Assembly (NCBI RefSeq): GCF_964355755.1
Contig: NC_092670.1
Span: forward strand, 7,935,201 to 7,999,200
DNA length: 64,000 bases
Direction of reading: 5' to 3'
Source of the DNA: Antedon mediterranea
Lineage: Eukaryota > Echinodermata > Crinoidea > Comatulida > Antedonidae
Made by a program: the position numbers and the translations under genes. The notes under the pieces were generated by a model. The model searched no databases. It worked only from the letters and a program-made list of their open reading frames with translations, and was not told where the DNA came from. Of the stretch, positions 1 to 64,000 are shown piece after piece; position 1 is the stretch's first letter; each line of letters begins with the position of its first letter.

Positions 1-182
1 TAATTTATTTGTGAGTTGTCTTAAAAGCAATTTGGAGATAACGAAACTCATCCAATTTCTTATGTTAGAATTTTGCTTTAGTGATTAAATGATCATAATA
101 ATAATTGTTTCCGAGACATTCGAGTAGTAATCAAAGACAGGGAATCCCTTGGCGGTTGTCATTTGCGTTACGAATAACTTTG

Positions 183-313
183 TAAAGCTTGGTTCCCAAT
201 TGGACGTAACCAATCACGAAGCGATGGATCATTAGGACTGCCGCCTGCGATTGGTCAAATCATTTGCGTTGCGCTTACATTGTTTCGTTGCGTTAATAAC
301 CAACCATAAGCTT
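183..313. mobile_element. MITE family A, copy 1
   Basis: Begins TAAAGCTTGGTTCCCA and ends with a weaker inverted copy (ACCATAAGCTT). Internal arms contain CCAATCAC and GATTGGT in inverted order. There is no coding capacity. Related copies lie near 1766, 10294, 45021, 46770 and 51107. The copy at 51107-51260 shows the architecture most clearly. Confidence 0.65.
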
Positions 314-1765
314 CGGAAGTTTTCTATCAAAGTAAAGCTTGTTCTGCGTTCGATACCATTGTAATTCGATGGGAAAGAATTTATATCGGTTGTCTAACCA
401 GAGCTAAAAACTGAAATATTAGAGGATGTGCATGCTGGTCACTTGTCGGAAGTAAAAGTACTTTCGAGTTACCGATACGGAGGTTATGGCCTATGAATAT
501 ATGTTTAGGCCTGCACCTTCTGTATCTTTCACGAATCTTCTTTGCCTCTGAAGAAAAAGAGAAGTAGGGAATAGTTAAATTACTTAACTCTTTCCTGGAA
601 TTATTAACAATGTTGTTGAATTGTTTATATTTTTAAATACATTATAAATGTTTTACCTGGGGTTAACCTTTATAACACGAGATTCAACCAGAATACAAAG
701 CCAATACGAAAGTCTATAAGGTTTGACAGCTATATGATATATAGAAATTGCATTTTATGCAAAATGAAAGCGTATTGTTGTCTCTGTACCTCTCGTTAAA
801 GGAGTGAAGAACATCATAACAATACAGTTAAATAGAACGACTTTTTATACTATCATCAGATAATATAATACCTCTGGTTCTGGATCAGTAAGTGCACGCG
901 TAACAATTATTCAAAAAGGTTCAAAGCAGTTCATACTCCATTATTTTATTCAAAACCAAAAACAAACTACAACAAATAAGCTTATCATAAAGTGCCAAGG
1001 TTTGGAATGACGATAATTATTAAACATTTTAACACTGTTTCTCTATTTAAGAAACTGTTAAACTGTGTATTCAATGTGGGCTCTATACATAGGCCTACAA
1101 AGTAGTATTGTAATATTGTATTGTATTCTGTATAATAATACATACTTTTTGTACACGGCCTTACTGACGTTAAGTTGAGTTAAGTGAGATCCGTGAATAA
1201 ATAAAGCTTAAATTGTTCTTTTATGAATAATAGTAATTTAACAATTGTTATGCCTAAATATGGACGTGGTGGTTGACATGGATCTACAGTATAGAATAGT
1301 ATTTTACAGAAGTGACGTCACCCACTAGTGGTAGTTGAAAACCTCAAGAATTAGCATGTTACTTTTACAAATTACTACAGGAACATTTCTGGAAACGGAT
1401 CCATAATCGTGATTCGGATCCGGATCCTTTAAAAAAAATGTAATTGAATCTACGTTGATGTATCTGTGCTCGCGTATCCAATGTTCTGAAACGTGCCGTT
1501 AAGTTTTTAAAAAAAATAAGTTTGTCAATTTTCAAAAGTTATTTGCGATTGTTTGATAATTTATGGCTGACGTTTATGATGAGCACTAAATATATATAGC
1601 CCGTTGTGAAGATAACAAGACATGTAGGCCTACTGTAACATATTAGAAAATCGCTCATAACTATTAATTGCATGATCTATGTCTGTCTGTTTGTGTACAA
1701 ATCCGTTCATTATACTTCTGACTTAATCTTGCTCACAACAGACAAACACAGAAACATACAAATAA

Positions 1766-1880
1766 ATAAACCTTGGTTCCTATTTGAACGCAGCGTAATC
1801 TTAATGCAGTAATTAGACCAATCACGACGCGATAAATCACACACTGTCGCTTGTGATTGGTTAAAAGTTATGCTGCTCCC
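1766..1880. mobile_element. MITE family A, degraded copy 2
   Basis: Starts AACCTTGGTTCCTATTTG and contains CCAATCACGACGCGAT and CGCTTGTGATTGGTT, the same internal inverted arms as the other copies. The right terminal repeat is missing or decayed. Confidence 0.55.
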
Positions 1881-3599
1881 CACCAGGCCTACTACACATG
1901 ATTTTACTAATCAACATACATTAAATAGAAGAATACTTTTATAAATACCAAAATAAAACTTAATTTTATTATTCAGAAATTCAATAAATACTAAGTCACA
2001 TAAATATTTAAAAAATACAATACATATATTTAGATACAATCGTTGCTGTATATATTTATTTCTGTTCGTCGAATTACTGTCAAGAATCAGTATCTCAACA
2101 GTAGCACATAAAAAATAATTATGCATACGTTTTCAAAACATGCAATATTAAGAATTTGAAAATGAAAAGCCTATTCTCAGTAACACCATGCCTTAACATT
2201 AGGAAAACCAACTAACTAAAAAATGTTATATAGACATTAATTGCAACAGTTTATATATACATTATAACATATTTGGTCTAAAGTCGGAATTCATTGTCAA
2301 TTATGAATATGAACATAAAAATATTAAAAATATAATATTGTACACCAAAAAATTTTGAATAAGCCATTTTAATGTCACATAAATAGATATTCACTTTCAA
2401 AGACTAGATTATAAAAAAAAATTTAAAGGTCGACTGCGAGATCAATGTGTATTTATTCTGTTCAGTTTATTCTTTTATTTTTAATTCATTACTTTTTTGA
2501 CATAACTTATTTGTTTTATTTTAGGAAATAGATTTTGTAGTTTCCATAATATCAAATTCAACAAATGGCCTATTAAATGTTTGATTCGTGTTTTGAGGAC
2601 AGTAAAATATTGAATCTAATAATGTTTTATTGAGAATTTTTTCGTAATCGCATGCCATTAATTAAATTTTACTTTGTAATATCAAGGCTATATTGAAGTC
2701 ACACAAACATAACGATAAATATTTATAGTTATAATGCTAAATCTAAGTTTATATCAAAAAAAATGTGGCAGTAAGTAATTGTAATATATATATTTAAAAT
2801 ATGTGTCCGAGACACACAATTCCCAAGCCCAAACACCCCCCCCCCCCCCCCACCCATTAGAAAATCCTAGGCCTCATTCACACTATCATCGATCAGCCGA
2901 TAAAAAATGGCACTGTGTTAAAAAATACTTAATAGAAGCATTAAAATATTTGTGAAAATAGTACCAAATAAACAACCGACGTAGCCATGATTTTGTCCAA
3001 TCATCGGATCCGAACTAGGGACGTAGCAATAGCTAATGCTGTTTATGACTTTTTTGAAGGAGTTCGGAAATTATTAATATCGCACTTTGTGTACAATTTA
3101 TTATTATTTGGTTGCCACAATTTAATTGCGCACACATAGTTGATATTAAACAGCTATACACGTATGTTATCCACGTGCTTACTGTAAACTATATACAACA
3201 AATAACTGGTTATACCTTATAATTATAATATACCTCTTTATATGATTAAAACATGATTTGGTTCCCTTGTCAAAGTATTAATTCGTACTATACCCTGTTG
3301 TTCTACCCATTCCTACATGGCTTACCGATACTATAGGTAAAAAACACAAGCTATGGGAGAAGAAAGTTCACAATAAATTATGCCACTATTAATGCCACAA
3401 AATGATCTAATGAAGTAAACAGATTTATAATTTAACATCAAGATTATTTAACAGCATAATCTAAACACATTTTAACAATATTCACATATACGAATCATCA
3501 TCATTATTTTATTCTCACCAATTTTATTTGAATGTCATAATGTGATTTTTTTTGTGTTGATATAATATTTCCTCGGTAAGACTGTACAAAACTTCGTCG

Positions 3600-3605
3600 T
3601 TTATT
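3600..3605 (-). terminator. candidate poly(A) signal of the PDGF/VEGF-like gene
   Basis: The minus strand reads AATAAA about 87 bases beyond the proposed stop codon at 3692-3694. That is a plausible distance for a polyadenylation signal. Other AT-rich hexamers lie further downstream, so the choice is tentative. Confidence 0.4.
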
Positions 3606-3691
3606 TCATGACACGTTTTAATGCGTTTGTACTGGTCGGTTGTGACGCAACAAAACGCTTTGGTTTACATTTACGTAGTATGTTGGTATTA

Positions 3692-3812
3692 TTATATCCC
3701 GTCAGGTGTTGACTCCACTTTTACTGGACGCAGTTCACACTTGTTATTGTGAGTATCGTAGTACCGTCCGTGGTTGCAAAAAGGTTCTTCGCATTGGCCA
3801 GTTTCAACACAA
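3692..3812 (-). CDS. PDGF/VEGF-like gene, exon 5 (C-terminal Cys motif)
   Basis: The acceptor is AATTACAG. Its single first base completes the Leu codon carried from exon 4. The exon codes the last 39-40 residues, with C260, C266, C271 and C284 and an N-H-G-R-Y-Y-D segment, and ends ATA TAA. The Cys pattern continues the tail of exon 4 and resembles Balbiani-ring-like repeats known from VEGF-C/D C-termini. The plus-strand open frame at 3706-3891 is its shadow. Confidence 0.72.
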
Positions 3813-6800
3813 CTGTAATTGCAATGACATTTTAGTTAATAATAAAAATTATACAGATTATATCGTATTATATTTCAGATCCATTATATGATGAAAGAGA
3901 TTTGATTATCTTCTAACAATCTTTTAATCAATAGAAAAACCGCAACACGGTGGTCTAACTCATTAAGGTAAATAACGGGCATTCGCAGTTTTTACAGAAC
4001 ATTATTTTTAACCAATATACATTATATTTTTTTTACCCTTTTCGATTCGATTAGATAGAAACTCTTATACCGTCATACACATGTTACTAAGGCAGACTAA
4101 AAGAGTTAGGCCTACTTCTCTAACATACGTTTACGTGTAACATTTGCTGTTAATATGAAAGACAGTTAGTCTTAATTCACTTACAGTGCGTCAGCTTCGG
4201 ACAGTGTTCGTTTTCCTTTCTTTAACCTGTCACATGACTTTTGTTTTTCGTGAGCACAAACATTACATTGGCAGTAACGGTCTTGTTGAAAAAGCGATGT
4301 GCACATTTTTTGGCAAGCCAATGGTGAGGTATCGTAGTCGCCGCCTGTTGTCGGGACTGCGCTAGAACTACTAGTACTTGGCTGCAGTACGGTACACTCG
4401 CATTTATCATGTTCTGGTACATCGTATCGCCTGACTGATATGTCATCACCGTCAATGTACAACACCTGAAAATTGACAGTTCATTTGATAATAATTATAG
4501 GCTACTTTGTGCGGTGTTTTTCCGAATGATCGTACGATCAGAACGGTACTGGGTGAGATCAACTAACGTTCAAGTTCCCACCGGACCTTGACAAACCTGA
4601 TCCAATTTTGAATTTACAATGCAAAAGATAGCATATTAGGATCTGTTCAGCACAGCAGTTGGGCCCATCGTATTTGAAAATATTGGATCACACAATAGGA
4701 AGATGTATTCTTATGTTCCAAACATGAGTATGACATTGAACACAGAACATAAATACTACTTACCATAACTGTTTTATTTTTGAAGTTATCGCCTGTGTGA
4801 TAACATGTCTGTCCTTTTGGGCAACATCCAGAGTTGGTTCCACAACGACTTACATTTGCCGCCGGTGGTGAAATTATAATATCCGCTGGTATGTCTAACT
4901 CTTCGTATAAATCTATTATTTTCATCTTTGGTACTTTACATCTTGAGTTTTCAAATTCATTGGTCAGACCCTGTAGTTCTGTTTGGTAGCAAAAAAAAAA
5001 GATTACAATTTAGTGAGATAAAATAGTAGGGCCTATGCAGCTACGGTTAAGAGTGAGATGGTGAGAATATTTCATGAGTTGAAAGAATGCTCTATTTAAC
5101 GAGGGGATCCGAGTTGAAAAGAGCAGACATTTTTACAAAAAAGCTGAACGTATAACGTAAATAACCATCAAATAGTAGGGATAAACTCACACCGTTTTTA
5201 CGTAGGATTTGTGGGTTTTATTACCGAATTTTCCCATGGCACTAGAAATATAGATACATCACCGAGAATTGGGTGCAATTGACTGTCAAGTCAACATTGA
5301 TTGAAATTAATTAAAAACTGTACAATTTGATAAATTTGATATTATTACCGATATCGGTGTCCGAGTGGCTCGGATTCTCTTCTGATGGAAAAGCCTCTAA
5401 GTATAGTGTATGAAAAACTTCATACACGTCGTAGACATTTTTAGGACCATAAAATTGAAGGAATTCTTGCGGCGTGTGCTTGTAGCTTTTCGCACGCATT
5501 TCAACATAACTGTCCTGAAAAATACAAATATAATATATTTAATAATAACACTAATAATAATATTGATAAAACTTAATGGAGATTTTAATATGAGCAAACG
5601 AATAGTCAAGTTTATTCATCGTCCAAATGATTGGTTTATACACAGTAAGGCAGATTTAGTCATTTAGTAGTGTGTAGGCCTATATGCCATTTCCACCTAA
5701 ATTCAACAGTTTTAACCATCAGATCTAACAACTGGCAACAGGAATACCAGGCATGGGAAAATAAAATGTTATTTATATGATCTTAATACGATACTACTGC
5801 TGTTAGACTTGCTCCAAGTCTGTATTTATTGTCTTTTTTATGTAAACTCAAGTAATACACGTATGAAACGCAAAAATATTTATATTTTTACTAATATTAA
5901 GACAAAACTCCGTCTGGATCCCAGACTATACTGCTGTATATAAAATTAAATGATGGCTATTATGTTATGTTTGTGTGTCCATAATTCTGAATAGGCCTAT
6001 TAAGATGCTTCTCTGCTCTATTACAATTGATACCACTTTTGTATTTAATTTGTTTAGTAATAGTTAGGCCTACTAATGATTTTATAAGTAATACTCTTTA
6101 TTAAAGAAATACAGAATATAGTCTACTAAATCGTACTTATATTGGATATGTGTTTCCTGAAATACTTGATTTCATAATGCTATTAATAAAAAGAAGGTAG
6201 AATAGACTACTAAGTTATTAGTTGCTCTATTTCAAACTGTCTATTATTATCATTGATTAACATCTAAAAATGCCTTGGCTTTCCAAGAACAACAAATAGG
6301 CCCCTATCGAGGGAATTGATACAAACGGAATCGCAAGGTCCAGCCAAGTATATTCCTTACTTCCGTACACAATATCCATTGGAGAAACGAAATTAAATAA
6401 TGACTAAACCACCTGTCCAGTCAGGTAAGGATATGTACGTGTAGAAACTGCTCGCAAACAAATTTAAAATTAGGGTTTTTGGTTACTGGTACAAAACACC
6501 TGAAACGTTATACTGTAATGTGGCCTACTTAATGGTAAATATTATTTTGAAATAAGTGTGAATAACAGTGTATATTACACTTTTATAAGAACCAATAACG
6601 TTTATACAAGGCAAAAATAGAGAACTTAGCTAGTTGAAATTTGTTTAATATATTTTTCTGACTATAAAATAGTACTTCAGATATGACGTTTATTAGTTGA
6701 TGACGTCTATTAGTTGATATGACGTCAGTATGTCACCTGGGACGATCGCAATTTATCTGTTATGACCGTGGGTTACATACATTCCCATATTTTTGTACCA

Positions 6801-9800
6801 AATATTTCAACGAGATTAATGTAGTGGTATGTGCAGGTTGTACTTAGGATTTACATCAAAACCATTCAGTTGGCATAGGCCTATAGAATGCTAGAAATGT
6901 AAACGAAAAGGGTTGGTCTTTACTTCCGGTTACGATCACTGAAATTACTACCTACAGTACCCTAATGATCGGGTTCAATAATCGTATAAAATAAAAATGT
7001 TTAAAAACATTAGTTATAGATACAGATACAGATACAGATACAGATAACTTTTATTGTCCAAATGAACTGGAAATTGCATTTGCTCACTTATCACATAAAA
7101 ATATCGTATAAAAATATCGACGATATATAAACTGCGCACTAATTCATATTATATATGTATAATATCCAACCCATTGGCGACGTGTCTATTATACGATTAT
7201 TATTCTCTATTATTCCACTTAGCTTTCCCTCGATTCTACATAGGTCTACCAAACAGGGTGAACAGTTACAGTGGTACCCTGGATTTTAACAAAGGCAATG
7301 ACCTCTCTATGCCGAGGCTGCAGCTTAGTTGCACGGTAGCTGATTTAAATTAGGCATTACTTTTAGTTATAATACAATTTGGTTACAAAATAGATTATTG
7401 GTGTTTTTTCTTTAAATATGAAATGGCGTGATACTGGGGATAAAATGATAGATTTTCTATGAATGACTGATAGTTCTCGTTGTTTTAACATATGATCACA
7501 TTTCTAAAAATGTATTGGTGTTCTTTATGATTATCATATTCAATGTATATAATTTGTTTTAAGTTATAAAAAGCAATATTTCTGTTTACTTACGAGAGGT
7601 AGGCCTAAATCTACTGATTAGATAGTTAAAAGTAAACCTGTATTTTCAATGAACATCCGCATGCGTTAATGAGCACACAGGGGGTTTAATTACGAATTGC
7701 CTAGTTAAAATTATTAATAATTTTAAATTTTGACCTAGCCACTTAGTTCACTAATATATCATCGACACAGGTGTCAGTATGCAAATTAAGTATAGTTTAA
7801 TAACGTGTTTACATCAACGTATATACCACCGAGACGTTCTTATATTACTGTTTTCGTTGTAATAATACACTCGTTAGGTAGTAAATCTAATGCAATTGAT
7901 ACAATATTCACATGCATGTCTAGGAAAACCGTAACATTATGCTTATTTTTATTATTTATTACCATTAAAAGTGAAATGCAATCTACAGAATGAAACAAGG
8001 CCATATTTTTAAAAAGCATTCTTGGTTTGGCACTATCTATTTTCTGTAATTATATATAATATTATATTTTGTTTCAGTCCTAGGTTATTCATAACTGAAA
8101 TATGTTTCATCTAAGTACAAACGAGCAGCGTATGTAAGTCCTATGGTTAGTAAATTTTAAGTAATACGATTTACTGTATTGTAATTTACTAGCAAATAGA
8201 ATTATCAGCATAATTCAATTCAAGACTTTTCAACACGTGCGTACCAAGTAAGTGCAACAATTCTGACGTGAAAACAAGTGTGATGTGAATTTATTTTCCT
8301 GAGCTCTGTCTACACTACCGTATCAAACTAGTTTGACAAAAATAGTGTGATGTGCCCAAATATGGTAGTACTGTACAAATATAGTACTGATATGACATCA
8401 CCATGTCCATATATATGGGCACATCAAATGTGTTTGTCACATAAAGTTTTATAGTGTAGACAGAGCTTAAGTAATGTTAAATAGTTTAAGTAGTATTTGT
8501 TAAACAGTACTAACATCTTAATCATATTAAAAAAAGTTAATTAAAGTTAACGAGAAGAATACAAATTAGAATAGAATAAGAATCATTACGGTATAGTTAC
8601 TATTGTGTTAAAGCATACATAAGCATAATTATAATAAAATAGCATCTCTACTATCTAGTTAATTAACCAAAGATTATATCCAAATAGTATAGAAGAGTAA
8701 AATGATAAAACAGAAAATGTTCTGTTGATAAAACAGACAAATGTACTACATCCTATTGCTGTTAATGAGAAACAAAATAACCACTAATAAATGAATGGAA
8801 AGTGTGCATTAATTAACAAATGTAGTGTAGGCCTAAAGAAAGAAGTTGTTACGTCACAGAGTGATTCCCTCGTACTCATAACGTCCGTCCACCAGAATAT
8901 TAATTAACCATAATTTGAAAGTAAAATGACAAGAACAGAAAAATAGAACAGAAAAAGAGTGTCGCTGAATGTCTAAGAAAATGTTTAAAGAAGTATTATA
9001 TTATTAAGATATTTGAGAAAAGAAGTGCAAGAAAGTTGCTATTGTGATCCTATTAGAAAACAACCGGAATGTGGAACTGAAACAATCACTGTTTATTTAG
9101 TTAGTTAGTTTAGCTTCGTGCGTTTTGTTTACGTGATTTCAATAATTTTTTATATAATACAATAAAATGATGTAGAAATTTTAAAAAGCGCATCTGCGGA
9201 TCTCACTCACTCCATCTATGAAACGCCTACGTCTTGTCAACACAGTTTTCGCAGTATTGTCCCTTTTTTCTCGTAAAACTATCTGTGAATAATGGAAACA
9301 CGTGGAAAAAGAATAAGATATCGTCGGAACAATAAGGATAAGAATTAATAATGACAAACGATAGAACAAAAATATTAATAAAAATAACTTTGATACATGT
9401 TTTTAAATCAATAATAATTAAACAATAATAATAATAATTTGGTTTTAAAAAGTCATAGTAGTAGTGACAAAAACTAAATTTTATTTTATTTAAATATTTA
9501 TACGACAAAACCTTTTTGGTGGAGTCAATGAACGTCTTTAGGTCAGAAATCACATTATTGTAAAATAACAAATTCATTGGAGCACAAATTTAATTTGTGT
9601 TGCTTTAATATCTACAAATTAAATTTGTTCTCCAATGAATTACGATACATTTAATACGTAAAGTGTGATTTAGTCAGAAAATAGTTACTTGGCCTACAGT
9701 ATAAGAGAAGAGTGAGATATGTTTTACCCTCTATAAAAAAAAACAATCGTGACAGCAGTGGCGTGCCACATTCCTTGGAAAAGCGGTATTATTCGCATGC

Positions 9801-12800
9801 GTAAACTAAATCGCTGCATTGGGATTCACTCTGACTGGGTCTCTACAAAGAATATATGTACGTGCCAATTTTTAAAATTCATGGCGAAGAATATGTACTA
9901 TCAAGACACAATTAAGTGTATACAGATTTTGTGTTCAACTGACTCATGGAGAGTTCCGGTAGATTAGATTATATGAGAGCTTGAAAGGTTCGCGATTTGT
10001 AAGTCACGGAGTATCTAACAATTTACTTATCTTTTCTGTGGATCTCGGACGATTATGGATACAATAGAATTGACTAAAAGCACGATCCAAGTTCACATTG
10101 TCAAAATCTATTACAAGGTTAACATGTAAACACATACCCACCTAAGCAAATTATTGTTATGCTCTGTGTTTATGAAATTTATGTTATAGAAATGAAATAT
10201 ATAAAAACTGAACCTTAAAAACGTAATGATTTGGCCAAGTACAATTGTACAATCAAATAGATGTTAAGAATACAAGTGTTTCTTTTATTTGCTTAAGCTT
10301 GGTTCCCAATACGCAATGTAATTGTAAGGACGTAAGCGTAACAAGCGAGTTGACCAATGACAAGCGACAATTCGAATAGTCAATATTAGTTGTTCTTCTA
10401 AACTGGACTACAATATTTTATAAATTTTTCTATTTATTTATTTTTTTAATATTTTAATTTAGTTGCCATGACCTAAAGTTTGCATCCAATTTTATTTTGC
10501 TTCTTTCTGCACTCTTTTACTTGTTAATTCTACATTAGTGTAATTTTGCTCTTTGTTGTAAATTTGTGTGCAGAAAAACAATAAAAACAAGTAAATATTT
10601 TTTTAAGTTAACTACTACTAGTCTTTTATCGTTATCGTGATTTCTGTAGAGAATGCTATTCTTGTTGACCTTAAATGCAAAAACATGATGATCTAAATAC
10701 AATTATTTATGAACTGGTCCAGTATTAGTACTGTAAGTAATCCATCGTATTGTCTGTCTGTCAAAAACACAATGGTAACTGTTTTATGACTAACTAAAGT
10801 GTATAAAAGTACAAACTGAAAAGAGACTGTCGAAATAAAGCCGGATAGAGATGATATTTGATCATACCATTTTAGGATTATTTTCTCCATGGTCATACGA
10901 TGTCTAACAGCAATTTAATTTTTATTCAGCAAAACCACGTCAAAACACTATTGTTAATCATTGTTATTAACTTATATTATAATTACAATTTTCAAAAGAA
11001 CGTGAAATCAGGTCAAACTATTGACCTAAACTCTCTTTACATGATATTTGATGGTAGATTACCGCTGTTGTAGCAACGAATCATTAACAATCAATTTAAA
11101 ATTATTATAATCAATTACACACACTAACGATAAGTCTACAGAATTGCCAAAACAAATGTTCAACGAGAATTATATTGTCATAATAAAAAAAAGTGTTGGT
11201 AAAACCTGACACAATCTTTAAAATATTTTATAGGATCAAGGTTATTCGAAAATTTACAAATCTTATAATATTTATGTAATTGGTAATTTTTTTGTTTGTG
11301 TTAGGGAAAAATAATTTAAATGAACTTGGCGCGTTTAACTATTAAAATGTTTTACTTGGTTATAGCGATCGTTTAGCTTGAAGTATTTCCTGAGTGAAAG
11401 TTTATATACATACAGCAACATCAATAAGAAAATTGTGAGCATTAATGGCAATCAAACAGGTTTTACAAATTCCCAATAAAAAAAGGGAACCGGTAATACT
11501 TTCCATACTAGAAGCAAAAACAACAATACGAAGAAAACATTGGGTTTAGCTCATGTCCAATGTTTAAGCCGTTTCACCTTTATTCCAATTGGCAGATCTG
11601 CTTTTAGTTTGTCTATATGAACACAGTGTTTCTTTTTATTGTGTTATACTTGAGTTAGCGTAAATAATAATTCAGTAAACAGTTAAACTATAATTTTATT
11701 GTCGGTGTGAGTTCAACTTCCATTATAAAATATTTCCACAGAATGCCAAAAAATTTGCCGCAATCAAATTTCTTATTTCCAAAACTATGTGCCGGTAACT
11801 TAAGATATCAAGTGACACGACAAATTACAGCTTAATTCAGGCTATTTTACTAACATCGACTTCCTGATTTATCTACATGCTGATATATAATAGTGTGTAT
11901 ATTTGACAAATTTATATATACAATTGCATCAATACATTTCTAGCGACAGAATAATAGCAATATACACTTTATAAAGGAAAATACCATTAACATTAAATGG
12001 TTAATGTAAAAAGATGTAGAAAGATATGGAAATGTTTCAGATCGTTCTAGAATAACCGCTGATTGTTGACTACTGTACCAAATAGAAATCCCAACGGACA
12101 ATCAGCAATCTGCTCACCCTGCTAAAATAGTTCTAAATTTGAAGTATTTTGCAGGCTGCATGTAACTCTCTTGTGACAACGGGACAAAATGCAACCTTGA
12201 CTCTAGTAAACTTATAAGCCAAGAGTTGGTGGTACATGACTTGCAATATTTTAGTGCTTTTCAGAAGAAAAAAAACCATTGTGTACAAACACATCTTTTA
12301 TTGTTAAAGATGTTGCCAAAAACTTTAGCAGTCGTTAAAGATGACATCTTAAAAGAAATGAATGAAACATTCACCAAAAAGTCAAAAGATAAAAGTGCCT
12401 TTTCAAAAATGGCATCCTCCAAACTGAAGAAATATAGCGTTATCCATCTAAAAAGATGAGAGATGACATCCTACAAAAAATAGATGAAAGATGAAATTCT
12501 CCAAAAAGATGGTAAAATGATTTATTGTGCAAAAGTCTCACGTTGCTGATAAATGTTAGTAGCAATGTAAGTTTTAATTATTCAAAATTTTAATTATTTG
12601 ATTTACTATAGTGCAGAGTTTTTAAATGACGTATCTGCCAATATAGTAAAATCAACAGGTCTCGAACTGAATCGAATATCACACGTCGAAATTCGTTTTG
12701 AACTTTCTTCGCACACATGCAAATTAAAGGAAACACGTGGTATTATAGGTAGCAATTTTTAAATGAAATATTGTCAATTAGCCTTTAATAATTAATAATG

Positions 12801-15800
12801 TTTACCTAAGTGGTGGCCTTTAGCTGCTGCATTGTTAAAATCAAATACTTAAATTTTATTAAACAATAACATGTATTAACTTTACGATATTTGAAGTCTA
12901 AAACTAGGTCAAGGTGATTTAAGAAAACATAATTGACACCTACTCAGGACAACTATTGTCATCGTTTAACCGGTTAAACTAGCTACACTTTTTCTACGAG
13001 AAGAAGAAAAATCTCCAAAGTATTGTATTTTAGGTATCAATCAAAATATTGTTTGTATAATTTTCTGTTGGCCTACTGGAAAACAATCTTTCAAAGACGA
13101 AACATATAGCAATGCTTTGTTTGAAAGGTTCAGTTTTTTTTTCTGTTGTAAAACCAAAGTGAAGGATGTTGGGAAGTGCTACAAAACATTAAAGGAAACA
13201 ATAGTTATGTCTTAGATGAAAATTTGCAGGAAATATTGACATCATCATAGTGAAACTGGAGAAGGATGAGGCAGGCAGAAAAATAAGTTTCTTTGTAGTG
13301 CTTTGTATTAAAACCCGGATTTCAGCAACAATCAACCACCAGGATTTTACGTATAACCTAATGTACAGAATCTTGTCTTTGTTAGTGTTTACGGACCGTG
13401 ATTACGTCACACGTTACACAGATTCGGTTAATGAACAATGTCACATTAATTGAGTTTTGTAATGAGGAGTACCTGAACTCAAATCTATAACATAACAAAT
13501 TATTGGTACAAGAAAATCGGATAAAGCTACATTCATTGTTAAATAATGGAAAAAATCATGTTTACATACAAAATGGAACGGCGCCGTCTTCGTTTAGTGA
13601 AATGTGGGAATTGTAGCTTTATGTTTAACTATAGCAGTAACTACTGTATTACACAAAATCATATTATTAATTCTAAAATAAATTGCATTAAGTTTTCCCC
13701 AGAACAAATCTACAGAGTCGTACGTCGTTTATGATAAGAAACCTTAACATCGTAGGTCTGAACAGATTATCTGTTCAAATGAGCAAAACATTGTATCATG
13801 GTATTGTGGTTCATGGTTACCCAATCAAATCAATGCCGTGTAATTGATGGCTGTAATTAATTGGACGTGAAGGTGTTTAAATATAGGTGTTTTAATTAGA
13901 GACAACGTGTGTGCTAAACGTTTTGCATTATCACTGAAAAGTAAGTTATTTTTCTCAATGGTATGATAAATATTGACGTTGTATTATCTCAATAACCAGT
14001 GAGCACTAATTACTTCACACCTGGCGTAATGCCCTTGGATAAAACACGCGCCAAAACACAAAGGTAAGACCTTCGCTGTTTCCTTAATTAATTACTGACT
14101 TAAATAAGACTAGCCCTTGATTTTTAATTGTGTGGCTCGGGCAGAATCTTGTTTTAAATTAACTGAATTTTTATGTATTGAGGCCTAATTTATGTAAGGT
14201 ACAGCCTAATGCCGGTTAGGGCTTCTTTTGCGTAATAAGCATTGCGCATCTTTATCCCAGACTTACGCTTCTCAGATAATAACATATAGGTCTCTCAAAA
14301 TATTTGATAGATTATTAATAAACTGTTTTTAATAACAGTAGATCCCCTATTTTCTTGGTAAATGAACTAGTGACCCCTATACGGGGGACACTGATTGATT
14401 CCATCATAAACAACCCCCCCCCCCCCCTCTACAACCCACCTTAATATGAGTTCTACTGCTACAGAAAAGTAACGTCATGATATAAGTTCCCATGAGATGT
14501 TTTCCCCATAAAATCTATAAATGTATGATGGACGAGCAGGTGTAGAATTTAACAACAAATAACAGCTGATGGTATATCATTTTATTTATTGGATTAGATT
14601 GACCGCTTAGCACAAAATCAGTAACACAACATAACGCACGTGTACAAGTGATATATTTTTTTTTTTAACGCGCCCGTAGCAGGCCTACCGTTCGTAACTG
14701 CTGGGAATAATCGCTGGTAAGACACGGTTTAATTGTTAACGAATATTTTTAACAACCTAAGGCCTAGACGATTTTTCTTCGAACACTCGTTTTTGTACTT
14801 CCTGTGTGCAAAGTAATTAACAACTTTGAAGAAGCCACTCCTCAAATTCTGGTGCTTAAACCACAACACCACTAAATGACAGGTCCAACCCACTGAAGGA
14901 GTCCGTTCCATGAACTGTGATACAAACTGTGATAGCCAGGGAGATATAAAAACTAAATTATTATTTTACATCTCCCTACAGTACAGTAGTATGCCAATAA
15001 TGAACAATTGATGAGTTCAAACATTAATGTAAATGGCATCATTGACTAAACTGACACTACTGTGCACTATTATACGAAGGCTGTTGGACGGTGTTATCCG
15101 GGTGAAACATTAACTAGCAGGTCATAATGTCAAAGCAATAATAAATTCGTTAATCCACGCCTATCCTTTTGTGATCTTATCTTATAAAATCCTTATTTAT
15201 TGGTAAAACTAAATGAACGTAACATAAAAATAGGTGATTTTAATACCAGATCAACGAATAGTAAAAAAAAAATGATTTAGATATAGGGGAATAACCTGTG
15301 ACTGGCTGCCTACCGGGTAATTTCTATACCAGATATATGAATAGGCAAAAAAAATAATAATTTAAATATAGGGGAATAACCTGGGAATCGCAGTCTACCT
15401 GGTGATTTTAATACCATATCTGTGAATGGTATTCAAAATGTATGCATAAACGGCGTGAAACACTATAGCAACGGCCAGTAAATATAACAAGACCCTGACG
15501 GCGACCGTGGTTTCTACTACGGTATTAAAATAGAGTAGTACGGTATTAATTTGCAATGCAAATGTATTTCTTTATTTCATATTTTGTTTTATGGTTAACT
15601 TTAGTCTCAAAATTTTAACATGAAATCGTATTAGAACTCCCTTTGGGACACCTCTATTCAGGGAACAACCCGAACACCTATCCTTAATGGGACAAACGCA
15701 TGAGGGGCAATATTATGTTGTAACACGGTCAACCCCACTAGATGGGATGTGGAAGGTGTCCCATTAATAAACTGTATCATTTTGAACTACAAACAAATAA

Positions 15801-17448
15801 AGCTGAATAAAACATTGTCTTTGGAGCCCTCATTTTCTTGACATGGTATTTTCAAACGGTTCTTTAAAGTGTAATAAATATGGTGATAAACACTTATTAA
15901 ATAAATGTTTAAAATCTGACCTGTTCAAACCCTTAGAAAGTGGTTCAATTCTTGCCTGTAGGGTCGAGGTCGGTAAGTGAAATGATCTTCGAGTAAAAAT
16001 GACGGAAGCTGTCATAATAGGGCCGGGCCGGTTGTATCATAAAAACGTAGAATGCCAATGGGAAATAAGGACTTGAATTGGCCTGGGTTCGGACCCGGGT
16101 AACAAAATGATTCATACAATTTATAGATTATTAATCCATTAATTAATATATAAATATACACAAGTATACGATAAAAAATGATGTTCGAGACGTCGAAAAA
16201 GCACTGCTAAAAACTTTTTTATGATAAAATACTTTTTTACAGTTACGAAATGTGTAAAAGGTTTTTAGAAAAGGACTAATTTCCCTGATTTAGTGTAATT
16301 AGACTTCGTATTCCTAATTAATTCGTATTAATTAATTACCAAATGTATTCGCAAACTTATTAGGGTCTACTTATGACACTTTGAATGAATGGAAGACGTA
16401 CGTAAATAGACAATATGCAAAACCGTAAAAATGAAATTTAAATAATCATGATGATTTAGATTAAAATAAAACCGAAGTAGCCTACTTGATGTTGATGACG
16501 TACTTAGGGACCTAGTATAATATTAGATTAGACTCGACGTTGTGTATTTGTTTGTTAAAATTCCTTAGGAATTTATTTTGTTAGCTATCGAGAGTATTAC
16601 GACGTTTTATGTGTATGTCGTACAAAGATAACCATAGATCATACAAACAAATGCTATACAACTAGAATTAACAAACAAAACCCAGTAGAGATTAGGTTTA
16701 AAATGAATCAAAGCTTGCGAACGAGATCTATATAGTTGAAGACGTCAGCCAAGGCCTACTACAATACAGATAATGAACATTAATACTAAAAAGCTACTGT
16801 CACTCGTTTGTATATAAACTACGTTGTTTTACATTACACAAAAAAAACGTATAGTGTCAATATCACTTTTGAGATTGTTGGTTTGATATAAAATCGTAAT
16901 TGTTTCAAAGAACTGTGTACATGCGCACCTCCGTGAATGTTCCAACAAAGTCTAATATGTTCTAGAAATTCATAAGGGAGTCCGTTCAAACGTGTATAGT
17001 GACCCGATTCCCGGCACGTTATTGTATTAAGTATTGATTGAGAACATGTGCTTTTGTTTAGTAGATACAATCGATTATAGTACGCATAGGCCTAATCTCA
17101 AACAAATTATAACATAATAAGTAAAAGCAATTGAAAGACTGTCATACATGTGTTAGGCCTAGTATATGACTACGAGTAGGCCTACCTACAACACCGAATA
17201 CAGTATCCGATCGGATCGCTACCTGTGTTTTGTATTAATAATGCGAGCAATGCTTTTATATTATCCTCCTAACGATCATTATATCAAAATGCGTTTTTGG
17301 TTACTTTCTTTGATATATGAAAAATGTAACTTACTGTAGGCCTATTCCTTTGTATCTCGTCTTCTACTTCTCGAATTATCGCACAATCTCCATTCACAAT
17401 AAGAATCACAAATATGACTTTAATGAATAACATTTCTGTAAGATCCAT
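3692..17448 (-). CDS. PDGF/VEGF-family secreted growth factor, five exons (298 aa)
   Basis: Seen: coding exons on the minus strand at 17335-17448, 5349-5514, 4764-4978, 4185-4465 and 3692-3812. Introns are GT-AG, the phases match at every junction, and the total is 897 nt. Residues 1-23 form a signal peptide (hydrophobic core around residues 7-20, then DCA). The cystine-knot domain spans C107-C189, with Cys at 107, 139, 145, 146, 152, 187 and 189, ending in the KCEC signature. Sequons lie at N135 and N161. A tail from about residue 216 carries ten more Cys. Family knowledge: PDGF/VEGF dimers are extracellular ligands of receptor tyrosine kinases that guide cell migration and vessel or coelomic tissue growth. 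Inference: an invertebrate PVF/VEGF-C-like ligand. Further small exons could hide in the 11.8-kb first intron, and the transcription start is not defined. Confidence 0.88.
4185..4465 (-). CDS. PDGF/VEGF-like gene, exon 4 (KCEC knot end and Cys tail)
   Basis: The acceptor TTTTCAG is followed by GTG TTG TAC. The exon codes residues 166-258 and two extra bases. It contains the closing knot cysteines C187 and C189, a Ser/Thr-rich linker, then C216, C220, C230, C232, C235 and C243, and a basic stretch (K-K-G-K-R). The frame would read TAA at 4181-4183, but that triplet lies inside a consensus GTAAGT donor starting at 4184. I therefore treat the stop as intronic in the main transcript. Confidence 0.82.
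4764..4978 (-). CDS. PDGF/VEGF-like gene, exon 3 (first half of cystine knot)
   Basis: A long pyrimidine tract precedes the acceptor. The exon codes residues 94-165, including C107, C139, C145, C146 and C152, and ends K-T-V-M at a GTAAGT donor (phase 0). The spacing from C107 to C139 (31 residues between) is close to that of the first and third knot cysteines in VEGF-A. The sequon at N161 sits where VEGF-A carries its glycosylated Asn. Confidence 0.88.
5349..5514 (-). CDS. PDGF/VEGF-like gene, exon 2 (propeptide region)
   Basis: The acceptor is a pyrimidine-rich tract ending TTTTTCAG, and the exon begins GAC AGT TAT (D-S-Y). It codes residues 39-93 and one extra base, and ends at a GTAATA donor. 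The region is hydrophilic and Tyr/Glu-rich, without Cys, as expected for the segment before a cystine knot. The phase (one base carried over) matches the next exon. Confidence 0.8.
6681..6728. promoter_or_regulatory. cluster of three TGACGT half sites
   Basis: Three TGACGT hexamers lie within about 45 bases. They are embedded in a short tandem repeat built on ATTAGTTGAT, and the last gives a full TGACGTCA (CRE/ATF octamer). It lies in the first intron of the growth-factor gene. Regulatory use is inference only. Confidence 0.35.
7018..7047. repeat. six-base microsatellite (GATACA)n
   Basis: About five tandem units of AGATAC run into GATAACTTTTATTGTCC. This ending resembles the 3' tail of some retroposons, but no element body is recognised upstream. 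Confidence 0.7.
8301..8468. mobile_element. MITE family B, copy 1
   Basis: Begins GAGCTCTGTCTACACTA and ends TAGTGTAGACAGAGCTT, an inverted pair of about 16 bases. The interior has mirrored arms (AGTGTGATGTGCCCAAATATGG against ATATGGGCACATCA). It is about 168 bp without coding capacity. Relatives are at 34540-34660, 56920-57060 and 62251-62321. Confidence 0.75.
9571..9641. repeat. 28-bp inverted repeat with 15-nt loop
   Basis: Left arm 9571-9598 and right arm 9614-9641 are complementary over 28 positions with one mismatch, separated by 15 bases. The size (71 nt) would suit a pre-miRNA-like foldback or a small cruciform. The sequence is AT-rich and partly self-palindromic, so function is uncertain. 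Confidence 0.75.
10294..10385. mobile_element. MITE family A, truncated copy 3
   Basis: Starts TAAGCTTGGTTCCCAA and carries GACGTAAGCG and GACCAATGACAAGCGACA. The right half is missing. Confidence 0.5.
15235..15425. repeat. 85-bp tandem repeat, about 2.3 units
   Basis: The phrases ATACCAGAT and ATATAGGGGAATAACCTG recur with a spacing of 83-87 bases. The units differ by small changes, including the length of an A run. The block lies in intron 1 of the growth-factor gene. Confidence 0.7.
15637..15775. mobile_element. family C dispersed repeat, diverged copy
   Basis: Contains TTTGGGACACCTCTATTCAG and TTAATGGGACA, the vocabulary shared with copies near 52310, 52857 and 54586. Its ends are not clear. 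Confidence 0.4.
17335..17448 (-). CDS. PDGF/VEGF-like gene, exon 1 (signal peptide)
   Basis: Starts at the ATG at 17448 and codes 38 residues. MDLTEM is followed by a run rich in Ile, Val and Phe, then NGDCA, giving a likely signal-peptidase site after residue 23. It ends CCT ACA before a GTAAGT donor at phase 0, which fits the phase-0 acceptor at 5514. The TAGGCCTA octamer at 17337-17344 lies inside this exon and codes part of N-R-P-T. Confidence 0.8.
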
Positions 17449-20400
17449 TTCGTATGTTCAAATCAACGGTATACTTACTTTCCTGTAACTTCACATGCTT
17501 TTATTGCAGCCCTCTTAGAGGGCGACAAATTCAAAATGTTAATAGTGTTATTTTTGGAAATACAAGGTCGACTGTTATTGGACAATGTTTATAAATAAAA
17601 TATTCGTTTAATATATCATCTTTTGTTTGATATACACCCAATTTTACGCCACGTCGTCATTAGTGTGAAAAATATCCTTTTTTTGGAGAAAATTAGTAAC
17701 GATTGACGTAACCACTTTTCACCGGTATAATCAGTTACATTTAATTTATGACAACCGATTCAAAAAAGATAAATATTTCTATTATACATAAATACGACGA
17801 CGCCATTCTTATTTCAATTTTTAAAAGCATAATGACTGTTCTATATCTAATTGTACAACTGCTTTTGTTTTCCTTAATGCAATTTTGATTTTATACTACT
17901 GTATTAATAAAAATAGGACTTACAAAACCCCTCTTAAAAGGCTAACCTTTAAGCTTAAGTCCAGACTAAGCAATCTGTCGCTAATGCTAGGACACAACAC
18001 AAGGACGTACAGGCAGCACAAGTCAATAGGCCCTAAAAAAATAGGCCCAAATACAAATGTTTAAAAAAATGTACGCCATTATATTATGTTCTTTGAAAAT
18101 AAATGGAATACAAAAGATGAATTGGAGGGTAGTAATTATTTATCTTGCTAGTATGTGATAATAATGTATATACCCTTGCATATTTAGTTATTTCAAACAA
18201 ACATGGATAGATAATGATCTAGGCCTACTGGGCTGAATTGCGCATTGGTATGTAGGCCCTACAACATACAATTTTTATCACACCACGCTCGTACAATTAA
18301 ACTGGAATGGGATGGACCGACACACCATGGTACTCCCTATTTTATTATATTATTATTAGTGTTATTTCGGACGTCGAATTATAAAAATATAAGTAAACAA
18401 TCGCGCTATTATTTTACTATTACTTTCCCCCAAATTGTTTTATTGTTTTAATATTTAAATTATAGGCCATATTTCTTAGTTAATTGCCGGTGGATTAAAT
18501 TGAATGTCCATTCTTATTTTTCAACGCCATGTCCGTATAAAGTAATCTAGATGAAAGGTTTTGATGGGTTATTTAATCCGCGTCAAGTTAGCAGACTGTA
18601 ATTTCCAACATCGCCTAGAGAAAAAGATATCATCGCGAAATGGAAATTAAGACAGATCATCACTTAAAGTTAAAGAAGTGTCCTTGTTGGTTTACTTAAG
18701 ATCATCAACGAGTTGGACAGATTAACACAAACTATAACACTTATCTTGTGCAATAATTAGCTGAATTGGATCAACTGAATAGTCTGTTACACTAATACTA
18801 CCGGTCAATGTATTGTCACTCTTGATATTTTCCATTTAACTTGTACACATCATGATTTTCGTATAATTTGTAAAATTGCATCCGGTATAAATTTGCAAAT
18901 ATTATGGATTATGGTTTGTACGGATTATATTTTCCATATACTACTATTTTGTAAGCAAGTAGGTTAGTTACTAGCCTCAACAGATTATGCAGCTGTCACT
19001 AGACAGAGTCTAACAGACTATTGCAATTTTCTCCCGTATGCTTGTCTGGGTATCCAAACTAAATACCGTTCTGATGATTAACGAAGGTGACCATATCTTA
19101 AGGTTTTCAACTTATTTGGTCACCTTCACACTCATCATACTTTTTTAAAATCTAAATATTTAAGTAAAATGCATATTGATGTGTGTGGAAAAGAATTAGG
19201 CCTAATAAACAAACAAAACAAACAAACAAGTCTAATTATGCATATAGTGTATATCATGCTATGTATAAGCTCATAAACAATGTATACGTGATATGTGTAT
19301 TCAAGATACCTAATGCACCGGGAACCAGAATAGCAAGTTTATTAAATAGCGTATTTGCGGATTAATATTACAAAATATTGAGGATAAACGTAAAATCAGA
19401 AAACAAAAGATTGAAGAACATGAATAAAGGCGGATGTACTCCCACAAAAGATAACAAAAGTAGGGTTTTTTTAAAGAGCCGGAACTTTCGAACCTGCCCT
19501 TTGGTTGGGCGTAAAGTTAGAACATTTCCCCAAGTTAATGTCACGGGAATGTGTCTCCTTATAGGATGTTTCCTATAGCGGTATCCCACAGGATTCTACT
19601 CTATAAAGTGTTAGTTTGAAAACGACTATATATGTCGTGTATATGTTCAGCAATGCATTCCAAGATGAGACAATCCTCTTTTTTTTTTCTTTATTGTGTA
19701 CACTTTGTTTATTGCATGCACTCTGAATCAACGGTTTTACGTCCCATCCAAGAGACAAGGCCATTATATGAGATAGGCCTATCTTGTCTTTAATGCAATA
19801 GGTACGACATGGAATCATTTCTATAACCCATGCGTCTCACTAAATAAATAACGTCAGCGTCCCCTGTAAATAAAGTTTCCCGGTACTGTGTATATACAAA
19901 TGTTTCTCCGGTATCACAGGAATATTTTGTAATAAAAAAAACAATGTGTTTCACGTGTAACTACTTTTTAACCTAACCTAACATGATACAGGCATCCCAT
20001 GTGATACAAATGAGTTTCTGTATTACCATATAAGCCTATTCCTGTGAAAATATTGTAGTTTGTGGAGATACAGCACTAATAATCGTATATAATTGTTTTG
20101 CCAATTGACTTAAATTAAATTGCATTTTCGTTCAGACCAAATTGCAAAATTGTTTACAAATTGGATTCAGTTGCATGAGAAGAGATACTTTTTGGAATAC
20201 TAATTTCAGTATCTAGTTATATCATTCATCGATCTGTAGTTTGCTGCTATCTAATTTATTAGATTTTAAGTAAATTTCTGAAAGATAATTCAAGCATAAA
20301 TACAGAGAACCAATCGGTAATATTATCATTATTATTATTATCTATTTTTACGGTTATTCACATTGTTACCTAGTTCACCAGATTCTATTTTGTATCTCCA

Positions 20401-23400
20401 TGGTATAAAGTATCATGGCAAATAATACAAATACAACGTCACATACGTATCACACATGTGTCATTGTAATTACGGCGCCCCGTACAGAATTTTCTAAAAA
20501 CCTGTCAGACTTCTTTTCAGTTGAAGTGTTTCAATGTGATGTAATGCAACAACAAAAACAGAAATGTTGAATTACCTTTAATATAGCGCGAAAGTTTGAT
20601 AGAAACACAAAACCTGTAGAATTCGAGGCACTACCTCTAATTTATTAATTGGTTTTTATTTTTAATCTTTCTACACAAATATTGAAACAGAGATGTAGGC
20701 CTATAGGGATAGCAAAAGTAATGAAACTGTCATCTTGTGATGTGCTTAACCAAACACCCCGTAAGTATATACTGAAAAAAGATAGGCATATAGAATATGC
20801 TACTTATGAAATAATTTAACATTCTAAGTATGTAGTTATCTGATAACGTGTTTATTTAATTTCATTTTGTTAATCATCCTGTCTATTTGAAAAACAATAG
20901 GAATTTACTGGGTAATTTGAACTGATAAAAGAAACTGCCTATTTTCCAAAAATCACGTAGGCCTAACACACAAAAATGTAAAACAATATGACACATAATT
21001 GGAATGTATGATCAATACAAAAAATTGACTAGCCCTTTACAACTTCCAAATATGTATAAATCATCATTTGTTTGTTATTTTATGTTGCCATTGGACGCGG
21101 ATGTTACATTACAATATGAAACGCACCCTTTTTTTTATATTTCAATTATGATAAATTGATAAACAGTTTAGTTATCGTTATCCAAATATTTATATTACTG
21201 TATTGTGATTTAACTGTGTTAACGATATTATAAGTAACCCGGATGTAAGATAACAATTATTAACTATTGATCGGATGCTGACCAAAGATTGATTGAATTG
21301 TTATTAATATTCCACACACGTACAAATAAAACAAAGTGAAAATGCATTAAAGATGTATTGTCCCCAAAAAACACTATAACACACACACAATAAACCAGAC
21401 TTTAAATAGATGAATGATTTTGTAGTTTTAAATCAATTCCGTAGAAAAAATCGCTGTGATGCAGCAATGGAATATTTACAAGCCTCGGTGTGATACATGT
21501 AAGATTACCGACTTGTTCCCAGATTTCATATCGATGTACATTCGTACAATATGATACAATGTAATATTTATTAAGATTTGTGTACTTGTAAATCCATATA
21601 TAAATAGAATTGGGGATTTTCGATGGTATTCCTGTAATTTTACCATAATTTACATATTTCAGGCAATTTGCATACCATCGGGATGAGTGATAGAGGTGTA
21701 ATGCTCAAATTTTAATCTCATCATATGTTACCATTCAGAAAAGAAAAATCTCTATTTACAATTTGTTTCACTCAAACTAGATTGCCTATCCTAAAATTAA
21801 TATCACATCTGCTAAAATGTGAATGTTGTAATAACATTAACATCTGTAACGCATAGCGTATCGCATTCTCAGATTGTAGATAAATCATGTAAAACTGAGG
21901 TCTGAAAATATACTTACATGTGTCAAAACTGCATTAGGCCAGTTATGTTATATGAATTTAACAATAAAAGTGAGCTTTTAAACGGTATATTAATGATCGA
22001 AAATAAATCCCACACATTAATGATTGTTTGTCGACCTTGGTTGCAAAGTTGTATGTAAAAGTATATGCCCATTTATTTGCACCGACTCAGGAGGATAGTC
22101 TATCACACTATACTAATACTTTCTCTTGTACAGTGCACACCGTCCTCTCCTATGCTTTTATCTGCTTGGATCAGTACATGTGCGAGAGGAAAATTGTTCT
22201 GAAATCCGAATAAGAACGTTTAGAATAATAGGTCTCTGGAGATGGTTTCAAAGTTTTCTCAAAACTTCATTACGCGAGATGCAATACATTCATTCATTCA
22301 TTCATTCTTTCTTGGAGATCCAAGAAACATTTATTATATATGGCCTTTGGCCCAAATAATATACAATGTAATACAATATTAAGTGCGAGTGCGTTTAAAA
22401 ATTCTGTTCTACGTTTAAATGAAAAAAATAAATATTTTCCAAGTTTAACAATAAGATCAGTATTTGTGGCAGACATAAGATAAATATATTTTAATTTAGT
22501 TGGGTTGTTTGTATAAAAGGAAAACATATATTTAGTTCTAATATCTGAATAAAATGGAAATACAATGCGAAAGATAATAATTTGGTTAAGTTTAGCGCTT
22601 ATATTACAAAATCTGAGGCCACCCCAACCGCATATTTTAGTAATCCACCATTGCTATACTCGGAACCCCTCTATACGCCTTCCACTTGAAGATGTAATTC
22701 TTAAAAGTAACCTGTTCTGTACCTGTTTTTGAATTAAGCCTATAGGCCCATATTACGGACTTTTATTTGGAAGGAGGGAAATATTCAATAAATTAACCCT
22801 TGCTTACTTCCCTTTGTCTGCTTACTGTACGGTACTGGCAGTACATACATTTGAAATTAAATTTGCTCAAACCACCTGGACTCTACATCGACATTTAGTT
22901 CTCCACATCAGACGGGACAACATGCACGGTCGAATTTCTAGACATTCTTAAAAACAATGTTTATAAACGTAAATCCAAAGAGCAGTTTTATAACCTTTGG
23001 CAAACTACCTAATATACGTAAAGTACAGCTACACGAAAAACCCTGATGGAAGTTGAAATAGACAGACTGTCATTGCATGTGTTTAAATTTAACTGTTAAT
23101 GTATATGTAATGATTTTCAATCAAAACACTTATAATGGTAATACTTGATTAATATTAAAACAATTTTACAGTGGATGAGCAACTCATTTTAATTAATGTT
23201 CTGTTTAAATGACTTTTCAGCAGCCGGTGCATAATTGTAACATAAATGAATCAGTACTCGTAGAACTGTTGTTAATAATTTAATTCAAAAAGTTTATTCA
23301 CATGCAAAACTGATGCTGCCACAGTACAGTACATCCAATGGTTTGTAAGAACACAATAATAAGGAAAAACAAATACATTGCCAGAAATAGTTGACCAATA

Positions 23401-25869
23401 TATCTTTCAAAGTCTTTTTAAAAAGGTTTGTCCAACATCAACATTGATCATTAAAATAAGAACACAAGTAGGCCTTATTACAATTGTTTTTTTTTTTTTT
23501 TTTTAAACCATATTTAATGAGGGTGATCCATCTAGCTATTGCTGATCATTAGGGACCCTCAGAGGTTCACAAGACAAACATATACACAAGATGCTCTACA
23601 TAAACAAAGTCTTATTACAAGTCTTTGGGAGTGGAGAATTTGGTCCTTAGAAAAAATTAAAAATTGTATCATGTTGGATTATAGTTAGGGTACAAATTTT
23701 TTTTTTTTTTGCCAAGATAGGAACAATATTGGAATGCCGGCTACCTCAGCCATCTAATACAGCAGCATGTCAAACCAACAATCTATGTAGGCGCCTACTA
23801 TATTTTCAAAAAATTGCCAAAATAAGCAGAGGTGTTCCCTCAGTTCCTGTCTCAAAATGTAGAATGCGATGAACAAACTTTTCTGCCTACTAAACAAAAA
23901 TTAATATACTTGACGGAGTTTCATCAGACATTGCCTCTGTTGTACGTCCTCCATGATGGGAATACAAAAATGATTGATTGAATAATTTATTGATTGGTGA
24001 ATTGATTGATTGATTATTCGATTGATGAATTGAATCTGTGGATGAAGAAAGGAAGTCGATATTCAATCGAACTTATAGACTTTTGAAATAAAGTGGTCAG
24101 TCTAATGGTACACGACCTGCTTATATAGCATGAAACTCGGTTTGTACGATTATTTTCTATTCATATTGTAAATTAGTATCATAAAATAGTGTCCTTGACT
24201 TTTTGTCTTTTGAGAGTGAATTTGCTTTCCTGTTTTGAGTGACAAATTTACTTTGTTTTACCGTATTTAGACCTGGAGTAGTCCTACTTGATTGACAGGT
24301 TTATTATAAAAATTGTTTTCACGTGTGATGACTAACTATAATAGGTACGATACCTCGATCATCTTACCCAGGGTCCCCTTCTTATTACTGTCATTATACA
24401 TTATATTTGTTTATTTGTTTGTTGAACTTTCGGTTTTTAATCTACGGCACTCGCTAAAAAAGAAAATCTGAAGAATATGCCCAAAAAAAGGAAAATCTTC
24501 AGTAATTTATAAAAATGAAACTAAAATATTAAGTTGTTTGTTTGTAACTGGGAGATTAAAATGTGTGTGAAGGTACAGTATTGTTGTTCATTTGTAAATT
24601 AACGTTAACCGTAAATTTCTTGTATAAATAATGCACGTTTTAGAAGGGCTGTACATTGATTTTACTGTTATTTTTGGCAGCGATTGCCTTCTCAAAAGAC
24701 ATTTCTAATCTAAACACAAATTGTCCGTATCTTCCCAATCGCTTTTACAAAACAATTGCTATTAGTATGGAGTCAGAATACAATCATTTGTTTAACAAGC
24801 AAGAAAACAACCAACCATTAGGAGTTTAAATGAGACCTTTCTATTGTTTATTTATTTATTATTATTTGTGTTGTTGTTCAATCAATACAAGTACTATCAG
24901 AGAACATAGAGAAGCATGTAGTTACAGTATTCGCAATTGTAAAACGGTATACTCTATCGGTCGCACGTACTTCTTCAAAAATATATGTTACCGGTCAAAG
25001 GGTATTAGGATGTTATGGCCAGCCACCTCTTGAATTATTTTACAAATCCCATTGATACCATATTGCAAAGAAACTAATGCATGTTCTTTTACTAAATTAA
25101 GTTTCACCACACAATTTCAAAGAATTGTTCATCCAGCTTATAGACGTGTCTACAATGTCTGTCTCAAGGTAAAATAACTGACCAAACGACCATCTCTAAT
25201 TCATTCTTTTTTTTAATTTCTGATATTACATCCACAACATAGAATGTTAATTTGCACAAACGTTGGATAGTGGAAGCACTTTGCAGATTATAGTTTAATT
25301 TAGCAATTACAATTGTTATAATTTCTGGTTTGTAAACTATAAATGAAGTTAGGCCTATACTTTAATAGTCATAAACGTGTAAAGAAGATATGGTGATAAT
25401 TTTACGAAGCTCTGATGTATGTGATATTAGACATTAATTAATAATATTTAGTGTCTATTATTACAACGGTTTATGTGTGAAGTCATCTAGAAATGGTTTC
25501 GAAAGTACACTGGCCGTATTGATTAAACGTTGCTTTTTTTGTAAAAGTGCATTGCTGATTGGTAAAAGTTACGTCATTTATTTGTAAGTGTCTTTGTAAA
25601 AGTATACCGGTGTTTGTTTGCATTATTGAGAGATTAAAATGTGTGAGGAGGTGGTACTGCTGTCCATTTGTAAATTAACTTTAGGCCTAAACGTTGTCTG
25701 TTTATTAATAATGCACGATTTGAAGAGGTTGTACGTTGATTTTTCTTATATTTTTTTCATCGAAAGAGAAATGTATAATGGCAAAACAAATTTCCGTTTG
25801 TCTTTCACAATTTTATTTTTACATCAGTTAGATTTATCAATTCAATGTCATCAATTTTAAGATTTGGAC
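17449..25869. other. intergenic stretch between growth-factor and bHLH genes
   Basis: No gene could be supported. I see many TAGGCCTA octamers, a diverged direct duplication (24540-24680 and 25610-25765), a CATT microsatellite near 22289, poly-T runs near 23487 and 23697, and an ATTG-rich degenerate microsatellite near 23970-24030. The first few hundred bases should include the promoter of the minus-strand growth-factor gene, but no core element stands out. Confidence 0.55.
24540..25765. repeat. diverged direct duplication of about 150 bp
   Basis: The segments 24540-24680 and 25610-25765 share GAGATTAAAATGTGTG, CATTTGTAAATTAAC, AATAATGCACG and TACATTGATTTT-like phrases in the same order and orientation. 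The copies carry many substitutions and small indels, so the duplication or shared element is old. No coding potential is conserved between them. Confidence 0.6.
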
Positions 25870-26690
25870 AACGAATTGTTGAGAGATTATCTTCAGTTCC
25901 ATTTGAGTAACGACTTGATGCTTAGGTTAACTTCAGTTTCATTTGAGTAACGACTTGATGCTGAGGTTAGCTTCAATTCCATTGAGTAACGACTCGATGC
26001 TAAGGTTAGCTTTAGTTCAATGAGTATAAACGACTCGATGTTGAGGTTAACATCAGTTTCATTTGAATAACAACTTGATTGAGGTTAACTTCAGTTCCAT
26101 TTGAGTAACGCGACTTGATGCTGAGGTTAGCCTTAGTTATATTTGAATAACGACTCGATGCTGAAGATTAACTTCAGTTTCATTTGAGTAATGGAACGAT
26201 ATTGAGGTTACCTTCAGTTCCATTTGAGTTAAGACTCGATGTTGAGGTTAACTTCAGTTTTATTTGAATAACGACTCGATGTTGAGGTTAACTTCAGTTT
26301 TATTTGAGTAACAACTTGATTGAGGTTAACTTCAGTTTAATTTGAGTAACGACTCGATATTGAGGCTAACTTCAGTTTTATTTGAGTAACAACTTGATTG
26401 AGGTCAACTTCAGTTTAACTTGACGACTCGATGTTGAGGTTAACTTTAGTTTCATTTGAGTAACAACTTGATTGAGGTTAACTTCAGTTTCATTTGAGTA
26501 TAAACGACTCAATGATGAGGTTAACTTTAGTTTCATTTGAGTAACGACTCATTGTTGAGGTTAACTTGAGTAACGATTCGATATTGAGGTTAACTTCAGT
26601 TTCATTTGAGTATAAACGACTCGATGTTTAGGTTAACTTCAGTTCCATTTGAGTAACGGCTCGACCTCAGTTCCATTTAATCCATGATAA
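25870..26690. repeat. minisatellite, about 20 units of roughly 40 bp
   Basis: The unit reads approximately TTGAGGTTAACTTCAGTT followed by TCATTTGAGTAACGACTCGA. Units vary between about 36 and 48 bases, through loss of short pieces and a TATAAACGAC variant. Frames across it are interrupted, so it is not coding. It lies just downstream of the minus-strand bHLH exon and probably sits inside that gene's intron or 3' region. Confidence 0.92.
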
Positions 26691-26929
26691 TCGCGCAACC
26701 AAATCTACATTAACGAAGCAATAGCAATTTTATCAAAAACATAGAAATATAACGATTATAAATTCAAATGAGGATAAAAATGGAGAAGGTGCCTTCCTTT
26801 AAATAGATGGAAGAGCAACGTAAAACCAATGTGAGAGAATTCAGAATTGACAATATAACGAATGGCGATTGGAAAACACAAAATTTTAAAAAAAGTTTGT
26901 TGTTTATATTAATAACAAATAATACTTAC

Positions 26930-27455
26930 CACTAGTACTCCATTTAAGGGCACTTTCATTCGTATATTCAACCTGACGACACTCTTCTATGTACATTGTT
27001 GGAGATTGTCCAGATAGCAAGACTTCATTTAGCAATTGTATGTAAGCGATCGCTAGTTTCAATGTGTCTATTTTAGACAGCCGTCTTTCGTAGGGGAACG
27101 TTGGTATGCGCATTCGAAGCTTCTCAAATGCTTTGCTTAAACTCAGCATTCGATTTCTTTCTCGTACGTTCGCAGCGCATCTTTCAGGTAGTTCTTCTCT
27201 GCTATTGGATTCATGCGAATGCGAATCTTCACCACGTTGACATTTTGTAGTCCTAAGTGATGGAGACGCTGAACTATATGTTGTGTTGATGTACGCATTT
27301 GGCAAGGTGATCGCGTGATTCGCATGCGTACTGATCAGTACCTCAAATTCTTCAAATTGATTCGAGTTTTCATCTAAAAATTCTAGATACTGTAACTCAT
27401 TTGATTTGTTCAGTAAATCATTGAGAAAAGCATCGCAATCAAATATCACATCCAT
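26930..27455 (-). CDS. bHLH transcription factor, Ptf1a/Fer2-like (first coding exon)
   Basis: Seen: an open frame from ATG 27455. The basic region is at residues 92-104 ([11 protein letters not shown]), helix 1 follows, then a loop with [11 protein letters not shown], and helix 2 ends near residue 146. Family knowledge: the PTFPYE-RLSK-DTL-LAI-YI signature places it among class A tissue-specific bHLH factors of the Ptf1a/Fer1/Fer2/Fer3 group, which bind E-boxes with an E-protein partner and specify neural or endodermal fates. The acidic N-terminus (residues 1-40) could be an activation segment. After codon G176 the frame meets GTAAGT at 26929-26924, so the protein probably continues in another exon that I could not find. 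If unspliced, it ends seven codons later. The upstream in-frame ATG at 27587 overlaps the TATA box and is rejected as the start. Confidence 0.88.
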
Positions 27456-27585
27456 TTTTAATAGAGATTTGTAGATTATACATACGGCTAAGGTAACGTG
27501 AGCGAAATATAGAATTATAGTATAAACGGGTAAGCACCATGTAAAGAAGTTGAAGATAAAGTCGTTTGGTAAAATGAAAATTGTC

Positions 27586-27594
27586 ATTTATATA
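27586..27594 (-). promoter_or_regulatory. TATA box of the bHLH gene
   Basis: The minus strand reads TATATAAAT about 130 bases before the chosen ATG. This predicts transcription starting near 27560 and a 5' UTR of roughly 100 bases. It also shows why the ATG at 27587 is unlikely to be in the mRNA. Confidence 0.5.
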
Positions 27595-27884
27595 GAAAAG
27601 GCTGTGTTATTATATTAACGTTTTAATTAAGAAATACAACATTGAGGTTTTCATAAGGAGATGCACCTGCAAATAACTCAATGTGACGTAACAAAGCAGT
27701 TCTAATTAATCTGATTGTTGAAAATTGCTGTTTGTGTCAAGAAGTATAAAAATACATGAACACTACATGATTGAAACACATTCATTTCAATTCTTGAATT
27801 AAGGACATCGATCTGTTTGTAGTACTTAATGTAGAATAAATATTGGAATTATGTTTAGAATAATTATATGTGTAAGTAAACACA

Positions 27885-27985
27885 CGTGCTGTTCTTCGCT
27901 GTTTAAGCGCCTTGAGCACCTTTGGTGGCGAAGTGCGCTCTATAAATCATTATTATTATTATTATTGTTATTATTATTATGATTT
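27885..27985 (+). mobile_element. SINE-like 3' end with (ATT)n tail
   Basis: Contains AAGCGCCTTGAGCACC and GAAGTGCGCTCTATAAAT, directly followed by an ATT microsatellite. From general knowledge, this GCGCTATATAAAT-plus-ATT ending is typical of retroposon tails in marine invertebrates. No tRNA-like head is seen upstream, so it is a 5'-truncated copy. Confidence 0.6.
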
Positions 27986-30290
27986 ACACTGCATATCAAT
28001 ATATTTATGCCCGGTAATCTCGGTAATCTTTCTAGAATTAAGGCTATCCTCTTGTTATATATATAGGCCTATGTATTTATATACACTACCTATAGGCCTA
28101 TTTGTATTTTGGTGTTCGGTGGAAAGCAGTAAAAAACAAATAAATGAAGTATTGTAAGAATTAGGAAACATTCTAATATATAATCATAAGAATACGTAAG
28201 AAAATCATATGATGTAATAATGGTGACGTATGGTATATGGCATAATAAAGTTATAAGACTTAATAATTGTTACGGCGTAATAATTATATAGCCCTAAATC
28301 ATAAATCTTATTTCATGTTTGAAAAGTTTGTCAATAGCCAAATTAATTTCTCAAATCATTTTCTCCAAAAAAATAACAATATCGTACACGTACATCGTAA
28401 AAACATAATCTTCTGAGTATGTACAAACATTGTTCTCTCTCTTTGCCTAAACAGTAACAGTTATAAAAAAAACATTTAAATTAGACTACGAAAGAATACA
28501 CTCTTCTCTGCCAAGACTTATACAGTTAGGCCTATTCATTTTATTTGAAATTACAATAGAAACATAGTTTTCAATAAGCGGAGCGAACTATAAATCAAAA
28601 TTCTCCACATTCTTGTTTCTTGTTGAATATCTTGCGAACCACTCCTTTGAACTCCTTGTGTGGACCATCTGCGGTTGTGTGGTTTCACATATCTTACTTT
28701 GGGAGCCGAGGTGGCTTGTAATGAATACACTTCTGCAAGCTAACAAATATTTACTAAACGAATTTATACTTGGAGTTTGCTAAATGTGGGGCAAACCCAC
28801 AAAAGAGGGTAAATCTGCACAAACTTGCAGGCCTGGTGCTATAGGCCTAGATTGGGATATGATCTGAAAGAACAATTTATAAAAAAAGACTGAAAAAAGG
28901 AATTTACATTGTGGCTATATTTAAAATATTTTACAAATTCACTCTGTGTCCTTTCTCTGTATTGTTATTTAGTTCCTTATCTGCTCAATTGTTTTCTTAT
29001 TTGTCTTGCTGATAACAGTTGTTGAATAAATGTTATTGAACTTGACTTAAATAATTTGGTATCAATATGTGTACAATTAGCCTTATATGTTTAACAGGTA
29101 TTATAGTTAATTATACAGGTGACAATATTTTCCCTTCGTAAGTTGTGTGGCAAGAGGCTAAATTTACCATTGCCTGCCATCGTTCTTACCACTATGAGTG
29201 TGTACAATTTTTAAATGTATTTGCCGGAAGCAATACTCGCCAATTGATTGTACTTCTATATAGTCAGTTCCTGTATTTGCCCTTTAATTGTCTTAACATA
29301 CACAAAAATAAATAAAAATCATTCAACTTGTAAGATAAACAACACCACCCAAACTTAAAACACACTTTCTAAACTATTTGGGACTTTCCCAACTTGTATT
29401 TTTCAATAATACCAACCACCTTAAACAAGAGTGGCACATCCAGTAACAAAACAACCCAAAGGAAATGTATAAATATAATTATTTACATAATAATGATAAA
29501 GAAAGAAGAAAGTAATAACAATAGGTTTAAATGTAAATTCGCAAATTCACTATTACTAGCAAAACGATTTTATCTAAATCATGCATTGTCAGAACTTAAC
29601 ATACGTACAAATTTTGTGTACATTTTTATTGTTATTTCTACTAAAAGTTCATCAAAAAGAATAGGATTAAATATAAAGTGTTCATTACATCAGTTTGGTT
29701 TATTTCTTATCCCATAATACGTTAAGTGTGGTGTTAGAAATTATCCTTTAAGTAAGAACTCCACCACAATGTCATGACAAATAGTTCATTACCGGACGTC
29801 TGATCGTATGATTTTTTTTAATCCGGGTTATTTTTACCTCAACACCCTTTAAAGAAAATAATAAGCCTATTATTGATATCCAACCACTTTTACTTATACC
29901 ATTTTGTGTCAGTGTAATTATTATAACTATTAGCAACTCATAATATGCTCTTCGCGGTTTCCAAAAATCTAATAGTAGCCGCCTGGGAGGTCCAACGTGC
30001 GCGGTGTTTCCGCAGAAATAACAAACTTATCGGTTAATTATTTGGTTTTTATTAACCAATCAATACAAAAATAAAGTGTGCATTATCATTAATTACCGAA
30101 CAACCAAAGTGCCTAAACAGAACGCAACAATTGGTCCTCCAGAAAGGTTAAAAATGATCGTATTTATCCGATAATTATTATCTTAATTGAATAAGATGAC
30201 GGAAAATTATTTGGTAATTTTTATCGGTTAATTTTTGTTGGCTGGGGAAGTAAGTGACGATGATTGAAACTTTTCTGCTTGATCTCTAAA

Positions 30291-30335
30291 ATAGGCCTAG
30301 GCTAAATGCCTAGGCTAAATGCCTAGGCTAAATTG
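30291..30335. repeat. short tandem repeat, three units of about 14 bp
   Basis: Three successive units of CCTAGGCTAAATG start from a TAGGCCTA octamer. This suggests that local slippage began at the octamer. Confidence 0.75.
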
Positions 30336-31959
30336 AACAGGTCGTACTCAGGTTATTATTCCGATTTTTACGCAATAGTTGATTCGATGATTAGTAGGCC
30401 TACCAATGTTTTACTATAGGCCTACTCATCCTCTTTTGAATAACATCTGTCTATTTAGATATATGATATTTTCTTTTCTAATGAACTGTAGGCCTAATAC
30501 AATTTTAGAAATTTTTTATTAAATAGAAGATGTGGAGATATTCACTTAAAATAGTTTTTTAATGAAATATAAATACACTCTTGTCGGGGTGTTAGTGATT
30601 TAACCCACCGACGCAAATAATTATAATTATTCCAAATGATGTACATCGTAGTTGAATTACTAATTTAGAAAGTGTTTTAATAATTTCAGATGTAAAGCTA
30701 TACTCACACGTATATCTGTTCGATTTTTGATAAGTAAACAATTTTTTTTTTTATTGAATGAAGTATATTGAGCATAATAGAAAACGTGTAACTTATTATT
30801 TGCAATTACACGCTGCAGAAGATGCGTCCTAATCAAGGAACGGACACAATTGTGATAAACAAAGTCACATTGTGACGTCATTTCACCATCGGCACTTGTT
30901 ATATCATAAACTAAAAACAATCAATAAAAGCGAATCAAAATTTCATCACGAACAAATTGGGATGAACAAAAATCAAATTATAATGTCCTTCTATTTTATA
31001 TACAAAGTAATCAGTAATCAATAAAAATTCAATCAAACTGAGGGATTAAATAATAATTCATACTGGTAAACAAACTCATATTAATAACGTAATTTTACCA
31101 TAATAATGCACGTTGATTTTATGATGAGCAAAAACAATCAATAACAGTTCATCAAAACCGTGGAGTTGAAATAAACAAACAAATTGTGGTAAACAAACTC
31201 ATAACGTCATTAGCTCATACATACGCAATTAATTTGATTTGTGATGAACTAAGAAAATCAATAAACGTTGAATGAAGTATAAACCCTTACAATATCAATG
31301 TAATGGAAGAGTGGTTGATACAAATTATTTTCTTTTATTAACAAACAAATTGCGGTAAAAACGAGCGTACACACATCATGACGTCATTCGTTCATAACTA
31401 TATGAGGACATATAAAACGTCATACTCACTTAACAATTAGACTATTATTAGAATATATATACAATCAAAGTGAAATCTAAAAATATCAGTAATCCGATTT
31501 AATCCTAAAATACTATTTTCAACAGAAAAGTTAAGCCTTATAGATATTTAGGGGATTAATTACAATAAATAAAGCCTAAAGAAAATTAATTTCTAAAGAA
31601 AACCTAATGTTATTAATTCTTCAAAAAATAGTATATGTCATCTGCGTTGCTTTTCTGGATACAGCGATTATAGTCTAGTCTAGGGTCTATTGGACATAAG
31701 ATTTTGGTGACACCCGGTGTTTCATACGGCGCAATACTTTTTTACAGACAATATCTTACCATGAGAGATTTATGCGCAAATATAATGCGATTTATTTATT
31801 TATTCAAATATCCACTTTGAATTTACGAAAAATATAGATAAAATGTTTTCAGAACTTGGTGCTACGATCAGAAATAATCTTATTGAAGAGTCGTTTTTTA
31901 AGTTTAAACACAGTTTAAAGCAACATTTTATAGATTTTTAACTTTTCATATTTTTATTA

Positions 31960-32112
31960 ACATGATTGTACCTACTTTGAATTTTTAACTTTTTAACTTT
32001 TATACAATCAGAATTTTTAACTTTTATACATTCATAATTTTTAACTTTTATACAATCAGAATTTTTAACTTTTATACAATCAGAATTTTTTACTTTTACA
32101 TAATCAGATTGT
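31960..32112. repeat. 24-bp tandem repeat, about six units
   Basis: The unit is approximately TTTTTAACTTTTATACAATC plus four bases. Because 24 is a multiple of three, the minus strand stays open and reads an eight-residue repeat (VKNSDCIK) within a 63-codon frame. The frame has no other coding hallmark and is probably a by-product of the repeat. Confidence 0.8.
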
Positions 32113-33273
32113 TCAGATAGCAATTGCATTTTTATAACACTTTTCTTAACATTTTATTATACCATATTTTTCTATGTATTTTTCTAAATTTGTTAAATGT
32201 TGGTTTTATTGTATCGTTCAAGTTGACAGGGGCTGGTCAAGCACATCACAAGATGACAGTTTTATACTTTTTCTTTTATACTTATATGTTTGTTTTTTTG
32301 CTATGTAGAAAGATTGAAAATAAATACATAAATAATATATAGATACATTTAACAACTCTTTTACGATTCAATTTCTTTTGTTTACACTCCCGGCAATAAA
32401 TACATTAACAACATAATTACGTACAATGGAAATATGTAAAAATAATATTATATTAATCAACTTTAATTGATAAATAAATAATTATTTATCAAGAAAGAAC
32501 AATTATTTAAATCGTTACGTCAAAAAGTCGAGCGGAAAGAAGTATTTCTTGTTTTGCTATAACTTAACTTCAACTCAAAGTTTCCCCTACAATTTTTACT
32601 ACTATTTTTAAAATCAGATCTTAGTTCTAAATGATACATTTGTATTTGTAAACAAATATCATTCAATCTTTCCGATTAAAAGGATGATTAATGATTGATG
32701 ATTTATTTTTTTAATTAATATTTTAAAATTTGTTATGACTTGGGGGTATTTTTTGACTTGGTTCTTCCATATAGGTGACTCAGTAGTGGTAAATTGACAT
32801 GTAGTCATTTAGAAAGTTAAGTTCTTCTTCATTCAATAGACGAGTCTCGTTAATTGAGTTCCACTAAATCTTGTGGGTGTAACTAGCTGCTTCAACGATC
32901 ATTGGCCCTTCCAAAGCCAAGTAGCTCTACTGTCACCCGACCACTGACTTATTGTGTTATTGTTAAGTTAAATAAGCTATACTACATAATTATTATAATT
33001 AGGGTCTCCACACTTGACCTGACGTCATGCAAATCCCGGATTTACCAGACATTTGTTTTTGTTATGATGCAATAAGTTAGATAGTAAAACACCTTCCTAT
33101 ACAACTGACCAATGTCTTATCTTGCTGATTCCTGGAAATTCAATGACTAGACACAAAGGCATATTAATCAAACATATTTTCTTTTCATCATCATTTATTA
33201 TTGATATATTGTATTAGAAATGATTAAGCGCAATAGGCGTAATAGTTTATACAAAATGAGGTAATGATATTAC

Positions 33274-33312
33274 CAGGGAGTTGTAAAATATTATTTATTT
33301 TACAACTCCCTG
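33274..33312. repeat. 17-bp perfect inverted repeat, 5-nt loop
   Basis: The arms CAGGGAGTTGTAAAATA (33274-33290) and its exact complement (33296-33312) are separated by five bases. GATATTAC repeats lie at the outer edges. It could be a foldback RNA or a small palindromic insertion. Confidence 0.8.
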
Positions 33313-34539
33313 ATATTACTACGTCAGACCGTTCTAAACCACCAAAGGTCCCAAATCCTTTTATTTTACTGTAGGTCATAAAAACAGCCGATAGTCTTAG
33401 TAGGCCTATTGTATCTAAACTCGGAAAACCATAGTTTCCGTAAAACATGTGCCTGCGTGTGGTTGTCCGACACGAGAGTTCCAGAGTTGGGACACAATCT
33501 ATCTTGTCTGCGTGGGAAGGATGGAGGAAAGATTACCGGTAGGCCTATTCAATTCCGGAAAATGTGGCGATTAAGTAGCGGGAAACGTGAGAGTATTCCC
33601 ACAAATGATTAACATTTACAAGCGGTACGAAAGAAAGTGACATCACATCCATCCATACATTCATCCATCATGTGTTAAATGTAACCTAAAAAATTAATTG
33701 AGGAAGAAGAAAACATGTGTTATACGGGGGCCAAGTCACAATGTTATATTACCTTTATTTAATTTTCTAGGCCTAGTTGTAGAGATTTTATCGACTTTTA
33801 TTTTTTTTATATTATATTTTTTTTAGTTTATGGTGATCAGTGTTACCAACAGTAAATTCATTCACTCTTCTAATACAGTAATGTTTTGTTTTCCGTTCTT
33901 TTTTTTTTATTTAGCCTACGTTTTCTTTTAATCTCTCTTAATGATTTTGTTTATTTATTTGTGTTATCATTTTTAAAGACTGGTTGATGAAGGTCTATGA
34001 TCAATTCATCGACCCATTCGTTTTTTATTTTCATTCATTTATTCGTTACCGTATAATAATATAACTCTTTCAGAAAAGGCCTGGCTGTAGATGGCGCAGT
34101 AATTGGTTTAGGATTATCAGACATCTTTTGATTTTTTTCCCAGAATATTAATGTTTAAATGTCGGATCCACGATCAGTATCTTAGGACGTCGTATATCCA
34201 GAATAAAGTTATACAGTAGACCCCCTTCCGAGACAAATTTTCTCTATTTTCTTTCTTAATAATAATCGGGGTGCTCTGTGAGGCACCCTGTCGATGGTTG
34301 AGAAATTGAAAGTGCAATCCATGTCAGCAGCGCATAAGCACACAACATGGATTATAAAGATGAAATCAAACTGTTCTTTTGCTATGTTAGTCCACATGTC
34401 GCCATATTTGGGAAAAATATTTCTCTTTTTGCAAATATTAATTCGAAATACAGTCTAGAACCTAGACAAATTGTCCTCCTCAATTGCTTTCTGTAATTTT
34501 GTACAACGTTTTTGTTTATTATCTGTGTAATGCTTTGTC

Positions 34540-34660
34540 TAAAGTTCTATCTATACACTATCAAACCACTTTGACAAAATAAGTGTGATGTATCCAAATA
34601 TGCCTATGGTAGTGATATGATGCCATATATGGACATTGTCACATAAAGTTAGACAGAACT
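34540..34660. mobile_element. MITE family B, copy 2
   Basis: Starts AAAGTTCTATCTATACACTA and ends AGTTAGACAGAACT. It carries AGTGTGATGTATCCAAATATG as in copy 1. It is shortened in the middle relative to the 8301-8468 copy. Confidence 0.65.
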
Positions 34661-35355
34661 AGATCAAGGTTTTTTTTTTTTGCTATGGATTATATTATGG
34701 TATTATGGTGAATTAAATATTTTTTAAAGATGTGGTTGTTGAAAATGCCAGTTTAATGGGATCATACCGTAATAGTTAAAAATTGAACAAAATAATATTT
34801 GCAAAAAATGTAATCAAGACAATGGTTATAATATTCTTTGTTTAAGTGAACTTTAGTCCTATTACAACTGCAAAATGGTCTATTCAATGTCTAATTTGAT
34901 TAATCTTCATTTTCAATGCTTTTGGAGGAATAAATCTTTAAAGTTAATTTATTTAAAATTAGTAATTTATTTTCCTCCTATCTCAGGATTTAAAGATTCG
35001 GATCAACATTTCGAGACATGAGTGCACAATACGGTAATTCACGCCGAAGGTATCACAAGATTACTAGGCCTAATGTCAGAACAAGAACAAGAGAGGCATA
35101 ATTGGTAGTAAGTTTGGGTTTAGTATTTTTTGTCGAGAACTTAACGTTTGTGTTGCCCTCCGCCTCCTCGGATCGGAAACTCATCCCATTGCCGGTACTA
35201 TGCCTTAAACTGATCGATTCACATCAAGGCCAAAATAACCAACATACAGTAGTAAAACATTTATTGATCATAATTTGTTTTGAATATCTGTTAATCGATT
35301 AAGTAGCTACTGTTTTGACTGTGAACCGACTACACATGCGTACTGACTGCAACTG

Positions 35356-35363
35356 TTACGTCA
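35356..35363. promoter_or_regulatory. CRE-like site upstream of SOAT
   Basis: TTACGTCA is one base from the palindromic CRE octamer and lies about 125 bases before the SOAT start codon. No TATA box is obvious near it. Its position fits a proximal promoter element, but use is inferred. Confidence 0.35.
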
Positions 35364-35485
35364 CGTTTATATTTGTTTTGTTTATTTCAACATGTGGATT
35401 TGTGGACGTACGGAAGTACAAGTACAGACTAGGCCAGGCCAAAAAGTAGCCGTACGTGTTAACTCACTTGAAAGGTTACTAAATT

Positions 35486-35543
35486 ATGAATAATCAACCT
35501 AAAGATGCGACTTGTAGACAAAGGATGAATGTACCGTCAACTG
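35486..35543 (+). CDS. SOAT1: SOAT exon 1
   Basis: The ATG at 35486 opens M-N-N-Q-P-K-D and reaches a GTAAGT donor after 58 nt (phase 1). Joined to exon 2 it makes ...P-S-T-D-S-G-S-W. This start is chosen because it is the only ATG whose frame reaches a donor of the right phase. An N-terminus this variable cannot be verified by similarity. Confidence 0.75.
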
Positions 35544-38500
35544 GTAAGTTATTGATTTACCATCCAACGATAGACAGAGCTCTGAAGCTAGCTGTATACT
35601 TAGCCGGCCTAAACTAAACCACACCACGCCAGCAGCTATTCTTGTCGGCCTTGCTTGTTTGTTTGGCCGGTATTCATGTCCTGTCCTGTGGGCCTAGAGG
35701 GTATATTTTGGTAATTATTTCACAGAAAACTGAAAGTAGTTTTAATACTACGATACAACAACACAATTCTCTTATTCTCATTAGGGCAAGCGGGCCTGCA
35801 TTATAATTTTTACTGAAACGTGATTCAGATTGTTATAATATATTATTAATTATTACCAGGCAGGGAAACGGAATGTATTACCCATGTAAAATGTCGCAAT
35901 TTTTATTCTGGTGTTGTAACAATACCCATTGTAATTTTAAACCATGTGTTACAACATATTCGGCAGACATCCTATTTGGAATTGCTGTATTCCAGAAGCA
36001 ATAATAAACCAATGTCATGGTCAAACTTATTTATTTATCTTATTTGGTCCTTTTTTCTATTTTATTTTCCAATGGTGGCACCAATGATGGACTATCCAAA
36101 ATAAACACAACAATCAAATATTACATCCTTTTCTATATTTATCATTGTTTTTCCTCCTTTATTTTTTAAAGTTTATTTATTTAGCAATGGTGTTGTCCAC
36201 AATGTTTTGTCAACCATTATTAATTATTAGGGACATCTCCCTGTAGAAGATGAACAAAGTTCCAGCACTTCTGATTGGTCAGATATATGTAATTATATGG
36301 TTGAATGCACAAAGATGACATAAGCAACAGTGAACTTCTTATCTGTATGTATAGATGCTGAATCACATGTGAACTTGAGAGTCCAAAGAATGGTATTTCT
36401 TCGAAAAAAATATTAGAAGTTATCATGTTATTCAAAATAAAACTTTTTCATTTGGTGGTTTTTCTTGGTGGTTTACTGATGTCATCCACAGATTAATAAA
36501 AAGTTCTAAAAGAAACCTGTTTGTTAAAATGGTTTATAAGATAATCTATATTTTCTTTTCTTGTTTTTTGCAAAGACCAACTGGTTGGCAAAAATATTGG
36601 TTTTTCTTTAACTTCTTCTCACTAAAAGTAAAATATGTTTGCCATAAATGTAACCAAAATGTTTCTCTAAAGTGGAAAAAAATTATTATTATTTTAAATA
36701 AACAGATTCTTTTTACTATGTAACATTTTCACTAAATTTACTATATAACATACAAAAATATATTAATTCAAAACAAAATTACAAGAAGTTAATTTAACCT
36801 TTTTTATTTCACTTTATGACATTTCATCATCACTTAATGATAGAGAGGTATAAGAGAGTTTACTGATCGACAAAAGATCTTACCAGAGATCTAAATCGGA
36901 TGATTTGGATCAGCTTGAATTCTAGAGCGTGTAAACACAGCCTGTCTATGAGATAGATAAACTAATTTAATAGCTTTGAGTGAGATTATGTAACACTAGG
37001 CTAAAGAAAACAATGATAACTTTATATACCAAATATGGTGCATCACTCTTTGCTTAAATCGCACGTTTAAATAAACCTTTTCATACGACCTGATATGAAC
37101 TATTACAAAATCTTTTAAATTGAAGATATCATTTCATATCAAACAACGTTTGACCTTTAGGGTCAAGTGACCAAATCAGAGAACTCCGACCTGTACCCAT
37201 TGTTTCTGGAAACATAGGGCTTCAAGCATTGAAAGGAATACCAGTCTCTCTCTGAATACAGCGTAATTGGACATTTTATTTAAAACAAGTGGTTTGTACC
37301 ATTCAATTTTGTACTGGTTTTTAAACAAAATGTTTTTTCGGTCATAAGCGATTTTCTTTTTGTGAAGGCAGAATCTTTGATTGATTATGTACTATACTTT
37401 AAATAGATACTATTTGATGGTTCAGAAGCTTGAAAGAAGCTTATTACTGTATTGTACTGATTCATAGAGAAAATGATATTGTATATGTATATTTTATAAC
37501 GACAATTACTGTACTGTATGTATTTCATAGACTCTAGACAAATTTACTGATAACCCTGTACTATTTCAAACATTTTAATGTATTACTGTATTACTGTATT
37601 TCATAGGGAAATTACTGTATATTGTACTGTATTTCATAGGGACAAATACTGTATATTGTAATGTATTTCATAGGGACAATTACTGTATATTGTACTTTAT
37701 TTCATAGGGACAATTACTGTATATTGTACTTTATTTCATAGACAGTTACTGTATTCTAATGCATTTCATAATGGAAATTACTGTATACAGTACTGTTCCA
37801 ATCCATAGAGACAGTCAATTACTGTATATTGTACTGTATTCATAGACAGTTACTGTATTCTAATGCATTTCATAATGGAAATTACTGTATACAGTACTGT
37901 TCCAATCCATAGAGACAGTCAATTACTCTATATTGTACTGTATTCATAGACAGTTACTGTATTCTAATGCATTTCATAATGGACAATTACTGTATACAGT
38001 ACTGTTCCAATCCATAGAGACAGTCAATTACTGTATATTGTACTGTATTCATAGACAGTTACTGTATTCTAATTCATTTCATAATGGACAATTACTGTAT
38101 GCAGTACTGTTCCAATCCATAGAGACAGTCAATTACTGTATATTGTACTGTATTGTACATAGACAATTACTATACATTTTTACGGTAATAATAGACAATT
38201 TCTGTATGGCATACATACTGTACTATCCAATAAAGACAATTGGTGTTACAGTATATTGTACAAGTTGGTACTGTACTGTACTCTATTTCCAAATAAATAT
38301 ACTGTACTCTGTTCTAACAGAATGAAATTAGGTCATTATAGAAGTTCAAACAATTGTCTTTATCAAATATCAAATACATGTGAGTTACATGCACTAGAAA
38401 TTACCCTTTTATATTTTGGACTATGGTAGCCATGTGCTTTATTTTTTAATTCTGTTTACCATTCTATATTTAAAATTCTAATTTTTTTTTTAATTGTTTC

Positions 38501-41500
38501 TTGAATATCGAAATAATTTAGCTTTCTGTTTTGTTTTAGATTCTGGAAGTTGGACTGAGGTTCGGTCTCCAGATTTAAAAATTGACGGTCGTGTTTCACC
38601 AGTTGATCCAGAAATGAGTAGACTAAAGTTACAAACACTCATTCAGGTACAGTAATTCTAAGTAGACAGTATACTTTACAATACAGTAACGACTCCTACA
38701 GTCGAAAAATGCAAAGGGGTCGCTACTGTATGAACAGTGTGATCGAAAGTGATCTCAAAGTTTACATAATAAAAACTTGGCATCCTCTTTTTTAAGTGAA
38801 AACAAATAACTGGTAGTCAGTGCTTTTCGTATTAAATGTGCCTGTCTATGAGGAATTAAATTGCTACACCCAAACTCGGCAGCCTATGGCTGAATGTTTC
38901 GAAAGAAAAAGAAACTCACTGGCAGTAGTCAGAGATTTTGGATTTTTCTCTATATGATAATTTTATAGCGAATTAAAAAAATTAAAAAAGTGAATAAATA
39001 AAAATTTATGTAGCTATACCATGGAATGCCCACTTTAAACCGACATAGGGAAATTGTTGCCTCATATTATATAATTTTTTATAACAATCTGAATTTTATG
39101 ACTTTTGGATGTGTTTTCTACTATTTTTACCTTCTTATTTTAAGTGTTTGTACTTGTTTTGCCCTGCATATGCTTGGTCCTTCAAGCTGTGATCTGGGAT
39201 GTTTGTTACACTCCAATGACTGAATTAATTTTATTTACTGTAGCTCCTCATTTATAGATGATACCATTTCTTTTTTAAATAAACTAACTGCAGTTTGTTA
39301 AAATGGAATACTTACAGAAGGTTTCGATCTCTAACTTTTCAGAGATCTTTATCACACTGGTCATTTTTTTAAAAATTCATTGACAGTCAAACAGTGCATT
39401 TGGATTACATGTTTGGATCGATTAATCAGTACTAGATTATTTATCGTCCAGCCGGACCGGATATGAGCATGTTTATACCAACTTATAGTAATAGCCTTTC
39501 TCAATAAAAAATGATTTTTGGTCAGAAATCTATGTAAATTGTTAGTTAGTTCATCTGTACTTTTCTAGCACTTCCGTTTAATTTGATTTTTTCATTTAAC
39601 TTAAAAGCATCTTATCTTATATTAATTTTGTGTTTACCTGTTTGTTGAGATTTTAATCACCATTAGTTAAAATCAGAAAATGATAATTTAACATTTTCTT
39701 AAACATCAAGAATTGTTGTTTGCTAAACTAAAACTACCATATATTTTAAATTTTATTTTTTAGTATTTTATTTTTATTTCTAATTGTATTTATTTTTATA
39801 TAATTATGTTTGTATTGAAATCTTTGTGATACAATATTACTATTACTAATTTCCCTTCTGCTACATTATATATCATCTATTTTTGTACCTGAAAAAAATA
39901 TCAAATAACATAAGGAAAAAATTATTTTTAAAAGCTTAAATTGAAATAATCTCTAGTCCTTTTTCTTTAACTGGAATAAAAGCATCTGACTATTGAAAAC
40001 AATTTTGTTTAAGAATACATGCACAGCAATATTTATGTTTTATTAAAAACCAATCCCTTAATAGGGGTTCTATTGTAAATGTGGAGCTGCAGCTTGGTGG
40101 TTAACATGCTTGCCTTCTAATCCCAACGTCCAGAGTTCAATCCTGACCTAATGCCAGGGTTGTAACTCACAAACTCTTTCAATTCCACTCCCTAAGCCTC
40201 AAATGAGACTTATTTTTTAATCTCGATAAATTTTAAAATAGTTTATCCATCCTGGAATTTCTCGCTGTTGGATGCCTATGAAGTATGAAATATATTATTT
40301 AAGATTTTGACAAATTTTAGTTTACTTTTTCTTTAATTTTAGAATATTAAATCTGATATAGTTCAAGAAGTTGATCATTTACTTGATGAAAAACTGGAAA
40401 GTATTCTGACTGAAACGGATGCCTTAACAATCCAGGAAGCTCACCCAGAAAATGCGTCTTCACACAGTAAATCAAGAGGAAGGTAAATAAAATCTGTTAT
40501 GCCAAAATGCCTGTTCAGACCTTGGCATTATGCTTTCGTATTTTATGCCTTGTACAACTCCATCTGCATTAGTGGAAACTACCATTTTTACATCATAAAC
40601 ACACAATATTTTTTTTTTATAACAATTCAGACTAACCCTGTTTTTCAATTGATAAGCTGCTTTTTTTTTTATCGTATCAGTCAAACTTAAAAATTACCTT
40701 ATTTATACCTTGTTTTCCTTGAACACATATTTTTTGGATTTTCGAATAAATCCTGCTGACTGATAATGGATACACAGGAAGGCTGCATTATTTGCACAGG
40801 TACATTTGTTCTCAACTTCCCAAAATAGAACAAGAATATGAGATTCATTTAGTTGGCGTACCTGGCAGTGCACCAATCGTTTGACCGTGAGGTTGATAGT
40901 TCGAATCCTGCAGTCAACTTTGGTTTAATAAGATTCATATGTACATAAAAGTCTATTTCCTACAGTAGTAAGAGCTGATTCAGCTGTTATTTTCAAGTTA
41001 TATTAAAACCATGTGGACCCAACATTCATCATGGTAGTACAGGTATAAACCCATGAGAAATGCTGGGGCTGTTTATCTCTAGTTTAAATTGTTTAATCCA
41101 ATGTATTATTTTAAACTATAACCAACAGCAAAAAAAATAAAACTAGTTAATAGAAAAGATAATTAAAACATACACACAAGCTCACTTTTATGCCCCAATT
41201 TGTTAATAAACATAAGATCAGGTAAAATATAGTAAAAAAGGGGATTCATTATACACATAATGCTGTAACGTAGCAGTGGAAAAAAGTTGATAGAATTAGG
41301 AAAGTTCCCTGATAGAATGTAATTTAATTTAAGTGAAACCTTGAAGCACTGGACATATAAAATTACCCCACTGATTTTTGGATCAATCACGCATGGAAAC
41401 ATACTCCCATAATGCAGCTAGTAATCAGCGTAAATTGTGTTTTGACCTTTACCAGGTACGTATTTGTACACCTGGGTGGAGAGAGGCAAACGTAAGTAAA

Positions 41501-44500
41501 TTTTTTTGGAAACAAACAATTCGCTGAAAATTGGTTTTCGAACGCACTACCATAGGCAAACGTCCAACATGCTGTACCCCGCACCCTCACAGGTTACAAC
41601 AAAATATATTGCATTAAAAGCTTTTTATTTTATATAATATCCAATGTGGAGAGAAAGTTGATGAAATGTTACATATGGTATGCACATTATTTTGTATAAT
41701 TTGTTTACCTATCTTTTTTTCAGGGACCCTTTGGCTGTGAAAGAGTTCAAAGTAAGAGAATCCATCCTGACGTAAGTAATTTATGGAAATTGTAATAATT
41801 TGTGAAGTGACTGATCTTTTGTTTTCTAGTATTATATCACAATATGATGTACCTTTCTTATCTCATATCCATTAGTAATTCTCCTGAGGGAAAAGTACTA
41901 TTGTTTGTTTAGTCCTTTTCATCTATTAATTATGTGTCTGTGAATAATTATTTTTGTAGGATCCTTTAAAGTGGATTTTTAAGTAATCATTCATCATTCA
42001 TTTTGGTCAAAATCAACTTCAATAACAATATAGAAAAAGTACAAGAAGATTGTGAGCAATACACTTGAAATGGATGTTAATGAAAGTAATAACCCTTAAT
42101 TAAAAACGTCCATTGAAATGCTGAAAAGCCGCCGTCTAAAAATGTTATTTTCAAACCTCTTTTCTGCTGTTTTGAATTAACAGATTACAATAATTTATTA
42201 TTGGGAAGAATTTTTCAATTAAAAATACTCAATTAGTTTTTAATGAAAAGACTGCAAGCAACATAAGGTTTTTTGTTTAATTATTAATTGTTGTTTTCTG
42301 ACAGATTTGTTGCTTACTATAAACTTAAATAATTTTGTGTCTTAGTATTTAGTGTAGTTCTGTGTAAAAATAACAATATACATTATTTTTATTTATTTTT
42401 TTTTATTTAATCGGTATAAAAAGACTCAAAATACAACTCATAGTTGAAATGAAGAGCTTACATAGGAAAATGATAATTCACATAAAAAAAAGTTTTTAAA
42501 GCATTATATATTCAAATAAAGTTTAAATGAAAACCTTCCTAGAATATTTTCACTTTAGAAAAGAAAACCACAATAATTTTTTACCAGAGACCCATTGAAT
42601 TCCAAACAAATCAGGTAAATAATTTTTTTTTATCCAATCTGTGGTCAAGATGAATAAAAATAACATAAAAATGGCTTATTTAACATTCTAAAACAATTTT
42701 AATTTTTTTTAGTGGGGATGGGAGAGTTGGGACGGACAGTCAATATATCATTATGGTCCAAACTTCAAATCTAAGCTAATTCTCAGTGACTATCTGTAGC
42801 AAACCCCTTGTTGTACTGTTATAACAGAATGACTCATGTTTTGTAGTGCCCATGTTAAATATAATTTCCGTTGCATCAAAACTAAACTAGAAACTTATCT
42901 TTCTATGCATAGTAAAAAAAATTGATATAAACAAAATGCACTTTCAAAGAAATCCAATACGATAATGGATTTACCAAACACTTTGTTCACTGCAACAAAA
43001 AAAAACTTTTCTATAAAAATGTTTAAAACAATTTTTATTTAACTGAATGTAGTCAATTACTAGTACTGTATCTACATTTGTCCAGGCACTTTCTGTGATA
43101 CAGCATCCCATGTGTTTCATATTTTACTCTCAACTTCCCATGGCACAGAACGATGAGTTATACTTGAGATGCTGTATTTCGGAATTTTCCTATGATACTG
43201 GTGTAATCTCATAATTTCAAGTTTCAATTTTGTTCCATGTTAATTTTTCCTTTTTCTCAAATAACTGCTTTATATTTGTTTTTGTTTTTATTGTTTCACA
43301 TACCTAATAAAACTAACATCCTGTTTAACAAGTTTATTATGTGTGTGGAAAAACAAATACGGTAAGCCAAAAAAGGGCTTTGGAGCTTCGTATCCATATT
43401 TCAAAGAACATTACATTATAAGTAAAGTGTTAACAAAACATTGAATAACAAAAAAGCAAAAAAAGGATATATTATACATATCTACCATTTTAGAAATTGT
43501 TTACCGTATATTGTACTATTATTTCTATTTCAAACTTCAAATAATGTGTACATTCTTTTTTTAAATATTTATATATTATCAGTTTGTATATTGTGTTTAT
43601 TACTCTATTTTATCCTGTAGCGTTTACACTGTAGAATGGAAATATAATATGATGATAAATGTGTATCTATTTTCAGATTTCAATGTTTTTTTTTCTTATT
43701 TTTTTGTCTAGAGATTTGTTTGCGGATAGGCACATTCAAACCATCTACAATATATTTGTGGCAATTATGATAGTTTTTAGTCTCAATACATTGGTATATG
43801 ACTTGTTAGTTCATGGCAGGTGAGGAAATGATAATTTGTTTTTGTTTTTATTTTATTTTTTTTGATTTGATGATTGTGGGTCACATGATGTTCAATAAAT
43901 ACTTCATTGAACTAATACATCATCAAGAGTGCATTTTTCGTTATATTTATGAGTGGATTTTCGTTATGTGCTTGTATATCCTTATGAAAATATAACTTTT
44001 TATCCTTTACCTTGTGAAAATATTTGTACTATTGCACTCATTAACATTCAGATACAGATAAACTTATTTTATCCATCACAGGAAATTTACATGGTCGCAG
44101 TTCAAAAATACATTATTGATGATATAAAAAATTAACTAACAATTTAAGTAAATGCATCAATTATCGTTATGACATCGTATCCCTGTAGGGATAAATGAAT
44201 TTCTATAGTGGTTCATACATGCCGACAATGACTTTCTATGTACTAGCTTCTCTCCAAGTCATTGGCGGTCATGTACAGGTGCATGACTCTATCCATTCTC
44301 AGAGGTAGTTTGTAAGATCATTAGGGAAACCACTTGGTCATTGATAAAAGAATTAGTGTTTCTTATCCTCTGATGTCTACACCAGAGTATGATATCCATA
44401 GTCTATTGCAAGATTTTTAGTATGCAACATTTAAAAAGATAATTATTTTTTATTGTTTTTGTTCAATATGCCATTTTAATGTCACATAATAGTTTTTCAC

Positions 44501-47500
44501 TTTGACCAAAAATGAAATTTTAAAAAATGGTTTTCTTTGAAAAAACTGTCAAAGTAGTCAAATTGACTGGAGGTAAATGGGTTTTGGTTGAATAACCGTT
44601 TATTTTGTCTTTTTATAAATGAAAAGATTATTTGATTTTGTTTTCTACGGAGGTGATTAAATTTGATTAAAACTACAAAATGGCCTATTTAAAGTCTTTT
44701 TGTTTTGGGGACACAATACATCTTTAGCCAAGACATGACCACACTTCCTCCTTAGAGCTGTCTGATGTGTTTTAGCCAAGACAACTCACTTTATTACCCA
44801 ATACATACATATACCTTACAAAGGTAAAGACCTTTATTGGCATATGTCAATTTACCATAAATCTGGATGGTTACCAACATTTCCTATTTTAGCAAATGAC
44901 CAACACTTTCACAACAGGTTAAGGGAAAATCTGTCTATTGTTTGCCATGCGTAAACACGTGTGTATACAACCAGATATATAGTACACACCCACAAAGGGG
45001 TACCTTCCTGCTTATGATGATAAAGCTTGGTTCCCACGCAATTTAACAATGTAGGTGCAACGCCAACCAACACACGTGACTGATCAAATTACACGCAGTA
45101 CTGATAAATCATTGCGTTGCGGCCTAGTGGGAACAAAACTTTAACATGAAAGTACATAAGGTTTCCCCCAAATAAGCCAACACATAAAACTAAAATACAA
45201 AATTGCAAACCACTTTTAAATTAGGTTCCCCTACAGAATTTTAGGTACATTGTTTTTTTCTCTTAATACTTGAATGCAATGTTAAAACACATGTAACTGT
45301 CTAAAACCGATAAAATAGTATGGTTATAGTTTATGTATTTAACCTAGATTGAATTATAAAAAATATGATTAAATGTTTATGTTATGTAATGTGCATTTGG
45401 GACTGTTAAATCATTTTGACACATTTCCATTTTGACATTGATTAATTGTGCAATAACTCTGAATACCGTCTTTCGCTTTTCAGGATTATGGTAAACCTCA
45501 ACATAATTTCCTGGGCATTTGGCAACTTGCCAGCTGTACTCTGGATCTGGGCACTCATGCAGATGTATACAATGATCGTCGTCTTTTCGCTTTTTCAATA
45601 CTGGGCTTACCATCGACATAAAACTGTGCGTTTACCTGACATCTTTTGGCTCTGTGTGTACATATCTCTGCAAATCTTTTTCTTGGTTTTCCCTGTTGGT
45701 TTTGTTATACACAATGAGTTGCCTCCGGCGTCAGCGTTTATCATAATGTGTGAACAAGCTCGTCTAATGATGAAGTCACATGCTTTTGTACGTGAAAACA
45801 TTCCAAGGGCCATTGCATATAAACCACACTCAGGTACCCATATTTTGCATCTACAGTCAACTCTTTTTAAAGCTCACTCTTGGGGAAAAACTCTCTAACC
45901 AATATTTGTGTATGGTCTAAGTCCCAAATTTATTGATACTATATTCAGAAAGCCCAAGTTTCTAACCAAAATATGTTGGGTGTAAGGGTAGTTGACAGAA
46001 CCTTCAAAACAGCACACAATAAACAATATCTAATATTAAAATAGTAAATTTTTAATTATGTTTTTGAAAGATATATATCCTAAACATAAAGAGATCTGTT
46101 TTGCATTTTTACGAGAATTAACCCTTCTTAAAGAGTAGCTCCGGGTTTAAAATATATATTGTTTCTTAGAAGATATAAACCCTTGAAACAAAGTTTAATA
46201 TTTCATTGCTCATTCTTCACTGTTGTCAAAATTTAAGAAGGTTATTACCAAGTTTTAACGGGAATAATATACAATATCAATTTTTTATTCTGGAGTTACA
46301 ATTTATAATAATATATGTTTTTGTTAATTAGTATTACAAATAAATTATTTTAGATCTTTGTGTAATTTGATACAGACCCTTTAATTCTGTAAATGTTTAC
46401 TTTTCTTTAAAAATGCATTCAAGTTTAAATTGTTACTTCTTCATACAGATTCTGATCTGACCAGAAGAGATGCTCTGCAGCGTTTGGCAGAAGACACACC
46501 ACTAAGGAATGGAGAAATCAAACCAGAGTTGTCTGACATTGGAGAACCATGTCCAGACTTCTCAAAATATTTGTACTTCCTATTTTGTCCCACCCTCATT
46601 TATCGTGACAGTTACCCACGCACAAGTAAAGTTCATTGGAACGTTGTCAGGATGAATCTGGTTCAGGTACGGTAAATTAAAAAATCTTTCTTTAGAAACA
46701 TATTTTCTGTTTCATATACTGTACTGCCAAGATACCATCATGAATTTACTGTTTTCAGGTGTGTTTATTTTAGCTCACACAGCGCAATTGAGTTGACCAA
46801 TCACAAGCGATAGTTCAGTTCATCCATTGTGCCGCAATTGGTCAAATTGCTTGCATTGCACTTATATCCTTGCATTGCGTACGGCCATACTGCGTTGAAA
46901 CACCGGTTCTCGTCAGATCACCAAAGTTAAGCAACGTTGGGCCTGGTTGCGTTCTGGATGGGAGACCGTCTAGAAATCGCGGCGGGTGCTGTATATACTG
47001 GAGAGTGATGGTGTAATGGTAATATCGGACTAGCATGTGATAGGCATGGGTTCGAGGTTATCTGTACCATACTAATTGCATCCTTAGGCAAGGTGCTTTA
47101 CTCTCATTGCCTCGTCCTTCGGATGGGATGTAAAGCCGTTGGTCCCGTGTACTTAACAGTGCACGTTAAAGAACTTGGTACACTATTCGAAAAGAGTAGG
47201 GGATCGTCTCCCGGTGTGCTGATCTGGTAGGCGCTGCACTGCTGGCTGCTGTGGGTCCGTGGAGGGCCTAATCCGAATTTCCTCAGTTTCCAGTTAAGCT
47301 TGAGGACAAATATGAATACCTTTACCTTTACCTTGCGTCCAATTGTGGACCAAGCTTTTGAATGCATTTACTTATCTCATTGTTCAAAGCTGTATTGTAG
47401 GCTGAATGGGAGTGTGTTGGGTGCATCTGTGTTCTCCCGCTAATGCAGAAGAATTTGCATTTGACTGCTTTCAACAATTTAAGAAACAGAGAGCATAACA

Positions 47501-50500
47501 ATTCCATTAAAAAAGTAGTACAGTATTCATTTCTGCCCCTGCATTGTGTATTGTACATGTATCTGTTCATATTCATATAAACTTTTGTTCTACATCCCTA
47601 AGATGAGCACCTCCTAATGATGCCAAACAAGCCTATACCATTGATTATTTAATTATTGTGAATACTTAAAACCATACTTTAAGTTCAGTTCACTGTACTG
47701 TACATCACCCATGTGTAAAACGCTTAGCACATCTTCAGGATGAGTAAGCTGGACCTAGTTTCACAATGTGCATGGATTGAAAATTAGGGTAGAATCATTT
47801 ATTAAAGGTTAACATTTCATTCTCCAAGAGCCCTGATCTTTATAAAATAGTGCTATATAAATAAGCATAAAACCACGTTGTTTTTATGTTATTGTTGTTG
47901 ATAGTGTTTGGTCAAATTGTGTCTTTGGTTTCTACAGATTTTTTTCTAATTTATTTGATAAATTACTTAGAATTAATATTCACACTTCTTGTTAATAAAG
48001 TTTTAAAATAGTTTTGCAGATAAATCAATGGAAATCATTAAACAACAGGAAACAGCAAACCAAAAATTTGAGCCGTTGATATAAATATCAGGTTGACATT
48101 TATTATTATTATTGTATCTTTTTTTTTGGGTAGGCCTATAGGATTTTGAGGAAGTTTAAAAGCACAATAACTTGACATCATGGCTTCCCTGGATACAGAC
48201 CAACGTAGATTACATACCTTCTTGAAATGTATTTAACTCAAGGACAAATGTAAATGGCCAGCTTAAGATCGGACCCACATCCTTCCTTCTAGGATGTCCA
48301 AACCACTAGCCACTGCACCAAAAAATGTTTTTATAAAAGTATATAGACGTATGACAACCCATAATGTACTGTACTGTTGTAGCACAAATAAGGATAGGTC
48401 GATTCTGACATAGTAGAAATGTCATTGCAACAACAGGTCATTGCAACATTATTATGAAAATAATAGTTATTGTTCCTTTTCTTCCTTTTCATATATCATT
48501 GAAATTGTCAGTTAGGCAAATTTTATTTCAAGGCAGCTTTAAAAACTCATATTTTAAACTTGTATTTTTCGAAAATTTTATTTTAGTTTTAGTGTTAGGG
48601 CTTTCCTCTAGTTTGCATAATGATAATAGACTGAAATGGTTATCCCAACATAATACACAAAAGTTAAAATATTATTCCTCCTTATAGATACAGGTCAGGT
48701 CATAGAGGTCATGTCATTCTGAAATAATTTAGATATGTTTTATAGGTTTTTCTATAACTTTAATTGTAGCTTGTAGAGTACAGTCATGCACATGTCCTTG
48801 TTAAAAATATGTTTCCATACTGGACTTTTAGAGGGCTCTGTAATGTTTGAATGTATATTGTAACATCACCTCTATCAGCTAATCAAATGTGTGTGTGGTT
48901 AATTCTCACTCTTCCACACTTTGGCAACTTAACTATAAGTAAAGTTTAATGGGATTCAAAACCCATTAGTATTATGTTTTGTTTTTAAGAGTTTTTCACG
49001 CTGCTGCTCTAGCCGGCTACGTCCCATTAGGACTACTCAATCAGAAGCTAAAGCAAGCAGCAGTTATAGTTCTAAGGACAGACAGTTTTGTGAAAATGGA
49101 AACTCCACTATAATTTATTGATTCCAGCTGCTACAGTAGACCCAAAAAACGTCTGGGAAAGAGTCTATTAGGACATGTCATGCTAAAATTACAAATCCCT
49201 AAGCATTTCTGGTATATTCACTGTCAGATATTCATTGAATTATTATCGAAATAGTCCATTAAAGTTTGTGTTTGTAATAGGATACTTCACAATTGAAATA
49301 TCTAGGGTGATGAAGTGACCCCCAGATTTGACCTTAGCAATAAAATTAACTAAAGTGACAGAAATTGAGTATTCACTTCTGTAACAAAAAAATAATATTT
49401 ATTCACATATAAAAAAAGAAAAGAAACCCCAAAACCATTGTCTGACACTGACAGACAATTTAAGTATTTGTTGCTTTAAATTACATTTTTTCAGGTAAAA
49501 TAACTATTATGTGACAATAAAATGACACATTCAAAAACATTTGAAATAAAAAATATTTTTCAATAAGCGAGCAGCGTTTTTTGTAAGAAATATTTCTTGT
49601 TTACTCACACCTTACTCCGTATTGAGTAAAAGGGTTGAGCTGGCTTTACTCACCCCATATCACTATCACCTCAATACCATAGAGATGTTATACTATATTA
49701 ATTCTATTATATCTCTATTTTAATACAATTACCATTGCCTAGAGGGAACCTATTTTTTTGTAAGTCCGGAGAAAATGTCACCCGACAAGCCAACTTGCAG
49801 TTGAGTATGGGAAATAAAATTACATCCTGGCCTAATTTCTGTTGTAACCATGGGACATTCCTTAGTACTTGAGAAGTAGTACATTGTATTGTTGGATATC
49901 AAATAAAGTTCTCAAAACACACCAACAACCTGGATTAACCCATTAAGTTTGCTTTATGTTTAACCATTTAAAATCATAAATAAAACAATATGCAAGTACG
50001 TGGAAAACATAGATGAAGATTTATAACAATAGGAATGTTGTACTTGGGTGTGTTATAATTCAATCTTATTCAATACCTGTGGTAAATAAAGTGTCACTTT
50101 TTAACCATGTAACATTTTTTAAATTTGGATATGACATACTTCAGATCTTAACATGTGTTTAACTATTTCCTTATTTGAAAGTATGCCAAGGAACAACTAG
50201 AGTCAGATTGTAAAACTACTTATAGGATTTGAATCAATCACGATTCCTATAAAAACTATTTATTATCGGCATATTTCAACCATGATCCGATTCACTTTAC
50301 CCTTTCAATAAAGAAAATTTGGTATTCTTCTCCTAGATTGACTGTCTGGGAGTTAATTCAGAGAGTTTACTAGAATTTGTGATTTATACTGCTAGTTTTT
50401 AAACAAAGATCAATTTGTAACACTATTGCCAACCCCTATTCAGAGGATATATTTAAAATAAGAAGAAACTCAGTTGAGTCCTAAAGGTGATGTCCCTTAA

Positions 50501-53500
50501 TAGGGGTTTTACTGTAATTAGCATTTCTCTCTTTTTTTATATAGTAATTAATACAGTGTTTAGTTTAGTATATAAATGTATTACAAGGGGATTCAAATCA
50601 TAAATTTTGATGTGAACAATCCTATTCTCTACCACTGAACCCATTTTCCACAATATTTTTCTTGGGGTGCCAGACCGAATCTGTTAGCAATGTGAAAGTA
50701 GCCTTAATATGGAGTAAGTTCTGGAATATACCCGTGGCATACTCAATAGGTGCCATAATATGCAACAATATCCAAAATAGTAGGACTACATTAAACCTCA
50801 TTAATAAATATTCTTATTTTTATTTCATAGGTCCTTGCTTGTACTTTTTTTACGTACTATGTGTTTGTACGATTCTGCGTGCCAGTATTTAAGAACTTTG
50901 GTCAAGAGGATTTAACTTTGCGCAACTTGATGTTGGCGTCCTTCAGCGTCATGCTTCCAGCCACACTTGTGCTTGTACTTGGGTTTTTTGCGATCCTACA
51001 TTCATGGTTGAATGCTTTTGCCGAGATGATGCAGTTTGCAGATAGACAATTTTACAAGGTACACAAAGATGGAAATGTTGTTTTCCCATAAATGCATTTT
51101 TGCCGCTAAAGCTTGGTAATTCTCACTTGGACGTAATGCAAGTAAGCACACTGTAAATAATTTGACTAATCATGATGCGATCATCTAAACTGTCGCTTGT
51201 GATTGGTCAACTTACTTGCATTGCGCCTATGTTGTTGCGTCCAAATGGGAACAAAGCTTAATAATCTTCATAGACGTTAACATTATCTTTAGGGTTAGGG
51301 TAAAATTCACCAATGCAATACAGTGCAGTTGTTTATAGCATTTCTTAAGTCTCAATTTTTTGTGAATTTTTAACCATAAAGTTGGGGGTACTGTAGATGT
51401 GTCTTTAACATACTTACATACTTGTCTGATTTGACTCAGAAGGATGTTGACAATTTCGGCACTCATTGCCTCACATTCAAATCATAGTACAAATATTGAA
51501 TGCAATGGGGCATTTCGAAATTCAACATGAAGCCTAATCAATGTTCTATATGGGGATGGCTTAATGTTGGTAAAAATGATAAATATTTTGGCACATATGG
51601 CATGCCATACATCTATTTGAACTGGAATAATTTCGAGCAAAAATATCAAAGTGTGATGATCTGTTGGTGGCACTCATAAAGGAACACTATCAACATGAAA
51701 AAGCAATACCTAGAAACTTGGGACACATTATCATTATTATTATTATTACTGTATTTCTTTATTTCATTAAAAACATCTACATTTCTACAAAAAATAATAA
51801 AATATAAAATATAAAAAAAATCTTTTTTACATTATTCCATGGAGTAAAATACTCCATGATTATTCTGCTCACAAGCCATATTTAATTTTTTTTTAATTTT
51901 TACTTTAGGATTGGTGGAATGTAAAGACATACTCAAGTTATTACCGTACCTGGAATATAGTGGTACATGATTGGCTCTTTACGTATATCTACCGAGATCT
52001 ACAGGTGAACACTTTTAGCATTTTATAATAATTATTTTTATATTATATTTTCCTGTTTCACAATAAGTCCATCCCTAGATATTAAAAAATAATATCATAT
52101 AAACATTCACTTTAGCAATAACTAAATTTATTTCTGACGTAGAATTATTTTAAATGTGTCACTGCAGTTTTATTAGAGACTTGTTATTAGAATAACAACT
52201 CACTGGTTTTATGAAAAGAAATTTCTCATCTCTATTTTTACATAGAAACAAAATAGAATTGTTCAATCTGTATTCAGGTTTTTAAGCAACATTACATTAC
52301 AGATTTTATTGTACCATATTCAGGGGAACCCCTCAGGGGACACTTCTATTCAGGGAAAACTCCTATTAAGGGGATACCCCTAATAAGGGGACACTTTCTT
52401 GTGAAAAACAAGAGGAATTGTATATTTAACATGCCCCTACTCAGCAGACATCCCTCCTTATCATTATGAAGGGGACATTTCATTGGTCTAGAGTGTTTCC
52501 CCCACCCAACCCCCCTAATAGATATTCTACTGTAGTAAATTCCCCCTTACCTCTGCCCCACTGCTTTACGGCTTAAGGTGAGAAAACCTGCATCCATATA
52601 AACTTAACACAATCTTCATTGCACAGCTTTTAACAGATGATAATTATTCAAGATAACCTCCTTTTTTTTTCAATTTCGTTTTAGCTTTTAGGGTTTGGCA
52701 AGTTCTTTTCCATGATGGCAGTGTTTGTAATATCTGCGACTATGCACGAGTACATTTTAACAGTCTCACTCAACTTCTTCTACCCCGTTTTATTCTTCAT
52801 GTTTGGTGGTGTTGGAGGTATGTACAGTGAGCCGGTTGGTTTAACAAGCTTTTACAAATAGAATCCCTCTTCCCTCTTCAGAGGACACATCTATAAAGGG
52901 ACACCTTCTTCTGAATTGAACGAGGAGCAATATATATGTTATAAAACTACGACATTCACTCCTATTAAGGGAGCACCCCGGTTTAATGGCCAAGCGATTA
53001 AGGCAGGGGAGCAGTTTACCGTACTTAAAGAGACAACAATATCGGCATGGGTTCGAGGCCAAGTTGCTCCTAGTTCTGGTGGTAGAACAAATCTTTTAAG
53101 ATAAGGACTATAAACCATAGGTCCAATCTACACAGTTAGCCTGTGGGCAATTTAAGAACCCAGCTCATCTCGAGACGAGTAGGGGCTACCCCTGTGAACT
53201 GGTTAAAAAAATAGCCTCAGTGACAGTGATTAACCTAATATTGTCAATCCTTTGCCACATGTGCCTAAATAAAACAACTATAAACCACACTGATAAGAAA
53301 GTTTGTATTATCCAAAGAATTGTGTAACAACAAAATTGTATTGAGCAATAATTATAGAAAGGTTTTGCCTGCACTTAGCCTACACTTTACTACAGTAAAT
53401 ATTTAGGGAATACGCTTTTTTTTCTTAAGTGTTTTTGTTTAAAAGACAATTGGTGTGTAGCTGTTTTGGTGGTGTAATCAGTTCAGGTGTGCCACAGGCT

Positions 53501-55325
53501 AATTTCCTAATTCAGGCTAGTGATTGTTTATTCAACAAAGTACACTAATTTATAATTACCTATGACATTTAATTTTGTAATCTTTTGGAAAGCAGGTGTG
53601 TTTTCAGTTACGAGACTCATTTAATATTTGCAGTATATTTTCACTTTCATTTCAAAAAGGCTTATTCAACTTTTTGTTTACAATTGACTTTTATTGAAAC
53701 ATTCCTTGAAAACACCTGCAAAATCTATGAATCTGTTTCTGCTGAAAATTTGCTTAAATGGGCTTTTAGGAAACCGGTTTTAGTTGTTTAATATAAAGAC
53801 CATGTTGCAGCTTATTTTTTACTCCAAATAAAACTATCAGATGTGGTGGGTTGTGTAATGACATCATTATTATCCATAGAGAGTCAAATGTTCGTGCCAG
53901 TCAATGACCTTATGAAATTCGGTCAAATTAAGACCACAATTGTTTTGCTGCTAAGCTAAAATTTGCTCCACAGAAACCGTTTTTTTATGATTAAGACCTC
54001 AATCAATTGTGTTTGTAAAACCTTTTTTTTCACTCCGAAAAGAAGTACTTTTTATCAGTAGGCACATTTCTAGTGCCAGAAATTTGTAAAAACCATTTAA
54101 AAAAAAATGTTTTTTCTTGCCAGCAGAAACAAGCCCTATAACATTGTATTTTTTATTCATTATTGTATTGCTGATATTTATATATTTATGTAATTTGATC
54201 CCAAATTTTGTTAAAGTTATGTTTTATATATTTAGACATTGAGGGTGCTGTGACTGTTATATTATACAATTGTCAACTTGCATGCCTGAGCATTCCAAAA
54301 ACATTATCATTTCTGTATTGTATTATAATTAAGGCATACTTGGCTCAAGAAACATTTAACATGACCAACAAAGGCCTATATAATGTGATTTACATTCCCC
54401 AGACATTGACTTGTTCCTGTGCCTACAATTCAAATGTTTGAGATTGGCTCATAAAATAATGTTTGCCCCTCATAAAAAAAATCATATATGTACATGGTAC
54501 AAACTACTTGATGTCCCTTCCAGGTGCCAATTTTATGACTTATCTTATTATGTCTTTTTTTTTAAAACTGACCAAATCGTATTCAAAGAACACCTCTATT
54601 AAGGAGACACTTTTCTGTGAAACAAATGTTTGTTTTAACACTATGCCCAACTTCTATTGAGGGAAAACCCCAAATTTCTTTGTCCCAAAAGTGGCCCTTA
54701 ATAGAAGTTCTGCTATTTTTTTTAAAGTTATTGTAACAAGGTGCTAAGTATTTCTTATTTTATTATTGTCTTTGTTTATAAATCATCTAAATCAAAATGT
54801 TTGCCATGTTTGGATCTTTGACAAGCTCAAACTTTTATCATGTTCATCCTTCTTTAGTTATTATCAATTATCAATAAATATGAACTTGTATTTTATGTTA
54901 TTATCATTGATTAATTGAAACCATTTTTTCTCTCTCATTTAGTAAGCTTTACGTTTTTGCCTGGCAAGAATTCGTCTCAACCCTGGAATGTGTTTTTGTG
55001 GGTATCTCTGTTTATAGGCAGTGGTGTAATAATGTGTTTGTACAGTCAGGAGTGGTTTGCCAGGATAAATTGTCCTCGACAAATCGTAAGTGACTTGTTT
55101 TTTTTGTTTATCATATTAATTATTTATTTAAATTTAAGAAAATTGCATATTTAAGTTGTTTTTTTACTGCATGTGTATTTTTGTTAACTTAAGATGATTT
55201 GTTTAATTTTGGAAGACATTGACACACCATTGTAAATTTCATTATCTTGTTTTCTTTTTAAGGAATCACAATGGGACTTTGTTATTCCAAGGAGCTGGAC
55301 CTGCAAATTTATAAATGACCTTTGA
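35486..55325 (+). CDS. SOAT1: sterol O-acyltransferase (ACAT/SOAT), 12 exons, 563 aa
   Basis: Catalyses transfer of a fatty acyl group from acyl-CoA to the 3-hydroxyl of cholesterol in the endoplasmic reticulum, making cholesteryl esters for storage. Seen: coding exons 35486-35543, 38540-38646, 40343-40482, 41724-41771, 43712-43819, 45484-45833, 46449-46666, 50831-51058, 51909-52004, 52685-52817, 54943-55085 and 55263-55325. All are GT-AG, in phase, and total 1692 nt. Motifs: HIQTIYNIF before the first membrane helix, [11 protein letters not shown] near residue 325, FYKDWWN at 417-423, YYRTWN at 430-435, HDWL at 439-442, the catalytic His of MHEY at residue 472, and the YSQEW and PRSWTC ends. 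The cytosolic N-terminus of about 115 residues carries a helical, Glu-rich segment where SOAT tetramerises. Length is close to vertebrate SOAT1 (550). Nothing is missing from the catalytic core, so it should be active. Confidence 0.97.
37440..38175. repeat. VNTR in SOAT intron 1 (104-bp units and smaller ATTACTGTAT units)
   Basis: The left part repeats ATTACTGTATATTGTACTGT and TTTCATAGGGACA with a spacing of roughly 45 bases. The right part has four copies of a 104-bp higher-order unit; the phrase CATTTCATAATGG recurs at about 37763, 37867, 37971 and 38075. The 130-codon frame at 37933-38325 simply reads through this repeat. Confidence 0.92.
38540..38646 (+). CDS. SOAT1: SOAT exon 2
   Basis: Acceptor TTTTAG, donor GTACAG. 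Codes residues 20-55, ending R-L-K-L-Q-T-L-I-Q. Variable cytosolic N-terminal region, in phase on both sides. Confidence 0.85.
40085..40160 (+). mobile_element. tRNA-like retroposon fragment in SOAT intron 2
   Basis: A-box-like TTGGTGGTTAACATG and B-box-like AGAGTTCAATCC are spaced as in a tRNA. The bases just before it (TTAATAGGGGTTCTATTGTA) are an end of the C-family repeat. No poly(A) tail is evident. Confidence 0.5.
40343..40482 (+). CDS. SOAT1: SOAT exon 3
   Basis: Acceptor TTTTAG, donor GTAAAT. Codes residues 56-102, an acidic helical stretch ([17 protein letters not shown]) matching the tetramerising N-terminal helix of vertebrate SOAT. Confidence 0.88.
40856..40925 (+). mobile_element. 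tRNA-like fragment in SOAT intron 3
   Basis: A-box-like TACCTGGCAGTGCACC and B-box-like GATAGTTCGAATCCTGC. The intervening part cannot form a proper anticodon arm, so it is a SINE head or tRNA pseudogene. Confidence 0.45.
41724..41771 (+). CDS. SOAT1: SOAT exon 4 (48 nt)
   Basis: Acceptor TTTTTTTCAG, donor GTAAGT. A micro-exon of 16 codons ([13 protein letters not shown]) leading into the first membrane segment. Too short to appear as an open frame on its own. Confidence 0.88.
43712..43819 (+). CDS. SOAT1: SOAT exon 5 (first membrane helix)
   Basis: Acceptor TTTTGTCTAG, donor GTGAGG. Codes [15 protein letters not shown] and a hydrophobic helix to V-H-G-R. This aligns with the conserved HIRTIYHMF region of vertebrate SOAT1. 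Confidence 0.93.
45021..45143. mobile_element. MITE family A, copy 4 (SOAT intron 5)
   Basis: Starts TAAAGCTTGGTTCCCACGCA and ends GTGGGAACAAAACTTTA, forming inverted ends. Internal GACTGATCAAATTACACGC takes the place of the CCAATCAC arm. Confidence 0.7.
45484..45833 (+). CDS. SOAT1: SOAT exon 6
   Basis: Acceptor TTTTCAG, donor GTACCC. Codes residues 154-271 with several membrane helices and the conserved [13 protein letters not shown] and [10 protein letters not shown] stretches. It is the longest exon of the gene. Confidence 0.95.
46449..46666 (+). CDS. SOAT1: SOAT exon 7
   Basis: Acceptor CATACAG, donor GTACGG. Codes residues 271-343: a hydrophilic linker, then [18 protein letters not shown], a hallmark of SOAT/DGAT1 MBOAT enzymes. 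Confidence 0.95.
46770..47359. mobile_element. MITE family A, copy 5, split by a SINE
   Basis: The left part (46770-46876) holds GTTGACCAATCACAAGCGAT and the inverted GCAATTGGTCAAATTGCTTG. The right end, TTGCGTCCAATTGTGGACCA plus AGCTTTT, resumes at about 47334, after a 5S/tRNA-like SINE. TTGCGT at both borders may be the SINE's target duplication. Confidence 0.7.
46877..47333 (+). mobile_element. SINE with 5S rRNA-like head and tRNA-like B box
   Basis: Bases 46880-46993 match the order of a eukaryotic 5S rRNA: TACGGCCATAC, ACCGGTTCTCGTC, the internal control region AAGTTAAGCAACG and TGGATGGGAGACCG, then GGGTGCTGTA. It is followed at 47005-47070 by a tRNA-like segment with GGCATGGGTTCGAGGTT. 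A central domain (GGATGGGATGTAAAGCCG, GTGCACGTTAAAGAACTTGG, GAGTAGGGGATCG) comes next, and a short (TTTACC) tail. Such 5S-derived heads define SINE3-type elements. The central domain resembles those shared among metazoan SINE superfamilies. Transcription would be by RNA polymerase III, and mobilisation depends on a LINE partner. Confidence 0.8.
50600..50804. repeat. 205-bp segment duplicated at 60454-60651
   Basis: From ATAAATTTTGATGTGAACAA to AAACCTCATTAA this part of SOAT intron 7 is identical to 60454-60651 by eye, except for seven extra bases (TTCTCTA) near its left end. No terminal repeats or tail are evident. Confidence 0.9.
50831..51058 (+). CDS. SOAT1: SOAT exon 8
   Basis: Acceptor ATTTCATAG, donor GTACAC. 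Codes residues 344-419, two membrane helices then [17 protein letters not shown], the start of the FYxDWWN motif, which is split across the intron. A 205-bp sequence duplicated at 60454 ends 26 bases upstream of this exon. Confidence 0.95.
51107..51260. mobile_element. MITE family A, copy 6, most complete (SOAT intron 8)
   Basis: Starts TAAAGCTTGG and ends GGGAACAAAGCTTA. Inner arms CACTTGGACGTAATGCAAGT and its near complement make it almost wholly palindromic over about 154 bp. It begins 48 bases after the SOAT exon 8 donor. Confidence 0.8.
51909..52004 (+). CDS. SOAT1: SOAT exon 9 (DWWN motif)
   Basis: Acceptor TACTTTAG, donor GTGAAC. Codes [16 protein letters not shown], then HDWL. The W-N pair of YYRTWN corresponds to active-site residues of SOAT1. 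Confidence 0.95.
52310..52536. mobile_element. family C dispersed repeat, fullest copy (SOAT intron 9)
   Basis: Runs from TTGTACCATATTCAGGGGAA to CCTAATAGATATTCTACTGT. Many internal GGGGACACTT and CCCCTA/TTAAGGGGA blocks occur in both orientations. Related blocks are at 15637, 40051, 50490, 52857 and 54586. Ends of the type CCTATTAAGGGAC plus TACTGTA suggest a non-autonomous DNA element. Confidence 0.6.
52685..52817 (+). CDS. SOAT1: SOAT exon 10 (catalytic His)
   Basis: Acceptor CGTTTTAG, donor GTATGT. Codes residues 452-495, including S-A-T-M-H-E-Y, whose His (residue 472) is the invariant MBOAT catalytic residue, followed by a membrane helix. Confidence 0.95.
52857..53215 (+). mobile_element. 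family C block followed by a tRNA-headed SINE (SOAT intron 10)
   Basis: Bases 52857-52980 carry the family C phrases (AGAGGACACATCTATAAAGG, CTATTAAGGGAGCACC). From about 52986 a tRNA-like head follows: A box TGGCCAAGCGATTAAGGC and B box TGGGTTCGAGGCC. A central domain then shares GGTCCAATCTACACAG, CTGTGGGCAATTTAAGAACC and CGAGACGAGTAGGGGCTACC with the elements at 46877 and 57899. Confidence 0.7.
54586..54717. mobile_element. family C dispersed repeat, copy in SOAT intron 10
   Basis: Contains ACACCTCTATTAAGGAGACA, CCCAACTTCTATTGAGGG and CCCTTAATAGAAGTTCTGCT. The inverted order of the outer blocks suggests a short element with inverted ends. Confidence 0.55.
54943..55085 (+). CDS. SOAT1: SOAT exon 11
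   Basis: Acceptor CTCTCATTTAG, donor GTAAGT. Codes residues 496-543 with [14 protein letters not shown] and LYSQEWFAR, conserved near the SOAT C-terminus. Confidence 0.94.
55263..55325 (+). CDS. SOAT1: SOAT exon 12 (C-terminus)
   Basis: The acceptor ends TTTTTAAG. Codes 20 residues ending [11 protein letters not shown] and a TGA stop. PRSWTC is conserved in vertebrate SOAT. Confidence 0.92.
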   Translation, partial: ESQWDFVIPRSWTCKFINDL

Positions 55326-57450
55326 ACCTAAATATTCCATCATGGCGAAGAATGTCTTCCAAGACAAAAATAAACGAGTAGTTTCTAGAATTAAGTAAAC
55401 CAAAAAAAAAAAGAAAGGCAGAGTTTAAAAACACCAGCTACATACAAGTGCATTGTTGTTGATTGTTGACACTGTCTAAAGCATTCAAGCTGTCATTACG
55501 TACTCAATAGGGAGCTTTCGATGGCTGACGACCTATGACCTATGCATTGATGTGTCGTTGGTCATCGTCAGGACCTAGAAACCACCAAAACTTTGTGGTA
55601 GGAATAGAGTGATAAAGCGCACCCCGAATCCCCAGCATGCGCATAATTAATGAAATATGTCAGAGGTCGTCACAAATCAAAATATACCATATACCAAATA
55701 TGTATCATAAGATATTCCATGGTTGATGTGACAGTCTACTGAGCATTTATTTTTTAAATAGTTGATTCAATCGGACAACAGGATGCTGTGCTTCGGAGAT
55801 CAAAGGGTTTATTTGTGGCTGCGACACGATCAGTTCCATGAGTGCCATATTAGACCTAGTATAGACATAGTACAGTACTGTTGGTATTTGTGGTAGCCAG
55901 ACATTAGATCAAATGACTGTTTCAAGTTCCTATCTTGACAAGGCGAGCTCAGTGTCCTGTTGTTAGATTGCCTTGGTTGGTTGATTCTTTCTTTCTGGTT
56001 TTCTATAGATTAAACTCATTTGTAGGTAACTCTTTACATCGGTCAAAGCTGTAATTCTAAAGTTTGTGTCAGTCACCATTTTCAGCTTTGTCATTGTTGA
56101 CTGTACCTCTATTTTAGCTGTGTCATTCTAACATAAGTGATACATTTATGTGAATGTCAGAAACAGAGACAATGGATATTTCTTCTTTTAAGTTTGAGGT
56201 TTTTACTAGCAAACGCGGAGTTTATCACACATGATATTGTCAACACCTGCATTTGTATGGTGTTTGTCCCATGTGTGTAAATGCACAGTTTACTCTTTTA
56301 CTTTTATTGAATAATGGTGCACAGATTATGAAATTATGGACACATATTTATTATGTTATTTGATAGATTAATTAATCGATAGTTATTAATATAAGTACTA
56401 TAATCAAGTAATTAAAGCATTTTTAAATGGTGCTTTTTCATATAGATTTTGATACAATTAGTTAAATACACAATAAATAATATATTTATAATTAGTAATT
56501 TCTATAGATTAATTGTTTTATATATACCGTAATCATATAAACAGTAGGATTGTGTACTTCAACAAACTAGATTTATTTGAGATCATGAAAATGAACATTC
56601 CATCAATCTGCTTTAGGAAATATTTGTGCAGTGAGTAATTTATCAATCTTTAATATCCAAATGCAATATTTGTTACGCTTTTTTAATACACAATGCAAAT
56701 TAATTATACACTTTATTTTATGTTATGAAAACAGTAATATAATATACAGTACTGTAATCTTATTTTTTAAAAACCTCAATTTTACTGGATTTAAAAAGGG
56801 GAGATTTGTGTAATTTTTCTCGGATATATGTATTTTATATGTAAAAATAATAGTAATAATACTGTACAATACTACACTGATTTGTCTTAAATCGCAAGCT
56901 GAAGCTTCAATGCATCTAATAAAGCCCTGTCTACACTATCAAACTTTGTGTGACAAAAAAATGTGATGTACCCATATATGGACATGATGATGTCATATCA
57001 CTACCATATTTGAGCATATCACTACCATATTTGGGCACATCACACTTAGTTTGAGCGTTAACAATCGCCATATTGTTGACGGATGGATATATATATTATT
57101 TTGTGTCATTTTAGTAATTATTGAGAGTATTTTAATAATCAAATATTGATTATTATTAATTGATATTTTTGTAAAGAGTAGAGAAAGAATAAATATGCTC
57201 ATTAATATTTTACTGTTTTTTTAGAATCTAAAGAAAAGCAAATTTTATATTAATATTGATCAAATAATTCCTTTTAAATTTCAAGCATTGTAAAAATAAT
57301 ATCCGAATTAATAATTGTAATTTTATCAATTTTAATAAGGTAATATGTGTTTATTTCATTGATTTTTATTTGTATTAAAAAAATAATAATATTTGTGTAT
57401 GATTTAATAAAACAATTTGTATATCATGTAAGTGAACTTTTTTCTTATTA
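55326..57450 (+). other. SOAT 3' UTR and downstream region
   Basis: Possible poly(A) signals are AATAAA near 55366 and several later ones (near 56471, 57189 and 57407), so the end of the transcript is not fixed. A patch at 55500-55640 is less AT-rich. A B-family MITE lies at 56920-57060. No other gene is seen. Confidence 0.5.
56920..57060. mobile_element. MITE family B, copy 3
   Basis: Starts TAAAGCCCTGTCTACACTAT, has AATGTGATGTACCCATATATGG and the mirrored ATATTTGGGCACATCACACT. The right terminal repeat is degenerate (AGTTTGAGCGTTA). A short internal duplication of ATCACTACCATATTTG is visible. Confidence 0.65.
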
Positions 57451-57898
57451 TTCAATTTTTATTGTGTTTTCTCTGGTTTTGTTTTCTGTTATCTGAAGCA
57501 TTGTTATTAAGCAAAGCGCGTACTGTGTGCTTATCTCTCTAATGGTAGAGAAAAAAACTTTTGTCCAATCAAAAACGTTTCATCTGTGACGTTTATTCGA
57601 AATGCCTGTCTATAGGTGGCGCTAAACTGTTTTTTTAAGCAACAGAGAGAATTAATTGTGATAACAATACTTGAGCTCAGCTCCAACCGACCGACACTTC
57701 TCTGTTTGTGTCGGTAATACCTTTAAAATCGTAATACTGTACTTCTCATGCATAAGATAAGAATTATTTAAGATACGAATGTAGAAACACTTTTACATTT
57801 GCCTTCGGCTATTTAGAAAAACCTTTTGATGAGAAATGTATTTTTTTTTGTAGTTATATTTACTATTGATGCTACCTAGGCCTTTGAATGAACCATCA

Positions 57899-58200
57899 TA
57901 GTGAGTGAGTGGCCGAGCGGTTAAGACAGTGGAACCGTAATCACGTAGCCATAACATCGGCAGGGGTTCGAGGCTCACTCGAAGAACGAGTCTTCTCGGA
58001 TATGGACTATAAACCGTAGGTCCAGTGTACACAACTTGCCCGTGTGCACTTTAAAGAACCTAGTACATCTTTCGAGACGAGTAGGGGGTTACCCCGGTGT
58101 ATTAGTACATCACAGCCACTGATCACCAACTGGGCCCTCTGGGAGATCAGTCTTTGACTGAAGAGGTCACCCAGTATAAAGATAAAACAAACAAACAAAC
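57899..58200 (+). mobile_element. tRNA-headed SINE with AAAC tail
   Basis: A box GTGGCCGAGCGGTTAAGACA and B box CAGGGGTTCGAGGCTC resemble a leucine/serine-type tRNA head. The central domain has TAGGTCCAGTGTACACAACT, CACTTTAAAGAACC and CGAGACGAGTAGGGGGTTAC. The tail is (AAAC)n at 58184-58201. It sits about 230 bases upstream of the cyclin gene's TATA box. Confidence 0.8.
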
Positions 58201-58430
58201 ATCACGTATATAAATGATTCAATGTGGAGGAAAATTAAATAACTTCAGAATCCGGTACATATTTTATAAAAAATCAAATACTTTATCAAATGCGCACCCC
58301 ATGTGTACCAACGATAAGACGGCGCTATAATTTGGTTGGTACTTAGTTGCGTACTTACGTCATGATAGAACGCGCCACGTTCTTTTCGAACGAATCGCGC
58401 AAACAACGGTTACGCGCTGTTTAAAAATTG

Positions 58431-58438
58431 TATATAAG
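58431..58438 (+). promoter_or_regulatory. TATA box of the cyclin-box gene
   Basis: TATATAAG lies 138 bases before the start codon and predicts initiation near 58460. The 60 bases upstream are rich in CpG (GAACGCGCCACG, ACGAATCGCGC, TTACGCGC), unlike the surrounding DNA. Confidence 0.6.
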
Positions 58439-58575
58439 GCTGCGGTATCGGAGAAAAAGTTGATACTCTGATATCAAACTGCTTTCTCATAAAGCTTTTA
58501 CTCAGCAAACATTTTACTCACGCATCGAGTTTTATTTTCTTCGATCATCAATTTTGTAATTATTTTTTACAAAGA

Positions 58576-58751
58576 ATGTCTCCTACCAGACCAAACAAGC
58601 AGGCTAAGGATACTTTGAGTGTTTTAGCTAAGCTTGAAAGGCGAATGTTTGGACTTAAGAAGAGTCCTTCTACTGACATTTGCCGAAGACCAAAGCCCAA
58701 CTACACACGAGTAGTACCCGGGAGTACAATGAATCGACAGCCTCTTAATAG
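58576..58751 (+). CDS. cyclin-box gene exon 1
   Basis: Starts M-S-P-T-R-P-N-K-Q-A, codes 58 residues rich in Lys/Arg (AKLERRMFGLKKSP), and ends with two bases of an Arg codon. The intron begins GTAGGCCTAG, so the TAGGCCTA octamer forms part of the donor. Confidence 0.75.
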
Positions 58752-60161
58752 GTAGGCCTAGGGGCCATTAAACATTTAGTTTTAAAAAAAATCATCAATA
58801 ACAATAATTTAGGCTAGGTTTAGGGTGATATAGATAGGCCTAGGCCTAGCCCCAACATAAATAAATGAAAGCTAATAGCCTAGCTTACCGATTGTACTGT
58901 ATGGCTGAGCTAATAAGAATGATAATGAATTAGATAAATGAAAGATGTTTTTCGTCTTGTTTACAGAGCTAAATTGATTCTTGACGCTGCATTTAAAAAC
59001 CCCGCCAAGTACAGCTTGGATTGTGGCCGCATTCCAGGTAGGAAAGATCCTCTTTTAATTGTTGATAGTAAACCTGACGATACCTCACCATCAACATCAA
59101 CGTCAGTTAAGTTGGCGACTGACACTCAGCCTCCTAGTGGCGGCAGAGAGGAATATCTACGCCGGAAAAAAGTTTGTCTTGAAAGGGGTAATAAGTTACA
59201 TGATCACTTTTGGAATCGTGGCTTCAAAGTGAAGTCATATTATTGGGAGGATATTGCATTTAGTAGTGCAGAATTTGAACCTCCTAAGAAACAACTGTAC
59301 GAGGATTACCCTCCACTTCTGGCTAAAGATCCGTACAACATGACGTCAGCAGGTAAGTCCACGGGTAAGTCAGTTCCATTATCGATATTCCGTGACGGAA
59401 GTTTAGTTCGCATTGAACGGCTTAAGAAGGAGCAATTTTCTCCACATGATTGGTTGAAAAAACATCCATTAATTTCTAAAAATATCAGAAAACACCAAGT
59501 AGATTTATTAATGACCATGTCTCGTCAGTTTAACTATGGTCATGGATTCGGATTCAATGCTGTATGCCTCTTAGGTAATTTCATGTCAAAGACGACACAT
59601 GCTATGACGTCTGAAAGTATCCGGTTCGTGACAATCGGTGCTTTTGTCTTGACCGCTGTTTCCCGACTTGGAAGAGAAATAAATGTATTATACAGAACTT
59701 TACTAGGCTTAGGATACACACAAATACCAGAAATTAAGAGATTTACTAATTTGATTGATTCCACTCTAGGCATCAACGGTCTTGAAGAACCGACTGCTTT
59801 AGATTTTCTTAACGCTCATTGTAAGAAGTGGGTTGTACTTCGACCACATCATCATACAGATGTTTTATTTTCTATGGATCAGGTAGGGATCCAAGCTCAA
59901 AGGTTAATCGTACAAGCTGCTAACAGCTATACTGTAATGATCCAGACTTATGCATCAAGATTGGCCACTGCAGCCATTCTGGTTGCTTGTGACCTCATGA
60001 AAGAGAACGTTGGTAAACTCTTTCCAGAACTTCAAATATCTTGTTCTGTTGACGAAGTACGCGAGATTAACGTTTCAATGAACTGGTTCCGAAGTGTTCA
60101 TCATGATAACATGATTCGTAACAAAGCTAAGCCAGTGCTGCACAGTTCTCATTGTAATTAA
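58576..60161 (+). CDS. divergent cyclin-box protein, two exons (456 aa)
   Basis: Seen: exon 1 58576-58751 (donor GTAGGC) and exon 2 58967-60161 (acceptor TTGTTTACAG). Together they form 457 codons with stop, joining N-R-A-K. Residues 1-230 are basic or Ser/Thr-rich and unlike known domains. Residues about 233-332 fit a cyclin N-terminal box (VDLLMTMSRQF, AVCLLGNFMSK, a GAFVLTAVSRL helix, then EIKRF). P-T-A-L-D-F-L at 334-340 matches the inter-box signature. Residues about 350-435 fit a C-terminal box (YASRLATAAILVACDLM). Family knowledge: cyclins bind and activate CDKs. By eye the first box is nearest to cyclin G/I. The canonical Lys-Glu pair that contacts CDK is not obvious, so CDK binding is uncertain. 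Subfamily is not assigned. The ATG at 58938 is intronic and is not the start. Confidence 0.75.
58967..60161 (+). CDS. cyclin-box gene exon 2
   Basis: The exon carries both cyclin boxes and ends S-S-H-C-N then TAA. Codon use is markedly more balanced in GC than the flanks, which supports real coding. Candidate poly(A) signals AATAAAA follow at about 60245 and 60284. Confidence 0.82.
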
Positions 60162-61600
60162 ATTACTTGTTTACTAACACAACTTTCAGTCTTTTCTTTC
60201 AGATTGTTTTAGAGATAGTACAGTATTTTAATAGTACAATAATGTAATAAAATTAATAGTGTAATACTAATAGTAATATGATAATAAAAAATGATAATAA
60301 TAGTGGAATCATGTTTTTTAAATAGTTAGAAATATTAGAATATTTTAATCGAGTGTAAACAGAGTGTTATAAAAATACAGTAGTTTAATAGTAGTTTAAT
60401 AAATAATAACAGACCTAGTATAATATTAATAATATATAATCGTGTAATGGTTAATAAATTTTGATGTGAACAATCCTACCACTGAACCCATTTTCCACAA
60501 TATTTTTCTTGGGGTGCCAGACCGAATCTGTTAGCAATGTGAAAGTAGCCTTAATATGGAGTAAGTTCTGGAATATACCCGTGGCATACTCAATAGGTGC
60601 CATAATATGCAACAATATCCAAAATAGTAGGACTACATTAAACCTCATTAACAGGCCTAGTATAATATTAATAATATATAATCGTGTAATGGTTAATAAT
60701 GTAATAAAACATGCTGATGATACACATGATATTATCAATAATAATAATATAAGACCTAGTTTAATAAAGTATTTGGATGCAGCTATTGTTTTTAACAACA
60801 TGACTATGTGGCGTAGGTTTTATTTTTATATATTTATATTTATATAAACAAATCAGGCAAAGAACATTAATTCTAAACCGCTCGGTGAAATACTGAAATT
60901 AATTAATTCATACTAATAATTAATTTGAAACGATAAAGATGAGGATATAAGGAATTGAATTAAATAACTGACAAATAGCAGTAACAATAGTAAATAACTT
61001 AATAAATTAAAAAATAATAATTAGTGATTTTAAATTAATTGAAAAAGATAATCTAATTAATTTATTTTTATTATTTAAACTAAAATAAAGGGTATAATAA
61101 ATGATGAGAATAATATAGTATATAATAATAATTATTATTATTAATATATAATTTTGATATTAATACATTAAGTATATAAATCAACCTATTCTAAAATGAT
61201 AAGCTCTGTTTAGTTTAGTACTTTAAACAATTAAAAAACTGTAAGTATTAAAAATATAACTTATCAACTTAAAATATAAAAAAATTATGATATAATAATA
61301 CTATCTAATAAATAAAATAATATTTAAAATAATATTAATTTGTGAAATTAAACATATAACTTAATTCTCATCCATACCTTTAATAAAAATATAACCTCAA
61401 TATTAAAATATCAACAAAGTTAAAACAACTTAATCTAGTTTAATTTTAAATATATAATACAAATAATAATGATATTTAAAATAAATATTAAATCATGAAA
61501 GCAAAAATAAAACTTACAATATATACAAATACAATAATATACAAAATACAATTAGAAAAAAAAGCAATGTAATTTAATAAAAAATTAATAAAAAAAAAAA
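60162..61600. other. extremely AT-rich tract
   Basis: About 1.4 kb built largely of TAATA/ATTAA words without exons. It contains the copied SOAT intron segment with its flanking direct repeats (60408-60699). The open frames at 60451-60847 only reflect the copied sequence. Confidence 0.7.
60408..60699. repeat. copied SOAT intron segment between 50-bp direct repeats
   Basis: 60454-60651 is a near-identical copy of 50600-50804. It lies between direct repeats 60408-60457 and 60650-60699 (about 50 bases, one mismatch), which begin AACAGACCTAGTATAATATT. The layout resembles an insertion with a long target duplication, or a tandem duplication that captured distant DNA. Confidence 0.85.
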
Positions 61601-62250
61601 ATTGGGGTGTAAAAAGTCATCTTTGACTTGCCAACCTCACTTCCTCGCAGTGCACCCTGGGAAACTTTATCTAAAGTGATAAAGGCAAACGAGGCTCTGG
61701 CTTTCAATTAATAAAAATGTAAATGCATGTAATTGTTATGATTTTCAACACTTTGTTGTAGAAGGATTTAAAAAAATGATGTAGACATCAGAAGAAGAAG
61801 TGAAATAAACAATCAAAAAATAAAGATTTATAATATAGTTCAGATAAGTTATGTTATGTGTCTTGTTTTATAATTATAACATGAATAAAAGGTTTTTTGT
61901 TGATAGCTTTAGTTTCTAAGTGTATTATTTTAATTATTTTTATATCTTGTACCACACCATGGCATGCATTATTTTCTCCTATTTTAATGATTGAAGATTA
62001 AAAGTACTATTACATACTCTGCTTTTTGTCGGTAAATATTTTGAGCATTTTGTTTACGATACACTGATTAATGTTCAATTCAAGATGTAAGTAGCAGATA
62101 AAATAATTGAATAAAGTGTTTAACTCATGAAAATATATTTTTATTCATAAACATTCATTACTTACTAAATAATTACTCTCATTTTTATCATCCTTACCAT
62201 CATCAACATAAACAATTTTTTAGAATTGAAATTATTATCATGACAGCAAT

Positions 62251-62321
62251 GTGAATACTACCGTATGTGGGCATATCACACTTATGGCCAAACCAAGTTT
62301 GATAGTGTAGAGAGAGCTTTA
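62251..62321. mobile_element. MITE family B, right half only
   Basis: Reads CTACCGTATGTGGGCATATC, then AGTTTGATAGTGTAGAGAGA and GCTTTA. This matches the right end of copy 1, and the left half is missing. Confidence 0.6.
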
Positions 62322-62814
62322 AAGTGGTTTTTAATTCATTAATTAATAATTCATTCGATGCTAAAAGTATTACTTTGTTAATGGATAAAAATACCGGACA
62401 CAAGACTAGAAATACAAACATTGATAGATAATATTGAATTATTTATATTTTTATTTACAGGATAATAATTATATATCATTATTTAAATATTTAAAATTAA
62501 CTGTAAAATTACCTTAAAAGAAAGTAGATTGCTAACTGACAGTCAAAAGATTAAAGGTATTATACTATTATCATAAATTAAAGATTAAAAGAAACTTCAA
62601 ATGTGTTGGCTGGAATTATTGTTGTTGAGATTAATTTAGGAAGACTTTATTAACTACTGTCTACAGTCTGTAGGCCTACTGACGTCTTCAGGATGTCAGC
62701 ACGATTGGATTAGGTTAGAGATTACTTTTTTCTTAGTTTTATACTGTACATTTTAAGGGCCTGTTTCATTTTCAAATGATGAGTTAAATCTAACCCCTAG
62801 CCATCAGCACAAGC

Positions 62815-62886
62815 TCGTTGGTTTAGTATAAACAGCCAGAGATCAGCAGTGATCTAGAGGTTGTGGGTTCGAGTTCCACCCAACGA
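62815..62886 (+). tRNA. tRNA-like sequence, probably a pseudogene or SINE head
   Basis: The length is exactly 72 nt. The acceptor stem TCGTTGG pairs perfectly with CCAACGA, and the T arm GTGGG-TTCGAGT-TCCAC sits at the standard positions 49-65. The D arm is weak and the anticodon arm is shifted (AGATC/GATCT with a 6-base loop), so no anticodon can be read. I therefore do not call a functional tRNA. Confidence 0.5.
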
Positions 62887-63478
62887 TTACTTGCTGTTCT
62901 CAATGTTTTTACATCATTTATATACCAAACATTTTTTCAATAAAATAAGGAAAATCGGTATAAACAGGAAGTGGTTACTGTAAAACTAAATCAAATATAC
63001 AATAGTACTTGAGCTGTGCTTGTGTGTATAAATAACAAATTACTCATTCGTCTCTTTACCGTCCAGCTGTTATAGTAAAATCTTTTTGATTGTGTATACC
63101 GCCCTCGAGAAAACATCATGAAGTCAGGTTACGTAACTGAGAATTTAACTGCCTCTCCTTTGCCAACATGCTACGAGTGTGGTTACGAAATGCTTCGTAT
63201 TCCTGAAGAAAATCAAAAAAATGTGTGCATAGCTGATTCAATTTTGTTAATAAACAATTGAAATATATAGTTACATAGTTATATACAGACCAGGCATGTT
63301 GTGTAATTTTCCATCTCTATTTAAATACATGTGCAACTTCTAATTTGTTCTTAATTTCTAAAATTTAATTACCAAGGCCCAAAGTACAAGTGAGTGCATT
63401 ATAAAGTGACTGATTTGAAGCAGAAAACAATTTGTCACATTCCATTTACAACCTGAAGAACAGTGACAAAAATCTTAC

Positions 63479-63572
63479 CATTCGGAGTTGTTTGATTGCT
63501 TTTTCTGCCTCGTCTCTTTCTTTTTTCATTTTAATAACTTGCAAATTACTTGACACTGCTGCTTCTTCTCGT
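63479..63572 (-). CDS. internal coiled-coil exon of an unidentified gene
   Basis: On the minus strand an acceptor (TTTTTCATTTTAAG) and a donor (GTAAGA) frame 94 bases, open in one phase. They encode about 31 residues rich in Lys, Glu and Arg (MKKERDEAEKAIKQLR at the end) with heptad-like Leu/Ile/Val spacing. No other exon of the gene is recognised in the window, so it probably extends past one or both sides. The protein family cannot be named from one exon. Confidence 0.55.
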
Positions 63573-64000
63573 CTTAAAATGAAAAATATTGATTTATCAA
63601 ACATATAGTAAAATATCTCTTTACATCCACATTTTCAGCCATAGCCAATGAAATACATAGGTCTACACTAAACTGCTGAGTAAAAAATAAAGATTTCGAC
63701 CACAACTGCAAAAGTAGAAGTAGAATGGTTGAACATGGTTGACCATATTATGTAAAGTTTTATATCAGCATGGTTGTCCACGTGTCTAGAAACAGTGGGA
63801 GATCCTGGATTTTGAAATAGTGGGGTCCATAGCTTAAAAATGGCAAAAAGTCCTAAACTGAATGTTCTATCTTTTGCATTGTCAATTTAGAAATCCCCTC
63901 ACACAATGATAACAGAATTTCCTTTAAACTAATAGCATCATTTAATTAAATAGCAAACATGTTTAGACAATTAAAAACCACAAAACAATTGCATATTTAC
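63573..64000. other. right edge, no feature seen
   Basis: Probably intron of the minus-strand coiled-coil gene. No exon borders with coding potential are visible. Confidence 0.4.

Follow-up and report, generated by a model that had tools for sequence, protein, structure and literature searches.

A probable VEGF-C-like growth factor gene of five exons, one of a tandem pair, in the genome of Antedon mediterranea

The window analyzed here, a stretch of 64,000 nucleotides of the Antedon mediterranea genome (C1:7935201-7999200), very probably contains a functional-looking PDGF/VEGF family gene, the product of which would be a secreted, dimeric growth factor with a cystine knot. The architecture of the predicted product is closest to that of VEGF-C and VEGF-D, and the gene forms a tandem pair with a second one on contig C1. 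The gene is split over 14 kb and includes no long open frame; it could nevertheless be read from the raw sequence, and other members of the family in the genome confirm it. It is a real but ordinary gene, and as such causes little surprise. The tandem pair of VEGF-C-like ligands, both lacking the second cysteine, is an addition to a kind of protein that has been described as common in invertebrates (PMC10328876).

Gene model

In the original prediction, five minus-strand pieces were joined in phase into 298 codons and a stop at position 3692. This assembly stands: the four junctions have GT..AG borders with phases 0/1/0/2, and the joined frame runs without an inner stop to a TAA that ends at 3692 (Table 1). 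The first intron, predicted to span about 11.8 kb, measures 11,820 bases. GTAAGT is present at three of the four donors, and the donor scores of exons 1 to 4, calculated with a rough matrix of our own, are 2.69, -0.85, 5.76, and 2.37. The weakest border is the donor of exon 2 (TCG/GTAATA), the position of which is homologous to that of the GTAAGA donor in the tandem paralog. In addition to the possible polyadenylation signal listed in Table 1, AATAAA occurs at 3528 and 3513 and ATTAAA at 3622, all 3′ of the stop codon. The G+C content of the window is 27-35% (4-kb steps). As far as it can be tested, the gene model is correctly assembled.

Table 1. Features of the VEGF-like gene (window positions) and of its tandem paralog
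Feature	Position	Strand	Description
Exon 1	17448-17335	minus	114 bases; start codon, signal peptide (MDLTEMLFIKVIFVILIVNGDCA...), donor GTAAGT, phase 0 out
Intron 1	5515..17334	minus	11,820 bases
Exon 2	5514-5349	minus	166 bases; pre-domain (...HTPQEFLQFYGPKNVYDVYEVF...), phase 0 in, phase 1 out
Exon 3	4978-4764	minus	215 bases; initial two thirds of the PDGF/VEGF domain, phase 1 in, 0 out
Exon 4	4465-4185	minus	281 bases; end of the PDGF/VEGF domain (KCEC) and tail Cys 1-6, phase 0 in, 2 out
Exon 5	3812-3692	minus	121 bases; final four tail Cys and stop codon, phase 2 in
Possible polyadenylation signal AATAAA	3600..3605	minus	begins 87 bases past the stop
Tandem paralog	G000:C1:7864093-7882956 (L001, L004)		same strand as the VEGF-like gene, ~70 kb away
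Tandem paralog, exons 2-5	L001 5978-5825, 5431-5223, 4229-3667, 3208-3094	minus	read by eye, phases 0/1/0/2

Domain identity of the product

The proposed identity of the product as a PDGF/VEGF-like ligand is borne out both by a match of the trimmed product to PF00341 above the curated cut-off and by sequence matches to the VEGF-C, VEGF-D, and VEGF-A chains. The PF00341 match had been expected over residues 107-189; the product of exons 1-4, up to ...CTVLQ, indeed matches at residues 110-189 (30.3 bits, profile positions 3-82 of 82, cut-off 27), whereas the untrimmed 298-residue product matches no Pfam family at E values up to 10. The same holds for the 205-residue piece that extends from exon 3 to the end and contains the whole tail, for which no Pfam match was obtained. 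Apparently, it is the Cys-rich tail that causes the match of the full product to be missed, presumably via the composition filter of HMMER. Exon 3 alone (taken as the stretch 4758-4976, including six intron bases) scores 23.4 bits over profile positions 3-56, and exons 3 and 4 together score 31.8 bits over positions 3-82 of 82; this gain provides independent support for the junction between the two exons. Human VEGF genes, too, have this phase-0 intron inside the VEGF domain.

In a phmmer search against solved structures, VEGF-C was the best match (E = 1.1e-6), followed by VEGF-D and VEGF-A, and VEGFs accounted for 20 of the 22 distinct sequences among the matches listed at E values up to 10, the other two being weak and unrelated. 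A profile built from the six VEGF-like genes of the genome likewise retrieved VEGF-C as its top structure match (3e-15). Of 14 control genomes, PF00341 matched in only one, that of Haloferax volcanii, and there under the cut-off, indicating that weak matches to this profile do arise by chance. Judging from these similarities, "VEGF-C-like" would be a more exact name for the product than "PDGF/VEGF-like".

Relatives in the same genome

The search of the genome (354,431,138 bases in 18 contigs) with PF00341 yielded nine places at E<=1, of which four, all on contig C5, are above the cut-off. Exon 3 of the VEGF-like gene, with 23.3 bits, ranks fifth, and sixth is another place on C1, at a distance of about 70 kb, with 20.3 bits; the last three places are weaker and were left unread. 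The genome thus encodes at least six PDGF/VEGF genes, two on C1 and four on C5, and the domain of the VEGF-like gene is 28-34% identical to those of its relatives.

The tandem paralog on C1 resembles the VEGF-like gene in strand, exon plan, the phases of exons 2-5, and the lack of the second cysteine, but differs in that its domain is only 34% identical and its tail exon has 563 bases, compared to 281 in the VEGF-like gene. The third exons of the two genes match each other in both directions (E = 4.5e-7 and 2.1e-6), and both genes have Glu-Leu at the junction of exons 2 and 3. Given that the paralog's exons 2-5, as read by eye, carry identical junction phases, assembly of the gene model by chance is unlikely, in agreement with the original prediction. 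The whole product of the paralog has no Pfam match, and its domain alone scores 23.1 bits, under the PF00341 cut-off.

The C5 genes are informative with respect to the remaining exons; their sequences in alignments A1 and A2 were trimmed to the exon ends by eye, with a possible error of a few residues. In three of the four (L005, L006, and L007), the tail exon ends with Cys-Lys or Cys-Arg, split by a phase-2 donor, and exon 4 of the VEGF-like gene ends at the same place, also in phase 2. By eye, a piece resembling exon 5, with the pattern G-x-C-x4-C-x2-G, can be discerned in L006 and L007 (compare GQCEEPFCNHG in the VEGF-like gene), and only the second half of this motif is retained in L001. 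L005 and L006 also possess a pre-domain exon of phases 0/1, with TADEFLEAIFPHNNIEDVWQAV and TDQLGEYLKEFFPNQDREQVV, respectively, in comparison with TPQEFLQFYGPKNVYDVYEVF of the VEGF-like gene, a likeness seen by eye and unscored. A counterpart of exon 2 was not found in L002 and L007 by the exon finder, which also missed exon 2 of the VEGF-like gene itself, most likely on account of the weak donor, so that this absence means little. The relatives support exons 2, 3, 4, and 5 of the VEGF-like gene.

The first exon and the long first intron

Exon 1 has no sequence match elsewhere in the genome, and its link to exon 2 is drawn from the signal peptide and from its being the sole candidate nearby. 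The scan for first exons employed self-made thresholds that were uncalibrated on known genes and were lowered after the first setting (donor >=3.0, hydropathy >=2.2) gave no upstream candidate for the VEGF-like gene; exon 1 was missed at that setting because its donor scores 2.69. With a donor score >=2.0 and hydropathy >=2.0, exon 1 is the sole phase-0 candidate for a signal exon that the minus strand offers between 5515 and 30000 (two start codons, one donor), and with a donor score >=0, no second candidate appears on the strand from 5515 to 34286.

The possibility has to be considered that exons 2-5 are real but are preceded by a different first exon, located further upstream or of a kind that the scan rejects. 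Along with the lack of a sequence relative of exon 1, the frequency of such exons speaks for this alternative: the looser setting yields 20 signal-exon candidates in 263,410 strand-bases (both strands of the window and of seven loci, the exon of this gene and that of its paralog included), or about one per 13 kb of strand, so that finding one within 12 kb is not rare. Furthermore, four candidate donors are found on the minus strand of the window at donor >=0, the other three being at 37191, 34287, and 1920, and the corresponding exons at 34397-34287 and 37274-37191 could serve as alternatives. Nevertheless, we consider a different first exon unlikely, given that exon 1 is the sole candidate from 5515 to 34286 on its strand even at loose settings and that its hydropathy, 3.28, is the highest among all 20 candidates. 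The tandem paralog presents a similar picture: in the stretch read, only one candidate first exon with a donor score >=2 was detected (G000:C1:7882956-7882834), and it precedes exon 2 of the paralog by about 15.9 kb; a weaker candidate (donor 0.6) lies between 7882834 and exon 2. The former candidate would give the paralog a long first intron as well. Exon 1 therefore likely belongs to the VEGF-like gene.

None of the three ORFs of at least 85 amino acids that lie wholly inside intron 1 has a Pfam match over the cut-off, the best being DUF6794 (15.8 bits vs 27.1); a fourth intron-1 ORF, outside the Pfam scan, overlaps exon 2 on the opposite strand.

Cysteines of the domain and the tail

As predicted, the knot ends with KCEC, at residue 189, and is followed by ten cysteines. 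The six cysteines that we take to form the knot are all present in the proper order and spacing, at residues 14, 46, 53, 59, 94, and 96 of row 1 of alignment A2, and are invariant in all six genes. Of the two further interchain cysteines of the domain, the VEGF-like gene keeps one (C52 in GCC), and the second is replaced by Ala, as is apparent from the alignment of SPPAANV with KPPCVSV of VEGF-C and of ppaanvsrc with PPCVSVYRC. In alignment A2, the second cysteine is absent in two of the six genes, both on C1, and kept in all four C5 genes. This absence is notable but not new: loss of one or both interchain cysteines is described as common among invertebrate VEGFs, PVFs and cnidarian VEGF-C-like proteins included, and such proteins are counted as members (PMC10328876).

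VEGF-C and VEGF-D, the best matches among solved structures, contain the pre-domain, the VEGF homology domain, and the Cys-rich C-terminal tail in the identical order. Apart from the Ala in place of the second interchain cysteine, the product differs from VEGF-C in the RCGTNSGCC loop, which is three residues longer. The tail follows the pattern C-x9-C-x-C-x2-C, one residue short of the BR3P-type repeat, C-X10-C-X-C-X(1,3)-C, as given in the same source (PMC10328876), and exons 4 and 5 yield no match to PF03128 (CXCXC). Among the other tails scanned with this profile, that of L002 scores 16.2 (cut-off 15), that of L006 scores 12.2, below it, and the whole product of L001 has no match; L005 and L007 were outside the scan. 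Exon 4 of the VEGF-like gene ends with Asp-Ala-Leu (DAL) rather than with the Cys of the relatives, and the next Cys is found at the start of exon 5. The ten-Cys tail is homologous to the tails of the relatives by exon position and end pattern. The same paper assigns BR3P tails to cnidarian VEGF-C-like proteins, most of them with three to five repeats; compared with these, the tail here is shorter and irregular, a distinction drawn from descriptions rather than from sequences (PMC10328876).

The missing cysteine, the short and irregular tail, and the weak donor of exon 2 could also be taken as signs of a decaying gene copy, the exons of which are no longer expressed. Such decay appears highly improbable, considering that the 298 codons include neither an inner stop nor a frame shift, that the six knot cysteines are kept, and that three of the four donors are GTAAGT; moreover, a frame that is still open at 28-34% domain identity suggests long-kept selection. 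For a functional gene, the expectation would be that it is transcribed and the product secreted, that the product may be processed by proteases as VEGF-C is, that its dimerization would for the most part not involve the usual pair of interchain disulfides, and that the ligand could activate a receptor tyrosine kinase of the VEGFR/PVR type. The PF21339 receptor model had no match in this genome, but none in the 14 control genomes either.

The engineered C156S change in VEGF-C alters receptor choice. It can be speculated, with considerable doubt, that the two C1 genes make up a local VEGF subfamily in which the second cysteine was lost before the duplication and its partner was kept. Dimers of either product might then form in the absence of the normal reciprocal bonds, or each product might be linked by one bond to a C5-type chain, and the receptor choice of such heterodimers could be altered, as in the case of C156S.

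Other features of the window and the related loci

Upstream of the VEGF-like gene and on the same strand, an ORF at 26907-27587 (minus) encodes a basic helix-loop-helix domain (PF00010, 58.1 bits), the sole match over the cut-off among six ORFs of the window in one Pfam scan. On the plus strand, a 407-residue ORF (58938-60158) shows a sub-threshold match to the cyclin N-terminal domain (PF00134, 21.4 bits vs 23), and an exon-like frame at 50831-51088 shows sub-threshold matches to DPM2 (16.3 bits) and MBOAT (13.3 bits); a guess made by eye is that the latter frame might belong to a sterol acyltransferase gene. An identical run of 59 residues (counted by eye) is encoded in two plus-strand stretches, 50611-50889 and 60470-60844, and is therefore probably a dispersed repeat.

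In L005, two long minus-strand frames at 3569-6719, reverse-transcriptase-like and endonuclease-like by eye, represent a LINE-type element; in this C5 VEGF-like gene, it separates the domain exon from the tail exon. The window also contains two tandem arrays, at 25877-26664 (40-base unit, 20 copies) and at 37610-38171 (105-base unit, 5.4 copies). Finally, the octamer TAGGCCTA is strongly favored, with 37 occurrences in the whole window, whereas rough base composition would predict about 0.6.
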